From Adlercreutzia caecimuris B7 (GTDB lineage Bacteria > Actinomycetota > Coriobacteriia > Coriobacteriales > Eggerthellaceae): a stretch of 64,000 nucleotides of DNA. The stretch is from contig NZ_KE159646.1 in NCBI RefSeq assembly GCF_000403355.2, positions 2,097,561-2,161,560 of the forward strand. The letters are read 5' to 3'. How positions within the stretch are numbered: position 1 is the first letter of the stretch; every line of letters starts with the position of its first letter. The notes beneath the pieces are model-generated. The model was not told the origin of the DNA and made no database searches. It saw nothing but the letters and a program-made list of their open reading frames with translations. The position numbers and the translations under genes are program-made. Positions 1-64,000 of this stretch are shown in pieces.

Positions 1-1114
1 CATGGCCCGGCTCGCCGGTGTCATAGTAGGCGAAAGCCTGGTTGAACAGGTCGTAGGGACCGGCCTCGTTACCGATGCGGCGGCCCTTCTTGTTCACTAC
101 CACAGCACCGGGCAGGCCGCGGTACATGGCCCAGTCGGTGCCGGCGATCTCCTGGGCAATGGTGCCCTCGGCGATGAGCGTGGCCGGATCGTCGCCCGTG
201 GTGAGGATGGCCGGGGCGCCCCAGCAGCGGTCCATGTAGGACACATTGGCGCCGATGGCCATGCCCATGAGCTGGCCGTCGCCGGTGTTGGTGGGCACGG
301 CATTGGTGGCCATGATCTTGAAGGGGTGGTACTTCGCGCGCATCTCGTCGTTGTGGTCGAAGCCGCCCGTGGCCACGATGACCGAGCCGGCCTTGATGTT
401 CTGGCCGCCGCAAACCGCGCCGAGCACCGCGCCCGCGCCATCGGTAATGAGCTCGGTAGCCTCGGTACCCATAAGAATCTCGACGCCGTAGCCCTCCATC
501 TTCGCCTTCATTTCCTCCCACATTTGGGAGGCGATCATGGGGCCGTCGGCGTTGGCCGCGCCCAGGCTGCCGCGACCCATGGGAATCCAGCCCTCCATGG
601 GCTCGTAGTAGTCGCCGAACAGCGGGGAGGCCACGAACTTCCAGCCCATCTCCTCGGAGATCCAGTCGATGAAGTCGCTGCCGTTGTCGATGAAGGAGTT
701 CAGCACGGCCTCGTCAACGCGGCCATCGGAGGCGTTCTTGAAGTACTTGACGATCTCCTCCTTGCTGTCGGAGACGCCCGCATCTGCGGCAGCGTAGGTC
801 AGGGGTACGGCCAAGCCGCCGCCCGAGGTGGCCGCCGTGCCGCCCCACATGGTGCCCTTCTCCACCAGGCACACCGAGCCTGCGCCCTTGGCCGCGGCCA
901 CCAGCGCGGCGAACGCGCCCGTGCCGGAGCCCAGAACGAGCACGTCCACTTCCTTATCCCAGGCAATGTCGCCGGTGCTGCTCAGCGCGGCGCCGCCATC
1001 GGTGCTCGCCGCCGGGGCGCAGCCGGCCAGGGCCGCAGCCCCGCCCAGCGCCAGACTTGAAAATGCAGCGGTCTTCAGAAAGCCGCGGCGATCCATTCCC
1101 TTGTTGTCTCCCAT
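1..1114 (-). CDS. Tat-exported FAD-dependent fumarate-reductase-like flavoprotein (3' end outside window)
   Basis: Only the first ~371 residues lie in the window. The start at 1114 is set by a clear AAGGAGGAATTT ribosome site. The N-terminus has a twin-arginine motif (RRGFLK, residues 9-14), a hydrophobic stretch and a lipobox-like LAGC (Cys32), then the Rossmann motif GSGTGA (about 62-67) and the EKG/GGT signature of the FAD_binding_2 family. Members of this family reduce fumarate, urocanate, hydroxycinnamates or other alkenes outside the membrane, usually fed by quinol or a c-type/FMN domain. No FMN_bind domain is seen in the visible part. It is transcribed in the same direction as reductase operon 1 but separated from it by 263 bp, so it may be its own unit. 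Substrate cannot be assigned. Confidence 0.9.
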   Translation of the reverse strand, partial: MGDNKGMDRRGFLKTAAFSSLALGGAAALAGCAPAASTDGGAALSSTGDIAWDKEVDVLVLGSGTGAFAALVAAAKGAGSVCLVEKGTMWGGTAATSGGGLAVPLTYAAADAGVSDSKEEIVKYFKNASDGRVDEAVLNSFIDNGSDFIDWISEEMGWKFVASPLFGDYYEPMEGWIPMGRGSLGAANADGPMIASQMWEEMKAKMEGYGVEILMGTEATELITDGAGAVLGAVCGGQNIKAGSVIVATGGFDHNDEMRAKYHPFKIMATNAVPTNTGDGQLMGMAIGANVSYMDRCWGAPAILTTGDDPATLIAEGTIAQEIAGTDWAMYRGLPGAVVVNKKGRRIGNEAGPYDLFNQAFAYYDTGEPGH

Positions 1115-1377
1115 GAAATTCCTCCTTATTTCAGCGGGGCGACCCCATGCCGCCACGCACGAGGAACATGCTAGGGAACAGGCGCCGCCCCGTCTGTCCC
1201 ACAAAGGCGACGATCTGGTGAAATAGGCTCATCCGAAAGGTATTATTTTGGGAACGGAGCGCCGCGAAGCCTCGTCAAAAAGCGCGAGGGGCAGCGAGAG
1301 GGACGCCAAGGGAGGGAGCAGCCGCGAAGGCCGACATGCTCACGCCGCTGGAAAGCGCTTATGCGGTCCGGGAACGC

Positions 1378-2445
1378 CTACCTCATCGGCAAGGTGATGG
1401 CTCCGGCGGGGCAGTTTACCGCGCAGTCGCGGCATTTGGAGCACTCGTGCATGGCCGCATCGCCGTGGGGGTCAAGGCCCTCGGAGCAGACGCCGGAACA
1501 CACCTGGCAGTCAATGCCCTTGGAGCGAAGGCACTTCGACTCATCCACCTTGGGCCGGAACGCGCGGTTCGGCTTTGCGAACAGGGACATGAGGGCGCCC
1601 ATCGGACAAAAGCGAGAACACCACGTGCGCAATACCGTCAGCTCGAGAATCAGGAAGAGTGGGAATAGGACCAGGCCCCATGAAAGAGTCTGCGTGCCGA
1701 ACAGCTGCACCAGGGCAATAATGGACGCGAAGGTAAGCCCGATGGGGCACACGAGGCAGAACACGGGGAATCCGAAAATGGCCGCGGAGAGCAGCGAGCC
1801 GCCCAGCACCACGTGGCGGGAATCCAGGACAGGCCGGCTCGCGCTCGCGCAACCCGACACGCAGCTGGCGCATGCAGAGGGGGTGCCCGCACCAGCCGCG
1901 GAGTCAGCAGAAGAGGAGGAGCAGGCGGCCTTGAGGGCACGCTGCTCGCGACGGGAAAGGGGCTTGGCCACGGAAAGGGACGTCGTCACCTCGCCGTCGG
2001 CCTTTCTGCTCCGCCCCGCGCGTATGGTCGGAGTCTTGCGGGCCACCACGTCGAAAATACGGCGCAGCGGGGGCGCCGGGCAGACCCACGAGCAGAACAC
2101 CTTGCCAAGCAGTATGCCCACCGCGACAACGACGAGAAGGAATGCAAGTGCCTGGGGAATGAGCAGCTTTGCCGCCAGCATCGATTCGAGGGCCCCCAAA
2201 GGACAGATGGTCGCAATGGATTCCCAACCGAACGAGGAGAGCGTTCCCAAGCCGCTGCCGAGAACGATGCCAACGGCTACAACGAGGAACAGGGCGCCAA
2301 GCACAACGCGGCGTATCAGCGGCCTGCGTACCGGGCGCCCATCGGACAGCGCCGCGGCCGAACTTGCGGATGGCGCCTGCTCGGCGATAGCTGTAGCGGA
2401 CGCGGGGGCGCTCACTTCGTCGTCCAGCATTGCTTCAGTATTCAT
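1378..2445 (-). CDS. NapH/MauN-like polytopic 4Fe-4S membrane protein
   Basis: About 355 residues. Several membrane helices (RRVVLGALFLVVAVGIVLG first) are separated by the paired CxxxCP motifs typical of NapH-type quinol dehydrogenases (ICPLG, CSWVCP, CPIGL, CSRFCPMG). The C-terminus holds two ferredoxin-like Cys clusters (CLRSKGIDCQVCSGVC and CSKCRDCAVNCP). NapH homologues pass electrons from menaquinol to a NapG-type periplasmic ferredoxin, and the NapG-like gene is immediately upstream. A longer start at 2490 is possible, but 2445 gives a normal N-terminus and clears the upstream gene. A Ser/Ala/Gly-rich insertion carrying the triplet CASCVSGCA sits between helices. It probably supplies electrons to the operon 1 reductase or another exported reductase. 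Confidence 0.85.
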   Translation of the reverse strand: MNTEAMLDDEVSAPASATAIAEQAPSASSAAALSDGRPVRRPLIRRVVLGALFLVVAVGIVLGSGLGTLSSFGWESIATICPLGALESMLAAKLLIPQALAFLLVVVAVGILLGKVFCSWVCPAPPLRRIFDVVARKTPTIRAGRSRKADGEVTTSLSVAKPLSRREQRALKAACSSSSADSAAGAGTPSACASCVSGCASASRPVLDSRHVVLGGSLLSAAIFGFPVFCLVCPIGLTFASIIALVQLFGTQTLSWGLVLFPLFLILELTVLRTWCSRFCPMGALMSLFAKPNRAFRPKVDESKCLRSKGIDCQVCSGVCSEGLDPHGDAAMHECSKCRDCAVNCPAGAITLPMR

Positions 2446-2518
2446 AGTCGGTTCCAATCCCCTCGTGAATGATCCGTTTGCTCGACACACGATCGGCGTC
2501 GCCCGCCTCGGCTACAGC

Positions 2519-3280
2519 TCAGGCCTCGGAGGCGAGCACGTTGATGCCGCGAGGAATGACGCCATAGGTCCTCAGGTACGCCAGGCTCGCCTGGTAGTCG
2601 GTCACACCCGCTGCGGCCTGTTCTGCCAGGGCGCTCTCGCCGATGTGCGCGCGATAGGTGCCGCTCGGGCAGACCATCTCGCACTTGCCGCAACCGTTGC
2701 ACATATCGGCAATAACTTCGGGACGCTGCAGGTCGTTCATGACGATGGCCTCGTAGGAGCAGGCATCGATGCAGAGCCGGCAGCCCGTAGGCGACTGGCC
2801 CATCTGCGGATAGTTGATACAGAAGACCGGGTCGATGACGGCCTTGCCGATGCTCTCGCACGTCTCGTCGAAAGCGGCGAGCGCTCCGGTCGGGCAGGCG
2901 GCAATGCACTTCTTCGTAGCGCATCCCGTGCCATCCGGATCGCAGAAATTGCAATAGCCCGTCGTGGCTTCGTGGTACTCGTTCGTGCCGAGCGTGCGCT
3001 GCACCGCGCTTTGCCGGAAGTTCACCTTCGGCGTGCGCACGTTCAGAAGGCCGTCCTCGATGCTGCAGCTTTCAATGGCCCCCATGGGGCAAGCCTGGCG
3101 GCAACGGTCGCAGTGTATGCACAAACTCGTAAGGCGCTCGGCATCTTGGCCGCCGGGCGGGCGTAGAAGCTCGTGCTCGGAGACGGCCCACGCGTACCTC
3201 GCGCCACCGCCCAAACCCAGGAGCATCGCCGCCCCGGCCGCGCCGGCCAGAAGAGAGCGCCGGGAAACGACCGGACCCAT
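2519..3280 (-). CDS. NapG-like Tat-exported ferredoxin with four 4Fe-4S clusters
   Basis: 253 residues. The start ATG at 3280 overlaps the stop of the upstream TorD gene (TAATG), implying translational coupling. The N-terminus is a short Tat-type leader (SRRSLLAGAAGAAMLLGLGGG). Four Cys clusters follow: CIHCDRCRQACP, CNFCDPDGTGCATKKCIAACP, CRLCIDACSY and CNGCGKCEMVCP. This is the NapG/MauM layout, an extracytoplasmic polyferredoxin that takes electrons from NapH. It and the following NapH-like gene form a quinol-oxidising pair appended to a DmsABC operon, which is not the usual place for it. Confidence 0.87.
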   Translation of the reverse strand: MGPVVSRRSLLAGAAGAAMLLGLGGGARYAWAVSEHELLRPPGGQDAERLTSLCIHCDRCRQACPMGAIESCSIEDGLLNVRTPKVNFRQSAVQRTLGTNEYHEATTGYCNFCDPDGTGCATKKCIAACPTGALAAFDETCESIGKAVIDPVFCINYPQMGQSPTGCRLCIDACSYEAIVMNDLQRPEVIADMCNGCGKCEMVCPSGTYRAHIGESALAEQAAAGVTDYQASLAYLRTYGVIPRGINVLASEA

Positions 3281-4017
3281 TACGCCGCCGCCTCGGTCGT
3301 TTCCGCAGGGCAAATCGGCGCCCCGCCGAGCTCGGCCAGCACATCTTCCAGCGTTTCCAAGTCCAAATCGAGATAGCCCTCGGTGATCCTCAGGACACCC
3401 CGGTAGAAGCGGGTTTTCAACATGCGGAGAGCCAAGTCCCGCAGGGCCGGAAACCACGAGAGGACGGACTCGCGAATGAACGTCTGGGAATCGACGAGCA
3501 GGGCCGCCGCCTCTGCAGTATCTCCCGAGCGCAGGCAGGCCGCCGCCTCGCGGGAGAGCGTTGCGAGAAATTCCAGCTCGAAGGACAGATGGCTCTCGGG
3601 CATGCCGCTGTTGCCCTGAAGACGCAGACTATGCTCGCGGTAGATGCGGCTCGCCGCGTTGCGCGGCCACCCGTAGGTGGAGCCGCTTTTGTCGAGAAAC
3701 ACCGAGGCGTTCGGCACGCAATAGCGTCCCTTGTAGGCCTCGGCACCGCCGAACGTGCTCGTCCACTCCGTAGCCAGAATGCGGCGCGTGCCCGTATGGC
3801 GCTTGCGCAGCACCCGGCGAATGTCGTCGAATCCCTCGTCGATAAGGGAGTCCCCCTCGATGTAGGCCGTGTAATCCTGCTCGGCCAGGGCATCGATCTG
3901 GTCTTGGGTCAGGGGCTTGAAGTAGAAGCCCGCGAGCATGAGATAGAAATCGGCGCGGTCTTCCAGAATATCGCAGAGCGTGCGCATCGTTTCAGCGCTC
4001 ACCTTCGTGATGGTCAT
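3280..4017 (-). CDS. TorD/DmsD-family molybdoenzyme chaperone
   Basis: 245 residues, mostly helical. Start at 4017 follows GGAAGGAGACGATC. The FYLMLAGFYFKPLT segment near residue 22, the EWTSTF-GG-AYKGRYCVPNASVFLD segment and SHLSFELEFLATLSRE match the TorD fold, where the E-x-D/E-FL helix is conserved. Such chaperones bind the Tat signal and apo-enzyme of DMSO-reductase family proteins and hold them until cofactor loading. Position in the operon after DmsABC says its client is the molybdoenzyme at 6373-9723. Confidence 0.82.
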   Translation of the reverse strand: MTITKVSAETMRTLCDILEDRADFYLMLAGFYFKPLTQDQIDALAEQDYTAYIEGDSLIDEGFDDIRRVLRKRHTGTRRILATEWTSTFGGAEAYKGRYCVPNASVFLDKSGSTYGWPRNAASRIYREHSLRLQGNSGMPESHLSFELEFLATLSREAAACLRSGDTAEAAALLVDSQTFIRESVLSWFPALRDLALRMLKTRFYRGVLRITEGYLDLDLETLEDVLAELGGAPICPAETTEAAA

Positions 4018-4030
4018 GATCGTCTCCTTC

Positions 4031-4759
4031 CTAAGCCGCAGCGCGGACGCCGTCAAGCACTTCGATTCCCGCCTCGGTAGCCTGCCAGCCGCCGTCGTAG
4101 AACAGCACGCCGGCACGTTCGAGCTTGTCGACGAACACCGACGGCTGCATGCCGCCCACGCCGGCCTGAGCAAGCACCATCGCGCCCTCGGAGCCGCGCA
4201 CATAGCTGTCCACCTCCGCAAAGGTGCGCTTCACGCGCAGCAAATTCAGCAGCGCCCGATAGAGCGGCTCCCGCTCCGGGGCCGCCTCCACAAGCTCGGC
4301 AAAACGCCGATGGGGATCCAGGCGCTCGGCGACAGCGCGGCCGACCTCGGTGGTCTCGTAGGCGAAGCCTACCACCAGGTCGTCTACTTCGTTTTCCGTC
4401 AAGCCGTCCTTGTCCGCCTCGGTGACGACGCGACCTTCGGCATCGAGTTCGAAGAAGGCCAGGCCGTAGTGGTCGACCAGCTCGGTGACGAGCGCGAACT
4501 GATCGCGCGTCGCCCCCTTGAACTCGGGGAAGGAGGCCATGGCTTCCTCGATGTCTGACAGGTTGCGCCGCGTCTCGCAAAACAGCAGCGTCTTATAGTC
4601 AACTTCGCGAATAAGGGGCTCGAAGTGAATGAAGCGATCGAGCGCCTCCACCTTCTCATCGAAGCTGAGCTCCTTTTTATCGGAGGGTTTCGCGAGGTCG
4701 CGGTTGGCCGGCTCATCCGGAATCTGATCCGGATTGCCGTTCTTCATCAGGTCAGTCAT
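4031..4759 (-). CDS. Uncharacterised operon protein with possible C-terminal winged helix
   Basis: 242 residues, acidic, no signal peptide or membrane helix. I do not recognise the family. Start at 4759 is preferred over 4777 because AAAGGCGGG lies just upstream. The N-terminal 40 residues are polar and probably disordered; the middle is helical (FALVTELVDHYGLAFFELD). The last ~50 residues (GGMQPSVFVDKLERAGVLF followed by GGWQATEAGIEVLDGV) look like a winged-helix wing. It sits between DmsC and TorD with only 13 bp to the latter, so an accessory role in maturation or assembly of the reductase is the simplest inference. Confidence 0.6.
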   Translation of the reverse strand: MTDLMKNGNPDQIPDEPANRDLAKPSDKKELSFDEKVEALDRFIHFEPLIREVDYKTLLFCETRRNLSDIEEAMASFPEFKGATRDQFALVTELVDHYGLAFFELDAEGRVVTEADKDGLTENEVDDLVVGFAYETTEVGRAVAERLDPHRRFAELVEAAPEREPLYRALLNLLRVKRTFAEVDSYVRGSEGAMVLAQAGVGGMQPSVFVDKLERAGVLFYDGGWQATEAGIEVLDGVRAAA

Positions 4760-4828
4760 GAGGTTCCCGCCTTTCATGCCGATAGATCAAAGAGACTGAG
4801 GGTGCCCGGCTTTCGCCAGGGGAAGGAG

Positions 4829-4862
4829 CGGGCTGCGGCGGGAGAGAGATCGCCGCAGCCCG
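4829..4862 (-). other. Intra-operon hairpin between dmsC and the next gene
   Basis: A perfect 12-bp inverted repeat (CGGGCTGCGGCG / CGCCGCAGCCCG) with a 10-nt loop. No T-run follows on the minus strand, so it is more likely a 3'-end stabiliser or processing site that separates the dmsABC message from the accessory genes than a full terminator. Confidence 0.5.
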
Positions 4863-4869
4863 CGCGTCG

Positions 4870-5721
4870 TTAGAACAGGAGCAGCCCGCGGTTGGCCGTG
4901 GCCATCCAGAGGAAGTCGAAGCCGTAGGCGGCCACCATCCACATGAGGACGCGCACCGCGACCGATCCTCCCACGCCGGCCAGCACACCACCAGCGGCCA
5001 CGGTGGCCGAGGGAGCCTTGAAGGCCATCCAGGCGCCGGCGCCCAGGGCGATCAGCTCGCAGGCGATCGCCACCGCAGCCATGGCCAGGGCCGTGCCGCC
5101 GAGCAGCCCCTCGCCGCTCAGCGTCGCCGCGTAGGCCGCGGCGGCCACGGCGGCGCAAGCCGCCAGGCCCATGGCCACCTTGCCCACCAGAGAGATCGTG
5201 GCTGCATCGTCCTGCTTGACGATGGCGATGCCGGCATAGACCAAAGACCCCGCCGTCAGCGACGTGAACAGGTAGCCTAGAGCCAAGGCCAGGGAGTGCC
5301 AGCCGGGCTGGGCCGCCACCTCGAAGTACGCGTAGCCCTGCAGAAAGGCCGCCCCGAGGCCCACGACGATGGCGATGCCGGCGCAAACCCGCTCGCCGGC
5401 GGCGTTGCCGGCACGACCCAGCAGGAGGAAGGCTCCCGCCACGACCACGCCGATGCCGAGGCTGATCAGCTCGAGGGCGATGCCCGAGAACGAGAACAGG
5501 TTCGTGATGGCCCCCATGAAACGCTCGGGGTGCACCAGATGGAACACGCTCATGAGGCCGCCGACCACAAGAAGCACCAGCGTCGCGGCAAGGGCCCAGG
5601 TACGCGTCTCATCGCCCTGCTTGCCCGCCAGCCGGGCGAGGCCTGTCGTGGCCAGAAGGCCGTAACCCGCGCCGGCAATGAGCGTGAACAGCACGAGCGG
5701 CCACTGAATTCCTACCTCCAT
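4870..5721 (-). CDS. DmsC-like membrane anchor subunit
   Basis: 283 residues, about eight hydrophobic helices spanning the whole protein (QWPLVLFTLIAGAGYGLLAT at the N-terminus). The spacing and the MGAITNLFSFSGIALELISLG region match the DmsC anchor family, which oxidises menaquinol and docks the DmsAB dimer on the outer face of the membrane. Its ATG at 5721 is separated by three bases from the stop of the ferredoxin gene, so the two are co-translated. It is the only DmsC-type anchor in the window; the other two molybdoenzyme operons lack one. Confidence 0.9.
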   Translation of the reverse strand: MEVGIQWPLVLFTLIAGAGYGLLATTGLARLAGKQGDETRTWALAATLVLLVVGGLMSVFHLVHPERFMGAITNLFSFSGIALELISLGIGVVVAGAFLLLGRAGNAAGERVCAGIAIVVGLGAAFLQGYAYFEVAAQPGWHSLALALGYLFTSLTAGSLVYAGIAIVKQDDAATISLVGKVAMGLAACAAVAAAAYAATLSGEGLLGGTALAMAAVAIACELIALGAGAWMAFKAPSATVAAGGVLAGVGGSVAVRVLMWMVAAYGFDFLWMATANRGLLLF

Positions 5722-5724
5722 GAT

Positions 5725-6360
5725 TTACAGCTCCTTCCAAGTGGCGATGGACGGGGACAAGATGTAGCGGCACGTGGGCTTGGCTCCCGACTTGTCCGTA
5801 ATGGTGTGGACGTTCTCGGAGTCCTCGCCGCCGGCCGCTGCGATGGCCCGGGACGCCGCCGAGTTCGGGTCGTCCAGATCTCCGTAGAATCGCGCACCGC
5901 AACAGCAGTTGTGCACGCAGGGAGGCACCGCATGATCGGGGTCGAAGCTGTCGTTGGGGTTCTCAACGCCATCCGAATGGGCCGTCAAGTGGTTGCACAG
6001 CGTGCACTTCTCCACAACGCCCTCGTCCTCGTTGAACTGGCGCACGCCATAGGGGCAGGCGTACATGCAATACTGGCAGCCGATGCACTTCTCCTTGTTC
6101 ACCATGACCACATTGTTTTCCGGGTCGCGATAGGAGGCTCCCGTGGGGCAGACCTTCACGCAGGGCGAGTTCTCGCACTGCTGGCACTGCATGGGCATCC
6201 AGTACATCTCGATATTGGGATACTCGCCCGTGGGACCCACCGCCAGAACGCGGTTCCAGTATGAGCCCAGTTTCACGTTGTTCTCGTACTTGCAGGCTAC
6301 GGTGCACGAGTCGCATCCGGAGCACTTGTTCAGATCGATAACGAGCGTTCTTCTCGCCAT
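5725..6360 (-). CDS. DmsB-type 4Fe-4S ferredoxin subunit
   Basis: 211 residues. Cys clusters appear in the DmsB order: CSGCDSCTVACK (residues 13-24), CQQCENSPCVKVCP, CIGCQYCMYACPYG and CTLCNHLTAHSDG followed by the late CVHNCCCG. Such subunits bind four clusters and relay electrons from the anchor to the molybdenum subunit; having no signal they are carried through Tat with the catalytic subunit. RBS GGAGGGAAG precedes the start. The last cluster region is longer than usual (about 30 residues between its Cys pairs). Confidence 0.92.
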   Translation of the reverse strand: MARRTLVIDLNKCSGCDSCTVACKYENNVKLGSYWNRVLAVGPTGEYPNIEMYWMPMQCQQCENSPCVKVCPTGASYRDPENNVVMVNKEKCIGCQYCMYACPYGVRQFNEDEGVVEKCTLCNHLTAHSDGVENPNDSFDPDHAVPPCVHNCCCGARFYGDLDDPNSAASRAIAAAGGEDSENVHTITDKSGAKPTCRYILSPSIATWKEL

Positions 6361-6372
6361 GATGCTTCCCTC

Positions 6373-9300
6373 CTATTTCTTGAACGTTTCGTCGGCGAAG
6401 GTATGGGCCTCGTCGAAGGTGACTACCGGCGTCCAGCTCGCGGACGGGTCGGATAGCGTTTCCTGATACGGGTTGGAGTCGGAGAACTGGTTGCCGTGGG
6501 TGTACATCATCGGCTCGAACTCCTCGGGCTCAACCCACACTCGCGGAGGACGCTCGGCCTTCTCTACCTTTACGCAGAAGCCGCGGTTGGTGTAGGAGCC
6601 GTACACCTCGTTGAAGGGCGCGGTGTTCTTCGTGAGGATGTTCACGTTGCACTCGCGCCAGCCGCCGGTCCTCGTCTCCTGGGAGCTGTCGAAGCACTCG
6701 GGATTCCAGAAGCGCTCCATCCACACCACGCTCTCATGCATGCCGTCGGTGAGGTAAACCCGGGCGTGGGTAGAACCGCGGCGGGAGGTGACCTTCACCC
6801 AGTCCATGTGCTGAAGCCCGTACTTCTTGGCTGTCTTGGAGTTCATGCGCAGGTCGGGAGCCGGCCAAATCTCACGCATGAAGGGAGCCTGGCGCTGGGT
6901 GCCGTGGTGGGTGTAGCACACGCGGCCGCTTGTGAGCACCAGCGGGTACTCGGCATCGTAGCCCTCCTCGCCTTCCATGGGCGTCTCGGCCGGCTCGATG
7001 TGCTGGCAGATGGGAGCGTAGGTGCCCTGGTACTCACCGTGGCCGATGGAGGGATCGACCGGCTGCTGCTCGCGGGGGTAGCAGCAGGGGAAGCCGGTGT
7101 TGGCCAGCTGGACGAGCATTTGGGCGTACACCTCGAACTTGCGGCTCTCGGTGCCGAAACCCGCCTTCAGGCCGTCGACGGCGGTCATCTCGTGCTGGTC
7201 GTATACCCAGAAGTCGTTGGGGTCGTTCCACCAGCTGTGGGTACCGTCATCCTTCAGGCGGCCGCCGCCCTCGCCGGCCACGGGCGTCTGGTACTGCTCG
7301 GGATGCTCGTGCAGCGCCGCGATGTCCGGGGCGCCAAAGCGCTCGGCAAAGGACTGCTGGATGCGCTCCTCCGACTCTTCGCCGAACATGATGCCCGGCG
7401 GCAGGGGGAAGCGCAGGTTGAACTTGCTGCGGTCGATGTCGTGCAGGTAGCTCGCACCCTTCGAGGTGGAGAGGAAGCCGTCGTTGGCCGTGGTGGGATT
7501 CTCCATATAGGTACGGCCAGTCGCCTGGCCCACCGCGCCCAGCACGATGTCCTGGCCGGCCTCGAGCTTCGCATTCAGGATCTCTGCCACCTTGCCCATA
7601 ACCTTCTTCGGCGGCACGAAGGTGCCCACTGTCTCGCCCAAGTGCACGATGGGCATCATGCCGAAGTTGAAGTTGAGCTGATTGGCGTTGGTGGTATCGG
7701 GCGAGGGATCCTTCAGCTCGCCGGAGTAGGTGATGTCGCGACCATCGTGGCTCGTGACCTCGAGCCACTCCTCCAAGGGGAAGATGAGGTCGGCGACCTC
7801 GGCCTGGAAGGAAGTGATCATCGGATACTGGCAGATGCAGAAGTCGATCTCGGGAAACACGTCGTACCAAGACGAGGCGTTGCCGAGCATGGCCAGCTTG
7901 TTGCCGGACATGTCGAACCACACGCGCGGCTTGTAGGGCTCGCCGGTGCGGATGGCCTCCAGCACGCTGGGGATGTGGCTGTGCTCCCAGTGGTAGAGGC
8001 CCTTGTGGTTCTTCATGCCGAGGCGGTCGAGGCGCAACTGGTTAGTGATGTAGAGCAGCTGGGAGGAGTGGGGCGTCGGGAAGCCGTCGGGATCGTCCTT
8101 GAAGTCGGCCAAACGCGCGGCGTTCTCCTCGGGCGAGTTGCCCACGATGTAGCCGACGCCGCAGTCGTGCACGATATCGACATTGCGGTACTGGAAGATG
8201 GTCGTGGGGCGTGGCACCAGCCCGTTCTCGTCGGTCTTGGGGCGGGAGTTCTGCGTCAGGGTGCAGCCGGGCTTGTTCACATAGCCCATGATGGCGTCCA
8301 GGCCGCACAGGCCCACGGGCAGCTGGTGGGCGATCTGCTCCATGTCCGAGGACACGCCGTGGCAGATGCCGCCGCACTTGCCCTCCTTCAGGGGCGCGGC
8401 GTACAGCTCGATGGCCTCCTTGTTCACCTCGGCCGGCACCCAGGTAACTTCCTCGGTCTTCTCGAGCGTCCACTCAGAGGCGGCCTCCTTGTAGATTTGG
8501 CCGGCGCTGCGGGCGGCGGCGCCTCCCAGTTCGTCGATGGTGCCGCTCCAGAAGATCTCCGGATCCACCGTGGCGTCCTGGTACTCGAACGGCACGAGCT
8601 TGCCAGTCTTGTTGTCGAAGCAGACGTAGGCCGGAGTGTCGGCAGGCGTGCTTTGCCGGTAGTCGGGCCAGATGTCCGTGGCGCGATAGGGCAGCTTCGT
8701 ATCCTCGTTGATGATGAAGGGCAAGTTCGTCCATTCCTTCACGAAGGCCTCGTTGTAGAGCTTGTTCTCGATGATGTAGTTCCACCAGGACAGGGCGAGG
8801 GCGCCATCGGCGCCGGGCCGCACGCGCAGCCACACGTCAGCCTTCACGGCGTCGGGGCTCATGTTGGGGTCCACCACCACGGTTTTGCAGCCGGCTTCGC
8901 GCAGCTCGGCCATGCCGCGGCCGGACTGGGCCGTCTGGGAAACGGACGGCTGGGCGCCCCACAGCACGATCATCTGGGTGTCGATGGTGTCGGCGTAGCC
9001 CTTCTTGTTCTCATCGTCGATCTGATCCCAAGTGCCCATCTTCTCGTACCAGCGACGGGCAATGCCCTTGAAGGGCTCCTGCACGGCCGCATCGGCAATG
9101 GACTGGTCCATGCCGCCGTACATGAACAGGGCGATAGAGTAGCGCGGCAGGTAGCACTGGGCGCAACCGGGCTCGAACACCGTGGGCGAGCCGAGCGAAT
9201 GGCACATGGTAATGGCCTGGCGCATGGAATAGCTTCCGCCGCCGCCCGAGGACGTGAAGAAGGAGTAGGTCCCGTACTTCTCGATGGCGTCAGCGATCTT

Positions 9301-9723
9301 AGTCGCGGCCAGGTCGATAGCCTCGTCCCACGAAATGCGCTCCCAGGCCATCTCCTCCGCGCCTCGTGCGCCCGAGCGCTTCAGCGGATAGAGCACACGG
9401 TAGGGGCTGTAGCAGTTGTTCAGCTGATTGAGGCCCTTCATGCACAGCGAGCCGAGGGACGTCGGTCCGTAGGGATGGCCCTCGATCTTGGTGACGATGC
9501 CGTTTTCCACATACACGCGGGCAGGGCACGCCTGAATGCATCCGCGGCAGGTCGTCACATAGGTCTTGCGGCCGCTGTCGGTCGAGGCGCTCTCGGCATC
9601 ATCGGCCCAGGCCTGCTCCACCTTGGCGAGCTTGCCCGTGTACCCGACGCTGAGCGCCGCCGCAGCGCCGGCGAGCGAAGCCGTCTTTACGAACGAGCGT
9701 CTTGTCAAGCCTTCACGCGTCAT
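6373..9723 (-). CDS. Molybdopterin oxidoreductase, DMSO-reductase family (DmsA-like), 1116 aa
   Basis: Tat leader with RRSFVK (residues 9-14) and a probable AWA cleavage site near residue 40; no lipobox. A 4Fe-4S site follows (Cys59, Cys62, Cys66, Cys94; CRGCIQACPARVYVENG). The Moco-binding domains and a C-terminal molydop_binding domain (LVLTSGRVCYTHHGTQRQ and TARVYL-type segments) are all present. At ~1116 residues it is longer than classical DmsA (~800), a size shared with the large catechol dehydroxylase-type reductases described in Eggerthella and Gordonibacter, but I cannot assign a substrate. RBS GAGGAGATCA. It leads the operon DmsA-DmsB-DmsC-unknown-TorD-NapG-NapH, directly downstream of a LuxR-type regulator. 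Confidence 0.9.
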   Translation of the reverse strand: MTREGLTRRSFVKTASLAGAAAALSVGYTGKLAKVEQAWADDAESASTDSGRKTYVTTCRGCIQACPARVYVENGIVTKIEGHPYGPTSLGSLCMKGLNQLNNCYSPYRVLYPLKRSGARGAEEMAWERISWDEAIDLAATKIADAIEKYGTYSFFTSSGGGGSYSMRQAITMCHSLGSPTVFEPGCAQCYLPRYSIALFMYGGMDQSIADAAVQEPFKGIARRWYEKMGTWDQIDDENKKGYADTIDTQMIVLWGAQPSVSQTAQSGRGMAELREAGCKTVVVDPNMSPDAVKADVWLRVRPGADGALALSWWNYIIENKLYNEAFVKEWTNLPFIINEDTKLPYRATDIWPDYRQSTPADTPAYVCFDNKTGKLVPFEYQDATVDPEIFWSGTIDELGGAAARSAGQIYKEAASEWTLEKTEEVTWVPAEVNKEAIELYAAPLKEGKCGGICHGVSSDMEQIAHQLPVGLCGLDAIMGYVNKPGCTLTQNSRPKTDENGLVPRPTTIFQYRNVDIVHDCGVGYIVGNSPEENAARLADFKDDPDGFPTPHSSQLLYITNQLRLDRLGMKNHKGLYHWEHSHIPSVLEAIRTGEPYKPRVWFDMSGNKLAMLGNASSWYDVFPEIDFCICQYPMITSFQAEVADLIFPLEEWLEVTSHDGRDITYSGELKDPSPDTTNANQLNFNFGMMPIVHLGETVGTFVPPKKVMGKVAEILNAKLEAGQDIVLGAVGQATGRTYMENPTTANDGFLSTSKGASYLHDIDRSKFNLRFPLPPGIMFGEESEERIQQSFAERFGAPDIAALHEHPEQYQTPVAGEGGGRLKDDGTHSWWNDPNDFWVYDQHEMTAVDGLKAGFGTESRKFEVYAQMLVQLANTGFPCCYPREQQPVDPSIGHGEYQGTYAPICQHIEPAETPMEGEEGYDAEYPLVLTSGRVCYTHHGTQRQAPFMREIWPAPDLRMNSKTAKKYGLQHMDWVKVTSRRGSTHARVYLTDGMHESVVWMERFWNPECFDSSQETRTGGWRECNVNILTKNTAPFNEVYGSYTNRGFCVKVEKAERPPRVWVEPEEFEPMMYTHGNQFSDSNPYQETLSDPSASWTPVVTFDEAHTFADETFKK

Positions 9724-9830
9724 TGATCTCCTCCTCTTCGAAATGAAATAGCGATGCGCTAGCGACTGCTATTATTTCGATGAGGAAAAGGGTGAGAAAT
9801 CCCCCACAGGCATGATTTTCCCAGGTAAGG

Positions 9831-9855
9831 GCCTATCACCCATTGGGTGATAGGC
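9831..9855. promoter_or_regulatory. 25-bp perfect palindrome upstream of reductase operon 1
   Basis: GCCTATCACCCA, one base, TGGGTGATAGGC: 12-bp arms with a single central base. It lies 108 bp upstream of the dmsA start and 70 bp after the stop of the LuxR-type gene. The near-zero spacer argues against a terminator and for a dimer operator, plausibly of the adjacent LuxR protein. Inference only. Confidence 0.55.
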
Positions 9856-9924
9856 GAGGTTAGGCCGCTGACGTGGTTCTTTGCGAACGCACCTCGGCGA
9901 TGGCGGGCGGCGGGAGAGGCGGGC

Positions 9925-11430
9925 TTACGGTTGCCCCGGCGCCCTTCCCTGCATCACGTCGATGAACTCCTGGCGCGTATGAACTCCGAACTTGCCGTAT
10001 ATGTTGCGAATGTGGGTCTTGGCCGTATTGCGGGAGACGCAGAGGCTGTCGGCGATATAGGCTGCATCGCGGCCGTCGCGCATAAGCGCGTAAACCTCCA
10101 TCTCGCGCGGAGACAGGTGAACATCGCCGGGGGTGGCCGGGCTTTCCGTATCGCCGTGCGCCGAAGAAGACGACGCGGGTTCTTCGATGCGGACGCGGGC
10201 CCGCCCCTCTTCCCGAACGCGGTCCTCCCCGTCGTCCTGAACGAGAATCGACGCGAGGTCCTTAGGGCGAATGGCAACGGCGCACAGCAGAAGAATGCCC
10301 ACCATGGCCACGGCAATGGCCGGAATGCCCTGGGTCGCTTCCAGCGAGGGCAGCAGATAGACTCCGACAAGGCCGCCGATAAGCGATCCCCCGGCATAGA
10401 CCGCGCGACCGTACCCAAAGACCTGTATCGGAGAGAAGTAGCGCCCGTGGCCGAGGTAGGCCATGAGCACCCAGATATAGGACGAGAAGAGGCAGTAGAC
10501 GAGGAGCGTTCCTCCCATGGCCACCGGGCTGCCGAAATGGATAAGGTAGGCGAAGAGCACGCAGGCGCTCAGCATAAGAATGGTCGGACGGTACAAGGCC
10601 TCGAGGCGTATCTTCTGCACGCAGGCGAAGGCGACAGTGAGCACGAAGCAGGCCATAATGAGCAGGCTTACCCCCAGGGTAGAGCCGCTGTCGATGCTCG
10701 CCTGATCGAGCCACGACCCGCCGAGGCTGTTCTGCAGGAAGGCAACGGCGCCGATGAGAAAGGCCGCCACGAGAAAGTAGGAGAACGGCTTGACCGGTGC
10801 CCTCGTGAAGTCCACGGGCTCTTCAGGCGCGGCACTGTCATCGTCGCCCACACTCGAAATGGCAAGGGTCAAGGCGGAGAGCAGCGGCAGACCTGCCGCG
10901 AGCAAAAGCCCGATGGCGGGCCATGTTCCCACAGCGAAGAAGAAGATGAGCCCGGCGGCCACATCGCTGAGCAGCGTAGCCGTAACGGCTGCGCCCACGC
11001 GCACCGAGGCGTAGATTTGCCCCGCGCGAACCGCGATAGGCGCCGTAGCGAGGCCGGTGAGAGCGGCGCCAACCCAGAACAAGCCGTTGTCGGCGCTGCC
11101 CCACAGAGCAAGCACGCCGAACTCCAATACGACTCCGGTGCCCGCGACCACCCCCATGAGCACCATGAACACCCGCGAGGAGAGCAGCCCCACCGCGCGA
11201 ATGTGGAAGAAGGCCAGGAGCACCGAGATCACGATGAAACACGTTGTCGAGACGTAGTGCATCTGCAGGCCGGGATTCGCCGCGTCGGGAAGCGCGAAGT
11301 ACATCCAAATCGGCGAAGAGTACATAACGAGAAACCATGCGCGCCAAAATGCGTAGGGGAGGTACTTCGCCGCCGGCCACCCCAAGGCGATTCCTCCCTC
11401 TTCGATATCTGGAAATGCAAAGCGACCCAT
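9925..11430 (-). CDS. LuxR-family regulator with polytopic membrane N-terminus
   Basis: 501 residues from the ATG at 11430 (AGGGGCAGG upstream; a TTG at 11475 would add 15). The first ~400 residues form about twelve hydrophobic helices resembling a transporter-like sensor. A charged linker leads to a C-terminal LuxR helix-turn-helix (LSPREMEVYALMRDG, SRNTAKTHIRNIYGKFGVHT). This MFS-like/LuxR architecture is strongly expanded in Eggerthellaceae, commonly next to respiratory reductases. Position just upstream of dmsA suggests it senses the substrate and controls operon 1, with the 9831-9855 palindrome a candidate target. Confidence 0.88.
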   Translation of the reverse strand: MGRFAFPDIEEGGIALGWPAAKYLPYAFWRAWFLVMYSSPIWMYFALPDAANPGLQMHYVSTTCFIVISVLLAFFHIRAVGLLSSRVFMVLMGVVAGTGVVLEFGVLALWGSADNGLFWVGAALTGLATAPIAVRAGQIYASVRVGAAVTATLLSDVAAGLIFFFAVGTWPAIGLLLAAGLPLLSALTLAISSVGDDDSAAPEEPVDFTRAPVKPFSYFLVAAFLIGAVAFLQNSLGGSWLDQASIDSGSTLGVSLLIMACFVLTVAFACVQKIRLEALYRPTILMLSACVLFAYLIHFGSPVAMGGTLLVYCLFSSYIWVLMAYLGHGRYFSPIQVFGYGRAVYAGGSLIGGLVGVYLLPSLEATQGIPAIAVAMVGILLLCAVAIRPKDLASILVQDDGEDRVREEGRARVRIEEPASSSSAHGDTESPATPGDVHLSPREMEVYALMRDGRDAAYIADSLCVSRNTAKTHIRNIYGKFGVHTRQEFIDVMQGRAPGQP

Positions 11431-11563
11431 ACCAGCCTGCCCCTCTATCGATTCGAGGCACCCCCTCAGGTGCAAGAACGGCGACGATTATAGCATGGCG
11501 CGCCGAGACTGGAGGACCAAGGTCGCGACGTCTCTTTTCGCTTGAGACAATCGCTCACTTGAG

Positions 11564-11617
11564 AAAATCTCCAATTTGGGAGATTTTTTCACGAATTTTT
11601 CTCTAGAATCGGAGATT
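11564..11617. repeat. Repeated AAATCTCC/GGAGATTT hairpins between iorB and the LuxR gene
   Basis: AAAATCTCC at 11564 pairs with GGAGATTTT at 11579, and a further GGAGATTTTT lies at 11611. On the minus strand this gives a hairpin with A/T-rich flanks after iorB, so it may terminate iorAB. The repeated half-site could instead be an operator in the luxR leader. The stretch 11431-11642 has no other gene. Confidence 0.4.
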
Positions 11618-11642
11618 TTTCAAGCTAACAGAAGCAGGGCGC

Positions 11643-12371
11643 CTACCCGTAGGCGTCGGCGGCGTGGTCGATGGCTTCGAGGTTCATGGCGACGAACTGG
11701 GGTTTCACGCAGGCTTGCACGGCTGCCTTCAGCTCGGCCACGGTAAGGGGGATGCGGCCCTGGGCCACGGCCACGGCGAGCAGCATCATGTTGAGCGACT
11801 TGCGGGAGCCAGCGCCGAGGTGCGCCACGAGCGCCTCGTCGTCCACGGGGATGAAGAGAAGCACGGGATAACCGTCCACGCCGGGAGCTTGGGTGTCCTT
11901 TATGGCGATCGCCCCATCGGCGGCGTCGAGGCTCGCAGCCGCCTCATCGGCCGCATCGGCGGCGGCTGCCTGTTCACGCGGGGCCTCGGCCTGAAGCGAG
12001 TTCGCCAGGGCCGCCACCACATCGCCAGCGCGGTAGGGCTCACCGGCCAGGGCCGTGGTCACGGGTTGGATGGCCGTGGTAGCCGTCACGAGCACGCCGC
12101 CCGGAGCCAGGAACGGCAGCGCCCGGGCCGCTTCGCCGGGCTCCAAGGCAATGACCATGTCGGCCGTGCCTGGCGTGATGAGCGGCGAGAGCACCTCTTC
12201 ACCACCTGAGCCCATGCGCACATGGCTCGTCACGTTGCCGCCGCGCTGGGCCATGCCGATGGTCTCGGCCGTGCGCACCTGCCAGCCCTTGGACTGCGCC
12301 GCCTGGGCCAGCACCTTCGCCGCCAGCACCGTGCCCTGGCCGCCCACACCCGCCAACAGAATGTCGATCAT
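11643..12371 (-). CDS. iorB: Indolepyruvate:ferredoxin oxidoreductase, beta subunit
   Basis: 242 residues. The N-terminus ILLAGVGGQGTVLAAKVLA and the TIGMAQRGG segment are diagnostic of the gamma/POR domain of IorB, followed by a LVIALEP-type strand (MVIALEPGEAARALPFL). With IorA it oxidatively decarboxylates aryl pyruvates (from Trp, Phe, Tyr) to aryl-acetyl-CoA, reducing ferredoxin, in the cytoplasm. Start overlaps the iorA stop (ATGA). An Ala/Asp-rich insertion (around residues 125-150, AAAADAADEAAASLDAADGA) is extra relative to usual family members of about 190-200 residues. Confidence 0.93.
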   Translation of the reverse strand: MIDILLAGVGGQGTVLAAKVLAQAAQSKGWQVRTAETIGMAQRGGNVTSHVRMGSGGEEVLSPLITPGTADMVIALEPGEAARALPFLAPGGVLVTATTAIQPVTTALAGEPYRAGDVVAALANSLQAEAPREQAAAADAADEAAASLDAADGAIAIKDTQAPGVDGYPVLLFIPVDDEALVAHLGAGSRKSLNMMLLAVAVAQGRIPLTVAELKAAVQACVKPQFVAMNLEAIDHAADAYG

Positions 12372-14821
12372 CGGGCACCCCCTTCCTCCAGTGAGCCTTC
12401 CGCCGCGCCCAGGGCCTCGCCGGGCGTCTGGTCAGGCTCGCCGCGCAATTCCGTCTCTTGGAAATCGTTCCGCTCGTCGGCAAGCACCACGGGGATTTCC
12501 CCCGTTTGGAACGGCTCGGGATTTGGGGTGTATCTGGCCGGCTCCACGGCCACCGCACCGCCGAAGCCCACGGCCCCCTCGATGGCGCCGAAGGGACACA
12601 CCTGCACGCACAGGGCGCAGCCGTCGCACAGGCTGCCATCCACGAAGGCCTGGCCGCGCTCGCCCGACTTCGGACCGCGCAGCCCCTCGTCGAAGCCGAT
12701 GCCGGGACAACCAATGGAGGTGATGCACTTCTTGCAACCGGCGCAAAGCTCGGTGCTAATGCGCACCGGCTCCGCCGGCTTCTTCAGCTGAATGCACGGG
12801 GCGCGGAAGATGATGGCCGCAGGCCCGTCGTAATCGATGGCCGCGCGGGCCGCCGCCACGGACATCTCCACGCTGTGCGGATTCGCGAACCCGATGTGCT
12901 GGACGCCCAAGCCGTGCAGCACCTCCTCGATCACAATGGGCCGCCGCTTCTCGCCCATGAGCGTAACGCCGGTGCCGGGATGCGGCTGGCTGCCCGTCAT
13001 GGCCGTGGTGGCGTTGTCCAGAATGGCGAAGGTGACGTCGTGGCCGTTGTATACGGCATTCGCAATGCCCGTGAGCGCGCTGGCGAAGAACGTGGAATCG
13101 CCCACGAAGGCCACCGACTTCTTATGGGGCTCCACCACCGAGAAGCCCTGGGCCATGGTGATGCCAGCGCCCATGCACAGGCAGGTGTCCACGGCATCGA
13201 GGGGCTTGGCATTGCCGAGGGTGTAACAGCCAATGTCGCCGCAGAGCACCGCCTCGCGCCCCTTGAGCGCCTGCTTCACGGCGTAGAAGCTGCCCCGATG
13301 GGGGCATCCCGCGCACAGCACGGGATGCCGTACGGGCAGCACGCCGTCATAGCTGAGGCGGTTCGCGCCGATAGTGCGGGCCGCAAGGGCGGCGAGGGAA
13401 TCAGTCCTTTCGACCTCAGACGAGTAGCGCGAGGACGGAGGCACCTCCTCGCGCGCAGATTCCGCAGACTCGGAAAAAATGGGATACACTTCTGATCCCA
13501 TTTTTTCCGAAAGCGAGGACTTGCTTGAGCACGTGGAGGTGCCTCCGTCCTCGTGCGGCGGAATTGGAAGGGCAGCCCGCGTTCGATCGAAGAACCGTCC
13601 CAGGCGGCCGGCGATGTTCTCGGCGGTGTTCTCGCCGCGGTCGTTGGCGGCACCGGTCAGCTTGCCGTGCACGCGCAGGGACAGGTGGCGCACGCCGGCC
13701 AACTTCTGCATCTCCTCTTCCAGCACCGAATCCAATTCCTCGAAGACGATGACATCGGAAAGCCCCTCCGCAAAGGCCGCCGCCGTTTCCACGGGGAAGG
13801 GGTAGGGCGTGCCCACGGCGAAGAAGCGGTAACGGGGCACAGAAACGCCCGCCCGAGCAGCCTCCCGCTCCAAAAGTGCCAGAGCCTCGCGGGCATAGGC
13901 CACCGACACGCCCCCGGCCACAATGCCCACGCGGGGCTCTTCAACCCCCGAGGTGCCCGCTTCCGGGGCCGCCGCCGCAGGCGCCGCATTTCTTGCGGCC
14001 TGGCCGGCAGCGGAAGTGCGGCCGGCTCCTTCCCCGCCTGTGGGCTGCACGGCACCGGTCGTGCCGGTCGTCGCAGCGGAGGCGGCTGCGGCGGCTCCCT
14101 CTCCGCCCCCCTCGAACACCTCGTTGAACTGCGCCAGCGCCGGATCATAGGCGTAGTCCCAGGCAATTTGGGCCAGGCGGCGGTTGATCTCGCCGTGGCC
14201 CTCAAAGGCCCGCTTGGGGAAGATGACCCACTTCGGATCTTTCTGGAAGCCCTCGGCGGGCAGCGGGCGGCCGTGGGTCTCATCGGCCACCTCGAAAAAC
14301 GTGGACGCATGGTTGATGCGCGTGGTGGGACGCACGATGACCGGCGTGTGGTAGCGCTCCGACAAGTCGAAGGCCGCGCCCATCATGGCAAAGCCCTGCT
14401 CAGGGGTGGCCGGGTCGAGCACGGGCACCTTCGCGAAGGCTCCGAAGCGGCGCGTGTCCTGCTCGGTCTGGGAGGAAATGGGACCCGGATCGTCGGCCAC
14501 GAACAGCACACAGCCGCCGCCCACCCCCACGTAGTTCAGGGACATGAGAGCATCTGAGGCCACGTTCAGCCCCACCTGCTTGCAGGTGAACAGCACCCGG
14601 GCCCCGCAGTAGGACGCGCCCGCGAGCATTTCCAGGGCCGCCTTCTCGTTGGTAGACCATTCCACATGCACGTCCCGGGCCGTGCCGGCCCCATGCAGCT
14701 TCGCCACGGTTTCCACCAGCTCGGACGACGGCGTGCCGGGATAACCCGCCACCACGTTCACCCCGGCCTCTAGGGCCGCGTGGGCAAATGCCTCGTTGCC
14801 CATCAGAAGTTTCTTCGCCAT
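12368..14821 (-). CDS. iorA: Indolepyruvate:ferredoxin oxidoreductase, alpha subunit, with two insertions
   Basis: About 817 residues against roughly 600 usually. Order: pyrimidine-binding TPP domain (MGNEAFAHAALEAGVNVVAG; GYPGTPSSELVE), a middle domain, the TPP/Mg domain (GDIGCYTLG, then GDSTFFASALTGIANAVYN), and a C-terminal double 4Fe-4S ferredoxin (CAGCKKCITSIGCP, CDGCALCVQVCP). Two stretches are foreign to the family. One is an Ala/Gly/Thr-rich linker near residues 240-300; the other, about residues 422-465, is encoded by a nested palindromic element (13427-13556) and is read through in frame. The product is probably functional because all catalytic blocks are intact. Start 14821 gives the usual MAKKLLMGNEAF N-terminus; 14833 is an alternative. 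Confidence 0.92.
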   Translation of the reverse strand: MAKKLLMGNEAFAHAALEAGVNVVAGYPGTPSSELVETVAKLHGAGTARDVHVEWSTNEKAALEMLAGASYCGARVLFTCKQVGLNVASDALMSLNYVGVGGGCVLFVADDPGPISSQTEQDTRRFGAFAKVPVLDPATPEQGFAMMGAAFDLSERYHTPVIVRPTTRINHASTFFEVADETHGRPLPAEGFQKDPKWVIFPKRAFEGHGEINRRLAQIAWDYAYDPALAQFNEVFEGGGEGAAAAASAATTGTTGAVQPTGGEGAGRTSAAGQAARNAAPAAAAPEAGTSGVEEPRVGIVAGGVSVAYAREALALLEREAARAGVSVPRYRFFAVGTPYPFPVETAAAFAEGLSDVIVFEELDSVLEEEMQKLAGVRHLSLRVHGKLTGAANDRGENTAENIAGRLGRFFDRTRAALPIPPHEDGGTSTCSSKSSLSEKMGSEVYPIFSESAESAREEVPPSSRYSSEVERTDSLAALAARTIGANRLSYDGVLPVRHPVLCAGCPHRGSFYAVKQALKGREAVLCGDIGCYTLGNAKPLDAVDTCLCMGAGITMAQGFSVVEPHKKSVAFVGDSTFFASALTGIANAVYNGHDVTFAILDNATTAMTGSQPHPGTGVTLMGEKRRPIVIEEVLHGLGVQHIGFANPHSVEMSVAAARAAIDYDGPAAIIFRAPCIQLKKPAEPVRISTELCAGCKKCITSIGCPGIGFDEGLRGPKSGERGQAFVDGSLCDGCALCVQVCPFGAIEGAVGFGGAVAVEPARYTPNPEPFQTGEIPVVLADERNDFQETELRGEPDQTPGEALGAAEGSLEEGGAR
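13427..13556. repeat. Nested palindromic element inserted in frame in iorA (RPE/MITE-like)
   Basis: Outer arms 13427-13448 and 13535-13556 are inverted repeats (core CGAGGACGGAGGCACCTCC, 19 bp perfect, 21/22 overall). Inside lies a second perfect 16-bp inverted repeat, 13470-13485 and 13495-13510 (TCGGAAAAAATGGGAT and complement), with a 9-nt loop. The A/T-rich inner arms contrast with the GC-rich gene. The element keeps the iorA frame open and encodes a Ser/Glu-rich peptide in a family position that normally has none. Confidence 0.8.
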
Positions 14822-14852
14822 AACCGCTCTCATTCCCTCGGGTCTTATCCCC

Positions 14853-14858
14853 AGTATA
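14853..14858 (-). promoter_or_regulatory. Candidate extended -10 promoter for iorAB
   Basis: On the minus strand TGATATACT (extended -10, TGnTATACT) lies 32 bp before the iorA start; no good -35 is seen. It would let iorAB be transcribed independently of operon 2. Confidence 0.35.
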
Positions 14859-14887
14859 TCAGGGGCCACAGGGGAGCGGCCGATGAA

Positions 14888-14922
14888 GACCCTCGGGAGA
14901 TGCGAGAGCGGCCCCGAGGGTC
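14888..14922 (-). terminator. Hairpin after the MarR-TorD fusion gene
   Basis: Perfect 10-bp arms (GACCCTCGGG / CCCGAGGGTC) with a 15-nt loop, 76 bp downstream of the stop at 14998. No clear T-run, so termination strength is uncertain. It marks the probable boundary between operon 2 and iorAB. Confidence 0.45.
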
Positions 14923-14997
14923 CGTGCAAACCGAATGCGCAGGCAGCACCTCGCACGGGGAGAGGACCGTTTGAACCTCAGGCAGCCCCGCATGGCC

Positions 14998-16512
14998 TCA
15001 GGCGGCTCCGTCGGCCACGAGATCGAGCAGCCAGGCATACAGGGCGAGAAAGGCGTTGTCGCTGTGCTGCGTGATAGCCCGGGCAGAGCCCCGGGCGAGC
15101 TCGCCGAAGTGGTGGGTGCAGAAATCGAGGCGCAAGCGCTCCCATTCCCGGGCGCTGCCGGCATCTCCCCCCTCGAAGGCGCGAGCCTCAAGAGAGGTCA
15201 CATAGGAGAGAAAATCCAGTTCGCTCACGAGGGCGTCGAAGGGGTCGTGATTGCCGGGACGGTTCTTCAGGCCCAGCTTGCGGTACTCCAAGCCGACCGC
15301 CGCCCGCTCGCCATGGGCCCGGGAGAACTCCGTGCGCCCCTGGACCACCCAGCGGGAGCCGACAAGGGATACCAGACGGGGATAGCCGTAGAACAGGCGC
15401 GTGAACTCGGCCCGCAGATCGCGGGCGCGGGTCGTCGGGCTGGCGGCGGCCCAGGTCTCAAAGCGCGTGGCCAGGTCGACGGGCAGCCCCTCGCCCAGCC
15501 CCAGCCCCGCAAGCAGCCCGCGCACCCGATCGAGCAGCTCCAGGGAGGTATGCTCTTCGGCCTGGCGATGCTCGGGATAGGAGAACAGGCGCGCGAGCAG
15601 CGCATAAAGAGCCGCCAGAGCCGAGGGACGGCTCGCCGCGCCAAGGCGAACGGGAGCCAAGGCCGGGCCCTCTTCGCCGCCGTCGAACACGTAGTCCAGC
15701 AAGCTCATCAGCTCGTCGAAGGCCTCGGCTCGGTGCGCATCGCAGGCCCAGGGGGAGACCACGGCATCCCGCACGCGCTCCACCGCCTCGTGGGAGAGCA
15801 CCCCGGACAGGCGCTGGGCCCCCGCCGGCTCCAAGCGCACCCCGTCGCAGGAGGAGTCGAACGCTACCAGGCCCTTCTCCACCATCCTCTCAACTTGCAG
15901 CCGCATGGCCGGCAGCGATGCGTCCAGGGCCGCCGCCAGGGAGGCGACGCTTACCGCAGCACCGAGGCCGTGAACGTGTCCCAACACCATGATCTGGCCC
16001 GAGGGCACGCCGCGCTGGGCCCCGGCCTGGGCCACCGCCGCGCCCCAGGACGCCAGGGCACCCAGAGCGGGCGCCGGCAGCAGGAAGGCAGCCCCCTCCG
16101 CTCCCGGCTCCCCGAAGCACCGGTGGAGCAGGGTCACCAACCGATCGAAGCCCGCCTCGGTGAGAAGGCGGCTCCGACCGATGAGCGCAATGGCCAGACC
16201 CTCGTCGAGAAGCGCCGCGGCATCGGCCCCTTTGGCCGTAACGCGGAACGCGAAGGTGCGCCGATCCCGAGGGCTGCGCTCCCAGAAAATCTGCTCGCGA
16301 TCCGCAAGCACCGCCGTGGCCTTATCGAGCTGCTCCCGACTCACCCGCAGAAGGGCCGCGGCCTCAGCGGCCACCACACCTTCGGGGCGCTGGGCGGCCA
16401 GGGCCAGACACGCCCCTTCCAGCAGCGTCACATCGCCCAAGGTCAGACTGGTTCGCGCCAGAAATCGATAGAGACGCTGAACGAGGAGGAAACGCTCCGC
16501 GGACGGCATCAT
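14998..16512 (-). CDS. Tandem MarR-like winged-helix protein fused to a TorD-type chaperone
   Basis: 504 residues. The N-terminal ~270 residues carry two MarR-type winged helices: the first has SREQLDKATAVLADR and the wing RSPRDRRTFAFRVTAKG; the second has MRLQVERMVEKGLVAF. The C-terminal ~210 residues are a TorD/DmsD domain (LYALLARLFSYPEH, LRAEFTRLFYGYP, SELDFLSYVTSLE, and the terminal HSDNAFLALYAWLLDLV helix). The start ATG overlaps the upstream stop. A DNA-binding regulator joined to a reductase chaperone suggests that the occupancy of the chaperone by its apo-reductase client could be read out as transcription; this is inference. Last gene of reductase operon 2. Confidence 0.8.
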   Translation of the reverse strand: MMPSAERFLLVQRLYRFLARTSLTLGDVTLLEGACLALAAQRPEGVVAAEAAALLRVSREQLDKATAVLADREQIFWERSPRDRRTFAFRVTAKGADAAALLDEGLAIALIGRSRLLTEAGFDRLVTLLHRCFGEPGAEGAAFLLPAPALGALASWGAAVAQAGAQRGVPSGQIMVLGHVHGLGAAVSVASLAAALDASLPAMRLQVERMVEKGLVAFDSSCDGVRLEPAGAQRLSGVLSHEAVERVRDAVVSPWACDAHRAEAFDELMSLLDYVFDGGEEGPALAPVRLGAASRPSALAALYALLARLFSYPEHRQAEEHTSLELLDRVRGLLAGLGLGEGLPVDLATRFETWAAASPTTRARDLRAEFTRLFYGYPRLVSLVGSRWVVQGRTEFSRAHGERAAVGLEYRKLGLKNRPGNHDPFDALVSELDFLSYVTSLEARAFEGGDAGSAREWERLRLDFCTHHFGELARGSARAITQHSDNAFLALYAWLLDLVADGAA

Positions 16513-17882
16513 GGGCAAGCCGTCCCCTCATCGGACGAGGAAGGGGGCTCACCCGCCGGGGCCCATGATGCCGCCCCCGTTTCCAAGGCGCACGGGCGGC
16601 ACAAGCCATCAACCTGGGAGCGGGCCGGGGCCAGATCGCCGCAACGGCGGCAGGGAGCTATGGGCTGGCGATAGGCCTCCCGCGCCTCGAAGGGGTTGGC
16701 CGCTGCCCGAGCGCCGCGCCGAATGGCCCGCTGGGCGCAGGAGCGCAGACACAGCTCGCATTCGGAGCACAGCCCCGCGTTGAAGCGGTACACGAGCGCG
16801 CCGTCTTCCGCGGTCAGCTGAATGGCCCCGGTGGGGCACATCTGGGCGCAGGTGCCGCATCCGGCGCAGCGCCGATCATCTACCTGCTGCACGGGCCACT
16901 GGTAAGTGCCCCCATCGGTGCGAGCTGCCTCGTCCCGCCAGTACCGCTCAAGGTGCAGCCGCCATCCGATGGCGTGGCGCTTCACCGAACGGGAGGGAGA
17001 ACCGACGCCCTCGGACCCGTCGACCGTCTCGTCCTTCGCAGCCATTACCCGGCGAAACAGCGCCCGAGCCGAAGAGCGGAAGCCGGAAGTGCCGCGTTCC
17101 CCATCCCTTGACACGCCAGCCTCGGCCCCCGCATCGCGCTCGGCACCTGTCGCCGGAACCGCAAATCGCGGCGCAGGGCCGGCCGAAGCCGGAGCCGATG
17201 CCCCAGCCGTCGTCGCAGCGGCAACCTCAGCCGCGAGCGGCTCGGCCGGCGCGGGCGGCTGGGCAGCGGCCCCTTCGGCCGGCGCGGGCGGTTCGGCAGC
17301 GACCTCGCCCCCGGAAAAGGCGATCCCGCCGCTGTCGATGAGGTTTTCCGCCCGATACCAGTCGCCCAGAAGCGCCCGGGCCCGCTCCATGTTCCCGCGC
17401 AGCACCGGACCCACGGTTCGATACAGCGCACAAGCCTCGCAGCGATCGGTGACCAGCGTGCATTCCCGTTCACAGGCCATGGAGAACAGCGCCGCAGGCG
17501 TGAGGGCCGCCAAGCACACGGCCATCTGGTAGGTGTCGGTGGGCGAAGCCAGGGCGGAAAGCTCGCCGTGAGGCAACCAGCAGCGCACGCGCACCGGCCC
17601 CTGGCCGCCCATGCGCTTGAGCGCTCGCCGCTCGGAAAAGTTCGTCGCCCGGAAGGCCTCGAAGGGGCAAGCCGACAGACACGTGCCGCAATGGAGGCAC
17701 AGCGCCGCATCGAACCGAGGGACGGCCGCCTCCCCTTCCCGATGGATGGCATGGCTCGGGCAGGCGCTCACGCAGGAATCGCACCGGGCGAACACGCTCT
17801 TGCGATGCATGCAGCGATCCTCAGCGAACAGGATGTCCACCTTGATGGGCCGGTCGCTGCCGTAGCGCTCGCTCGCATTCAC
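16509..17882 (-). CDS. Cytoplasmic polyferredoxin with a Pro/Ala-rich linker
   Basis: 457 residues from a GTG at 17882 that overlaps the TorD stop (GTGA). N-terminal half: CDSCVSACP and CLHCGTCLSACP clusters, then a domain with Cys-rich segments (CERECTLVTDRCEACALY). The centre is a long Pro/Ala/Glu linker (about residues 195-270). The C-terminal third has CAGCGTCAQMCP and CSECELCLRSCAQ clusters and ends in two CxxC pairs (CRRCGDLAPARSQVDGLC), a small zinc-ribbon-like module. No signal or membrane helix. Such ferredoxins occur with TorD-like genes in reductase operons and may feed electrons during maturation; function not proven. Confidence 0.75.
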   Translation of the reverse strand: MNASERYGSDRPIKVDILFAEDRCMHRKSVFARCDSCVSACPSHAIHREGEAAVPRFDAALCLHCGTCLSACPFEAFRATNFSERRALKRMGGQGPVRVRCWLPHGELSALASPTDTYQMAVCLAALTPAALFSMACERECTLVTDRCEACALYRTVGPVLRGNMERARALLGDWYRAENLIDSGGIAFSGGEVAAEPPAPAEGAAAQPPAPAEPLAAEVAAATTAGASAPASAGPAPRFAVPATGAERDAGAEAGVSRDGERGTSGFRSSARALFRRVMAAKDETVDGSEGVGSPSRSVKRHAIGWRLHLERYWRDEAARTDGGTYQWPVQQVDDRRCAGCGTCAQMCPTGAIQLTAEDGALVYRFNAGLCSECELCLRSCAQRAIRRGARAAANPFEAREAYRQPIAPCRRCGDLAPARSQVDGLCRPCALETGAASWAPAGEPPSSSDEGTACP

Positions 17883-18508
17883 GAGAGAGCCCGCACGAAT
17901 GCCCCGGTCAGCACCGCCAGCCCTCGATAGTACGGCTCGACGGATGCGCCTTCGACCTCGGCGCAGAACCCGGGCACCCACTGGGACAAATGCTCGGCGG
18001 CGAAGGCCTCCAAACGCTCGGCGCCATCGATGCCCCGCTGTTCCAGGGCTTCGCCCCCGTCGGCCAGATAACCGCAGAAGTCGAGCTCGTTGAACAGGTA
18101 GTCGATGCAGTCGTTGTAGTGGGCCTTGCGCACCACGCCGCAGCCTGCCATGAAATCGGCCACGGCCTTGGTGTGGTTGTTGATCATGCGGATCGGGTGC
18201 CTCACCCCGTGCTCCCGCTGCAACCAGGTGCCCTCGGCGTTTTCCACTACGGGATCGGGGCCGATGAACAACCGCGTCTCCTCGCGGCGCAGGGCGTGCA
18301 TCGTCTCGTCGCCGTTGGCGCCCTCGTAGGTGGCAAGGGCGTCGGCGCAGGCCTCGATGGCCGCGGGCGGAAGTTCCAGCGCAGTCGCCGTCGCCGCCAA
18401 ATCGCGAGCCATCATGCCCGAGACGACCGCCTCGATCCACGGGCCGGCCGTCGGAGGCCGCCAGGCCACGGCCAGCAGTTTCGCCATCGTTCCCAGTACG
18501 GTTGCCAT
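17879..18508 (-). CDS. TorD/DmsD-family molybdoenzyme chaperone
   Basis: 209 residues. Contains the TorD hallmarks: RREETRLFIGP (the E-x-x-RLF segment), the HPIRMINNHTKAVADFMAGCG region and YNDCIDYLFNELDFCGYLA (E-x-D-F helix). Start 18508 follows GAGAGGGGAT. Its client should be the lipobox-bearing molybdoenzyme two genes upstream. Interesting that the operon ends with a second TorD domain fused to MarR. Confidence 0.85.
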   Translation of the reverse strand: MATVLGTMAKLLAVAWRPPTAGPWIEAVVSGMMARDLAATATALELPPAAIEACADALATYEGANGDETMHALRREETRLFIGPDPVVENAEGTWLQREHGVRHPIRMINNHTKAVADFMAGCGVVRKAHYNDCIDYLFNELDFCGYLADGGEALEQRGIDGAERLEAFAAEHLSQWVPGFCAEVEGASVEPYYRGLAVLTGAFVRALS

Positions 18509-18590
18509 GGAATATCCCCTCTCCCGTTGGCTGCGCATCCCTATGGTAACGCAGAGAGGGGCCCCGCTCCCCGGCGAGGCCCCGCACCTT

Positions 18591-19229
18591 CTACTTCAGG
18601 TAGTACATACACGGACCGGTGCCGGCGTCAACCAGCAGCTGCTCGCTCTCGCGCTCGGCGATGAGCTTCGAGATGTCGCTTTCCGGATCGTTCAGGTCGC
18701 CGAAAGTCATCGCATAGGTGGGGCAGCCCTCCACGCAAGCCGGCAGGTCGCCCTCGGAGATGCGCTGATAGCACAGGTTGCACTTCTCCACGGTGTTCTT
18801 CACGTGGGCCGGCGCCTCGCTGTTGCCCACGGGGAAGCCCACCAGGAACTCCGGCTCGGCCTCCAGGTAGGTGCGCACACCCGCGCCAATGGCCTGGTAG
18901 GGGCAGGCCTCCACACAGCTCTGACAGCCGATGCAGGTCTCGGTGTCCTGGGTGACGATGCCCGTTTCCTCGTCCTTGGCCGTGGCGCCGGTGGGGCACA
19001 CCGCCACGCAGGCCGGGTTCTCGCAGTGCTGGCAGCGCAGGGGCTGGTAGGCGATGGTGTTGGCCCCATAGGAGCCGCCGGGGCAATCCTTCCCCGCTCC
19101 GCCCACGGTATTCACCGTGCAGTACCACACGTCGTTGGGCAGGTTGTTCTCCAGCTTGCAGGAAACCGAGCAGCTTCCGCAGCCGATGCAGCGACGGTAA
19201 TCGATCGCAATGCCGTATTTGTTAGCCAT
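18591..19229 (-). CDS. DmsB-type 4Fe-4S ferredoxin subunit
   Basis: 212 residues with four clusters: CIGCGSCSVSCK, CQHCENPACVAVCP, CIGCQSCVEACPYQAIG and CNLCYQRISEGDLPACVEGCP. This is the standard electron-relay subunit of a DMSO-reductase-type complex. RBS GGGACGGGAATATTC. No anchor gene follows; the electron donor is therefore unclear. Confidence 0.93.
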   Translation of the reverse strand: MANKYGIAIDYRRCIGCGSCSVSCKLENNLPNDVWYCTVNTVGGAGKDCPGGSYGANTIAYQPLRCQHCENPACVAVCPTGATAKDEETGIVTQDTETCIGCQSCVEACPYQAIGAGVRTYLEAEPEFLVGFPVGNSEAPAHVKNTVEKCNLCYQRISEGDLPACVEGCPTYAMTFGDLNDPESDISKLIAERESEQLLVDAGTGPCMYYLK

Positions 19230-19247
19230 GAATATTCCCGTCCCTTC

Positions 19248-21767
19248 TTATTCCGCACCCTGGATGGTGGGGGTGAATGCCGCTTCATCGTTGGCGCCGG
19301 AGCCGTCCCAGGGCTCGATCTTCACGCGGTTGTCGAAGAACGAGCAGTTCACGGCATAGGGGTCGGCGTAGTCGGTAGTGATAGAGCCCATGGAACCGCG
19401 CTTGGTCTCGTTCTCGGCGTAGCCCTTGTAGTACACCGTGCAGCCCTCGCGGATACCGCTGTTGAAGCTGGCCACCATGACGCACTCGCCGAGCCAGTTG
19501 GACACCAAGATCTCCGAGCCGTCCTCCACGCCGTACTTCGCGCCGTCGGCGGGGTTGATGAACAGGCGGGGCTGGTCGTTGAACTGACGGGCCCAGGTGT
19601 CCATGAACATAGTCATGTGCACACGGGAGGGGTTGCGCCACGACATGCAGGTCAGCGGGTAATCGGCGGCGTACTCGGAGTGCGCCCCGGAGATCTTGTT
19701 CTCGAACCACGTGGGCATCTGCTCGCGCTCCACGTTGGAAATGTCGTAGTTGGACGGGGTGCGCGGCGCCGGGGTGTCCACGTAGAACATGAGGCGGCCG
19801 GTCTCGGTGATGAAGTTCGTGAGGCCCACGTTGCCGATATAGGGCTCTTCCTTGGTATAGCGCATCTCCTTGTTCTGACGCAGGGTCTCCATGGTGATGC
19901 CGCATTCCACCGCCGCGGGCACATCCTCGAAGGTGCCCTTCCACCACATATCGTCGTCCACTTCGTTCACGATGTCGCCCACGCCCAGGTACGGGGCCAT
20001 GAAGCGGGTGATCTCAGCGTCGGGCTTGGCCTCGTACATAGGCTCGATGCACTTCTCGGACAGGCGCACGGTGCGCATATGGCCGAGGGGCACCACGTCC
20101 TCGTACTCGTACATATCGCAGGCCGGCAGCAGGATATCGGCATAGCGGGCCGTATCGGTCATGAAGTTGTCCTCGACGATGATCATCTCCATGGGATCGA
20201 GGATCTCCTTCTTCACGCGGTTGGAGTTCACCGAGCCGCCGATCATGCCGCCATGGGACACCCACAGCGTCTTCACCGGGTAGTCCTCGCCCATGAGCTT
20301 GCCGGAGCTCATGATGTCGGCCGCGGCCAGGAAGGTCACCGCCTTGCACATATTGCCGTTGGAGGGCACGGCGGAGGCATGGCCGAAGAAGTTGCCGTAC
20401 ATCATGTCGAAGCCGCCGACGGAGCGACCCGGCTCGCCGAAGTTGCCGGTCATGGCGATAAGCGCCGTCATGGCATAGGCCGCCTGCAGGCCGTTCTCGT
20501 AGGCGCCGGTGCCGAAGTTGATGTAGTGGGCCACCTTGTTAGCGGGCTGCAGCACGTCGTAGAGGAAGTCGAAGTCCTCGTGGGAAATCTCGCACACCTC
20601 GGCCACGCGCTCGAAGGTCCACTCGGCCACATGGTCCTTGAACTTGTCCCAGGCGGTGATGTACTTGTCGTCGGGGCAGGTCCATGCCGGGTCGGCGCAG
20701 GTATCGAAGGGCACCGGCTTCTTCTCGCTTTCCGACCACACCATGATGGGGTCGATCTCGGTGGGCTCGCCGGTCACCCAGAACACGGGGCCCTCGTGCA
20801 GGCCCTCGCCGAACTGGGAGCCGCGCACGTACATGCCGGTCTCCTTGTCGATGAGGTAGGGGGCGCAGGTGTGGTTCAGCACGAAGTCCTTCGCGTAGGT
20901 CTCCTCGTCCATGAAGCGCTTGATGAGGCCGAGGAACAGCGCCGTGTCGTTGCCCATGTTCACGGGAATCCACTTGTCGGCCTTGGCCACGGTGGCGGAA
21001 TAGTGCGGGTCGATGACGACCACCTTCGCGCCGGCGTCCTGGGCATCGAAGAGGAACTTCGCCATCTGGATCTGGGCGAAGATGGGGTTGGCACCGAACA
21101 TGACGATGTAGTCGGAGTTCACGAAGTCGGTGGGCTCGTTCTGATCGAACCACTGGATGCCGCCGCGGGTCAGGCCCGTGTTGGTGGCGTTATCGAAGGA
21201 GTAGTCCCACTTCGTGCAGCCGGTGGCGTTGAACATGCGCATGATAAGGCCCGAGGAACCATGGAGCGAGCCCTGGGCGCCGCCACCGCCCATGTAGACG
21301 GAGTTCGCAAGCGGGCCGTAGGTTTCCGCGGTCTTCTTCCACTGCTCGCCGATGAGCTCGCCGGCCTCTTCCCAGGTGATGCGCTCCCACTGGCCGCCGC
21401 CGCGGGGCGTGCCCTCGACGCGCTTCATGGGATACTGGATGCGCGCTTCGGAATAGGTGCGCGTGATGCGCGACTTGCCCTTGAGGCAGGTGCGGAAGGG
21501 ATAGTCCTTCTTCGGGCGCATGTTCACGACGTTGCCATCGCGCACATAGATGTTGTACTGGCAGAACGAGCAGCTCCAGCTGCAGGTGCAGAAGTACTCG
21601 TCGCCGGTGACGGACAGCTTGGTTTCCTTCTTCTCGTTCTGATCGGTCTCCAGATTCTGCATGTCGCCGCCAGGGCTGCAGGCGGCCAGAGTGCCGGCCA
21701 GGGCCGTGCCCGCGGCGGCGAGGCCCGTTCCCTTCAGAAAGGTGCGGCGGGTCAATGAGGTTGCCAT
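19248..21767 (-). CDS. Molybdopterin oxidoreductase, DMSO-reductase family, Tat lipoprotein-like
   Basis: 839 residues from the ATG at 21767 (GGGGAGATTCT upstream). Tat motif TRRTFLK (residues 6-12) and a lipobox-like LAAC (Cys30) end the leader. The 4Fe-4S site is CxCxxxCxxC...C (Cys60, 62, 66, 69, 94), one Cys more than typical. The body has all Moco domains (WERITWEEAGELIGEQWKK; GANPIFAQIQMAKFLFDAQ; the late NWLGECVMVASFNSGI molydop-binding domain). It heads operon 2 (enzyme, ferredoxin, TorD, polyferredoxin, MarR-TorD). Lipid anchoring would explain the absence of a DmsC gene. Substrate unknown. Confidence 0.9.
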   Translation of the reverse strand: MATSLTRRTFLKGTGLAAAGTALAGTLAACSPGGDMQNLETDQNEKKETKLSVTGDEYFCTCSWSCSFCQYNIYVRDGNVVNMRPKKDYPFRTCLKGKSRITRTYSEARIQYPMKRVEGTPRGGGQWERITWEEAGELIGEQWKKTAETYGPLANSVYMGGGGAQGSLHGSSGLIMRMFNATGCTKWDYSFDNATNTGLTRGGIQWFDQNEPTDFVNSDYIVMFGANPIFAQIQMAKFLFDAQDAGAKVVVIDPHYSATVAKADKWIPVNMGNDTALFLGLIKRFMDEETYAKDFVLNHTCAPYLIDKETGMYVRGSQFGEGLHEGPVFWVTGEPTEIDPIMVWSESEKKPVPFDTCADPAWTCPDDKYITAWDKFKDHVAEWTFERVAEVCEISHEDFDFLYDVLQPANKVAHYINFGTGAYENGLQAAYAMTALIAMTGNFGEPGRSVGGFDMMYGNFFGHASAVPSNGNMCKAVTFLAAADIMSSGKLMGEDYPVKTLWVSHGGMIGGSVNSNRVKKEILDPMEMIIVEDNFMTDTARYADILLPACDMYEYEDVVPLGHMRTVRLSEKCIEPMYEAKPDAEITRFMAPYLGVGDIVNEVDDDMWWKGTFEDVPAAVECGITMETLRQNKEMRYTKEEPYIGNVGLTNFITETGRLMFYVDTPAPRTPSNYDISNVEREQMPTWFENKISGAHSEYAADYPLTCMSWRNPSRVHMTMFMDTWARQFNDQPRLFINPADGAKYGVEDGSEILVSNWLGECVMVASFNSGIREGCTVYYKGYAENETKRGSMGSITTDYADPYAVNCSFFDNRVKIEPWDGSGANDEAAFTPTIQGAE

Positions 21768-21963
21768 AGAATCTCCCCTATCCTCTCGAGGGCGGCTGTG
21801 CCACGACAGCCATCCCGTCCGTGCCGCGCATGGGAGAACCGGGGCGGGAACCTTCCGCCCGGCCCAATTGCGCGGGTTCAACCGCCGATGGCAAAGGAGA
21901 TCATTCCGGGCGCCGCGCTCTCCTCCAACGCGACGGGGAACAGGGTGCCATCGAACACTGCGC

Positions 21964-21992
21964 ATTATAGCCACGGGAAAATGGGCCGTAAA
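21964..21992 (-). promoter_or_regulatory. Candidate sigma-70 promoter for reductase operon 2
   Basis: Minus strand: TTTACG, 17-bp spacer, TATAAT, about 200 bp upstream of the molybdoenzyme start and just downstream of the tandem-MarR gene. Perfect -10 and correct spacing; -35 is 4/6. Confidence 0.6.
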
Positions 21993-22017
21993 CGGCGGCG
22001 CCCAGCAGATGGGAATA

Positions 22018-22641
22018 TTAGTTTTCCTTTTGATATATCGCAGATAGAAGCCGCTGTCCTTCAGCAGTTATACCAATAAGGTGCTGACGGCGATCCTGAG
22101 GCGACGGCCGAAGCGCCACGAGGCCGCGGCGCTGCAAGGCACGGGCCGCCATGGACACGCTTGACTGGCCCATCCCCAAACACGTGGCCGCCGTGCCCAC
22201 GGAAAGCAGTTCCTGCTCCCGCGCGAGCGCCAGCAGCGCCACCTGCCCCACGGTCAGCGCAGCGCCGCGCTCTCGCGCACGGCGCGCTGCCTGGCGCAGA
22301 TGCTGGGCGATGGCGAAGCAGCAATCCAGCCCGTCGGCCCCCAATGCCTGGGTCAGCTCGAACAGCACGTTCTCGCCGCGGGCCGTTACGCGTAGCAGGC
22401 TGCGGCGACGGTCTTTCGGGCTGACGCGCTCGGCCACCACATCCAACTCGATCAGCGAACGCACCAGCGCCGCCACACGCGATGGCGGCAGCGAAAGCCC
22501 CACGGCTAACTCCCCCGCCAACAGGGGCTGCTGTCGGGCCACAACCCGCAGCGCCTCTACTTCCCCAACGCCCAGCGGCCCTGAGCCCAGGCAGTCTTTC
22601 AGGGCCGCGAGCGCGTCTCCCCACTCCTCCAGAGAGGCCAT
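22018..22641 (-). CDS. Tandem-MarR winged-helix regulator (single-chain pseudodimer)
   Basis: 207 residues, two complete MarR-type winged helices in one chain. The first has LPPSRVAALVRSLIELDVV plus wing SPKDRRRSLLRVTARGE; the second has MGQSSVSMAARALQRRGLV plus wing SPQDRRQHLIGITAEGQ. Ordinary MarR proteins are ~140 residues and dimerise; here the dimer seems built in. The same architecture forms the N-terminus of the MarR-TorD protein at the other end of operon 2, so the two may be paralogues or partners. Starts 2 bp after the purE stop; probably controls the operon 2 promoter that follows it. Confidence 0.82.
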   Translation of the reverse strand: MASLEEWGDALAALKDCLGSGPLGVGEVEALRVVARQQPLLAGELAVGLSLPPSRVAALVRSLIELDVVAERVSPKDRRRSLLRVTARGENVLFELTQALGADGLDCCFAIAQHLRQAARRARERGAALTVGQVALLALAREQELLSVGTAATCLGMGQSSVSMAARALQRRGLVALRPSPQDRRQHLIGITAEGQRLLSAIYQKEN

Positions 22642-22643
22642 GG

Positions 22644-23105
22644 CTACGAGGCCATCTCCGCCTTCAGGTCGGCCACCTTCTGCAACATGGCCGGATCGTT
22701 CGTGCCCATCATCTGCACGGCCAGGATGGCGGCGTTCTTCGCGCCGTTGATGGCCACGCAAGCCACGGGCACGCCCGAGGGCATCTGCACCATGGACAGC
22801 AGCGAGTCCAGGCCGCCCAGATCGCTCGTCTTCATGGGCACGGCGATAACCGGCAACGGCGTGAACGCGGCCACCACGCCGCCCAGGTGCGCGGCCTTGC
22901 CCGCAGCGGCCACGATCACCTTGATGCCGCGATCAGCCGCGGTCTCGGCCCACTCGTGCACCACGGCCGGCTTGCGGTGGGCGCTTGCCACCTTCACCTC
23001 GTAGGGTACGCCCATGGCGTCCAGCTGGGCCATGCACGGCTCCATGGCCGGCATATCCGATTCCGATCCCATAATGATGCCCACTACCGGGGTTGCCTCT
23101 GCCAT
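22644..23105 (-). CDS. purE: 5-(carboxyamino)imidazole ribonucleotide mutase
   Basis: 153 residues, standard for bacterial class I PurE, which converts N5-CAIR to CAIR in de novo purine synthesis. Diagnostic blocks: VGIIMGSESDMPAM, VASAHRKP (catalytic His), AAAGKAAHLGGVVAA, PVIAVP and SLLSMVQMPSGVPVA. Start 23105 follows GGAAAGGACGCGACC. A TATAAT on the minus strand at 23169-23174 is a likely -10. It sits alone, away from other pur genes. Confidence 0.97.
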   Translation of the reverse strand: MAEATPVVGIIMGSESDMPAMEPCMAQLDAMGVPYEVKVASAHRKPAVVHEWAETAADRGIKVIVAAAGKAAHLGGVVAAFTPLPVIAVPMKTSDLGGLDSLLSMVQMPSGVPVACVAINGAKNAAILAVQMMGTNDPAMLQKVADLKAEMAS

Positions 23106-23168
23106 GGTCGCGTCCTTTCCTCGTGCGCCTGCGTCTGCACTCCATCGATTTGTGCTTCGATCCTCGCT

Positions 23169-23174
23169 ATTATA
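23169..23174 (-). promoter_or_regulatory. -10 box of purE
   Basis: TATAAT on the minus strand, 64 bp before the purE start; the -35 region is GC-rich and not convincing. Confidence 0.4.
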
Positions 23175-23315
23175 GCCGCCGAAGCCGGAAGACGCAGGGG
23201 GCCGGAGATTTCGTTTCAGCCAACGGCCCTCCCCGCTTTTGGACGAATTTAACGGGAATAGCGGGAAACGCACTGCACCCTTCCGCCGTGAGCCCGAGGA
23301 AGCCTGTTTCCGTAA

Positions 23316-23467
23316 TGGGCCTTTTTGCGCAGCAAACTCCGCGAGATAGACTCCATCACCTCGGTCTCACCCAGAAAGACCGCATTTCCGTTGCTTTTTG
23401 CCCTCACTACACCCCGAAACTGCGCGCCCGAATCTACTTCGCGGAGTTTACCGCACAAAATCAGGCA
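23316..23467. repeat. Imperfect long inverted repeat in the purE-tRNA intergenic region (MITE-like)
   Basis: TTTTGCGCAGCAAACTCCGCGA (23323-23344, 22 bases split as TTTTGCGCAG and CAAACTCCGCGA) matches the complement of 23439-23460 at 19 of 22 positions, with weaker pairing on both sides. The arms are 94 bp apart. The rest of 23106-23721 holds no gene I can support, only a G-run near 23606. Confidence 0.45.
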
Positions 23468-23721
23468 CTTCAGAAACTCGCGACCCGAATCAGCGGGCGT
23501 TTCCCACATCGCAGATCTGCAGGGCCGACTTGGCGCCTCCCGAGGATATGGGCAATCCTATCGGCGGCGCCTCCTGAATGCGGGCGCTCTCTGTTCTCCC
23601 GCGCGAGGGGGGGGAGGCCTGTCGCCGTCAACAGGACGAGACCGATGCCGCCCTTGCCGAGACCGCTGACGCCATTCTGCGCGGGGAATAGGCGCATTCA
23701 GACATTTCCCGAAAAAAATTC

Positions 23722-23750
23722 TTGCACGGGTCCCCTAAGTCGGGTATTAT
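23722..23750 (+). promoter_or_regulatory. Promoter of tRNA-Leu
   Basis: TTGCAC, 17-bp spacer, TATTAT, ending 36 bp before the tRNA 5' end. Both boxes are close to the sigma-70 consensus. Confidence 0.75.
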
Positions 23751-23786
23751 CTACTATGCTCTTTTGGCAAAGCCGAAACAGCACCT

Positions 23787-23873
23787 GCGGGCGTGGCGGA
23801 ATTGGCAGACGCGTACGGTTCAGGTCCGTATGGGGGCAACCCCATGGAGGTTCAAGTCCTCTCGCCCGCACCA
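23787..23873 (+). tRNA. tRNA-Leu(CAG)
   Basis: 87 nt including an encoded CCA. Acceptor GCGGGCG pairs with CGCCCGC; the D-arm, a class II variable arm (TGGGGGCAACCCCA) and the T-loop GGTTCAAGTCC are present. The anticodon loop TTCAGGT places CAG at 23821-23823, decoding CUG. Confidence 0.97.
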
Positions 23874-23882
23874 CTTTAAAGC

Positions 23883-23916
23883 AAACGCCCTCTTCGGAGG
23901 GCGTTTTTGTTTTTTC
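23883..23916 (+). terminator. Rho-independent terminator of tRNA-Leu
   Basis: AAACGCCCTC, TTCG tetraloop, GAGGGCGTTT, followed by TTGTTTTTT. Textbook intrinsic terminator 10 bp after the tRNA. Confidence 0.93.
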
Positions 23917-24330
23917 CCAAGACCGCCAGATGCCGCAGCGATCGCTTGGGGAAACCCAGATTGAGCTCGTAGAACTCCTTTTGCGCCTGGTCAGTGTGGG
24001 CCGAAATGGCCTGTCGGCCCCGGCGAACCATCGCACCGACACGAGGGCCTTGCCCACCATGGCCATCTGAGCAGCGCCGTTGGCCCCAATCAGCTCGGGG
24101 TCGGGCCGCATTATGTCGTAGGCGCCGAAACAGGCCAGAGAAGCCACGCGCTGGCCACCGGGCCTCAAAGTGCGCAAGTTCTCTTATGAAGTGTCCGCGG
24201 AACAACAGGTTGCGGAAGGGTTGGTGACAGGTTGGGTGAGGACGCGGGGCGCACGAGCCCGCCTTCCTATACTTGCGATGACCTTTTTAGTGAGGAAGAA
24301 CCTTCGCTACGTCGAGAATGGGAGCGCGCC
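23917..24330. other. Intergenic stretch without a supported gene
   Basis: About 414 bp between the tRNA terminator and the surface lipoprotein. The minus strand around 24000-24175 shows protein-like codon use over ~50 residues (for example ELIGANGAAQMAMVGKALVSV) but it runs into the tRNA and has no convincing start, so at most a gene relic. No clear promoter for the lipoprotein was found. Confidence 0.4.
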
Positions 24331-25803
24331 ATGGCTGCTTCAACGAGAAAACCCATCCCCGTCCTTCTCTCGTGCTTGTTTGCGGGATGCCTGGCCGCCT
24401 CCCTGAGCGCCTGCGCAAGCCAGCCGGCAGACGACATCGGCCGCAACCTCGCATCCACTTCCCCGACGGAACAGGCCGCGGAAAACGCTGACGGCGAAGA
24501 AGCGCCAGCTACCTCGAACGAAGCCGATGCTTCCGCCGAAACGTCGCCGACGCAAAAGAAGGACGCCCCAAGCCCCGAACCAGCCGACAGCAGCGCCGCC
24601 CCCGACGCCGGCCCGAGCGCTGAACTAGCCGACAAGACCGCCAGCGCCGAACAAGCCGACAGCGACGCTGAAGCCAGCACCGACGCCGCAGCCACCACGG
24701 CCACCATCATGTACTACGAGAACGTCAGTTACGATGACGGCGACGTGGAACCCGATGACGAGGGTCGCGTGCTTCTGGGAACCTACGAGCTCAAAGACGT
24801 GCACGTCGGACAAACCCTGAACGCCTGGGACTACGTAGTCGACATTCCCGGTTATTTCTTCTGGGACGGCTGGCCGCAGAACCTCACCCTCAGCGAGAAC
24901 CCCGATGACAATGTGATCAAGCTGTTCTATTTCAAGTTGTGGAACAACGAGTACACGGTGAACTACTACCTCATGGAAAACGCCGATCTATCGGCCGACA
25001 ACTGGAAAGATGCCCTGAAGCCCGATGACGTGAAGTTCATCAAGATGGGCTCCGAAACCTTCACTGACCAGCGCTTCGACAAGCTCGTGAAGGGCGATGC
25101 CTACGAGTACAAGATCGACGGCACCTACGTGGTGGACACCTACCCGACCGAGATCCGCGTGGGCGTGAACCCCGACGACAACGTCATCAACGTGCTCTAC
25201 GTTCCCAATTCCCCGAACATCCCCGATGGCGTAAAGCCCCCCGATGACGAAACGAAACCCGACGATGGTGAAGCCACACCCGATGGTGGCACGACTCAGC
25301 CCGATGACGGAACCACACCCGACAACGGCGCCGCTCCAGCTCCCGACGACACCACGTCGCCTGATGGCGGCGAGGCGCCGGACCAGAGCGGCGAAGACAA
25401 CCCCTCCAACGAGCCCGCCGATAGCTCAAACGACGGTTCCGCCTCAACCCCCGATGGCGGCACGTCGGCCCCGTCGGATCGGCCGAATGACACCACGTTC
25501 AACAAAGACGAAATCGAAGCAGCCGTTCCCAGCAAAGACGAGGTGGTCAACGACTTCATAGCCTCCGGCGATGCCCACGAAAAGGTGGAGATCACTGATG
25601 AGATGATCGAGAACCCCGTGAGCAAAACCGATACCGACTATGTGAAGAACGTTTACGAGACGGGCCTGCGCGAGGGAGAGAAGCTCGCCCAAACGGGCGA
25701 CCGCACAGCCTTCGCCGTGGTGGCAGCCGTCGCCGTGACCGCCGGCATCGTAGCCGCCATCGCCTTCGCCCTGCGCCACCGCAACCGGCGTAAGAACGAC
25801 TAG
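24331..25803 (+). CDS. Surface protein with lipobox and C-terminal LAxTG sortase signal
   Basis: 490 residues. The N-terminus has a signal peptide ending in the lipobox LSAC. A long Ala/Glu/Asp/Ser spacer follows. Next come two related domains that each end in NPDDNVI...Y (about 25 residues apart in pattern, MucBP/InlB-B-repeat-like), then a Pro/Asp/Gly repeat region rich in PDDG/PDGG. The C-terminus is LAQTG, a hydrophobic helix and RHRNRRKND. LAxTG is the signal of class E sortases in actinobacteria. Carrying both a lipobox and a sortase signal on one chain is unusual. No sortase gene is in the window. Adhesin or matrix role is inferred. Confidence 0.75.
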   Translation: MAASTRKPIPVLLSCLFAGCLAASLSACASQPADDIGRNLASTSPTEQAAENADGEEAPATSNEADASAETSPTQKKDAPSPEPADSSAAPDAGPSAELADKTASAEQADSDAEASTDAAATTATIMYYENVSYDDGDVEPDDEGRVLLGTYELKDVHVGQTLNAWDYVVDIPGYFFWDGWPQNLTLSENPDDNVIKLFYFKLWNNEYTVNYYLMENADLSADNWKDALKPDDVKFIKMGSETFTDQRFDKLVKGDAYEYKIDGTYVVDTYPTEIRVGVNPDDNVINVLYVPNSPNIPDGVKPPDDETKPDDGEATPDGGTTQPDDGTTPDNGAAPAPDDTTSPDGGEAPDQSGEDNPSNEPADSSNDGSASTPDGGTSAPSDRPNDTTFNKDEIEAAVPSKDEVVNDFIASGDAHEKVEITDEMIENPVSKTDTDYVKNVYETGLREGEKLAQTGDRTAFAVVAAVAVTAGIVAAIAFALRHRNRRKND

Positions 25804-26053
25804 AGCCGCACCCTCACCACCATGCTCATTGGCCCTCGGGGCCCCGGCAAAACCGCGTTGCTCGGCAGCATCGGACAGGAAGCGGCGGCCCACGGATGGG
25901 TAGTGGCGCAAGTCACCGCAGAGGAGGGAATGCCGCTCGACACTGAAGGGGCCTTCCAAAACCAAGAACTGGAGCGCCTGTCTCCCCGCCAGGCGCTCCA
26001 GGGCGACCATCTCCCGCCCCATCGACGAGTGGCAAGAGGTGCCCAGTACTCGA
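25804..26053 (+). pseudogene. Chimeric remnant of two AAA ATPase genes
   Basis: Begins at the lipoprotein stop. Bases 25804-25940 match the P-loop region of the gene at 43232 (MLIGPRGPGKTALLGSIGQE versus MLVGPRGTGKTALLGSIGQE). From about 25938 the sequence switches to the gene at 41332 (DTEGAFQNQELERLSPRQAL versus DTEGAFQNQELARLSPHQAL) and then IDEWQEVPS in another frame. The join falls at a short CTCGAC/CTCGAT homology shared by both parents. No intact reading frame remains. The following bases to 26173 hold nothing recognisable. Confidence 0.82.
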
Positions 26054-26173
26054 TAGGTGCCGGCTCGCCAACACCAGCCGTCCTTCGCTCCTTGGAGTAT
26101 CTTCGCCATGGGCAACGCCCGCGGATCCTCGCATCCATCCAGCTGATCAACAGGCGTCTCCACGAACGCAAAA

Positions 26174-26203
26174 GCGCGGACGCCGGGAGAGTGGCGTCCG
26201 CGC
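26174..26203 (-). terminator. Terminator of reductase operon 3
   Basis: Perfect 11-bp arms GCGCGGACGCC / GGCGTCCGCGC with an 8-nt loop, followed on the minus strand by TTTTGCG; 28 bp after the ferredoxin stop. Confidence 0.85.
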
Positions 26204-26230
26204 AAGGCGACAAGGCTCTGTGCCCTTCGG

Positions 26231-26806
26231 TCAGGCGGGAAGGATGTAGTACACCGAAGGGCCCGTCCCGTTCTCCGGCTGGTATACCTGCGCACCGCTC
26301 TCGGCGATAAGCTTGGACACCTCGCTCTCGGGATCCGAGATCAGCCCCACTTTGCGAATGCGCGTCGGGCAGGCCTGGACGCAGAAGGGGTCTTTGCCCT
26401 GATCGATGCGGCCCGCGCAGAGATTGCACTTCCCCATGACGCCGCGCTCAGCTTGAAGAACGGGAACACCGTAGGGGCACGACTTGCCGCACGTGTTGCA
26501 GCCGATGCAAATGCCCTGATCCACCGCGACAATGCCCGTTTCATCGTTCTTGTGCATAGCACCCGTGGGGCAATTCGAGACACAGGCCGGGTTCTCGCAG
26601 TGGTTGCAGAGGGTCGGTCGGAACCTCATGGACACCTTCCCGCCGTCGGTCGAGGCCACATACACCTCGCCGCCATAGTAGTCCGTCACATGGCTCCACC
26701 AGCCATCTTCCGGCACCTCATTCGAGGTCTTGCAGCTAACGACGCACGTTTGGCATCCAGTGCAGCTGCGCAAATCGATAACCATTCCATACTGAGCCGT
26801 GCTCAT
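26231..26806 (-). CDS. DmsB-type 4Fe-4S ferredoxin subunit
   Basis: 191 residues with clusters CTGCQTCVVSCK, CNHCENPACVSNCP, CIGCNTCGKSCPYG and CNLCAGRIDQGKDPFCVQACP. RBS GGAGGGATAGCG. It lies 12 bp after the molybdoenzyme and closes a two-gene operon: no anchor, chaperone or NapGH genes are attached, so export and quinol coupling must use components coded elsewhere. Confidence 0.93.
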   Translation of the reverse strand: MSTAQYGMVIDLRSCTGCQTCVVSCKTSNEVPEDGWWSHVTDYYGGEVYVASTDGGKVSMRFRPTLCNHCENPACVSNCPTGAMHKNDETGIVAVDQGICIGCNTCGKSCPYGVPVLQAERGVMGKCNLCAGRIDQGKDPFCVQACPTRIRKVGLISDPESEVSKLIAESGAQVYQPENGTGPSVYYILPA

Positions 26807-26818
26807 CGCTATCCCTCC

Positions 26819-29401
26819 TTAGGCCTTCTCTATTTCGACACGCACATCGTAGAATGCGGCGTTGGTCATACTGATGGCCTCTTCGACGGGGTTTTTCGCG
26901 TAATGGGTCAAATACTGGTAATGACCCTCGATGAAGTCCCGCGGCTCCCAACCCTGGCCCATGGCGACCGCGCCCTTCACGATGCCGGGGGTCACAAGCG
27001 CCTTGCACTTGAACGACCCCCGGTCGTTGAAGACGCGCACCACATCTCCGTGGGCAACGCCGCGAGCTGCCGCATCGTCGGGGTTGATATGCAGGTGAGG
27101 CTCGGTTTCCAGTACTTCGAGGAGCTTCACTTTGGCATGCTGGGTATGAACCCGGGCGCGATCGTGGTACTGGATGAACATCAGCGGGTACTTGTCTGCA
27201 AATTGGTTCTCGGGATTGTCTTCTCCGCGCAGATATGTGGGAACATGGGCGCCGAAGGGGTAGAGGAGCTCGGTATAGAACTCTAAGCGGCCCGTGGGAG
27301 TTGCGAACACCTTATCACCCAAAGGATAGGTGGCGCGATCATAAATGCCATCCGCGCGAGCGAGAATGCCCTCGTTGATGACGTCATCGATATTGCAACC
27401 CTCGAAAGCGGGATGGTCGCTATCGAGGAAGGTGCGCACCCACTCCTCGTCCGTCTTGTTCCAAGCCGCCTCCTGCCCGATTTTCTTCGCGAGCAGGGTC
27501 ATGATCTCCGTGTCCGACTTGCTCTCTCCCACGCGCTCGATGACGGGCTTGTTCACGCGAATATAAGGGCCGGTGCCACTGGTGGAGATGTCCCAGTTTT
27601 CAAGCCAAGTCGAGGCGGGAAGCACAAGATCGGAGTACTGGGCAGTCCAGGTGTTGAACGGGTCGGCAGTTACGATGAAGTCGATGGCGGGAAAGACCTC
27701 GTCTATGACTTTGTGGGCGTCAGGGCTCTGGTTGATGAAATTCGCCGTGGCGATGTACAGGAAGTCGATGGGAACCGGATCCCCCGTGATCGCTGCATCG
27801 TAGATCTCGGAGCTCTTGAAAACCCGGGCGCTACGATAGGCCTCGGGGTCGGTGCTGTACAGGGCCAATGTCGCGCCCATGAACGTACCGAACGACTCGC
27901 CGTCGCCCACTACGTCCCATTCAGCCGAGTTCATAAGAGGAACATCAGACCCCGACGAGCCGGTAAAGCTCAAGGACGCACCATCAATGGGGGCGCCGCC
28001 ATTGTTGCGCGAGGCGCCGCCGCCAGCGCGGCCGGTGTAGCCGCACAAGCCGGAAAGCGTCGCCGCTACACGGGATATCTCGTAGCCGTGGTAATAACGC
28101 GACGATCCGGTACAGGTCTGAATGGCTGCCGGTTGAGCCTTGGCATAGTCCAGGGCCAGCGACTCTATGGTAGCAGCGTCGACGCCGGTGATTTCGGCAG
28201 CTCGCTCGGGAGTCCATTTCGCAACCTCGGCCACGAGGTCGTCCATGGTCGGATGACAGGGCACTCCGTCCACCTCGAAGTGGCCGGTGAGGGCCCAGGT
28301 GCTTTCCGGCCCCGAGGTGCCGTCGTCCTCGCCTTGCGACGGTGCGGCCTCAGCCGCAGCGTTAGCCGAGGTGTCCCAAGCGCAATAGGCACCGCTTTTG
28401 GTGCGAATATAGCTCCCATCAACATCGGAGACAAGCAGCGGTGCACACGAATAATTGGCGAGCCAAGTCTTATCGTGCAGGTCATTCTTGATGATGACGT
28501 TCATCATAGCGAGAACGAGGGCCGTATCAGTTCCCGGATTGATGGGAATCCACTGATCGGCCATGGCAGCCGTCGAGCTGAGCCGCGGATCCAAGACAAC
28601 GAGCTTCGTGCCCTTCTCCTTCGCCCGAGCGAGAAAGCGCGCCGAGGGGACAATGGTATCGACCATATTGGTGCCAAAAAAGAGGATCATGTTTGAGTTC
28701 ATGAAATCGAGCGCATCGTGGCCCGGATCGGGATTGCCGGTAACCATAGTGAACCCCACCGACGTGGCGTGATCGCCCATGATGCCCTCCATGGCCCAGG
28801 TAGTCGCGCCGATACAATGGGCCATGCGCGCCGGAGCGAACCAATCGAAGGTGCACATGTTGCCGGTAAAGATGTAGAAGCTGGCCGATCGGGGGTCTTT
28901 CGCGATGGCGGCGCTGAGCTTCTCGGCCACAAGATCGATAGCCTCGTCCCAGGAGATGCGCTCGAACTGCCCGCTTCCGCGCTCGCCGGTGCGCTTCATG
29001 GGATACATGACGCGCTCTTTCTCATCGACAGCCCGCTGCCACCAGGCCATGCAACGCTGGCAAGCATGATTGCGCTCGGGCATACGGGGCAGCTCTCCCG
29101 GCTCTATGTACACGATAGAGCCATCTCGCTTATAGCCCTGAATGGTGCAGTAGCAGCAGTTGTAGCCGCTGGTGACCGTGAATTTCTCAAGGGCCTCCCC
29201 CTGAGTGGCCGCCACGGTGTCCTTTGCGCTCGTATCGGCCATAGCGTGAGGCTCCTGCTTCGGAGCGCATCCCCCAAGGGCCAAAGCGACAGCAGAGGCA
29301 CCCGCCGCCGCAGCGAACTCCCTTCGATTAATCGTCGGACCGCCGTCGGCTCGGGTTGCCGTCGGCACAGAACCCGCACCCAGCTTCTCCCTTTTTCCCA
29401 T
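26819..29401 (-). CDS. Molybdopterin oxidoreductase, DMSO-reductase family, Tat lipoprotein-like
   Basis: 860 residues. The leader is long, with NRREFAAAAG as the twin-arginine motif near residue 25 and a lipobox-like LGGC (Cys45). The Fe-S region is atypical: Cys82/83, Cys85, then Cys114 and Cys117 (HACQRC); the third Cys of the usual CxxCxxxC pattern is absent. The Moco domains follow (WDEAIDLVAEKLS; SNMILFFGTNMVDTIVPSARF; FNTWTAQYSDLVLPASTWLE) with a C-terminal molydop-binding domain. RBS CAGGAGGAACTC. Regulated most likely by the adjacent two-component system. Substrate unknown. Confidence 0.9.
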   Translation of the reverse strand: MGKREKLGAGSVPTATRADGGPTINRREFAAAAGASAVALALGGCAPKQEPHAMADTSAKDTVAATQGEALEKFTVTSGYNCCYCTIQGYKRDGSIVYIEPGELPRMPERNHACQRCMAWWQRAVDEKERVMYPMKRTGERGSGQFERISWDEAIDLVAEKLSAAIAKDPRSASFYIFTGNMCTFDWFAPARMAHCIGATTWAMEGIMGDHATSVGFTMVTGNPDPGHDALDFMNSNMILFFGTNMVDTIVPSARFLARAKEKGTKLVVLDPRLSSTAAMADQWIPINPGTDTALVLAMMNVIIKNDLHDKTWLANYSCAPLLVSDVDGSYIRTKSGAYCAWDTSANAAAEAAPSQGEDDGTSGPESTWALTGHFEVDGVPCHPTMDDLVAEVAKWTPERAAEITGVDAATIESLALDYAKAQPAAIQTCTGSSRYYHGYEISRVAATLSGLCGYTGRAGGGASRNNGGAPIDGASLSFTGSSGSDVPLMNSAEWDVVGDGESFGTFMGATLALYSTDPEAYRSARVFKSSEIYDAAITGDPVPIDFLYIATANFINQSPDAHKVIDEVFPAIDFIVTADPFNTWTAQYSDLVLPASTWLENWDISTSGTGPYIRVNKPVIERVGESKSDTEIMTLLAKKIGQEAAWNKTDEEWVRTFLDSDHPAFEGCNIDDVINEGILARADGIYDRATYPLGDKVFATPTGRLEFYTELLYPFGAHVPTYLRGEDNPENQFADKYPLMFIQYHDRARVHTQHAKVKLLEVLETEPHLHINPDDAAARGVAHGDVVRVFNDRGSFKCKALVTPGIVKGAVAMGQGWEPRDFIEGHYQYLTHYAKNPVEEAISMTNAAFYDVRVEIEKA

Positions 29402-29507
29402 GAGTTCCTCCTGTTCTCCTCATGCGGGCGCGTCGCGCGATAGGACGCAAGGGCAGACCTGCTTCTTCAACCGAGCGCTTCTCGACGCCGCACCCATGAC
29501 ACCTCGT

Positions 29508-29560
29508 ATAGTACGGGGCATTTCTTAGATTTCAATTAAAGGAGGTATTAATAATTATTA
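29508..29560 (-). promoter_or_regulatory. Promoter of reductase operon 3 with adjacent palindrome
   Basis: Minus strand: TTGAAA, 16-bp spacer, TACTAT (29508-29535). Fourteen bases upstream of the -35 is the perfect palindrome TAATAATTATTA (29549-29560) in an A/T-rich patch that is striking in this GC-rich genome. The placement suits an activator such as the OmpR-type regulator encoded next door. Confidence 0.6.
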
Positions 29561-29584
29561 CCATTTATTACCGCGAATGCGCGA

Positions 29585-30292
29585 TCACACAATGCGATAG
29601 CCGACGCCCCACTCGGTGATGATGTGAACGGGCTTCGAAGGGTTAGCCTCTATCTTCTCGCGCAACTTGCGAATGAATACCGCGACAACCCCGGCGCTCC
29701 CGTAATACTCATACCCCCAGACTGCATCGAGGATCTGCTGGCGCGTGAAAACGGCGTTGGGATGCTGAGCGAGAAGAAGCAGGATGCCGTATTCCTTCGC
29801 CGTCAGATCAAGGTGCTTCCCCTGTGCAGTTACCTGGCGCGTGCGAGTATCTATCACGAGATCCCCCAAGACGATAGTCGCGCCCGTGTCCCCATTGCCC
29901 GACGATCCCTCCGAGACGAACGCCTGGCTCCGCCGAAGGCACGAGTTGACGCGCATGACCAGCTCAGCTGGCTCGAAGGGCTTGGTGATGTAGTCGTCGG
30001 CTCCTAACTTGAACCCAAGGCTCTTGTCCACCAAATCACTCTTCGCCGATAGCATGATAATGGGCAAGGTGCTGTTCTTGTCCCGAATGGCGGAGCATAC
30101 CTCGAACCCGCCGTAACCCTGCATCATGATATCGAGAATAACAAGGTCGACATGGCTTCTTTCGAAGATTTCCAAAGCCTCGGCGCCGTCTTTTGCCGGG
30201 ATAACCCCGAACCCCTCTCGTTTCATGTAGAACGTCACGGCATCGCGAATGCTCTTCTCGTCATCGACAATAAGAATCGTCTTCTCGGCCAT
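29585..30292 (-). CDS. OmpR/PhoB-family response regulator
   Basis: 235 residues. Receiver domain with DD(E) at residues 10-12, phospho-acceptor Asp54 (VILDIMM), a conserved Ser/Lys end (SAKSD, KPFEP). The C-terminal winged helix is complete (LDLTAKEYGILLLLAQHPNAVFTRQQILDAVWG; VFIRKLREKIEANP). Partner of the sensor kinase 28 bp upstream. Its gene ends about 180 bp from the start of reductase operon 3, its likely target. Confidence 0.95.
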   Translation of the reverse strand: MAEKTILIVDDEKSIRDAVTFYMKREGFGVIPAKDGAEALEIFERSHVDLVILDIMMQGYGGFEVCSAIRDKNSTLPIIMLSAKSDLVDKSLGFKLGADDYITKPFEPAELVMRVNSCLRRSQAFVSEGSSGNGDTGATIVLGDLVIDTRTRQVTAQGKHLDLTAKEYGILLLLAQHPNAVFTRQQILDAVWGYEYYGSAGVVAVFIRKLREKIEANPSKPVHIITEWGVGYRIV

Positions 30293-30320
30293 AGGCCCCC
30301 CTTAGACTCGAGGTATAGGC

Positions 30321-31991
30321 TTATTCGAGATCGAAATCGGGCTCTTCAAATGGTATGAAAACCGTGAAGGTGCTACCAAGACCCAGCTCGCTTCTTACCA
30401 GAATACCACCCCCGAGAAATTCTGCATACTCCTTTGCCAGAGCAAGGCCTAAGCCGCTGCCACTGACCGGACGCGCCACCAGGCCCTTGCCCTGCGTGAA
30501 CTTGTCGAAGATAATCCGCTGGTCGTCCTCCGAGATGCCCGCCCCATCATCGGCCACCTCGAATCTCACCATGCCATCGTCGGAAAGAAGAACGCCTACC
30601 CTTACATGCCCTCCCCGCTCGGTATACTTGATGGCATTCGAACCGAGGTTTTCGAGAATATGGAGAAGCTTCTCCTCATCAGTGAGAAGAAGGGGCACGT
30701 CATCGTCGGAGACAATTTCCAGGGCGATTCCCTTGTCCATCGCCAAAGGCTCAAGCGATCGGGCCAGTTCGTTCATGATGTCGGCGGTATCGACAACGCT
30801 TTTCTCGAGCTGGGCCGCGCCCGCCTCGATCCGGGCCGAATCGAGAATGTTGTCCACAAGCCTCGAGAGCGTATGGACGTTGGTGCGGATCGCATCCACG
30901 GCGTTGCCCCGGGCGCCCTCGTCAAGAACCTTCGGATCGTCGAGCATGTCGATATAGGCACGAATGGCGGTAATGGGAGTGCGCAGCTCATGGCTCATCA
31001 TTGTGAAGAAATGTGATTTGTACAGGTCGTTGGCGCGCAACCGCTCGTTCATGGACGCCAATTCGCGGGCTTGGGTTGTCAGCTTCTCGTTGGCTTCGCC
31101 CAACTGCTCAGTGCGAACCTCTACGAGGTTCTCGAGGTCTTTGTGGAGGGAATCAAGATCGTCGGCCATGTCGTTGACATAAATCGAGAGCATGCGAATC
31201 TCCCCCTTCGTCGTAGAGGGGTCGATTTCGATGCGCGCGTCCAAATCTCCCGAACCGATTTTATGCACGGCCGAGGCGACGCTGCCAAGAGGCTTGATCA
31301 CATATCGCCTGGTCACGAATATCACCGTGAGCAGACAGGCAGCCAATACCACAAAAGAGAGAAAACCCTGTTGGATAATTTGATCTGCAAGATTTTCCTG
31401 ATAGGCCTTCACGGGTATGGAGATGCTTGCGATACCCACCAAATCCCCTGTAGCGAGCCCTTCCTTGGGAAAGCCCGTCACATCGATTTCTCCTGCCGGC
31501 GCACCATGGCAATCAACGCATGTCGCCTGCATACGGAGAGGCACGGCATAGCGGTAGTAGTCTTCGCCGTCTTTCATGGTATCGAACGAAGCGTATTCCC
31601 CCAGGTTCTCATTGCCCTTGAATACGTCTATGGCTCCCGATTCGAACGCGTCAGGCGAGTTTTTTGCATTACGCGGGCGATCTGAAACGTAGCGAATGAC
31701 GTAATCGGTGCGATTGGTAAAAAGCGCGCCGACCGATGTGCCGACGATGGAGCAGTGAAGACCCTTGAACGTGTAGGTGCCGTCGCCATTGGTGTTGATG
31801 GTGTCTTGGTTCACCGAGACGAAGTCCCATACGGACTGCATCTCTTGGGAGAGTATATACGCCTGCTCGAACAGGGTTTCTTCCGCCTGTCGCTTTTGCA
31901 GCCAGACATCGAACACGACGCTCACAACGAGAAGCAGAGAAATGACGATGGTGGTGGGCAGGGCAAGCCTCAGCTCAAGATTGGCTTTCAT
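30321..31991 (-). CDS. Sensor histidine kinase with extracytoplasmic CxxCH (Tll0287-like) domain
   Basis: 556 residues. TM1 about 12-30; an extracytoplasmic domain of the DUF3365/Tll0287 type (residues ~40-205) holding CVDCHG at 158-163, a c-type heme attachment motif; TM2 about 209-227; HAMP and coiled coil; HisKA with SHELRTP (His334); HATPase with N, G1 and G2 boxes (NLGSNAIKYTERG, VADDGAGI, GSGLGLALAKEY). A heme-bearing sensor outside the membrane points to redox, O2 or NO sensing, fitting control of a respiratory reductase. Whether heme is attached is not shown by the sequence. Confidence 0.9.
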   Translation of the reverse strand: MKANLELRLALPTTIVISLLLVVSVVFDVWLQKRQAEETLFEQAYILSQEMQSVWDFVSVNQDTINTNGDGTYTFKGLHCSIVGTSVGALFTNRTDYVIRYVSDRPRNAKNSPDAFESGAIDVFKGNENLGEYASFDTMKDGEDYYRYAVPLRMQATCVDCHGAPAGEIDVTGFPKEGLATGDLVGIASISIPVKAYQENLADQIIQQGFLSFVVLAACLLTVIFVTRRYVIKPLGSVASAVHKIGSGDLDARIEIDPSTTKGEIRMLSIYVNDMADDLDSLHKDLENLVEVRTEQLGEANEKLTTQARELASMNERLRANDLYKSHFFTMMSHELRTPITAIRAYIDMLDDPKVLDEGARGNAVDAIRTNVHTLSRLVDNILDSARIEAGAAQLEKSVVDTADIMNELARSLEPLAMDKGIALEIVSDDDVPLLLTDEEKLLHILENLGSNAIKYTERGGHVRVGVLLSDDGMVRFEVADDGAGISEDDQRIIFDKFTQGKGLVARPVSGSGLGLALAKEYAEFLGGGILVRSELGLGSTFTVFIPFEEPDFDLE

Positions 31992-32103
31992 GAGACGCCT
32001 CCCTACCTCTTACAGGGGACCTCCCCTGTCCCTGGCCTTTCGCCCCTTTAGAGCGCAGTATACTCCATGGGCGACGTTGCGAAAAAGGCACACAATTCCC
32101 CTG

Positions 32104-33723
32104 GACGGCGTAAAGTTGATGGGGGCGGAGGCTCCCGCATCCTAGAAGGCCATGCCCGAGTCCAGGCCGGCCGCGAGCGGCACGACGGGCGCCATCTGCG
32201 CCACGCTGGCGCGATGGGGCGGCTCGTACCCGCTCCCGACGGATTGTACCACCTCCGAGGCCCTCGCCCCGCCGCGCTCCAGCGACCGCAGCTCGCGGGC
32301 CTCCCGCCGGCCCCTGCGGCGGGGCGTCGCCGAGCGCCCGCGGGTCATGCGCGGGACGGCCCGGCCGCTCTCGCGGCGGCTCACGAGGCGCCCCATGTCG
32401 CAGGCGCCCGCCTCCGACCACCCGCACGGCACCGAGTCCATCCTCGCGCCGTACAGGTGCTGGTTGTCGGACTCCATCGTGCCGAGCGAGGGCCCCGCCG
32501 CGGCGACCGAGGCCAGGTTCCCCTCCAGGTACCCGATCGCCGCGCCGCCCGTCCGCCCCCGGGCCAGCCCCAGGTCGCGCGCGCCCTTGAGCAGCGCCAC
32601 GGCCGCCTCCGCGCCGCCGTCGCGGACCAGCCCGATCAGCATCGCCGCCAGGCGCCTGTCCGGCAGCGCGGCGAGGATCGCGCGGTTCACGTGGAAGGGA
32701 TCGAGGCGGAAGACGACCTCGGCCCGCGGGAGCCACGCGCCCAGCGCCGAGCACCACGGCTCGCCGTCGCCGCCCAGGTGCACCCGCTCCAGCCTGGACA
32801 GGTCCCAGCGCGAGCCCATGGCCGCCACGCCCTGCGACCACAGCTCGCCGGCGGTGCCGACGACGGCGTGGTGGAAGGGGGCGACCCGGCGCACCTTGCG
32901 CCCCTCGGCCACCTTGCCCTCGTAGGCCACCATCGCCTTGAGCTCGACGCGGCGGGGCGCCCCCTCGGCGGGGCGCTGCACGCTGAAGAAGGTGCCGTCG
33001 GCCTCCACGAGCAGGCAGGCCCGCTCGCGCTCGGCGTCGGGGACGACGCCGTCGGAGTAGAGCGACTCGGCCGCGGCCTCGTCCTCCTCGGCGCACAGCG
33101 CGCCGGCCGACCGCAGGCAGCCCATCACCGCCGTCGCGCTCACGTGCGAGCCGCGGCGGGCCAGCAGCGAGGCGGTGCGGGCGTAGGAGGCCATGGTGCC
33201 GGCCGCGACCAGGAAGGCCGCCGCGCCCGGGGAGACGCGGGCGCCCCAGGGCAGGTCGAGGGCGTCGTCGAGGAGGTAGACGGCCCCTCCGGACCCGTCG
33301 CGGTAGCGGCGGCGCGAGAAGGCGACGTCGCCGACCTCGGTGGCCAGCGTGCGCTCCCTGAGGTCGCGCAGGCGCAGCCCCGCCGGCCTGCCGGCCGACA
33401 GCTCCGCGTCCCTGGCCTCGAGAGCCCGCCCCATGGCCTCGGCCATCATCGAGTGGCCGGCGGCCATGGCCGCGTCCTCGAAGGCCGCGAAGTCGGCAGC
33501 GCCCCTGGCGCTGGACAGGAACATCTCCGCCATCGAGGCCACTGCCGCCTCCCTCAAGCTGCTATCATTGTCCACGAGGTTCTCCTTTTCTCCGTTCTTG
33601 GTCGAACAAAAGGATAGGGGAACCTCTTTCTCATTGACAGGCCGGTCCTCGGAAGGGCCGCGCCCTCCCTCGTCCCCGGCGCGGCTCACGCCGCGCTGCG
33701 CCCCCCAAAAACTTTACGCCGAG
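32104..33723 (-). mobile_element. Complete ISLre2-like insertion sequence with 9-bp target duplication
   Basis: 1620 bp. Ends GACGGCGTAAAGTTGATGGGGG and, inverted, CTCGGCGTAAAGTTTTTGGGGG are imperfect terminal repeats (first two bases differ). ATTCCCCTG occurs directly outside both ends, at 32095-32103 and 33724-33732, the 9-bp duplication typical of the ISLre2 family. One transposase gene fills the element. The left end lies 112 bp from the sensor kinase start, close to its promoter. Confidence 0.88.
32142..33575 (-). CDS. ISLre2 family (UPF0236) transposase
   Basis: 477 residues from a GTG at 33575 with an excellent AAAGGAGAACCTC site; longer upstream starts have none. Conserved segments of the family: VGDVAFSRRRYRD, LVEADGTFFSVQ (catalytic-type Asp), HLGGDGEPW and FRLDPFHVNRAI (second acidic block), then GTMESDNQHLYGARMDSV near the C-terminus. 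All parts are present, so the enzyme looks intact. Highly GC-rich codon use compared with the flanks. Confidence 0.9.
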   Translation of the reverse strand: MDNDSSLREAAVASMAEMFLSSARGAADFAAFEDAAMAAGHSMMAEAMGRALEARDAELSAGRPAGLRLRDLRERTLATEVGDVAFSRRRYRDGSGGAVYLLDDALDLPWGARVSPGAAAFLVAAGTMASYARTASLLARRGSHVSATAVMGCLRSAGALCAEEDEAAAESLYSDGVVPDAERERACLLVEADGTFFSVQRPAEGAPRRVELKAMVAYEGKVAEGRKVRRVAPFHHAVVGTAGELWSQGVAAMGSRWDLSRLERVHLGGDGEPWCSALGAWLPRAEVVFRLDPFHVNRAILAALPDRRLAAMLIGLVRDGGAEAAVALLKGARDLGLARGRTGGAAIGYLEGNLASVAAAGPSLGTMESDNQHLYGARMDSVPCGWSEAGACDMGRLVSRRESGRAVPRMTRGRSATPRRRGRREARELRSLERGGARASEVVQSVGSGYEPPHRASVAQMAPVVPLAAGLDSGMAF

Positions 33724-33883
33724 ATTCCCCTGCTCGGGCTTCACTCCAGCTTGGCCATATTTGGATTAAGGCCGGCGACCTAATTGTTTAGCGCTGAGAC
33801 GCTGTTTACATCCAGACAGTGACAAATGGGAGGCATCCACCAAGCTGTGAGCTATCGAGGCTCATAGCAGAGGGCTCCCATGA

Positions 33884-34210
33884 AACAGCATCCTAATACA
33901 AGGCCGACGCCGAGGAGGGGCGGGCATCACCGGGGCAGCGCGCAAGCCGTCAGGCAGCTTCAAAACGACCGACCCGCGCGACTGGGGCGAACCCGTGTCC
34001 GACCACGGAGACCATCCGCGCAGGCTCTTGGCCTTCTTCGAGTGGGTGGGCGTATACGCTGAGCACATGATGGCCGACAACAGACCGGACTACAGGAACA
34101 CCGAACCCCTCCGCGAGGCAAGCCGCTTTTTAGATCCTACCTATACCCTCCCCTTACTAGAGGCCGCTGCTACCCAACGCAGCGGCCTCTGGTTCCGATT
34201 CCCTTCGTAG
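33884..34210 (+). pseudogene. Possible gene remnant beside the IS
   Basis: An open frame with coding-like composition (for example TDPRDWGEPV, RRLLAFFEWVGVYAEHMMAD) but no matching start; ATG 33880 opens a different frame with AGAGGG upstream. It ends in a 34159-34190 hairpin. I do not recognise the family. Could be a broken small protein or noise. The stretch 33733-33883 before it holds nothing I can support. Confidence 0.3.
34159..34190. terminator. Hairpin after the IS-adjacent remnant
   Basis: Perfect 11-bp arms AGAGGCCGCTG / CAGCGGCCTCT with a 10-nt loop; no T-run on either strand. Confidence 0.4.
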
Positions 34211-34302
34211 CTGTATCTTTTGTCGAACCTTTCCCTGCCCCCGCCCTGGCCTCGCCGCATGTTTCCGCATAACGCACTCCGGCGGGTCTTCCCCCCGAGA
34301 AA

Positions 34303-34472
34303 CTGTGCAAATCGGGACCTATCATGCATCGATGCGTTTTTCGGGCCGATTTGTACAGGTTTGTGGGTCTCCACCACGCAAAACCTGTGCATATCGCCCG
34401 TTTTCATGCATTCACCTGTGCAAATCGAGCCTTTTGATGCATTGATGCAAGCTGGGGGTCGATTTGTACAGG
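34303..34472. repeat. Array of alternating CTGTGCAAATCG palindromic motifs
   Basis: Five copies in alternating orientation at 34303, 34346 (inverted), 34384, 34415 and 34459 (inverted). Pairs 1-2 and 4-5 form inverted repeats (13 of 14 bases match in the last pair, CCTGTGCAAATCGA / TCGATTTGTACAGG). Each unit holds an ATGCAT-type centre: GCATCGATGC, CATGCATTC and GATGCATTGATGC. Copies 2 and 3 also pair across a short spacer. It lies between genes, so it looks like a REP/BIME-type extragenic repeat or a multi-site operator. Confidence 0.75.
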
Positions 34473-34526
34473 CAAGCTGCGAGCCAGAGACCGAACTGCA
34501 CTGGCAGGATCCGCCGCGTGGGGCCG

Positions 34527-34856
34527 CTACCGCTCGGGCTTGGAGGTGAGATGCCAGCCGTTGCAGTAGGGGCACTGGTACACGTGCAGCGGCGGAGCGC
34601 CGTGCTCGGCGCACTCTGCGGCGGTGAGCTCGGCCTCGTAGCGGCTAGCATAGCGGTTCTTGCGCTCGCAGGCCTTGCGGCGCAGAACCGCTTCATGGGC
34701 CTCATCGCGCGCAGCACGGGCAGCCGATTCCCGGGCAAAGGGATCGTGGTCGGAATCGCCTCCGAGGCCGAGTTCTGCGAGCAAATCACCCTCGCCGAGC
34801 GATGCGGCGAACTGCGCCTTCTGCTTCTGCCATGCCGAGCGCTTCTTGCTGCCCAT
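34527..34856 (-). CDS. Small protein with CxxC zinc-ribbon-like tail
   Basis: 109 residues, start set by GGAAGGGAAACGTC. Basic and charged N-terminus (MGSKKRSAWQKQKAQFAASLG), a helical arginine/glutamate-rich centre and a C-terminal CERKNRYAS...YQCPYCNGWHLTS. This YxCPxCxxWHLT ending is frequent in short phage- or plasmid-type and actinobacterial proteins; the paired Cys and His suggest a zinc site. Function unknown. It is flanked by the palindrome array and the candidate toxin locus. Confidence 0.65.
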   Translation of the reverse strand: MGSKKRSAWQKQKAQFAASLGEGDLLAELGLGGDSDHDPFARESAARAARDEAHEAVLRRKACERKNRYASRYEAELTAAECAEHGAPPLHVYQCPYCNGWHLTSKPER

Positions 34857-34908
34857 GACGTTTCCCTTCCGAACCAAAACAGGGGCTGTGCCGCCACAGC
34901 CTCCATGC

Positions 34909-34914
34909 TATAAT
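34909..34914 (+). promoter_or_regulatory. -10 box of a candidate antisense RNA
   Basis: Consensus TATAAT on the plus strand. A 7-bp inverted repeat (GGCTGTG / CACAGCC, 34884-34901) covers the -35 zone, where no clear hexamer is seen. Confidence 0.45.
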
Positions 34915-34920
34915 GCAGAC

Positions 34921-35003
34921 AGACGGTGCCCCGTTCTGCCGGGCGGCGTCGGTTGTTTGATTAAGCCGGGACTACTTTAGCGGGTGGCCCGGCTTCTTCT
35001 TTG
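34921..35003 (+). ncRNA. Candidate antitoxin RNA overlapping the 3' end of a small toxin message
   Basis: Inferred from the TATAAT at 34909 and the hairpin at 34963-34995 followed by CTTCTTT. It would be ~80 nt and face the toxin mRNA that comes from the minus strand (gene 35019-35105). The segment 34917-34928 can also pair with 35010-35020, at the toxin stop codon. The geometry resembles TxpA/RatA and BsrG/SR4 type I systems; no transcript evidence. Confidence 0.4.
34963..34995. terminator. Bidirectional hairpin between toxin gene and antisense RNA
   Basis: AAGCCGGG (34963-34970) pairs with CCCGGCTT (34988-34995). Followed by CTTCTTT on the plus strand; 24 bp after the toxin stop on the minus strand. 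Confidence 0.55.
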
Positions 35004-35018
35004 GCCAAACACCGTCCG

Positions 35019-35105
35019 TCACTCCTTCCTCATCAGAACAAGCCCGATGATTCCGATCACCACAAGCATCAGATCGCACACGGCAATCACGGTTTGCGGA
35101 TCCAT
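35019..35105 (-). CDS. 28-residue hydrophobic peptide, type I toxin-like
   Basis: Reads MDPQTVIAVCDLMLVVIG followed by IIGLVLMRKE: short polar start, one membrane helix, basic end. This matches the build of the small holin-like toxins of Gram-positive type I systems. The AAAGGAGTTGCCT ribosome site is ideal, and a TATAAT lies at 35156-35161 on the same strand. Similar peptides kill by membrane insertion when their antisense RNA is lost; the function here is inferred from architecture only. Confidence 0.6.
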   Translation of the reverse strand: MDPQTVIAVCDLMLVVIGIIGLVLMRKE

Positions 35106-35155
35106 AGGCAACTCCTTTCTCGAAGCCGCCCAGGCGTGACGAGGCACCTCTCCTC

Positions 35156-35161
35156 ATTATA
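35156..35161 (-). promoter_or_regulatory. -10 box of the small toxin-like gene
   Basis: TATAAT on the minus strand 50 bp before the start; the -35 region is weak. Confidence 0.45.
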
Positions 35162-35351
35162 GGGGCCCCCGAACGCCCGCACCATATGGCAAGGAAACGG
35201 TTCTGTCTTCTTCCCCGATCTCGCGAACGTATCGCAACGTTGACGATTGGCATCAGCGATGCTTCGTCATCGCGAGGCTGACGTACCATGGAATCCATGC
35301 GAACGAATGCGGGCCGAGCCACTGCCCGCGGCAATTCCAAAGGAGCGTCCC

Positions 35352-36305
35352 ATGAACCCTTCCATCTTCGAAGCTCACGCGGCGGCCACATCGATCTCTT
35401 CGGCGAGCACCGCACCCAACCTGCACCCGAGCGACCGCAAACGCGGCTTGCGCCATGCCGTCGCACTGGCTTTGTCCGCTCTCGCCGTCTGCGCCTGCAT
35501 GCTGGTCGGCTGCGCGTCGGGCGGGGCGGGCGCCGATAGCACGGCCGATCCAGCGGCCGATGGAAATGCCACCGACCAGGGCTCCACCTTGCGCGTGGCC
35601 ATGGAGCTGGCCTACCCGCCCTTCGAGACGAAAGATGACGCGGGCAACCCCGAGGGCCTTGCCGTCGACTTCATCCGCGACTTCGGCGCGGCCTACGGCT
35701 ACGACGTGCAGATCGAGAACACCGCGTGGGACGGCCTCATCCCCGCGCTGCAGACAGGCAAGGCCGACCTGGTCATCAGCTCCATGACCATCACCGACGA
35801 GCGCAAGCAGTCGGTGGACTTCTCGGATGCCTACGCCATGGCCCAGCTGGCTATTCTGGCGAACGCGAATTCCGGCGTGGCCTCCATCGACGATTTGAAC
35901 CAGCCGGGCAAGAAGGTGGCCGTGAAAACCGGATCGACCGGCGATGTGTACGCCACGAAGAACCTCACAAACGCCGAGATCGTGCGCCTGGCCGACGAGA
36001 GCGCGTGCGTGACCGAGGTGGTGCAGGGCAAGGCCGACGGCTTCCTGTACGACCAGCTGACCATCTACCGCAACCACCAGGCGAACCCCGACACCACCGA
36101 GGCGGTGTTCATTCCCTTCCAAGATGCCGAGGAGTGGGGCATCGCCGTGAAGAAGGGCAACACCGCGCTGCTCGACCAGCTGAACGCCTTCATCGCCCAG
36201 TCGAAGACCGATGGCGAGTTCGACCGCCTGACCGAGAAGTACCTCGCCGAGGAGAAGAAGGCCTTCGACGAGTACGGCTTCAAGTGGTTCTTCGATTTCG
36301 AGTAG
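35352..36305 (+). CDS. Polar amino-acid ABC transporter, substrate-binding lipoprotein
   Basis: 317 residues, start at 35352 after AAAGGAGCGTCCC. Signal peptide with lipobox LVGC (about residue 55, after an unusually long ~30-residue cytoplasmic N-terminus). SBP_bac_3 domain: LRVAMELAYPPFETKDDAGN, GLAVDFIRDFGAAYGY, AWDGLIPALQTGKADLVISSMTITDERK, VKTGSTGDVYA. Family members bind amino acids such as Gln, Arg, Cys or His; ligand not determined. First gene of a three-gene importer operon. Confidence 0.93.
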   Translation: MNPSIFEAHAAATSISSASTAPNLHPSDRKRGLRHAVALALSALAVCACMLVGCASGGAGADSTADPAADGNATDQGSTLRVAMELAYPPFETKDDAGNPEGLAVDFIRDFGAAYGYDVQIENTAWDGLIPALQTGKADLVISSMTITDERKQSVDFSDAYAMAQLAILANANSGVASIDDLNQPGKKVAVKTGSTGDVYATKNLTNAEIVRLADESACVTEVVQGKADGFLYDQLTIYRNHQANPDTTEAVFIPFQDAEEWGIAVKKGNTALLDQLNAFIAQSKTDGEFDRLTEKYLAEEKKAFDEYGFKWFFDFE

Positions 36306-36311
36306 GCTGCC

Positions 36312-37109
36312 ATGATTCGCACGCCCGCCCTCTTCCGTCCCTTCACCGCCCGTGCCGGCATGCCGGCGCCGGCGGCGAAGGCCGTGCTCAACTACCTGGC
36401 CGTGTGCGTGGCCGTGGTGGCCGTGGTGTGGGCCTCGCTCGCGGCGGCGGGCATCGCGCTGAACTTCGACTTCATCGCCCAGTACCGCGTGCGCATTTGG
36501 GACGGCTTCTGCATGACCGTGGGCATCTCGGCGGCATCGCTGGTCATAAGCCTCATCATCGGGGTTGCGGTGGCCGCCGGCCAGGGGACGCGCGTGCTGC
36601 CCGTGCGCTACCTGTGCGACCTGTACGTGAAGATCATCCGGGGCACGCCGCTCATCGTGCAGGTGTACTTCTTCTACTACATCATCGGAACGGCCTGGGG
36701 CGTGGATAACCGCGTGCTGGCGGGCATCATCATCCTGTCGCTGTTCTCAGGCGCCTATATCGCGGAGATCCTGCGCGGCAGCCTGCTGTCGCTCGATGCC
36801 GGCCAGCTGGAAGCGGCCCGGGCCGTGGGATTCACCCGCGCCCAGACCCTGCGCTACGTGGTGGCGCCCCAGCTGGTGGCCCGTACCCTGCCGGCGCTCA
36901 CGGGCCAGGTGGCGTCCATCATCAAGGATTCGTCGCTTCTGTCGGTCATCGCCGTCATCGAGCTGACCCAGACCATCCGCGAGATCACGGCCACGAACTA
37001 CAACTTCTTCGGCGGCTTCCTGCTACTGGGGGCGCTGTACCTGGCGCTTACCCTGCCGCTGATGGCCGTGAGCCGTCATTTCGAGAAGAGGCTCGACTAT
37101 GAGCACTAG
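36312..37109 (+). CDS. Polar amino-acid ABC transporter, permease
   Basis: 265 residues with an N-terminal extension and about five helices. HisMQ-type signature RGTPLIVQVYFFYYIIG, and the EAA loop LDAGQLEAARAVGFTRAQTLRYVVAPQ that docks on the ATPase. It starts six bases after the binding protein and overlaps the ATPase gene by 11 bp, confirming one operon. Confidence 0.94.
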   Translation: MIRTPALFRPFTARAGMPAPAAKAVLNYLAVCVAVVAVVWASLAAAGIALNFDFIAQYRVRIWDGFCMTVGISAASLVISLIIGVAVAAGQGTRVLPVRYLCDLYVKIIRGTPLIVQVYFFYYIIGTAWGVDNRVLAGIIILSLFSGAYIAEILRGSLLSLDAGQLEAARAVGFTRAQTLRYVVAPQLVARTLPALTGQVASIIKDSSLLSVIAVIELTQTIREITATNYNFFGGFLLLGALYLALTLPLMAVSRHFEKRLDYEH

Positions 37110-37944
37110 GCATGAAGCGGGGCAGCCGACCGCCGCAGGCGGGCCGGACGCGGGCAGCCAGAACGCGGGCGGGCGAGACGCTAGGACGGCTGCCAGCGCA
37201 GGCATGCCCCTGCGGCTGACGTTGGCGAACCTGAGCAAGTCCTTCGACGGCACCGAGGTGCTGCACGGCATCAGCTTCGACGAGGATGTGCGGGCGCTGG
37301 CCATCATAGGGCCGTCGGGCGGCGGCAAGTCCACCCTGCTGCGCATCATCGGGGGCCTGGAGGCGCCTACGTGCGGCACCGTCTCCGTGGACGGGCAGCC
37401 CATCGGCACCGACGAGAAGAGCCTGCGCGCCTATCGAGCCACCCTGGGATTCGTCTTCCAGGACAGCGGGCTGTTCCACCACATGAGCGCGCTGGAGAAC
37501 GTGGCGCTACCCCTGCGCGTGGTGCACCAGATGGTTCCGGCCGCCGCCGAAAAGCGCGCCCGCGAGCTGCTCGAACGCCTGGGGCTCGCCAATGCCGCCG
37601 CCAAGCGGCCCGCGCAGCTGTCGGGCGGCCAGAAGCAGCGTGTCGCCATCGCCCGGGCCCTCGCCGCACGACCGCGGCTGCTTTTGCTGGACGAGCCCAC
37701 AAGCGCGCTGGATCCCGAGTTCACCACCGAGGTGCTCGATGTGGTGCGCGATCTGGCCGAGGAGGGCACTCGCTTCATTATCGTCACCCACGAGATGGGC
37801 TTCGCCCGCCGCGCCTGCGACGCCGTCGCGTTCCTCTGCGGCGGCCGCCTGGCGGAATACGGCCCGAGTGAGCGCGTCTTCGAGCACCCCGAAACCCCCG
37901 AGCTGCAACGCTTCCTCAGCCGCCTTCTGGAATGGAGCTGGTAG
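37099..37944 (+). CDS. Polar amino-acid ABC transporter, ATP-binding protein
   Basis: 281 residues. Walker A GPSGGGKST, Q-loop FQDSGLF, signature LSGGQKQR, Walker B LLLLDEPTSALDPE and the switch His (VTHEMGFA). A ~35-residue Gly/Ala-rich N-terminal extension precedes the domain. Same operon as the two genes before it. Confidence 0.95.
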   Translation: MSTRHEAGQPTAAGGPDAGSQNAGGRDARTAASAGMPLRLTLANLSKSFDGTEVLHGISFDEDVRALAIIGPSGGGKSTLLRIIGGLEAPTCGTVSVDGQPIGTDEKSLRAYRATLGFVFQDSGLFHHMSALENVALPLRVVHQMVPAAAEKRARELLERLGLANAAAKRPAQLSGGQKQRVAIARALAARPRLLLLDEPTSALDPEFTTEVLDVVRDLAEEGTRFIIVTHEMGFARRACDAVAFLCGGRLAEYGPSERVFEHPETPELQRFLSRLLEWSW

Positions 37945-37955
37945 GGAAAAACCTC

Positions 37956-37990
37956 CTTGCGAAAGTTGCAAAAGTTTGCGAAAGACGCGA
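37956..37990 (+). repeat. Solitary copy of a TTGCGAAA repeat block
   Basis: CTTGCGAAAGTTGCAAAAGT continuing with TTGCGAAAGACGCGA closely matches the block just upstream of the ATPase gene at 43232 (43187-43224). No ATPase follows here, so it looks like the residue of a lost gene or a stand-alone operator. Rest of 37945-38227 has only the terminator at 38082-38116. Confidence 0.6.
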
Positions 37991-38081
37991 CCGGCTCACT
38001 CTGCGTCTTCCAACTTCCAAAGTCTATGAGAAATCATGAACTTCTGAAGCAACGCGTCCCTCACCAACTATTGCTGGCACC

Positions 38082-38116
38082 AAAAAAACGCAGGCGCCCC
38101 GAGGGACGCCCGCGTT
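38082..38116 (-). terminator. Terminator of the Tat flavoprotein gene
   Basis: Minus strand: AACGCGGGCG, loop, GCGCCTGCGTT, then TTTTTTT; lies 110 bp after the stop at 38228 between convergent genes. Confidence 0.8.
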
Positions 38117-38227
38117 AAGGGAGGGTATGGTTTCGTGCTCGTGCGGGGTCGGCGGCTCGGCGACCGGCAATTGCTTGTACCGGCCGACGCGCTCGCACCC
38201 GGCCACCCCGTCAGCGCTTGGCTACCG

Positions 38228-39976
38228 CTACTCGAAGTCGCCGGCGGCCAGGCGATGGCCGAGCGTGTAGCCGAAGGTGAGGCAGTTGATGCCGTAGCTG
38301 TTGCCGGGGATGGCGAAGTTGTACTCGTTGGCGTACATGTCGCCCACCATGCAGCCCACGTTGAACAGACCCGGGATGGGCTCGTCGTCCTCGTCGCACA
38401 CCTCCATGTCCGCGCTCGTGCGCAAACCGCCCATGATGGTCATGAACGTGCAGGTGTTCTTCGCGGCGTAGTAGGGGCCCGTCTCCTCGATTTCCACCAG
38501 GTAGGTGGGATCCTTGTAGAAGTCCTCGTCGACCCCCTTCTTGCACAGCTCGTTGTAGCGGGCCACGACCTCCTTCAGCTTCGCAGCGTCAAGATCAAGC
38601 TGCCCGGCCAGCTCGTCCAGCGTGTCGGCCTTGTAGTAGGAGCCCTCTTCCACACCGGCGTCCCAGATGGCGATCATTTCCTCGGCGGTCTTCGGCGGCA
38701 GGGTGTAGTCGCTGCCGAACAGGAACCACTCCTGGCCGCGATCGATGATCGTCTGCGGGTAGTTCTTCGTCCAAATGCCGTAGGCGATGTTGTCGGGCTG
38801 GGACAGCAGATAGTGGGCCGTGTAGGGAGCCGACACGTCCTCGCGCTGGTAGCGCTCGGTGCGGGTGTTCACGTTCAGACCCCAGTGGAAGCCGCAGGGC
38901 TCATGGCCGCCGCCCCAGCCGCCCTGGTACATGGGAGCCGCCGGCGCGTGCTGCCAGGCCGCGCCGATCCACAGGCCCATCTTCTGACCGTCGCCGCCGT
39001 AGATGCCGCCCATCTGGAAGCTCGTGTTGTAGTCGGTCTCGCCCTGCTCGAAGCCAACGTACTGCAGCGCCTCGGGGCAGTAGCAGGCAAGCATCTCCTT
39101 ATCGGTGGAGTAGTCGCCCGTGGCCAGCACGATGTACTTGCCGTTGAACTGCACGTAGCCCTCGCCCGATCCGTTGATCTTGCTGGCCACGACGCCGGTC
39201 ACACGACCACCGTCCTCGCGGATAAGCTGCTCGGCCTTCATGTCGTAGATAATCTCCACGCCGTTTTCCAAGGCCTTCTTCTCAAGGGCCTCCACGGCGC
39301 CTTGCTGGCCCGTGGACACCATGGCCGAGTCGCCCAGCGTCGAGAAGGCATGGGCGTAGTGGGGGCCCAGATCGAAATTGTTGTCGCGCTCGAGGATGAC
39401 CTGCAGCCCCGCCTCATTGGCGATGTCGATCATCCAGTTCATGGCCTCTTCGGACTCATTGTAGCCGCGCATCCACTTGCGCTGGTCAACGGCGAAGGAG
39501 GCGGCGCGCATCTCATGGTAGTAGAACGGCGTCGGGTTGAAGGGCTCCACCTTCAGCTCCTCCATCACCTTGGAGTTGCGGGCGTAGTTGGAGCCGCCGC
39601 GGCTGATGGGACCGCTAGAAGCGGAAAACAGCGTCACCTTCCCGCCCTTCTCGGCGGCGGCAACGGCTGTGGTCAGGCCCGACATACCGGCGCCCACGAC
39701 GATGATATCGTTCTCCTTCACCTCGGTAATCTGATCCTCGGGAATGGGATCGGGCGCCACCATGAACGACCACTTCGGCAGCTCGTCACCAAGCTTCAGC
39801 ACCACATCGTTGGTGCTGACGGCACCTTCGCTGCCAGCAGCGGCACCGGTGTCGGCGGTACCGGCGGCCTTGTCGCCCGCGGGCGCACAGCCGGCAAGGC
39901 CCGCTGCGGCGGCACCAGCGGCGCCCACGGCGCCGATCTTAAAGAAGTCGCGACGGGAGAAATTGCTCTGGGTCAT
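38228..39976 (-). CDS. Tat-exported FAD-dependent fumarate-reductase-like flavoprotein
   Basis: 582 residues. Start 39976 follows TTGGAGGGAACT. Tat motif SRRDFFK and lipobox-like LAGC (Cys30). FAD_binding_2 fold: GAGMSGLTTAVAAAEKGG (95-112), SASSGPISRGGSNYAR, LATGDYSTDKEML, and the C-terminal GLFNVGCMVGDMYANEYNFA. No FMN_bind domain. Secreted flavoproteins of this type are terminal reductases for small unsaturated or hydroxylated substrates in Eggerthellaceae. It is divergent from a LysR gene that probably senses its substrate. Conserved active-site Arg/His cannot be placed with certainty by eye. Confidence 0.9.
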   Translation of the reverse strand: MTQSNFSRRDFFKIGAVGAAGAAAAGLAGCAPAGDKAAGTADTGAAAGSEGAVSTNDVVLKLGDELPKWSFMVAPDPIPEDQITEVKENDIIVVGAGMSGLTTAVAAAEKGGKVTLFSASSGPISRGGSNYARNSKVMEELKVEPFNPTPFYYHEMRAASFAVDQRKWMRGYNESEEAMNWMIDIANEAGLQVILERDNNFDLGPHYAHAFSTLGDSAMVSTGQQGAVEALEKKALENGVEIIYDMKAEQLIREDGGRVTGVVASKINGSGEGYVQFNGKYIVLATGDYSTDKEMLACYCPEALQYVGFEQGETDYNTSFQMGGIYGGDGQKMGLWIGAAWQHAPAAPMYQGGWGGGHEPCGFHWGLNVNTRTERYQREDVSAPYTAHYLLSQPDNIAYGIWTKNYPQTIIDRGQEWFLFGSDYTLPPKTAEEMIAIWDAGVEEGSYYKADTLDELAGQLDLDAAKLKEVVARYNELCKKGVDEDFYKDPTYLVEIEETGPYYAAKNTCTFMTIMGGLRTSADMEVCDEDDEPIPGLFNVGCMVGDMYANEYNFAIPGNSYGINCLTFGYTLGHRLAAGDFE

Positions 39977-40168
39977 AGTTCCCTCCAATGACTCTGGCCT
40001 CGCACGGCGGCTCCGACAGTCGCAGCCCCGCATCCGAGAACCGTGGATTCAGCCGCCCCCTCGGCGGCCCTTTCCGCTCGCCCGGCTTCTCGCAAAGCTG
40101 CGCCGGAACGAACAATGCCGATCTTAGCCGCGAGCCGCTTCCTGACAAAGCACCTTCCGATTGCCTTC

Positions 40169-40209
40169 CCGCAACCGTTTTTTGCTTGCCTTGAGCCGCG
40201 CGGTTGCGG
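40169..40209. promoter_or_regulatory. Inverted repeat in the flavoprotein-lysR divergent region
   Basis: CCGCAACCG (40169-40177) and CGGTTGCGG (40201-40209), perfect 9-bp arms 23 bp apart, centred in the 294-bp divergent region. Candidate LysR binding site. Confidence 0.45.
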
Positions 40210-40270
40210 TAATAAGAAAGGAGGCCGGAACATCGCCGGCCCGATGCCACAGCCACAGGGGAGGGAAGCC

Positions 40271-41155
40271 GTGGACATTCGCCAGTTGGACTATTTCATT
40301 GCCGTTGCGCGCCTGCGCAGTTACACCAAGGCCGCCGACGAGCTGTTCATTACGCGCCAGGCGCTCAGCAAGGCCGTTCATAATTTGGAGCAGGAGCTAG
40401 GCGAGGCGCTCATCGCCAACCGCGATGGAGCCCTGGAGGCCACCGAAGCCGGCCGCGCCCTCATGGCCGACGCTCGGCCAGTGGTAGAGGCCTATCGCGC
40501 CCTGGAGCGTCGCTACCTCGGCGAGGGCGGCCGGAGCGAGCGAGTGCCTCAGCTATCGGTGTCGCTCGTGCCCGGCGCAGCGCTCACGCTTCCGAAGGAC
40601 CTCATCGACCGCTTCGCCGAGAGCCATCCCAACATGCTGCTTTCCGTGGAGAGCTCCCCCACCGATGTGGCCCTTTCCATGGTGAAATCCGGCGAATCCG
40701 ACATCGGCATCGTGGGATCGGCCCCTGCGTACCTGGGCGACTTCGATTACGCCCTCATCGTGGAAACCGGCACCTACGTGCACGTGCCCCTCGCCAACCC
40801 CCTCGTCCGGCGCGACCATCTTGAGGCCCGCGATCTGGACGGCCAGCCCTTCGTCACCTTCGGTAAGCGCGACCATCTGCACCGCTATTTCATGGAAACC
40901 TGCGCCGAGCTCGGCGTTGCGCCAAATGTGCTCATGACCACGTCAAACATCGATCTGCTTACTGGCGTTGCCCTACAAAACGACGCGCTCATGTTCGGCC
41001 TGCCACCCAGCGAGAACGTCGAGCCCATTCCCGATTACCCCCTTGTACCCGTCACCCTGCGCCCCGATGTCCCCTTCGGCACCTATGCCGTCAAACGCAA
41101 GGGCGACCCGCTCTCGCCAGCCGCCCTTGCATTCTGGGAATATCTAGAAGGATAG
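40271..41155 (+). CDS. LysR-family transcriptional regulator
   Basis: 294 residues from a GTG with GGGGAGGGAAGCC upstream; this gives the typical start (M/V)DIRQLDYFIAVARLRSYTKAADEL. Helix-turn-helix: TRQALSKAVHNLEQELGE. Effector domain has VSLVPGAALTLPKDLIDRFAESHPN and GESDIGIVGSAP. LysR proteins commonly regulate the divergent neighbour, here the Tat flavoprotein reductase. Confidence 0.93.
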   Translation: MDIRQLDYFIAVARLRSYTKAADELFITRQALSKAVHNLEQELGEALIANRDGALEATEAGRALMADARPVVEAYRALERRYLGEGGRSERVPQLSVSLVPGAALTLPKDLIDRFAESHPNMLLSVESSPTDVALSMVKSGESDIGIVGSAPAYLGDFDYALIVETGTYVHVPLANPLVRRDHLEARDLDGQPFVTFGKRDHLHRYFMETCAELGVAPNVLMTTSNIDLLTGVALQNDALMFGLPPSENVEPIPDYPLVPVTLRPDVPFGTYAVKRKGDPLSPAALAFWEYLEG

Positions 41156-41222
41156 AGCCCGCGTTCGGAACACTTCCGAGAGCACAGAGTCCTTGCCCCG
41201 GCTTCGCCACCCTGGCAAGCCC

Positions 41223-41286
41223 TTGAAAAAAGAAGAGTAGACTGGTTGAAAAAAGAAGAGTAGACTGGTTGAAAAAAGAAGAGTAG
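41223..41286 (+). repeat. 23-bp tandem repeat upstream of the AAA/DUF4143 gene
   Basis: The unit TTGAAAAAAGAAGAGTAG plus ACTGG is present at 41223-41245 and 41246-41268, with an 18-bp third copy at 41269-41286. Exact copies; A/G-rich on the plus strand. It lies 46 bp before the ATPase start, in the likely promoter. Confidence 0.85.
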
Positions 41287-41331
41287 AAATCTCTTCGTCT
41301 TTATCATTTCCTTAGATAACCGGGAGGTTCA

Positions 41332-42645
41332 ATGATCGCAGTGCCGACAGAACCCCAGCGTGGAAACCTCATCAACGCAGGCTACGAACCTCGGGTTCTC
41401 GATAGATTCATTTACGAAAATATGGAAGACTTCGGCGCTGTATGCATCGAGGGTCCGAAATACTGCGGAAAGACATGGACGGCGCGTAGTCTCAGCAACA
41501 GCGAAATATGCCTGCTCGATACCGAGGGGGCCTTCCAAAACCAGGAACTGGCCCGCTTGTCTCCCCACCAGGCACTCCAAGGCGCCCACCCCCGCCTCAT
41601 CGACGAGTGGCAAGAGGTTCCCTCCCTCTGGGACGCCGTCCGCAACGCCGTCGATAGAAGCGGCAAGCGGGATACGTTCATACTCACGGGATCCGCCGTT
41701 CCTCGCAAGGCCAAACCTCACCATAGCGGCGTTGGCCGCATCGAAAAGGTTCGTATGAGGCCCATGACCCTCTTCGAAGCAGGCCGATCCTCGGGGACCA
41801 TATCGCTGCGAGGACTTTTCAACGGAGAAAGGCCCGACGGCAACGCCCTTCCCATGTCCTTGGAAGATCTATGCGACATCGTCATCTGTGGCGGCTGGCC
41901 CGCTGTCCAGAATATGGAGTTGCGTCGAGCATCGCGACTTGCCCGCAGCTACGTGCGGCAGGTGTCCGAAGACGACCTCTCACGGGTCGACAATGTGGCC
42001 CGCGATCCGCAGAAAATCAGTCGGCTCCTGCATTCGCTCGCCCGCAATGCGGAGCAGGCGGCAACTACCAAAACCATGATTCGGGACATGACCGCTGACG
42101 CAACGAACGAGGCACTTTCCAAAGAGACAGTCGACGACTACCTTCAGGCCCTTCGACGAATCTTCGTTATTGAAGAAATCCCTGGATGGTCTCCGAACCT
42201 GCGATCTTCGATCCGCATCAACAAGCGGCCCAAATACCACTACGTCGATCCTTCCCTGCCGGCAGCCATCCTTGGCGCCACGCCGCAGAAGCTCCTTGGC
42301 GACCTCAACGCCTTCGGGTTCCTTTTCGAGTGCCTTTGCCTGCGCGACCTGCTGGTATACGCCGAAGCCTCCGAGGCTCAGGTTCGCTATTATCGGGACA
42401 ACACCGATCTCGAGGTAGATGCGATCATTGAGTCCTATGACGGAAAGTGGGCAGCGCTCGAAATAAAGCTCGGGCACAACCAGGCAGACCAAGCCGCTAA
42501 AAATCTCCTGCGCCTCAAGGCCAAGATGGAAGCCGTCGGAACGGAGCCCCCCGCGTTTCTGGCGGTGGTGGAGGGGCTCGGCCAGCACGCCTATGTTCGC
42601 GACGACGGCGTCTGCGTCATCCCGATCGCCAGCTTGGCCCCCTAG
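41332..42645 (+). CDS. AAA ATPase with DUF4143 domain
   Basis: 437 residues, RBS GGGAGGTTCA. N-terminal AAA_14 type P-loop (GPKYCGKTWTARSLSNSE, i.e. GxxxxGKT), Walker B-like RLIDEWQEVPSLW, sensor ILTGSAVPR. The C-terminal DUF4143 part has the ESYDGKWAALEIKLG segment (D...E-x-K nuclease-like pattern). These archaeal/bacterial ATPases are scattered, often mobile, and their function is not known. A fragment of a close relative is in the chimeric remnant at 25804-26053. Confidence 0.9.
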   Translation: MIAVPTEPQRGNLINAGYEPRVLDRFIYENMEDFGAVCIEGPKYCGKTWTARSLSNSEICLLDTEGAFQNQELARLSPHQALQGAHPRLIDEWQEVPSLWDAVRNAVDRSGKRDTFILTGSAVPRKAKPHHSGVGRIEKVRMRPMTLFEAGRSSGTISLRGLFNGERPDGNALPMSLEDLCDIVICGGWPAVQNMELRRASRLARSYVRQVSEDDLSRVDNVARDPQKISRLLHSLARNAEQAATTKTMIRDMTADATNEALSKETVDDYLQALRRIFVIEEIPGWSPNLRSSIRINKRPKYHYVDPSLPAAILGATPQKLLGDLNAFGFLFECLCLRDLLVYAEASEAQVRYYRDNTDLEVDAIIESYDGKWAALEIKLGHNQADQAAKNLLRLKAKMEAVGTEPPAFLAVVEGLGQHAYVRDDGVCVIPIASLAP

Positions 42646-42719
42646 GCACTAAGCCGCAAAGCGCAAGGGCAGCCCTCCCGAAAAGACCGCCCTACCCTGC
42701 TTTTCCCGTCGGCTTCGAC

Positions 42720-43154
42720 CTAGTCGATCCAGCACGTCGGCGGATTCCAGACCGGGTCGCCCGTATAGCGCTTGGGCTCTTCAGCCCCCGACAGCACTCG
42801 GCGGGCGCCGGCGGCCATCGCCTCCATCTCGAACTCGCCGGGATAAGCAGTTACCGGGGCGATCCACGCGCAGGTATCGCGCAAGCGCTGCACCAAGTCC
42901 TCGGAGTGGGCCATGCCTCCGCCGAGCAAGATCCCGTCCACCCGTCCTTCGAGCACGACGGCCATGGAACCGATGGCTTTTCCGATTTGATAGATCATAG
43001 CATCCCAAGCGAGGCGGCAGGCCTCGTCACCACCCGCCACTCGCTCGGTAAGCTCGATGGCATCCGAGGTGCCCGTCAGGCTGACGAACCCTCCCGTCTT
43101 GTGGCAGAGAGACAGCACCTCGCCCAAATCGTGCGCTTCGGCATGTCTCCCCAA
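42720..43154 (-). pseudogene. Truncated butyrate kinase (C-terminal ~40% only)
   Basis: The reading frame matches the C-terminal part of butyrate kinase: LGEVLSLCHKTGGFVSLTGT, AWDAMIYQIGKAIGSMAVVL, GILLGGGMAHSEDLVQRL, APVTAYPGEFEMEAMA. The first ~60% of the ~355-residue enzyme, including the ATP-binding N-terminus, is missing. Homology stops within ~45 bp of the repeat block that precedes the ATPase gene at 43232, so arrival of that gene may have removed the rest. Confidence 0.85.
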
Positions 43155-43186
43155 ACAGAAAACGCGCCTACCAGTCCTATAGCCTT

Positions 43187-43224
43187 CTTGCGAATGTTGC
43201 GAAACTTTGCGAAAGATGCGAAAG
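43187..43224 (+). repeat. TTGCGAAA iteron-like block upstream of the AAA ATPase gene
   Basis: CTTGCGAATGTTGCGAAACT then TTGCGAAAGATGCGAAAG: four near-copies of TGCGAAA spaced 10-11 bp, i.e. one per helical turn, ending 8 bp before the ATG. A close copy lies at 37956-37990. The phasing suggests an operator bound on one DNA face. Confidence 0.65.
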
Positions 43225-43231
43225 GGAATCC

Positions 43232-44330
43232 ATGGAAGCCCCCAACCCCTTCACTCCCTCTTTCGGTCGAATACCGGCCCACTTCGCTGGAAGAGGATCC
43301 CTTCTGACTGCCATGGCCAAGGCGCTTGCCGACGAGGGAAGAACGAGCCCCGATCTCGTCACCATGCTCGTAGGGCCCCGAGGAACGGGGAAGACCGCGC
43401 TTTTGGGAAGCATCGGCCAAGAGGCGACAGCCCACGGATGGATCGTAGCCCAGGTTACCGCCAACGACGGGATGCTCGTCGATGTCATCGAGCGCCTGCA
43501 AGAAGCGGCAGCCGACCTGATAGACCCCTCCACTCCTACGCGTATTAAGTCGCTATCCATCGGATCGAACTTCGCCGTTGAATTCGATCAGGGCACGCCC
43601 TACGCGGGAAATTGGCGCACTCAGATGAACAGACTGTTCGCCCAGCTCGAACCTTACGGATCGGGAATCCTGATAACCGTCGACGAAGTTCAGCGGAATT
43701 GCGCGGAGTTGGAAACGCTCACACAAGCATTTCAGCATTTTCTGACCGAGGGGGAACCTGCGGCCCTCGTCATGGCAGGCCTTCCCTCGGAGGTGTCGGC
43801 TATGGTTTCAAGCAAGATCGTGTCGTTTCTCCGCCGCGCCCGACACCGCCATATCGGACGTATCGGCAACGCGGACGTCGAGGTTGCCCTGCGCAAAACC
43901 CTTGCAGACGAGGGCGCGACCATCAATGAAGACGCCATGGCGGCGGCGGTTGCGGCGATCGACGGGTTCCCCTACATGTTGCAGCTTGTCGGCTATTGGA
44001 TGTGGGAAGAATCGCTCGCGAGCCCCATTGCCCTTGAAGATGCGCAGAGGGGCATTCGCCTCGCTACCAACGAATTGCGCGACGGCGTTCTGGCGGCAAC
44101 CTATCGCGAGCTCTCCAACGGTGACCTGCGCTTTTTGGAGGCCATGCTGCCCGACGAGGGTCCCAGTACCCTTGCCGACATTGCCAAGCGCATGGGGGGT
44201 GCAGAGCAACTACGCCTCGAAGTACAAGAAGCGCCTCATCGAAGCTGGCGTGGTAGGAGATGTGGGCCAAAGCCGCTACACCGTTGAATTGCCGGGATTC
44301 AAGGAATACGTGCGGGAGAGCCCGGGGTAA
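43232..44330 (+). CDS. AAA ATPase (AAA_16 type) with one-base frameshift
   Basis: Encodes P-loop GPRGTGKTALLGSIG, Walker B ILITVDEVQ, sensor VMAGLPSE, and a C-terminal winged helix. The frame is broken at the G6 run 44194-44199. As read, translation ends at 44287 with an unrelated tail. Removing one G restores RMGVQSNYASKYKKRLIEAG and reading to the stop at 44330, the expected wHTH end (about 365 residues). This is a phase-variable tract, a recent mutation or a sequencing error. RBS AAAGGGAATCC. Confidence 0.85.
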
Positions 44331-44440
44331 GGCGAATCTGCTCTGGCGGGCGGCTGCGCCCCGCCGCATCCATAGCACCTGGCTCTCACCTGAGTGCTTC
44401 GTCTTTCCCCAGGTTTCACTTTAGCTTTTGGAACAGCAGA

Positions 44441-44472
44441 GCCCCCGACCGCGCGGCAAGGCGATCGGGGGC
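44441..44472 (-). terminator. Hairpin after pspA
   Basis: Perfect 8-bp arms GCCCCCGA / TCGGGGGC, 16-nt loop, 35 bp after the pspA stop; weak T content. Confidence 0.5.
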
Positions 44473-44506
44473 CCTCAGGTGCATTTCGCGGAAGCGAGGT
44501 GCGGCG

Positions 44507-45190
44507 CTATTCCAGACCCATCTCCTTCTTGAGGCGGGCCAGGTCGTCGTCCACAGCGGCGGTGGCACCGGCCTCGGCATACTTCTTGGCCAAGTCCTCG
44601 GTGGGGTCGGCCGGCTTCTCGGACAGCTCGGCCACGGCGTTGGCGCGATCGAGCATCTCGTCGGCCTTGGCCTCCATGCGGTCGAAGGCGCTGCGGGCAC
44701 CTTCGGCGCGATCGCTCGCGGAGGTCATCTCGTTCACCTTGGACTGGGTCTTGGCCACGGCGGCCTTGGCCTTGATGGCAGCCTTGCGCGCGTTCAGCTC
44801 ATCGATATCGGCCACCAGCTTGTCGTGCATCTGGCGCATTTTATCGGCATTGGCCTTGGCGCCCTCAAAGGCCACGACAAGCCCCTCGCTGCGCCCGGCC
44901 AGCTCCTGCTTCTTCGCCAGGAACACCCGGGCATCGGCCTCGTTGCCGGCAGCCAGGGCCTTGCGGGCCAGCTCCTCGTACTTCTCCATCTCGGCGCGGT
45001 TCTCGTCCACGAGCTTCTTGCAGCGACGCTCCTCGGCCATGACGCCGGCCGTGGCCTCGCGCACCTCGGCGAGGGACTCGGTCATCTCGCGCAGGTACTG
45101 GTCGACCATCTTCTCGGGGTCTTCCGCCTTGTCCAGCAGCTCGTTGATGTTCGCCTTCACGATGGAGGTGAAGCGATCGAGGATACCCAT
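44507..45190 (-). CDS. pspA: PspA/IM30 family membrane-stress protein
   Basis: 227 residues, almost all coiled coil. Starts MGILDRFTSIVKANINELLDKAEDPEKMV, the amphipathic membrane-binding helix and DPEKM motif of the family; internal alternating charge (LVDENRAEMEKYEELARKAL). PspA/IM30 oligomers stabilise the cytoplasmic membrane and dissipate proton-leak stress. RBS GATAGGAGATGCACC. Next to a Gly-rich membrane protein, a pairing seen in other Gram-positives. Confidence 0.93.
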   Translation of the reverse strand: MGILDRFTSIVKANINELLDKAEDPEKMVDQYLREMTESLAEVREATAGVMAEERRCKKLVDENRAEMEKYEELARKALAAGNEADARVFLAKKQELAGRSEGLVVAFEGAKANADKMRQMHDKLVADIDELNARKAAIKAKAAVAKTQSKVNEMTSASDRAEGARSAFDRMEAKADEMLDRANAVAELSEKPADPTEDLAKKYAEAGATAAVDDDLARLKKEMGLE

Positions 45191-45330
45191 GGTGCATCTC
45201 CTATCTGGCCGAATCGGCCCGGTTCGGTTGCCCCGCGCGGAAGCGGGACGTTGTCGGCAAGCGCCAGCGGGCGCGGAGGTCTCTTCCTCACGGCTTTCGC
45301 GCCGGACCACCGACGCTGCCGCGGCAATTC

Positions 45331-46494
45331 CTAGGGTTGCGACGGCCTCGTGGGCTGCACGGGCGGCGCGTCGGACCCCCCATTCGAAGAGGCGTATTTC
45401 TTTTCCAAATCCGCCAGCTCGGCATCGGCGAGGGATTCCAGCGGCGTATTCAGAATCTCCTGCATGCGCTCGGCCTCCCGCTGCTTCGCCAGGCGCCGGT
45501 TCCGCGCGATGACGAACACGACGACGGCGACAATTATCACCGCAGCGCACACCGCGATAATCGGCACCGGCGAGGGTGTCACCGTCATGATACGGTCAGC
45601 CGTATCACTGAAAGCCTCCGAGAAGACCTCTTCCTCAGTGGGTGCCTCTTGGTAGTACTTCCACAGATAATCGGCCAGCACCTCGGCCGCTTCGTCATCC
45701 ATCACCGTGCGAGCGCGACTGCCGGCCCAGTAACCGCAGTTGAATCCACCCGCGTTGTTATCGCAGAAGACCAGCAGGAAATGGCCGTCGTCGTTGAACA
45801 GCTGGCCGTAAAGCTCCTGAGCCATGGTGGTGAGCTGGGACGTGGACGTCACGCTGCCGTTGGGCAGCACATATACATAGGGCCACACTCCCGTTTCCTC
45901 GTAGAAATGGCGCAGACCTTTCTGAAGCACGGCCGTGTTGTGAATCCAGTCGCCGTCTTCATCGGTGAAGTATCCCGTTTCCTGGGCAACGCCTGGCTCA
46001 AGGGCCACGCGCTCCACCGTAGATGCGGCCACCGACGAGCTTGAGCACCCGCCGCCGCCCAAGCCCACGACCAGTAACGCCACCAGCAAAAGAACCGCGA
46101 TGACGATGAAAACAGAGCCGCATCCGCCATTCGGCGAGGCTCCCTGAGGCGATCCTGGCTGCGGCGCATTCGGGCCGCCGCCCGAACCCGGTTGCTGGGG
46201 GCCGCTCGGCTGCGGGGGCATCTGCGGCGGCACGGAACTGCCGCCCCCGCCACGACTAGAGCCCATCAGGCCGCCAAGAAAACCGCCCCAGAAGCTGCTG
46301 CCCCCGAAGCCTCCACCGTAATAGCCGCCTGGATACCCGCCGAAGCCGCCATTGGAACGACCGCCGCCCAAGCCCGGCCCACCCGAGCGGCCACCGCCGC
46401 GCGGGCCGCGCGAAAAGCCTCCTCCGCCGCCGAAGCCACCGCCCCCGCCGGAGAAGCCTCCGCCGGAAAACCCGCCACCACCTGATCTACCCAT
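45331..46494 (-). CDS. Gly-rich membrane protein with TPM-like extracytoplasmic domain
   Basis: 387 residues. The first ~100 residues are GGGFSGGGFGG-type repeats, then a Pro/Gln/Gly segment. TM1 (SVFIVIAVLLLVALLVVGL, about 128-147) leads to a ~150-residue domain with VLQKGLRHFYEETGVWPYVY and HFLLVFCDNNAGGFNCGYWAG, reminiscent of TPM domains. TM2 (VPIIAVCAAVIIVAVVVFVIA) is followed by a charged cytoplasmic tail. Upstream of pspA and co-oriented, so a membrane-stress partner is plausible. Confidence 0.7.
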   Translation of the reverse strand: MGRSGGGGFSGGGFSGGGGGFGGGGGFSRGPRGGGRSGGPGLGGGRSNGGFGGYPGGYYGGGFGGSSFWGGFLGGLMGSSRGGGGSSVPPQMPPQPSGPQQPGSGGGPNAPQPGSPQGASPNGGCGSVFIVIAVLLLVALLVVGLGGGGCSSSSVAASTVERVALEPGVAQETGYFTDEDGDWIHNTAVLQKGLRHFYEETGVWPYVYVLPNGSVTSTSQLTTMAQELYGQLFNDDGHFLLVFCDNNAGGFNCGYWAGSRARTVMDDEAAEVLADYLWKYYQEAPTEEEVFSEAFSDTADRIMTVTPSPVPIIAVCAAVIIVAVVVFVIARNRRLAKQREAERMQEILNTPLESLADAELADLEKKYASSNGGSDAPPVQPTRPSQP

Positions 46495-46595
46495 AGGTCT
46501 TCCTCGCCTTGCTCAGTTCGCATGCCTCAAATGGCCAAAAAGGAACGGTTTTCGTAGTCGCATCCCTTAATTTCCGGCCTTTTCGGTCAAAACAT

Positions 46596-46639
46596 GACGG
46601 TTCTCGTAGCTTTTTGCATCTCAAACTACGAGAACCGTC
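46596..46639. repeat. 14-bp inverted repeat with a third related half-site
   Basis: GACGGTTCTCGTAG (46596-46609) and CTACGAGAACCGTC (46626-46639), perfect, 16-nt loop, then CTTTTTG. A third related copy AACGGTTTTCGTAG lies at 46544-46557. It may terminate the universal stress gene (stop at 46678, minus strand), but the extra copy suggests a repeat family. Confidence 0.6.
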
Positions 46640-46677
46640 GCTTTTTGTCCAATTCGTCGACCTTAATCAGCGCTTCG

Positions 46678-47148
46678 TTATTTCACGATGAGCACCGGCA
46701 CGTTCGTCTTGTGCAGCACCGAGTAGCACACGCTGCCGAGCATGCCCCGCACCGCGCCCAGACCGCGGTGGCCCATGACGATGCAATCGTAGGCGCCCTC
46801 GTCGGCATAGGCGGTGATGGAGTCGTGGGGCGAGCCGTTCACCACGGCGATACCCACGCCGGCTGCATCACCCACCAGCGAAGCGATGCTCTCGGCAATG
46901 GCGTCGGTGTCGGCCTTGATGGCCTCGCTTTCCACTTCGGCCATCACATTCATGTCCATGGCATCTCCCATGACGCCGGACATGCGCGAGGCAATTTTGA
47001 ACGTCTCGGCGTTGAAGTCGTGCCAATCCACCACCGAGAGCACGGTGATCTGGGCGTCGGGCACCCCGGCAGCCAGATCGAGGGCCGCCGACAGCGCGTG
47101 CTGGGCCGGCTCGGACTTGTCGTAGGGGACGAGAATCTTCTTGTACAT
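46678..47148 (-). CDS. Universal stress protein (UspA family)
   Basis: 156 residues. Starts MYKKILVPYDKSEPAQHAL and ends with the ATP-binding G-x2-G-x9-G(S) motif (GHRGLGAVRGMLGSVCYSVL, TNVPVLIVK). Such proteins bind ATP and support survival in stress or slow growth. RBS ATAGGAGGCCGTT. Monocistronic. Confidence 0.95.
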   Translation of the reverse strand: MYKKILVPYDKSEPAQHALSAALDLAAGVPDAQITVLSVVDWHDFNAETFKIASRMSGVMGDAMDMNVMAEVESEAIKADTDAIAESIASLVGDAAGVGIAVVNGSPHDSITAYADEGAYDCIVMGHRGLGAVRGMLGSVCYSVLHKTNVPVLIVK

Positions 47149-47431
47149 AACGGCCTCCTATTCCCCGGGTCTCGCGAATGCTAACCCGCCAACTCACAAT
47201 AAATAAGTTGCAGGGTCATTTTATCACGCGCCGCCACCCCGCCCGCGGCTCCGGAAAGCTGTAGACGCGGCGTTACGCAGTACGCTCCTCGTCAAAGAAG
47301 GCAGGCTGCGCTGCACAGTACACCCCATCAAACGAGCAGCACCGGTGTAACGCAGAAACACCATCGGCCCCACAACCTCGCCCGCGCCGGCGGCCTGTGC
47401 CCTCGTGCCCGACAGCATGGCCGCCGACCCT

Positions 47432-49084
47432 CTATCGCGGTTCCTCGTCGTTGAGCAGGCGGTGGCGCGACACCATGATGCGGAACACGGTATAGCCTCC
47501 CAGCACGAAGGCGCCCAGGTAGCCGAGCACGCCGAGCAGGGGCACGTCCAAAAACCGCGGCTGCATGGCGGTGGTGCACACAATGGAAGACCCGATGAAC
47601 AGCCCCGCCGACAGCAGCGCCAGGGACAGGCGCCCCACCGAGGCGTAGGCCGTGGCCAGAATACGGGAAGACACATCGACGGAGCCGTTCACCTTGATCT
47701 GGCCGCGATCCACCATTTCCAACGTGTTCGACAGCTGGGTGGGCAGCTTTGCCAGAGCCTCCACCGAGGCGGCGCTCGACACCACCAGATCGAGCACCCG
47801 CGTGCCGAGCATCTTCGGATCGCCCTGCTGGGCAATGACGTGCTTGGACACGATCTCAATAACCGAGGTGGACGGCGAAATCTGCGCGATAACCCCCTCG
47901 AGAGTCACAAAGCCGCGGGCGAGCATGGTTACCGACGAGGTCATCACCATATTCTGGTCGCGCAGCACTTCGATGACCTCGGTGAGCACCGTGCCCACGT
48001 TGATCTCCTCCAGCTCGGCGGTGCTGTACTTGGCCAGAAGACGCGACAGCGACGCGAGCAGGGCCCCGTGATCCACCGGCCCCGTCGCCCGCACGAGCCC
48101 CATGACCGCTTCCTTCAGCAGATAGGCATTGCCGGTGGCCACGGCCGTGAACGCCTTGCCCACGAGCATACGCTCCGAAACCGTGAGCGTGCCCACCATG
48201 CCCAGGTCGATCCACACCACCTCACCATCACGCACGAGAATGTTGCCCGGGTGCGGGTCGGCGTGGAAGAACCCGTTGTCGAGCACCTGGGTCACGTAGC
48301 TCTGGCACACCCGTCCGGCCAGGGCGTCCACATCGATGCCCCGGCTGCGCAGGGCGGCCGTGTCGGAGATTTCCACGCCCTGCACGAATTCCATGACGAG
48401 CACCGATTCGGTGGAATAGGCCGGATAGGCCACCGGCGAGGTCACCCCCTCCTCATTGGCCAGCTCGCCGTGAAAGCGCACAAGATTGCCCAGCTCCTGG
48501 GTGAAATCAACCTCGTTGGCCGTGGTGCGCTCGATCTCCTCCACGAAGCCCTCCAGCGACAGCAGCATATCGCGGTGGGCGTTGGAGGCGAACTCCCCCA
48601 AGGCCAGCAGGTGCTTCATGAGCATGATGTCCTCGGCCATGGACTCGGCCACACCGGGTCGGCGCACCTTCACGGCCACCGTAGTGCCGTCGAGGAGGGC
48701 GGCCCTGTGCACCTGGGCGATGGAGGCGGCCCCTAAGGGCTTCGGGTCAATGGAGGCGAACACTTCGTGCCACGACTTCCCGTAGGCACGGTCGATCTGC
48801 TCGATCACCTGGTCGAAGGCCATGGGGTTCGCGTCGTCGCGCAGCCGCTCGAAGGCATCGCAGTAGGCCTTGGGCAAAAGATCGGAGCGGTTCGACGCCA
48901 GCTGGCCGATCTTCACATAGGTGGGCCCGAGGGCCTGAAGCACCTCGACGGCCCGCTCGGGAGTAAGCCCGCGCAGCACGTGGTACTCGCGCATGATGTG
49001 GATAATCTCGTCCATGCGCTTGTGGGAGGTCTTGTCCTTCAGGGAAATCTCGGCGACCTTTAGAAATTCCTCGAACGTGGCCAT
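47432..49084 (-). CDS. UbiB/ABC1 (AarF) atypical kinase family protein
   Basis: 550 residues, start 49084 after GGAAAGGAGGGCCT. Family marks: the KxGQ motif (TYVKIGQLASNRSDLLP), the Ala-rich nucleotide loop (LGAASIAQVHRA), Lys in VAVKVRRPG, ExD (ERTTANEVDFTQELGN), DPHPGNILV and the DFG-equivalent WIDLGMVG. Two C-terminal membrane helices. UbiB proteins assist quinone biosynthesis or lipid handling; in a menaquinone-using anaerobe a quinone or lipid role is likely but unproven. The region 47149-47431 upstream of usp holds no gene. Confidence 0.93.
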   Translation of the reverse strand: MATFEEFLKVAEISLKDKTSHKRMDEIIHIMREYHVLRGLTPERAVEVLQALGPTYVKIGQLASNRSDLLPKAYCDAFERLRDDANPMAFDQVIEQIDRAYGKSWHEVFASIDPKPLGAASIAQVHRAALLDGTTVAVKVRRPGVAESMAEDIMLMKHLLALGEFASNAHRDMLLSLEGFVEEIERTTANEVDFTQELGNLVRFHGELANEEGVTSPVAYPAYSTESVLVMEFVQGVEISDTAALRSRGIDVDALAGRVCQSYVTQVLDNGFFHADPHPGNILVRDGEVVWIDLGMVGTLTVSERMLVGKAFTAVATGNAYLLKEAVMGLVRATGPVDHGALLASLSRLLAKYSTAELEEINVGTVLTEVIEVLRDQNMVMTSSVTMLARGFVTLEGVIAQISPSTSVIEIVSKHVIAQQGDPKMLGTRVLDLVVSSAASVEALAKLPTQLSNTLEMVDRGQIKVNGSVDVSSRILATAYASVGRLSLALLSAGLFIGSSIVCTTAMQPRFLDVPLLGVLGYLGAFVLGGYTVFRIMVSRHRLLNDEEPR

Positions 49085-49228
49085 AGGCCCTCCTTTCCGC
49101 CCGCTCATACTATCGTGCGGAAAGTGGACCTTGCTGGTGAACTATTGACTTGGTGCCGAGTCGTTGCCGCGAAGGGGAAAACCTAGGTAACAGTTTTTGT
49201 CAAGACTTTCCCTCGGCACAACTTCGCG

Positions 49229-49234
49229 TATACT
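49229..49234 (+). promoter_or_regulatory. -10 box of the 6S RNA candidate
   Basis: TATACT, placing transcription start near 49241. The -35 is poorly defined. Confidence 0.5.
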
Positions 49235-49240
49235 TAACTC

Positions 49241-49407
49241 AAGTCCTGTTCCCGCCATACACTGCGATGGACCGACGTATTGAACTGAGGGAGCTTTAGA
49301 AGCTGGTGGAATGGAGATTCGTGTCCGTTGATACGAAAGCCAGGATCCCAGATGCGAGCACCCACCTTGTGAGGTGGGTTCATCCTCTGGCGGGGGCGGG
49401 GCATTTT
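49241..49407 (+). ncRNA. ssrS: 6S RNA (SsrS) candidate
   Basis: About 165 nt. The ends form a 13-bp closing stem: CCTGTTCCCGCCA against TGGCGGGGGCGGGG, with G-U pairs. The 3' half has GAGCACCCACCTTGTGAGGT then GGGTTCATCC, resembling the CACCTTG...GGGTTCAAGG part of known 6S RNAs. The interior can form a long hairpin with a central bubble (around GCGATGGACC and the complementary 3' half). 6S RNA mimics an open promoter and sequesters RNA polymerase in stationary phase. No reading frame fits this gap. 49085-49228 holds only leader sequence. Confidence 0.72.
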
Positions 49408-49441
49408 ATCTTTCCGTCTCTGAGCTTGCCGGCTTTACTTC

Positions 49442-50242
49442 CTACAGAGCGTCTGTCGCCTCTTCCGCCAGATGATTGTGCACGTAGGGCGCAATGGCGC
49501 GAATGGCCGCGTCCTTCGCCGGCCCCACCTTGCTCGCATCGGCTATAGTGAAACTGAGACTCCCCTGGAACCCGTAATCAGTAATGGCGCTGAAGCTGAC
49601 CTGCGGCTTTTTCTTGATCTTGCTCACCCGCGCCACGGCCTTCTCGGCCGCATCCTCGATATGGTGGGCTGCCGCCGTGAGTCGTTCGCTGTTGGTGGTG
49701 ACCACCAAATTGATGGAGACATCGGTAATGGGGGACAGCTTCGCCACCGCTGTTGAGGTCATGAGCGAGTTGGGAATGTTAATGCGGTTGCCGGAGCTGT
49801 CGACGATAGAGGTGTAGCGCCAGGTGACATCCTGCACCACGCCGCTCACCCCCGAAGGCCCCATGCGAATGTTATCGCCCGGTTCCACGGAACGCGACAG
49901 GCTGACCTGCAAACCGCCGAGCAGATTCGAGAGCGTGTCCTGAAAACCCAGGGAGATGGCAATACCGACGACGCCCAGGCCGGTGATCATGGCGTTCACG
50001 TTCACGTTGAAGCAAATGGAGAGCACGCATCCCACGCCGATGACCCACACAATGACGCGCACCAAATTGATGAAGATGGAACTGGAGGGCAGCAGCGTCG
50101 TGCGGTTCAGCAGACGGCGCATAAACGATACCGTGATGCGGGACACCACAAACGTGATAGCGAGAATGATCGCGGCACCGAGCGCAGCGGTGAACCAGTC
50201 CTCATGGATGAACGAATCGAATATGCCGAACAACTGCTCCAT
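49442..50242 (-). CDS. Small-conductance mechanosensitive channel, MscS family
   Basis: 266 residues, start after AAGGAGCC. Three N-terminal helices; the pore helix and beta domain follow (GLGVVGIAISLGFQDTLSNL, LGGLQVSLSRSVEPGDNIRM, NIPNSLMTSTAVAKLSP). Releases solutes on hypo-osmotic shock. Downstream of pknB on the same strand with a hairpin between them (50260-50289). Confidence 0.95.
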   Translation of the reverse strand: MEQLFGIFDSFIHEDWFTAALGAAIILAITFVVSRITVSFMRRLLNRTTLLPSSSIFINLVRVIVWVIGVGCVLSICFNVNVNAMITGLGVVGIAISLGFQDTLSNLLGGLQVSLSRSVEPGDNIRMGPSGVSGVVQDVTWRYTSIVDSSGNRINIPNSLMTSTAVAKLSPITDVSINLVVTTNSERLTAAAHHIEDAAEKAVARVSKIKKKPQVSFSAITDYGFQGSLSFTIADASKVGPAKDAAIRAIAPYVHNHLAEEATDAL

Positions 50243-50259
50243 GGCTCCTTATTATAGGA

Positions 50260-50289
50260 GCGACCTCCCACCTGCAGGAAGGAGGTCGC
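50260..50289 (-). terminator. Hairpin between pknB and mscS
   Basis: Perfect 9-bp arms GCGACCTCC / GGAGGTCGC with a 12-nt loop; no T-run follows, and it abuts the mscS ribosome site, so partial termination or processing. Confidence 0.5.
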
Positions 50290-50360
50290 CGGCCTTCATC
50301 GTATTGTTGCAGAAACAGCGCGCCGTTGCCGTGGAGGCTGCTGTTTTGCCGAGCGCGCGG

Positions 50361-52448
50361 CTAGTTAGCGGGGGCTTGGGCGTCGTCGGGGTCGTCGGGC
50401 GTATCGGCACCCGGGTCGGTGTCGTCGGGGCTGGGCGTGGGCGTCGGCTCCGGCTCGTCAGGGGTGGTGGGCGTTGTGGGCTCCTGGGTAGGTTCGGGAC
50501 CATCGCTGATGACGATGGTCACCGTGGAGCCAGGCACCGCAGTGCCGCCGGAGGGGCTCTGGCTGATCACGTTCCCCTTGGGAACGCTGCTGCTGTAGGC
50601 AGAATCGGTGCTCACCTTGAAGCCGGCGTTCTTCAGCGTGCTCGTGGCCTTGGATTCGGACATATTCCCACTCGACACATCGGGCACTTCATTCTCCTCG
50701 GGGCCGTCGCTCACGGTGATTTTCACCGTGGAACCAGGCTTCACCTTGTCGTTCAGCGGATCCTGCTTGAACACGGTGCCCTTGTCCTTGTCGCTGTAGT
50801 CGTGGCGCACATCCACACCGAAGCCCTCGGCCTGCAGCTTGCTCTTGGCCTCTTCTTCGGTCGAGCCGATCACGTTGGGCGCCTGCACCAGCTCGGTGCC
50901 GCGCGACACCACGTACTCAATCTCCGTACCCTTCGCCACCGAGGAGCCCGCCGAGGGGCTCTGATCCATAATGTGGCCGTCTTCCACGGAGTCGGAGTAG
51001 CCGCTCTCCCGCTCCACGGCCTTCAAGCCCACCTCCTCGGCAGCCGCCTTGGCCTGATCGGGCGTCATCTTATAGAAGTCGGGCACCGAGACGGTCTCAT
51101 CCCCCTGGGACAGCACGAGGTTCACCTTGGACCCCTTGGCCGCCTTGCCCGTCGGGTCCTGGCTGATAACCAGCCCCGGCTCCACATTCTCATCGAAGGT
51201 GCTGCTCACCACGCCGAGCTCGAAGCCGGCACGTTCCAGCTCGCTCTTGGCCTCAGGCTGGGTCTTGCCCGTCACGTTGGGCACGTCCACCATCTCGCCG
51301 GTTGCGCCGCCGCCCGCCAGAGCAAAGGCAATGCCCGCGATAAGCGCGACAGCGAGCACGGCTGCAATGGCAATGATCAGCGGCTTTTTGCTCTTCGGGG
51401 CTGTATGGGAGTCACGATAGCTCGTGGCCTGGAAGCTGCCCGTGGCGCTGGGACTCGTCGCGCCCCCGTGCATGACGGGCATGGCCTGGGTGCCATCCAC
51501 CGGCGCCACGCCGCCCATAACGGCCGTGGCCGCAGCGGTGTTCACACCCACAGGAGCGCCTATCATCTGGGTGCGGGCGCTCGTGAAACCGGCGCCCCCC
51601 GGCAGCGTCACGGGACGACCCGCCAGATAGTCGTTCAGGGCCATGCGCATATCGTTGGCCGTGGCAAAGCGGGCCTGGGGGTTCTTCGCCAGGGCCACCA
51701 TGATGATGTCCTCGAGATCGGGGTCGATATCGGGGTTGATGGCCGACGGCGGGGTGGGCTCGTCCTTCACCTGCTGCATGGCCACCGACACGGCATCGGG
51801 GCCGTCAAAGGGCAGCTTGCCCGTAGCCGCTTCGTACAGCACGATACCCAGCGAGTAGATGTCGCTGGCCGCAGTGAGGTCTTTGCCCTGGGCCTGTTCC
51901 GGCGAAATATAGTGCGCGGTGCCCAACACCGCCGAGGTCTTGTCGTTCACGGAGTTCTTGGCCCGGGCAATGCCGAAGTCCATCACCTTCACGTTGCCGT
52001 CGGGCTGCACCATAATGTTCTGGGGCTTGATGTCGCGATGGATGATATCCTGATTGTGGGCCACAGTCAGCGCCTGGCACACCTGGCTGCCGATCTCGGC
52101 GGCTTTGCGCTGGTTGATGGCACCGCGCTGCTGGATAGCAGTCTTCAAGTCGGATCCGCGCACGAACTCCATGACGATGAAGTAGGTGTCGTCATCATGG
52201 CCCCAATCGTACACGTTCACGATATAAGGGCTCTGCAAGTTCGCCGCCGAAGCCGCTTCCTGGCGGAAACGCTGGGTAAACGAGGGATCGGCCGCAAACT
52301 GCGGCAGCATCACCTTCACAGCCACCACACGGCCAAGCGTGCTGTCTTGGGCTCGGTACACCTCGGCCATACCGCCGATGCCGATGCGGTCTTTTATCTC
52401 GTAACGGCCGTTGAAGACCTTGCCTGTCATGGTTCCCTGTCCGGTCAC
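50361..52448 (-). CDS. pknB: Membrane Ser/Thr protein kinase with four PASTA domains
   Basis: 695 residues from a GTG with AAGGAGCAACGAAA. Kinase: GIGGMAEVYRA, VVAVKVML, HRDIKPQNIMV, MDFGIARAK, GTAHYISPEQ, all intact. Juxtamembrane linker, TM (PLIIAIAAVLAVALIAGIAFALA, about 360-382), then four PASTA repeats each starting V-P-x-V/F and ending S-x-G/D-G, and an acidic Pro/Thr tail. PASTA domains bind muropeptides or lipid II; the kinase adjusts cell-wall synthesis and division. Partners in the same operon: PP2C, two FHA proteins, and the RodA-PBP fusion. No pknA gene is present. Confidence 0.97.
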   Translation of the reverse strand: MTGQGTMTGKVFNGRYEIKDRIGIGGMAEVYRAQDSTLGRVVAVKVMLPQFAADPSFTQRFRQEAASAANLQSPYIVNVYDWGHDDDTYFIVMEFVRGSDLKTAIQQRGAINQRKAAEIGSQVCQALTVAHNQDIIHRDIKPQNIMVQPDGNVKVMDFGIARAKNSVNDKTSAVLGTAHYISPEQAQGKDLTAASDIYSLGIVLYEAATGKLPFDGPDAVSVAMQQVKDEPTPPSAINPDIDPDLEDIIMVALAKNPQARFATANDMRMALNDYLAGRPVTLPGGAGFTSARTQMIGAPVGVNTAAATAVMGGVAPVDGTQAMPVMHGGATSPSATGSFQATSYRDSHTAPKSKKPLIIAIAAVLAVALIAGIAFALAGGGATGEMVDVPNVTGKTQPEAKSELERAGFELGVVSSTFDENVEPGLVISQDPTGKAAKGSKVNLVLSQGDETVSVPDFYKMTPDQAKAAAEEVGLKAVERESGYSDSVEDGHIMDQSPSAGSSVAKGTEIEYVVSRGTELVQAPNVIGSTEEEAKSKLQAEGFGVDVRHDYSDKDKGTVFKQDPLNDKVKPGSTVKITVSDGPEENEVPDVSSGNMSESKATSTLKNAGFKVSTDSAYSSSVPKGNVISQSPSGGTAVPGSTVTIVISDGPEPTQEPTTPTTPDEPEPTPTPSPDDTDPGADTPDDPDDAQAPAN

Positions 52449-52527
52449 TTTCGTTGCTCCTTAACGTTCCATCTGCTGCGTTTGCGTTGCTGTGTGTCTA
52501 TGGACTCGCGTAAGTTCCTTCATTCTA

Positions 52528-55311
52528 CTATAGCGCCCCCGTCACTTCGAGAGCTGTCTTCATAACGTCATGGGCCGCGCTGGCGCCCGCGCCCGACTCG
52601 CCGCGCTCGATGGCCACCGCCACCACGACCTTCGGGTCGTCGGCCGGGGCCAGGCCCACAAACCAGCTGTCGTCGTCGCCGTCTCCACGCTCGTGGGTGC
52701 CCGTCTTGCCAGCCACGGACACGCCATCAATAGCCGCCCGCGAACCGGTACCCTCGGTCACCACGCCCTTCATCACTTCGATTTCCTCTTCGGCCGTCTT
52801 CTTGTCGATGGCCTGCTTCAGCTTCATCGGAATAGGCGTGAAGCCCCGTTCGCCGTTGGCGTTGTAAATGCCGTCCACCAGGTAGGGCTTCATGAGGGCC
52901 CCCTCGTTGGCGATAGCCGATCCCGCCATGCACATCTGCATGACAGTGGCCTGGGGACCAGCTGGGCTCTCGTGCTCGCCCACCGGCTCGCCGCAGGCGG
53001 CCCACGCCGTCTCCCATTCGGTCATTTCATCGGGATTAGGCATGAGCGACATGGCCAGGGGCAAATCGAAGTCAATCTGCTCGTTGAAGCCGAAACTGCA
53101 CGCCATGTTCACGAGCAGGTCGGATCCCAACTGCACGCCCACCTGGCCGAACACGGTGTTCGAGGAATACCACATGGCCTGGGCCAGAGTGATCTTGCCG
53201 TAGGAGCGCTTCTTCACGTTGGTGACCGGCGCGTTGCCGATGTCCATCTCGCCGGGCGAGTCGTAGACGGAGTCGGCCTTGGCGATACCGTCTTGCAGGG
53301 CGGCGGCCAAGGTGACCGTCTTGAACGTGGAGCCCGGAGCGTACAGGGCCTGGGTGGCGCGATTGTACAGCTCCGACGAATCAGTGCTGTTGTCGGCCGC
53401 CGCGGTCAGCAACGCCTCGTAGTCGGAGGCGTCGTAGGTAGGCGAGGAAGCCAGGGCGTACACGGCGCCGGTTTCCGGGTTCATGGCCACAATGGCACCC
53501 ACTTTGCCGGCCAGAGCCTCCTGAGCCGCCCGCTGAATCTTGGAGTCGATGGTCAGGGTAACGTCGTTGCCCTTCGTCTGAATACCCGCCAGAGAGTTCA
53601 CCACATCGGTGAAACTCGCGAAGTTCTGCTCGCCGCGCAGCGTGTCGTTGTAGGCCGCCTCGATGCCGGCGGTGCCGAACTTCTGGGACGAGTAGCCCAC
53701 CACATGGGCCGCCAAATCGCCCGCAGGATACTCGCGACGGTAGCCGCCGTCATCCTGAAGCACCGATTGGGCCAGCACCACCCCGTCAACGGTGGAAATA
53801 GTGCCGCGTTCCATCTTCGCCTGGCGAGCGATAGTGTGGTTGTTGCTGGGCATAGCTTGATACTCCGGCGCCTTGAACACCATCAGGTAAGTGAGGTTGG
53901 CGACGAGCACGGCGAACAGCGCCGAGAAGATGATCATCGTACCGGTAAGGCGTTTGCCGAGCGCCACACGCCCGAGCACGGCATCTCCGCCGTGGGCGCC
54001 GATGGCCCCGGTCTGGCGCATTTCCTCGCCCACACCCGTGCCCTCGTCGCCGCAACGCAGAAGGCAGGCCAAAATGATGAAACTGGCGATGAGCGACGAG
54101 CCGCCCTGGCTGACGAAGGGCAGCGTGATGCCCGTCAGGGGGATAAGGCGGGTGACGCCGCCGACAATGATGAAGGCCTGGAGCACGATGATGGAGGTAA
54201 GGCCCACGGCCGTGAAGGAGCTGACATCGGACTTGGCTCGGGCCGCCGTCACGATGCCGCGAATGGCGAAGCACAGGTACAGCAGCAGCATGCCCGCTGC
54301 GCCCATAAGGCCCGCTTCCTCGGCAATGACAGGAAAGATGAAGTCGCTCTCGGCCACGGGAATACCGCCGGCGGACACCGGGCCGCCGCCCATGCCGCGA
54401 CCGATGCCGGTGCCGAACAGGTCGCCATCGGCGATGGAGAACAGCGACTGCACCAACTGGAAGCCGCCCTCCTGGGCGTAGGCGAAGGGGTCGAGCCAAA
54501 TTTCCACGCGGGTGCGCACATGGCCCATGATGCCATAAAGCGCCACGGCCGCAATTGCAGCAAGGCCGATGGACACCACCAGATACATCTTCTTGCCCGT
54601 GGCCACGTACAGCATGATGACGAACACGCTGAACAGCACAAGAGCCAAGCCCAGGTCCTTCTCCAGCACAACCACCACGAAGGCGAGCGCCCACATGATA
54701 ATGAGGGGCAGCAGCGTCGGCAGGCTGGGCAGGTGCACCGGACCCACCTTCTGGGTGAACACCGACAGCATCTCGCGGTTGGCCGCCAGATAGGCCGCAA
54801 TGAAGAACACGATGAGGATTTTGGCAATCTCACCGGGCTGGAAGGTGAAGCTGCCAAAGCGCAGCCACAGGCGAGCGCCGCTAATTTCGGTGCCGATGAC
54901 GGGAATCATGGGCGAGAGCAGCAGCAAAATGCCGACGATCACCAGGGTGTATTTGAACCCGGCCAGCTTGTCGAGATTGCGCACAAGCGCCAGAGTGACC
55001 ACGAGCAGGGCCACGCCAATAAACAGCCAGACAACCTGACCAACAGCGTGATCAGGAGAAATGCGCGTGACGAAGGCGATGCCGATACCCGAGAGCGCGA
55101 ATGTGATGGGCAAAAGCGCCGGATCGGCCGCAGGCGCGAGCCAACGCACGGCCAGATGGGCCACGATGAAGGCCGCGAAAATGCCGAGGGGAACCCCCAG
55201 CGTGTTCACGGAAAGCTCCTGACCGCCCGTGACCACCATCATCGCGAACAGCACGATGACGATGGGCGAGGCAATGACGAGAAGCAGCAGCTCTATGTTG
55301 CGGCGCGTCAC
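52528..55311 (-). CDS. Fused RodA/FtsW (SEDS) polymerase and class B penicillin-binding protein
   Basis: 927 residues from a GTG at 55311 (GAGGTG upstream), 7 bp after pstP. Residues 1-~420: SEDS glycosyltransferase with ~10 helices and the signatures EIWLDPFAYAQEGGFQLVQS, GDLFGTGIGRGMGG, ESDFIFPVIAEEAGLMG, GGVTRLIPLTGITLPFVSQGG. A ~40-residue linker, one helix (GTMIIFSALFAVLVANLTYLM) and a transpeptidase follow: S661xxK (GSTFK), S716xN (SSN), K869TG. In most actinobacteria these are separate rodA and pbpA genes; here no stop lies between them. Both halves have their catalytic residues. Confidence 0.93.
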   Translation of the reverse strand: MTRRNIELLLLVIASPIVIVLFAMMVVTGGQELSVNTLGVPLGIFAAFIVAHLAVRWLAPAADPALLPITFALSGIGIAFVTRISPDHAVGQVVWLFIGVALLVVTLALVRNLDKLAGFKYTLVIVGILLLLSPMIPVIGTEISGARLWLRFGSFTFQPGEIAKILIVFFIAAYLAANREMLSVFTQKVGPVHLPSLPTLLPLIIMWALAFVVVVLEKDLGLALVLFSVFVIMLYVATGKKMYLVVSIGLAAIAAVALYGIMGHVRTRVEIWLDPFAYAQEGGFQLVQSLFSIADGDLFGTGIGRGMGGGPVSAGGIPVAESDFIFPVIAEEAGLMGAAGMLLLYLCFAIRGIVTAARAKSDVSSFTAVGLTSIIVLQAFIIVGGVTRLIPLTGITLPFVSQGGSSLIASFIILACLLRCGDEGTGVGEEMRQTGAIGAHGGDAVLGRVALGKRLTGTMIIFSALFAVLVANLTYLMVFKAPEYQAMPSNNHTIARQAKMERGTISTVDGVVLAQSVLQDDGGYRREYPAGDLAAHVVGYSSQKFGTAGIEAAYNDTLRGEQNFASFTDVVNSLAGIQTKGNDVTLTIDSKIQRAAQEALAGKVGAIVAMNPETGAVYALASSPTYDASDYEALLTAAADNSTDSSELYNRATQALYAPGSTFKTVTLAAALQDGIAKADSVYDSPGEMDIGNAPVTNVKKRSYGKITLAQAMWYSSNTVFGQVGVQLGSDLLVNMACSFGFNEQIDFDLPLAMSLMPNPDEMTEWETAWAACGEPVGEHESPAGPQATVMQMCMAGSAIANEGALMKPYLVDGIYNANGERGFTPIPMKLKQAIDKKTAEEEIEVMKGVVTEGTGSRAAIDGVSVAGKTGTHERGDGDDDSWFVGLAPADDPKVVVAVAIERGESGAGASAAHDVMKTALEVTGAL

Positions 55312-55318
55312 GAGCGCA

Positions 55319-56605
55319 TCACCTCGCAGGTTGCGCCGGGTCGGCTGCGGGCGTCGCCGCAGGCTGCGCACTCTCGTCAGCTGGAGCGGCGTCGCCGGAG
55401 GTCGGAGCGCCGCCATCAGGCTGGGCTCCCCCGGGTACCGCCCCGTCAGAGGACGGCGGCGCATCGGCGCTGCCACTCTGCTGCCCAGCCGCAGCGGCCT
55501 CGGCAGCAGCAGCTTCGTCGGCGGTGCGACGTTCGGCGATTTCGGTCTCGTATTCCTTCACCAGCGACTCGGCGGCGTCCAGATTGTCCACTTTGATGCC
55601 CTCTTCACGCAGGCGATTGGCCGTTCCCGGCTGCAGATCGTCGGTGGAAACCTCGGTGGCGCGCACGAGCTTGTGGGCCGAAAAGCCAAACAACTCTCCG
55701 GGAACTCCCTGATAAATAGCTACTTTTCCATTCTGATCGACCAGATAGGCGGAATTGGTCGCCAGGTAGTTGAATCCGTACACGCACCCGGCCAGCACCG
55801 CCACCAACAGCACGCCGAGCATGATAGCCGTCGCGCGAGCGCGGCGGGTCATCTTACGCTGACGCTGCTCGGCCAGGCCGGTCACATCCACCACGATGAC
55901 AGTCACATTGTCGTAACCGCCCAAACCGTTGGCCTCGTTCACGAGCTGCGCGGCGCAGCGCTGCGGATCGCTCGCGTTCTTGAGAATTTTCTCGATCTCG
56001 GGGTCTTCCAGCATGGTGGACAAGCCGTCGGAACACAAAAGCAGACGGTCGCCTGCCTCCACGTTGATCTCGAACAGGTCGGGCTGGGTGCGCGGATCGC
56101 TGCCCAGCGCGCGAGTGATGACCGAGCGCTGGGGGTGCACCCGGGCCTCGGCCTCGGTAATCTGCCCCGCCTCGATAAGATCGGCCACAAGAGAATGGTC
56201 GCGGGTGAGCTGCTGGAGCTTCCCTTGGTGCAGCAGATAGGCACGCGAGTCGCCCACCTGGGCGATGACCAGGCGCTCCTTCTCCAGGATAGCGGCAGTG
56301 CAGGTGCAGCCCATACCCGCACGGCCCACACCCTCCCGTGCCGCCTTGATAACAGCCAGGTTCGCCTCTTCCACCGCCTGGCCGAGCGCGGCCGCATCGG
56401 CGTGGTCGGGCGAGCGTTGCGAGATAACATCTACGGCGATCTCAGAGGCCACCTCGCCGGCGGCGTGGCCGCCCATGCCGTCGCACACCACATACAGCGG
56501 GGGCGCCACCGCCAGAGAGTCTTCATTGTGGTCGCGCACGCAGCCCACATCGGTACGGCTGCCGAAGGTGGAATTGGCCTTCTTTCGGCCCTTTGAGCGC
56601 GCCAT
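55319..56605 (-). CDS. pstP: PP2C-type Ser/Thr phosphatase with extracytoplasmic tail
   Basis: 428 residues. Catalytic PP2C domain 1-~245 with metal-binding Asp motifs (RTDVGCVRDHNEDS, VCDGMGGHAAGE, LLLCSDGLSTML, GGYDNVTVIVV). TM about 265-287 (ATAIMLGVLLVAVLAGCVYGF), then ~140 residues ending in Pro/Ala/Gln/Ser-rich low complexity. Reverses PknB phosphorylation. ATG overlaps the fhaB stop by one base (TAATG). Confidence 0.96.
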   Translation of the reverse strand: MARSKGRKKANSTFGSRTDVGCVRDHNEDSLAVAPPLYVVCDGMGGHAAGEVASEIAVDVISQRSPDHADAAALGQAVEEANLAVIKAAREGVGRAGMGCTCTAAILEKERLVIAQVGDSRAYLLHQGKLQQLTRDHSLVADLIEAGQITEAEARVHPQRSVITRALGSDPRTQPDLFEINVEAGDRLLLCSDGLSTMLEDPEIEKILKNASDPQRCAAQLVNEANGLGGYDNVTVIVVDVTGLAEQRQRKMTRRARATAIMLGVLLVAVLAGCVYGFNYLATNSAYLVDQNGKVAIYQGVPGELFGFSAHKLVRATEVSTDDLQPGTANRLREEGIKVDNLDAAESLVKEYETEIAERRTADEAAAAEAAAAGQQSGSADAPPSSDGAVPGGAQPDGGAPTSGDAAPADESAQPAATPAADPAQPAR

Positions 56606-57018
56606 TACTGGTTCCTCACACGAATATCGACATCACCGATGGTGACGAGATCCTTGTCGCGCAGGGCCACGGGGTCGTGAACGGGCCGCCCGTTCACCGC
56701 TGTGCCGTTTTTCGAACCCAGGTCTTCCACGAAGAGGTTCTGGCCCATGAGCTGGAAGCGCGCGTGGCGCCCCGACACGTAGCCGGCGCCGATGACGATA
56801 TCGGCTCCCGGCGAGCGGCCCACAATGACGGGGCCGTGTACCGCGATGGACACGCCGCGCAGCTCCTTGGGGCCGCGCTCCACCGATACGGTCCAGGTGC
56901 GCTCCTTCTTACGGGAGCCTTTCACCATGCCAATGCCCGTGCGCATGATGGCGAACAGGAACAGATAGAGCAGCGCCACGAACAGCAGGCGCGCGATAAG
57001 CAGTACGAGATCAATCAC
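56605..57018 (-). CDS. fhaB: FHA-domain membrane protein FhaB
   Basis: 137 residues from a GTG with GAGGATCTTCG. N-terminal helix (LVLLIARLLFVALLYLFLFAIM) followed by an FHA domain (VIVGRSPGADIVIGAGYVSGRHARF, NLFVEDLGSKNGTAVNGRPV) that binds phospho-Thr. In actinobacteria FhaB (FipA-type partner) links PknB to division and wall proteins. Confidence 0.93.
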   Translation of the reverse strand: MIDLVLLIARLLFVALLYLFLFAIMRTGIGMVKGSRKKERTWTVSVERGPKELRGVSIAVHGPVIVGRSPGADIVIGAGYVSGRHARFQLMGQNLFVEDLGSKNGTAVNGRPVHDPVALRDKDLVTIGDVDIRVRNQ

Positions 57019-57057
57019 CGAAGATCCTCCTTAGCTCGAATGGCCGCGGACGCACGG

Positions 57058-57915
57058 CTAGATGAGCTGGAATTCGAGGTTGGTGGTGCCCACGATAATG
57101 CGGTCGGCATCGGAAAGGGCCGCGGACTTGATCTGGCGGCCGTTCACGAAGGTGCCGTTGGTGGAGCCCAGGTCGGTGAGAATCCACGCGCCTGATTCGT
57201 CCTGCCGGATTTCCGCATGCACGCGCGACACGTTGATATCGGGAATGACGATGTCGTTCTTCGATTCGCGCCCGATGGTCTCCGCGTCGCCGGGAAGGGT
57301 GAAGGCGCGGTCGTTGGTGATGTCGTAGATGTAGGCCTGGCGCGGCTCTTCGTCGGCCACGTAGTCGTCGTAATCGTAGCCAACCTCGGCAGGGGCGCTG
57401 AAGTCCATGGTTTGGGGCGCCGGAGCCGGGGCAGGCGCGGGAGCCTGGTAACCGTAGCCGACAGGAGCCGCAGGACGCGCCGGGCCGCCCTGATTCAGAA
57501 TGCCGTAGCGGGCGTATTCCTCCTGGCGCAGCTGCTCGACCAAGGGAGAGGCCACCATCTCGGCAATAACGTCGAACTTGCCGTGGCGCAGATCGTCATC
57601 CACGATGAAGCGCACAAGCGGCTGGCCGTCCATAACGAGGCCCGACTCAGCGGCCTTCGCGGACAGGTACGTCTCAGTCTCGCCGGCAAGCGTGGGGTAA
57701 TAGCCGAGAAGGCGCCGATCGTCGTCGGCGTTCACGAGCACGGTGTACAGGGTGGGAGCATACTGCTTACCTGCGCCGACCATCTTCTCGCGGCGCATCT
57801 GCTTCTCGGCCTTCTTGGCAATCTGCACGGGAGACAGCGGGGCCGCGCCCATGCGGTCGGCGGCACCTTCCACGGTGTCTTCCATTTTGCCTTCGAACCT
57901 TGAGAGGAGTCCCAT
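57058..57915 (-). CDS. fhaA: DUF3662/FHA protein FhaA
   Basis: 285 residues. N-terminal DUF3662 domain (MGLLSRFEGKMEDTVEGAADRM; residues 1-~125), a flexible Pro/Ala/Tyr linker, C-terminal FHA (ETIGRESKNDIVIPDINVSRVHAEI, DLGSTNGTFVNGRQI). RBS GGAGAAGCAC. First gene of the fhaA-fhaB-pstP-rodA/pbpA-pknB operon. Phospho-dependent adaptor for the kinase. Confidence 0.95.
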   Translation of the reverse strand: MGLLSRFEGKMEDTVEGAADRMGAAPLSPVQIAKKAEKQMRREKMVGAGKQYAPTLYTVLVNADDDRRLLGYYPTLAGETETYLSAKAAESGLVMDGQPLVRFIVDDDLRHGKFDVIAEMVASPLVEQLRQEEYARYGILNQGGPARPAAPVGYGYQAPAPAPAPAPQTMDFSAPAEVGYDYDDYVADEEPRQAYIYDITNDRAFTLPGDAETIGRESKNDIVIPDINVSRVHAEIRQDESGAWILTDLGSTNGTFVNGRQIKSAALSDADRIIVGTTNLEFQLI

Positions 57916-58129
57916 GTGCTTCTCCTTGTATCTACCATGTTTAAGCTGCGACTAATTTGCACATCCGCATATTCTGCCACAAACCCTTCGTCGCTTGGTC
58001 AACAAGCGCCCAACCTTACGCAATCGTCACAGGGAACGGGGCGGACAGCCGATGCAGGCATCCTCTGCAGCAGGGCGGCGCCGTGCGGCAAGGTAAGCAA
58101 GGCGGAGGCGACGGTTTCGTGCCGTCTTT

Positions 58130-58166
58130 GTGTTGCGGAACACGAGGTGCCCGCGCAGCCTATAAT
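58130..58166 (+). promoter_or_regulatory. Promoter and small palindrome upstream of nrdG
   Basis: TATAAT at 58161 with the palindrome GTGTTGCGGAACAC (58130-58143) in the -35 zone. The GTGTT...AACAC half-sites recall an NrdR-type box but the centre is not A/T-rich. The rest of 57916-58228 shows no gene. Confidence 0.4.
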
Positions 58167-58228
58167 GATGGCCCGTAACCGATACAAGCGCCTCGGGCTG
58201 CGAGGCCCGCACGATGAACGAGGACCCC

Positions 58229-58855
58229 ATGAGCGACGTGAACGACCTGACCATATCCCTGTTCGGCACCGTGCCCGACTCCATTGTGGACGGGCCGGGG
58301 CTGCGCTATGCCGTGTTCGTGCAGGGCTGCTCCCACGGCTGCCCGGGATGCCACAACCCCGAAAGCCAGCCGGCCGAAGGCGGCACCGTCACGGCCATCA
58401 GCGACCTGCTGGCCGACATCGAGGCCAATGGCCTCGTGCACGACGTGACCCTCTCGGGCGGCGAGCCCTTCGAGCAACCGGAGGCCTGTGCCGTGCTGGC
58501 CCGCGCGTTGAAGGAACGCGGCTACGGCGTGTGGTCGTTCACGGGATACTTGTACGAAGACCTGGCGAAGCGAGCCGCCGCGGCCCGGGCCGAACGCACG
58601 CGGCGCGAGGAAGCCGGCCTGGCCGGGGAAGCGCTCGCCGCGGGCATTGCCGCCGACCTGGCCGTAGGAGATTTGCTGGATGCCATCGACGTGCTGGTGG
58701 ACGGCCCCTTTGTGGAATCCCGCAAGTCGCTGGAGCTGAAGTGGTGCGGCTCTTCCAACCAGCGCCTCATCGACGTACCTGCCACCCGCCGCACGGGCAG
58801 TGTTACCCTCTGGCAGCCCACCGACTTCAACCTGGAGAAGCCCTCGAACTGGTAG
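58229..58855 (+). CDS. nrdG: Anaerobic ribonucleotide reductase-activating radical SAM protein
   Basis: 208 residues; an ATG at 58214 would add five. Radical SAM motif CSHGCPGC (CxxxCxxC) after DGPGLRYAVFVQG, then SGGEPFEQP. NrdG makes the glycyl radical on NrdD for anaerobic dNTP synthesis. The centre carries an extra Ala/Arg/Glu-rich stretch (about residues 120-150). No nrdD is adjacent, unlike the usual nrdDG arrangement, so a different glycyl-radical enzyme client cannot be excluded. Confidence 0.88.
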   Translation: MSDVNDLTISLFGTVPDSIVDGPGLRYAVFVQGCSHGCPGCHNPESQPAEGGTVTAISDLLADIEANGLVHDVTLSGGEPFEQPEACAVLARALKERGYGVWSFTGYLYEDLAKRAAAARAERTRREEAGLAGEALAAGIAADLAVGDLLDAIDVLVDGPFVESRKSLELKWCGSSNQRLIDVPATRRTGSVTLWQPTDFNLEKPSNW

Positions 58856-58896
58856 AGAGCCTCGGCTATTGCCGCACTCTCAAAATAGTAGTTGTA

Positions 58897-58920
58897 ATAG
58901 TGAAATAGAAATTTCACTAT
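58897..58920. terminator. A/T-rich hairpin between convergent nrdG and sensor kinase genes
   Basis: ATAGTGAAAT, four bases, ATTTCACTAT: perfect 10-bp arms. Sits between convergent ends and could terminate both. Confidence 0.55.
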
Positions 58921-58980
58921 CGAAGCAACATGAGGACGCCCAGCAGGAAGAGAGGCTGCGGAGAGGCCCCGACCATCCCG

Positions 58981-60090
58981 CTATTCGGCCGTTGCGGGGA
59001 AAAAGAGGGTGAAGGTAGCGCCCTCGCCTTCCTTGCCGCCGACCTCGATGGTGCCTCCGTGACGCTGGGCACCGTGCTTCACGATGGCCAGGCCCAAGCC
59101 CGTGCCACCGGTTTCCTTCGATCGGCTCTTCTCCAGGCGGTAGAAACGCTCGAAGATCTTCTCGCGCTTGGCCTCGGGAATGCCGGGGCCGTCGTCGGCC
59201 ACCCGCACGGTAACGCCCTCCGAAGAGCCGTCCACCTCCACCCACACATGGCCACCCTCGTCGTTATAGCGAATGGCGTTCTCGATGAGATTGTGGAGCA
59301 TCTGCTCCATGAGCCCCTCGTTGCCCATCACCGTGACCGGAGCGCCCTGCACCTGCACGCTTATCGCACGCTCGTCGGCGAGTTTCGTCAGGCGCCCGGC
59401 GGCGCGCTGGGCCACGCCGAGCACCTCTACGGGCGCAACGACGGCTGCATCGGGCGGCAGCTCATCGAGGCGCGAGAGCGTGAGCACGTCGTCGATGAGC
59501 GCGCGCATGGCCTGGGACTCCTGATGGATGAGCCCGGCGAACCGCGGCACGTCCTCAGGTGGCACGAGGCCGTTCTCCATAAGCTCGGCATAGCCGGAGA
59601 TCACCTGGAGGGGCGTCTTCATCTCGTGGGACACGTTGGCCGAGAAGTCGCGCCGCAGGCTCTCGGCGCGGGCCAACTCCTCGTTCTGGGCCCGCAGGGT
59701 GCGCTGCTGAGAGTCGATACGGGCGAGCAGCGGGCGCATCTCGGCGTACACCGGCACCTTCCACGGGTCGGCGGGATCCACCTCGTCGAGCGGGCGCACA
59801 ATGCTGACGGTCAGCGCACGGGACACAGCAAAGGCGAGCGCTACGCCCACGATGAGCGTCGCCACCACGCACACGGTCAAATCGCCGCCGAAGAAGTCGG
59901 CCATAACGGCCGCGGAGTTGGGCACCTGCATCATCGTGGCGTAGAAAATGCCCGCGAACATAAGCGTGAGCAGCACAATGCCCCCGATGGTGAAGGTAAG
60001 GACGCTCCGCAAAATGCGCCCGGACAGGCTGGGAGCGGCACCTGCGGCATCGACGGCTTCCGGCCGCCCGGCGCCTTCGACCTCGCTCAT
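58981..60090 (-). CDS. PhoR-like sensor histidine kinase
   Basis: 369 residues; ATG overlaps the regulator stop (ATGA). Two helices (SVLTFTIGGIVLLTLMFAG and VCVVATLIVGVALAFAVS) with a very short outside loop, HAMP-like linker, HisKA with SHEMKTPLQVI, HATPase boxes NLIENAIRYNDEGG, VADDGPGIPEAK, GTGLGLAIVKH. The near absence of an external domain and the neighbouring Na/Pi symporter with Pho-box suggest phosphate sensing through partner proteins. Confidence 0.93.
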   Translation of the reverse strand: MSEVEGAGRPEAVDAAGAAPSLSGRILRSVLTFTIGGIVLLTLMFAGIFYATMMQVPNSAAVMADFFGGDLTVCVVATLIVGVALAFAVSRALTVSIVRPLDEVDPADPWKVPVYAEMRPLLARIDSQQRTLRAQNEELARAESLRRDFSANVSHEMKTPLQVISGYAELMENGLVPPEDVPRFAGLIHQESQAMRALIDDVLTLSRLDELPPDAAVVAPVEVLGVAQRAAGRLTKLADERAISVQVQGAPVTVMGNEGLMEQMLHNLIENAIRYNDEGGHVWVEVDGSSEGVTVRVADDGPGIPEAKREKIFERFYRLEKSRSKETGGTGLGLAIVKHGAQRHGGTIEVGGKEGEGATFTLFFPATAE

Positions 60091-60818
60091 AGTGCGATCT
60101 CCCGCATCCGATATCCCACGCCGCGAACGGTGCCGATAGCCTCCTCGGCACCGGGCGCTGCCGCGGCAAGCTTCTTGCGCAGCGTCTTCACGTGCATATC
60201 CACCGTACGCGTCTCGCCGACGAAACTTACGCCCCACACCCGCTCGAGCAGCTGTTCGCGGGTGAGGACGCGGCCCTTATGCTCCAAAAGAATGCGCAGC
60301 AGGTCGAACTCCTTGCGGGTCAGGGGCAGCTCCACCCCGGCTGCCGTGGCCGTGCGCGCCTCGGGCGACAGGGAGATGGCCCCGCAGGACAGCCAGCCAA
60401 GTTCCTCAGCCGGAGAGCCCGACGCTCCCTGGGCGGGCCGGGCGGCGCGGCGCAGAAGCGCGTTCACCCGCGAGACGAGCTCCATCATGCCGAAGGGCTT
60501 CGCCAGGTAATCGTCGGCCCCGGCGTCGAGCCCGCACACCTTGTCGAACTCGGTGCCCTTGGCGGTGAGCATCATAACGGGGATGTTCTCGGTGGCTGCG
60601 TTCGCGCGCAGCTGCTGCACGAGGCTCAGGCCGCTTTCTCCGGGCAGCATGATGTCCAGCAACGCCGCGGCGGGAGCCTTCTCGCGGCAAGCCTCGATGA
60701 AGCCCGATCCATCGGGGAAGGCCCGCACCTCGAAGCCGGCGTGGCGCAGGGCATAGCTCGTCAGATCGCGAATGTGCTCATCGTCTTCTACGTAATATAT
60801 GAGTGCCGGCGCAGCCAT
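60087..60818 (-). CDS. PhoB/PhoP-like OmpR-family response regulator
   Basis: 243 residues, RBS AGAAAGGACTCCC. Receiver: ED-D at 11-13, phospho-acceptor Asp55 (ALLDIMLPGESG), TAKG, KPFGM. Winged helix: LPLTRKEFDLLRILLEHKGRVLTREQLLERVWG, RTVDMHVKTLRKKL, GVGYRM. Coupled with the kinase downstream; probably acts on the repeat at 62130-62158 upstream of the Na/Pi symporter. Confidence 0.94.
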   Translation of the reverse strand: MAAPALIYYVEDDEHIRDLTSYALRHAGFEVRAFPDGSGFIEACREKAPAAALLDIMLPGESGLSLVQQLRANAATENIPVMMLTAKGTEFDKVCGLDAGADDYLAKPFGMMELVSRVNALLRRAARPAQGASGSPAEELGWLSCGAISLSPEARTATAAGVELPLTRKEFDLLRILLEHKGRVLTREQLLERVWGVSFVGETRTVDMHVKTLRKKLAAAAPGAEEAIGTVRGVGYRMREIAL

Positions 60819-60872
60819 GGGAGTCCTTTCTCGTCTGCGTGCCGCATTGTATCTCATGCCGCCAGCGCGGAA

Positions 60873-60917
60873 GAGGCGAGGCCCCAAGTCGTCAATAAGC
60901 TGACGGGGCCTCGCCTC
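60873..60917 (-). terminator. Hairpin between nptA and the response regulator
   Basis: Perfect 13-bp arms GAGGCGAGGCCCC / GGGGCCTCGCCTC with a 19-nt loop, 60 bp after the symporter stop. Confidence 0.7.
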
Positions 60918-60976
60918 CAGGAAGCAGATTCTAAGCGCAGGGTGGAAGATTCCGAGGCCATTGGCCGCTGCAGAGC

Positions 60977-62017
60977 CTATGCTGCGGCGGTGTCGGGAGC
61001 GAAGGGGGTCTCGGCCACGGGGTTGCGCGGGCGGCGGGGGCGGCGCGGATGGTCGGGCAGCACCGCCATGACGATGCGCACCATGAGCGACACCAGGGGC
61101 AGCCACAGCAGGGTCATGGTCACGTTGAACAGGGTGTGCGCGTTGGCAATCTGACGGGCGATGACCTCGATCTCGGGACCCGGAGTGAGGGCTGCCACCA
61201 CCGAAGCTGCCGGGCCGATGAGCCACACGAACAGCAGGCAACCGGACAGGTTGAAGATGCAGTGGGACAGGGCCACGCGCTTGGCATCGCGGCTCTGGCC
61301 GACAGCGGCTAGGAGAGCCGTGATGGTAGTGCCCAGGTTGTCGCCGAGCAAAATGGGAAGGGCCCCCTCCAAGCCGATGACGCTGGCACCGTCGGGGCCG
61401 GCCTGGGCGGCGAAGTTCTGCAGCACGGCGATGGTGGCGCTGGAGCTCTGCACGACCAGGGTCATGATGGTACCCACCGCCACCCCCAGAATCGGCACGC
61501 CGGTGACCTGGGCGATCATGTCGGTGAACACGGGGTTCTCGGCCAGGGGCTTCATAACGGCCCCCATGGTGTCGATGCCGAGGAACAAGAGGCCGAAGCC
61601 GAAGATGGCCGTACCGGTGAGCTTCACCTTCGACTGCTTCGCCAGGGACATGACGATGAAGCCCACGAGCACGATGCCGAGCACGTAGTCGGACAGCTTG
61701 AAGGCGATGATCTGGGCCGTAATGGTAGTGCCGATGTTGGCGCCCATGATGATGGGGATGGCCTGGCGCAGGTTCATGAGACCGGCCGCCACGAAGCCGA
61801 TGGTCATGACCGTGGTGGCCGACGAACTTTGCAACACCGCCGTGGCCACAGCGCCAGCGAGCACCGCCACCAGCGGATTCTTCGTCACCGCAGCCAGAAT
61901 GGAGCGCATACGCTCGCCCGCGGCCTCTTGCAGGCTGCTGCTCATGAGGTTCATGCCATACAGGAACAAGGCCAAGCCGCCGAACAAGCCCAACCCGATC
62001 TGCAACAACTCTTCCAC
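60977..62017 (-). CDS. Na/Pi cotransporter family protein (NptA-like)
   Basis: 346 residues from a GTG at 62017 that has AAGGAG six bases upstream; ATGs at 62047 or 62119 would give longer forms. Two inverted PNaS repeats carry the paired QSSSATT motifs (VLQSSSATTVMTIGF and LVVQSSSATIAVL) and GANIGTTITA / GDNLGTTITA. Imports phosphate with sodium. Lacks the C-terminal PhoU domain found in many relatives. Next to a PhoB/PhoR-type pair. Confidence 0.92.
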   Translation of the reverse strand: MEELLQIGLGLFGGLALFLYGMNLMSSSLQEAAGERMRSILAAVTKNPLVAVLAGAVATAVLQSSSATTVMTIGFVAAGLMNLRQAIPIIMGANIGTTITAQIIAFKLSDYVLGIVLVGFIVMSLAKQSKVKLTGTAIFGFGLLFLGIDTMGAVMKPLAENPVFTDMIAQVTGVPILGVAVGTIMTLVVQSSSATIAVLQNFAAQAGPDGASVIGLEGALPILLGDNLGTTITALLAAVGQSRDAKRVALSHCIFNLSGCLLFVWLIGPAASVVAALTPGPEIEVIARQIANAHTLFNVTMTLLWLPLVSLMVRIVMAVLPDHPRRPRRPRNPVAETPFAPDTAAA

Positions 62018-62129
62018 CCACGTCTCCTTCACACGGCCCGCCCCCATCGGATGCGAGCGATTGCGACGGCGCGCTCCATCGCGCCAGTTTTCCAGTGCAA
62101 CGCAGTATGGAACCCCCATGAGCGCCCTG

Positions 62130-62158
62130 GGTAAGCCGTAGGTAAAGGGAAGGTAAAG
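62130..62158 (-). promoter_or_regulatory. Pho-box-like 11-bp direct repeats upstream of the Na/Pi symporter
   Basis: GGTAAG at 62130, GGTAAAG at 62141 and 62152: three copies exactly 11 bp apart (CTTTACC/CTTACC on the minus strand). 11-bp spaced repeats are the hallmark of PhoB/PhoP boxes. A CATACT -10 (62104-62109) lies 20 bp downstream, the expected activator position. Confidence 0.7.
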
Positions 62159-62201
62159 TTTTTCTGCGCAAGCGTCGCCACGCTGCGCCCCAAAGCAAAA
62201 A

Positions 62202-62222
62202 GGCGGCTCCGAAGAGCCGCCC
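62202..62222 (-). terminator. Terminator of the right-end flavoprotein gene
   Basis: Minus strand: GGCGGCT, CTTCGG loop, AGCCGCC, then TTTTTGCTTT. Classical intrinsic terminator 69 bp after the stop at 62291. Confidence 0.88.
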
Positions 62223-62290
62223 AGGGGGAGGGCTTATGCGCCAAATACCTGCCTCGATGCCATCTGTCTTAGTTGATTTCGGCGACGTTT

Positions 62291-64000
62291 CTAGCCCAAC
62301 ACGCCGGCCACGACAGCATCACCGTATCCCAGGATTTGCAAACATGGCTGACCGCACACCTCACCCACGGCAAAAAGACCGGGAATGGGCCGGCCGCCGT
62401 CGTCGAGCACCTTGAACCCCTCGTCGACCGTGAGGCCATCCACCGTGATGAGAACCGCCCACGTACCCGGTGAGGCATAGAAGGGCCCATCGACGATGGG
62501 CGCGGTTTCCTCGAAGTAGGTTCGCCCAAACTCGTCAGGCTTCCCAGCGACGCAGGCAGCGTTGTATTCCTCGACGGTCTTTTTCAGAGCATCTGCAGGA
62601 ACACCGATCTGCGCCGCAAGCTCGTCGAGCGTATCTGCCCGATAGGCAAGACCGTTTTCGAAGAGCGCCTCAGCAGGCTCGCCATCGAAGTTCCTGCCAT
62701 TCGGCATAATGTTGGAGTTCTGATCGCAGGCAATGATGTAGCACAACTGATCGGTCTGCTCCATGACGGCAAGAGCCAAGTCGGTTCTCTTTGCCGTCTC
62801 GTTCATGAAGCGTTTGCCCTCTTTGTTGACCACCAGAGGGTTGCCCGTGTCGCCGATAATATGGCCCACAATGTGATAGTCGGGATGCGCGTAGGGGTTG
62901 AGCATGACCTCGCCGCAGCTCGAAACCGACGCTCCCACTTGCTCGGCCATATCAAGGCCATCTCCAGTGTGCCCAGCGGGGGCCACCGAGTGAACGCTCT
63001 CCTCGGCATCGAAACCGTATTGAGGCTGAAGCCGCGCCAGCCACTTCGGGCTATCGGTATAGCCGCCTGTCGCCAAGATAACGCCCTTGCTGGCGCGCAC
63101 CTCGTAGGCAGTTCCGTCGTCGCACAGTCCCTTCACGCCGACTATCTTTCCGTTTTCCACAACGAGCTCCTGGGCCGAGGTGCTGAAGAGAATCTCCAGC
63201 TCAGGGAAGGCCGACTTTTCAATGTAATCTTCCAGGGCGTCGACATAGCCTTCGCCTGCGGGCTTTCCTACCGGATGGGTCGAGCGCGGCCACGAGAAGC
63301 CCATGATGCCCAACAACGGCTTTTCCAGCTCAACCCCGTGGGCCGTCACCCACTCGCAGGTATGACGAGCGGCCACCGCATCAACCGTCGTCTCGGCAGC
63401 AAGAGGGTTGCCGAAACCGACGGCACCCAGCACTGCGTAGTACTCATCGCTGTCAAAAGTTTTAGTGTTGCCCTCGGCGTACCATTTCTCGTATTGATCT
63501 TCGACAAAGGCCACGCGCTCTTCCTTGACCCCCAAGGCACGCGCCCGCTCCATAACCTCGGCGAAGAGCCTTCTCATGGGCTCGGTCGTTTCCTGCCGGA
63601 ACTCCAGGGGCGCTTCGGGATACTGAAGGCGGCCACCGGAAACAAGCATGCTGCCGCCAATGAAACCGCACTTCTCCATCACGACCACATCTGTTCCCTG
63701 CTCGGAAAGGGCGATGGCCGAGGTGAGCCCCGCAGCGCCCGCACCGACGATCGCCACCTCCGTCTCAATGATCTCCGTGGCATCCTTTTTCTCCCGCCCT
63801 GCAGCTTTTTCAAGGGCGGCCACATCGCCGCCGGCTTGGCCAATACAGTCCTTGACGGCGGACAGAATGGCCATGCTCGTCAGCGTCGCCCCGCTCACCG
63901 TATCGACGGCGAGGGACTGCAGCTCCACGATATCGGTCGCAATAGCAGCGATGGCCGCGTTGGCGATGCGCTCGGACTCGCAGTGGTTGGTCACGTCGAC
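62291..64000 (-). CDS. FMN_bind plus FAD fumarate-reductase-like flavoprotein (5' end outside window)
   Basis: 570 residues visible; the N-terminus lies beyond 64000. The visible part starts inside an FMN_bind domain with the covalent-FMN motif DTVSGATLTS (attachment Thr). A linker and the FAD_binding_2 domain follow: VAIVGAGAAGLTSAIALSEQG, EKCGFIGGSMLVSGG, ILATGGYTDS, GNPLVVNKEGKRFMNE, and GLFAVGEVCGQPCLQILGYGDA at the end. FMN-to-FAD electron transfer fits fumarate, urocanate or related alkene reductases. A signal peptide cannot be assessed. Confidence 0.9.
   Translation of the reverse strand, partial: VDVTNHCESERIANAAIAAIATDIVELQSLAVDTVSGATLTSMAILSAVKDCIGQAGGDVAALEKAAGREKKDATEIIETEVAIVGAGAAGLTSAIALSEQGTDVVVMEKCGFIGGSMLVSGGRLQYPEAPLEFRQETTEPMRRLFAEVMERARALGVKEERVAFVEDQYEKWYAEGNTKTFDSDEYYAVLGAVGFGNPLAAETTVDAVAARHTCEWVTAHGVELEKPLLGIMGFSWPRSTHPVGKPAGEGYVDALEDYIEKSAFPELEILFSTSAQELVVENGKIVGVKGLCDDGTAYEVRASKGVILATGGYTDSPKWLARLQPQYGFDAEESVHSVAPAGHTGDGLDMAEQVGASVSSCGEVMLNPYAHPDYHIVGHIIGDTGNPLVVNKEGKRFMNETAKRTDLALAVMEQTDQLCYIIACDQNSNIMPNGRNFDGEPAEALFENGLAYRADTLDELAAQIGVPADALKKTVEEYNAACVAGKPDEFGRTYFEETAPIVDGPFYASPGTWAVLITVDGLTVDEGFKVLDDGGRPIPGLFAVGEVCGQPCLQILGYGDAVVAGVLG

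Follow-up and report, generated by a model that had tools for sequence, protein, structure and literature searches.

The window analyzed here, a 64,000-nt stretch of the Adlercreutzia caecimuris B7 genome, carries on its minus strand a gene in which a MarR-like half, designated Reg2, is joined to a TorD-like half, designated TorD2. The gene and its parts are as follows:

14998..16512, minus strand: Reg2-TorD2 fusion gene, 504 aa, with ATG at 16512 and stop at 14998
15670..16512, minus strand: Reg2 half, residues 1–281, tandem MarR-type winged helices
16228..16278, minus strand: wing of the first winged helix, D-R-R...T-A-K-G, residues 79–95
15829..16011, minus strand: second winged helix, residues 168–228, with a short wing lacking D-R-R (strands 216–219 and 224–227 in the model)
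15658..15675, minus strand: fusion junction, where GAAGAGGG codes for an E-E-G linker and is followed by an in-frame TTG at 15660
14998..15660, minus strand: TorD2 half, residues 285–504 and the stop codon, PF02613, DmsD/YcdY/NarJ/TtrD fold

AlphaFold models of the Reg2 half (15-row alignment) and the TorD2 half (14 rows) were built separately and do not give the relative orientation of the halves; a joint full-length alignment for a single model was dropped, as it dragged the second Reg2 halves onto TorD. A previous interpretation of this DNA (the sequence-only reading) had proposed tandem winged helices in the N-terminal half and a TorD domain in the C-terminal half, and structure prediction left neither fold missing: two MarR-type units were modeled in the former (mean pLDDT 91.4) and a TorD domain in the latter (pLDDT 91.3). 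The presence of two predicted folds in one chain, MarR-like and TorD, can therefore be regarded as confirmed at the level of the models. An assembly or frameshift artefact is unlikely, since the same fusion, with 56% identity to the window protein, occurs in a second species whose genome (G006) was assembled separately, and the fused pair forms one clade in the trees of both halves (support 100/100 for Reg2 and 100/99 for TorD); in G006, which is 79% complete, the fusion frame begins at a contig edge. Compared with each other, the two fused rows give an NG86 dN/dS of about 0.44 over the Reg2 half and 0.24 over the TorD2 half.

The TorD2 half matches PF02613 with an expected value of 2.3e-9 (40 bits vs. 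a cut-off of 22.2) and TIGR03482 with 5e-14, well under the NCBI cut-off, and all 14 TorD2 members searched match PF02613 at E ≤ 0.01. In VIA, the first 11 rows obtained with the TorD2 model are all YcdY, DmsD, TtrD, NarJ and REMP-like entries with Z scores of 11.6–16.3 (YcdY 16.3, DmsD 15.3, TtrD/AF0160 13–14, NarJ 11.6–13), the next row standing at 6.5. TorD itself (1n1c), a domain-swapped dimer, ranks 46th with a Z of only 4.3. LRxExTRLF-like and DxLxxELDF-like motifs are present. Of the (E/D)PxDH motif, which precedes the ELDF helix in this family and may have a role in leader binding, the Asp is conserved in 15/15 TorD2 proteins and the His in 7, the 8 proteins lacking the His including both fused members.

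The fusion gene overlaps the stop codon (TGA) of the upstream polyferredoxin gene by its own ATG, as ATGA, and occupies the last position of a molybdoenzyme operon, just as the sequence-only reading had it. The gene order, 5' to 3' on the minus strand, is upReg-Mo-FeS-TorD1-FeS4-fusion, with gene starts that are candidates:

16509..17882, minus strand: FeS4, polyferredoxin with two 4Fe-4S regions, candidate start GTG at 17882
17879..18508, minus strand: TorD1, separate TorD-family chaperone (PF02613, E 1.2e-15), candidate start ATG at 18508, GTGA overlap with FeS4
18591..19229, minus strand: DmsB/DsrO-like Fe-S subunit
19248..21767, minus strand: Mo/W oxidoreductase catalytic subunit (PF00384, E 7e-42), start ATG at 21767 behind AGAGGATAGGGGAG
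21660..21767, minus strand: twin-arginine leader MATSLTRRTFLKG... of the Mo subunit (PF10518, E 1.5e-4, 22.0 bits vs. a cut-off of 22.7)
21964..21992, minus strand: promoter-like TTTACG-17-TATAAT between upReg and Mo, with the same hexamers and spacing in G006
22018..22641, minus strand: upReg, canonical tandem MarR regulator (PF12802, E 2.4e-17), candidate start ATG at 22641

The best PDB match of the Mo subunit is 4ydd, of the type II DMSO-reductase family (E 5e-38). In the product of upReg, the gene preceding the Mo promoter, both recognition helices are basic and both wings carry DRR. That the first enzyme of the operon may be the client of the fused chaperone, as had been suggested, has partial support: the Mo subunit carries a Tat leader, although the PF10518 match falls just under the cut-off, and in the window as well as in the relatives the TorD2 gene lies near a Tat-exported molybdoenzyme. 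However, this assignment is weakened because a separate chaperone, TorD1, is already present in the operon. TorD1 and TorD2, both kept within the same operon, form separate clades (100/100) in a tree of 25 rows restricted to these two groups. A promoter at 21964–21992 had also been claimed; a promoter-like site does occur there and in G006, but the scan yielded 2 such sites in the scanned stretch vs. 1.2 expected in shuffles, i.e. chance level.

Several features of the surroundings are worth noting: 1) Two further molybdoenzyme clusters are located in the window (3283–9768 and 26234–29419), with a third TorD encoded in frame 3283–4230; genome-wide there are 14 PF02613 matches, 11 of them outside the window. 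2) The genes iorA and iorB (indolepyruvate:ferredoxin oxidoreductase, 11643–14821) directly follow the fusion in both fused species (window and L047), and no match to them was detected in the 18–19 kb around the operon of two species with split genes (G007 and G008). 3) A LuxR-type regulator with a GerE domain and a long N-terminal part, membrane-spanning by eye, is encoded at 9925–11475 and is 79% identical in G006. 4) Between the fused species, the Mo and Fe-S subunits (18591–21767 vs. L111 of G006) share 95% identity, with NG86 dS values of 0.48 and 0.58; upReg, TorD1, FeS4 and the fusion halves share 44–69% (dS 0.9–1.65), and the neighbors IorA, IorB and LuxR 79–88% (dS 0.74–1.3). A recent exchange between lineages may have involved the Mo and Fe-S genes but not the accessory genes, the alternative being a stronger codon constraint.

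The Reg2 half matches PF12802 (MarR_2) with an expected value of 6e-7 (32.3 bits vs. a cut-off of 27), the best stretch being the second unit. In VIA-align, MarR-family chains match each of the two units with Z scores of 12–14.6, and SarS (1p4x) was the sole Foldseek match at E ≤ 0.001 (272 columns, E 6e-4, TMq 0.46, rmsd 7.6). Dimerization helices like those of MarR regulators are present in the model. The wing of the first unit conserves [DN][RK]R in 17/17 Reg2 proteins, D-R-R...G being among their most conserved features, and its counterpart in the ST1710 alignment is D-R89-R90 (residue numbers as in 3gfm, the K91A chain). According to PMC5526998, DNA contact in ST1710 depends to a large extent on the residues that match the conserved wing Arg89, together with Arg81, of Rv2887, whereas Rv2887 itself uses mainly helix 4.

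No DRR-like motif could be found in the second half of any of the 17 Reg2 proteins. With upReg as the control, the first 10 residues of the recognition helices have a mean net charge of -0.47 (unit 1) and -1.67 (unit 2) in Reg2 (n = 15) vs. +1.9 and +1.1 in upReg (n = 10), differences with nominal p values of 2e-5 and 5e-7 that come from related rows and from a register set by a MAFFT alignment with indels. The Reg2 helices average 1.0 and 0.6 aromatic residues vs. none in upReg, and 1.6 and 1.27 Ser/Thr residues vs. 2.6 and 2.9; the composition seen in upReg (rich in Ser/Thr, without aromatics and with few acids) is thus not shared by the Reg2 units. Recognition-helix charge by itself is not a decisive criterion for these predicted helices: ST1710, whose structure was solved with DNA, has a net charge of -1 over the corresponding residues, but with 4 Ser/Thr. 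A MarR_2 match at E ≤ 0.01 was obtained for 7 of 15 Reg2 proteins, the one in the window among them, vs. 10 of 10 upReg proteins, and the two groups appear from hhalign (probability 97.6, E 4e-12) to be distant paralogues. Reg2, which has lost its second wing and whose recognition helices do not resemble those of upReg, seems to be a poor reader of DNA; upReg is likely to be the operator binder and Reg2 its divergent partner. The proposal that chaperone load alters DNA binding by Reg2 is therefore the weakest step of the sequence-only reading: the MarR fold and the basic first wing are consistent with it, but the atypical helices and the loss of the second wing motif are not.

With the Reg2 half as the query, a search of 396 genomes of the class gave matches in 14 at E ≤ 1.8e-19 and in 42 at E ≤ 1e-6, and a search of 138 family genomes gave matches in 14 at E ≤ 1e-10, 13 of them strong and one weak (G239, 2e-11); among 396 genomes of the phylum, an even and hence thin sample, only the source genome was matched at E ≤ 1e-10. 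The Reg2 set comprises 17 loci, including UBA948. Reg2 is fused to TorD2 in 2 of these (window and G006), lies next to a separate co-directional TorD2 gene in 12, is adjacent to a convergent one in 2 (G017 and G075) and is without TorD in 1 (the second copy in G278), so that it adjoins or is fused to TorD2 in 16/17 loci; the TorD2 of G402 spans two reading frames. Nine loci have the full order upReg-Mo-FeSB-TorD1-FeS4-Reg2-TorD2 within a single contig (window, G007, G237, G278, G379, G305, G180, G290 and UBA948, the last with upReg in two frames). The G006 operon is spread over two contigs, with FeS4 on another contig, and the G008 and G329 contigs stop within Mo, leaving upReg outside the view. 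FeS4 lies beside Reg2 or TorD2 in 15/17 loci and is absent from the orphan G278 locus. In G017, the accessory genes stand beside a Mo subunit merely 31% identical to that of the window, plus an NrfD-like membrane subunit; the accessory set is therefore not tied to one enzyme.

The two halves are thus normally separate genes of a conserved operon, and the fusion is lineage-specific. It is rare, being found in 2 of 17 loci; in the family, where the sequence-only reading had proposed to survey its frequency, it occurs in 2 of the 13 genomes that have a strong Reg2 match among the 138 searched. Besides its full operon, G278 carries an orphan pair of intact upReg-like and Reg2 genes (L102, 9593–11585) located between proA-like and uvrA-like genes (named by eye), and a profile search over 19.5 kb revealed no Mo or TorD gene nearby. 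A more distant cluster, in a Campylobacterales MAG (L122), combines an FeS4-like polyferredoxin and a weak TorD match with an Fe-S subunit and a distant Mo gene (24%), and no Reg2 was found there in 13.9 kb; the predicted TorD and polyferredoxin pair occurs there without a MarR-like partner.

Judged from the junctions, the fusion is the result of losing the stop codon between Reg2 and TorD2. In split operons, an in-frame TorD2 start is found 8–11 nt past the Reg2 stop in 7 of 11 junctions (G007, G008, G050, G237, G278, G180 and UBA948). In the fused rows, the Glu run of the linker (E-E-G or E-E-E) comes from GAAGAGGG or GAGGAGGAG, which resembles the purine-rich runs ahead of TorD2 in G305 and G290; the Glu-rich linker looks like a recoded relic of a ribosome-binding site. 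Since the in-frame TTG at 15660 follows the linker run by 7 nt in the window, some free TorD2 may still be made there from this internal start; the spacing in G006 is less suitable. As the fused rows form one clade in both trees, a single fusion event is the simplest explanation.

Linkage between Reg2 and TorD2 was also assessed from pairwise distances. With the Mo and Fe-S distances removed, no specific covariation of Reg2 with TorD2 was detected (partial r 0.08 over 9 operons, a comparison of low power); higher values were obtained over the same number of operons for TorD1-FeS4 (0.50), TorD2-upReg (0.49) and Reg2-FeS4 (0.39). When the 138 family genomes are ranked by the TorD2 profile, the top 13 are those that carry a strong Reg2, a co-occurrence that is partly circular, with 12 of the 14 profile rows coming from those genomes. 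In G017 and G075, which are deep branches, the two genes are convergent yet adjacent, and shared transcription alone therefore does not explain the linkage. Taken together, these gene arrangements support a lasting linkage of Reg2 with TorD2, while the orphan pair of G278 ties Reg2 to upReg. When the stretches between upReg and Mo in 10 operons were scanned for gapped palindromes, no motif shared among them emerged. In G007 (L045, 5524–5640), an inverted repeat, GGTAACGTT-CCGGAAC-AACGTTATC, with 9-base arms and one mismatch, is located behind a TATACT box upstream of Mo and is a candidate operator for upReg, palindromes having been found in single species only.

We tentatively favor the view, with a probability of roughly 0.4, that the fusion protein serves as a co-regulator coupled to a chaperone and probably works together with upReg, not by itself. 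TorD2 would bind the Tat leader or the cofactor-free catalytic subunit, its occupancy would change the state of the Reg2 half, and Reg2 would then adjust transcription of the operon by pairing with or antagonizing upReg through the MarR dimerization helices, perhaps aided by its one basic wing. The path via upReg is the likelier one, given that upReg has the look of a good DNA reader and Reg2 that of a weak one. In relatives with split genes, a Reg2-TorD2 complex could do the same job. Adjacency or fusion in 16/17 loci, which persists through strand inversion, the separate TorD1 and TorD2 clades, the first wing kept in 17/17 proteins and the orphan pair of G278 point to such a role; the lack of specific Reg2-TorD2 covariation, the orphan Reg2 without TorD, the atypical helices, the loss of the motif His and the lack of a shared operator argue against it.

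Nearly as likely is an incidental fusion, in which an effector-sensing Reg2 and an ordinary second chaperone, neighbors because members of the operon are co-translated, were joined when the stop codon was lost, the halves remaining independent and an internal start possibly releasing TorD2. The short Reg2-TorD2 gaps, which ease read-through, the Glu run coded by what may be a former ribosome-binding site with its TTG 7 nt on, the fused state in merely 2/17 loci and the absence of specific covariation would all be expected from such an event. It accounts less well for an adjacency that outlasts strand inversion in G017 and G075, for TorD2 being a retained clade apart from TorD1, and for a fused state kept without internal stop in two species whose Reg2 halves are merely 47% identical. 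A good deal less probable is that the MarR-like half regulates nothing and is a dimerization or docking module for maturation, for example of TorD2 with FeS4 or TorD1. The second wing motif missing from all 17 proteins, helices that are acidic or aromatic on average, the 8 of 15 Reg2 proteins without a MarR_2 match at E ≤ 0.01, the position of FeS4 in 15/17 loci and the covariation of Reg2-FeS4 distances (partial r 0.39) fit such a scaffold, but the conserved D-R-R...G of the first wing is hard to explain without nucleic-acid contact, the window Reg2 half matches MarR_2 above the cut-off, and in G278 Reg2 pairs with upReg where no enzyme was found nearby. The least likely explanation, and an improbable one, is that an operator at the Mo promoter is recognized by Reg2 itself, whose binding is altered directly by leader-bound TorD2. 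The MarR fold of both units, the basic first wing, the promoter-like site at 21992–21964 that recurs in G006 and the example of ST1710, whose helix charge did not prevent it from being solved with DNA, are compatible with direct reading; against it stand the atypical recognition helices and lost second wing motif, the presence of upReg as the canonical candidate, and the finding that the 10 scanned operons share no palindrome between upReg and Mo.

Molybdoenzymes are costly, and cofactor insertion is required before Tat export. In its fullest form, which we consider doubtful, the chaperone-coupled co-regulator would be a maturation checkpoint within one chain: the occupancy of TorD2 by enzyme lacking its cofactor or not yet exported would be passed via a Reg2 impaired in DNA reading to upReg as the true regulator of the operon, so that transcription would follow the backlog of unfinished enzyme, with a Reg2-TorD2 complex serving the same end in the split species. 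To our knowledge, no case has been described of a TorD-type chaperone reporting its load to transcription. With the natural fusion and the set of split operons, gut anaerobes offer material for testing the idea. Should the fusion prove incidental, the operon would still merit a name of its own as a conserved unit that pairs two tandem MarR proteins with two chaperones of the TorD type.

Both domain families and two-domain MarR-like proteins are known already; for a TorD-regulator fusion, no paper was found among the matches listed, judged by title and the start of the abstract in a search covering few subscription papers. TorD2 resembles the TorD/DmsD/NarJ family (REMPs, PF02613) in its fold, its PF02613 match, its motifs and the location of its gene beside a Tat-exported molybdoenzyme, but differs in being fused to a MarR-like half, in being the second TorD of its operon and in the absence of the motif His from the fused clade. 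A word search of the main text of a survey of NarJ-subfamily chaperones (PMC4464133) returned neither "fusion" nor "fused", and the available sections of a paper on Paracoccus NarJ (PMC6618116) discuss the regulation of narJ but do not mention NarJ regulating transcription. Reg2 shares with canonical MarR regulators (ST1710, MTH313, MarR and MepR) the fold, the modeled dimerization helices and the D-R-R wing of the first unit; unlike them, it is tandem and asymmetric, and 8 of 15 members lack a MarR_2 match at E ≤ 0.01. The closest structural precedent is the Sar/MarR protein SarS of Staphylococcus aureus, the best Foldseek match (1p4x), which likewise has two MarR-like winged helices in one chain and is described in PMC10715151 as two homologous halves and not a dimer; Reg2 differs from it in lacking the second wing motif, in its atypical recognition helices and in being joined to or located beside a chaperone.

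With the catechol dehydroxylase genes of Eggerthella lenta, the operon shares genes for a Mo enzyme, a TorD-like chaperone and ferredoxins, which are co-induced there according to the accessible text of PMC11887054; the regulators named in that text are instead DadR, DadS and a LysR type, and the word MarR does not occur in the main text of the paper. The nearest parallel to a chaperone acting on transcription is SicA-InvF of type III secretion, in which a secretion chaperone partners a transcription factor and, as stated in PMC7595419, sopB expression requires the InvF-SicA complex although the DNA affinity of InvF is unchanged by SicA. The likeness is one of concept only, since the proteins and the export system are unrelated and the two SicA-InvF partners are separate chains. 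If the proposed co-regulator is real, Reg2-TorD2 would be a counterpart, in an unrelated export system, of the chaperone-regulator coupling of type III secretion.
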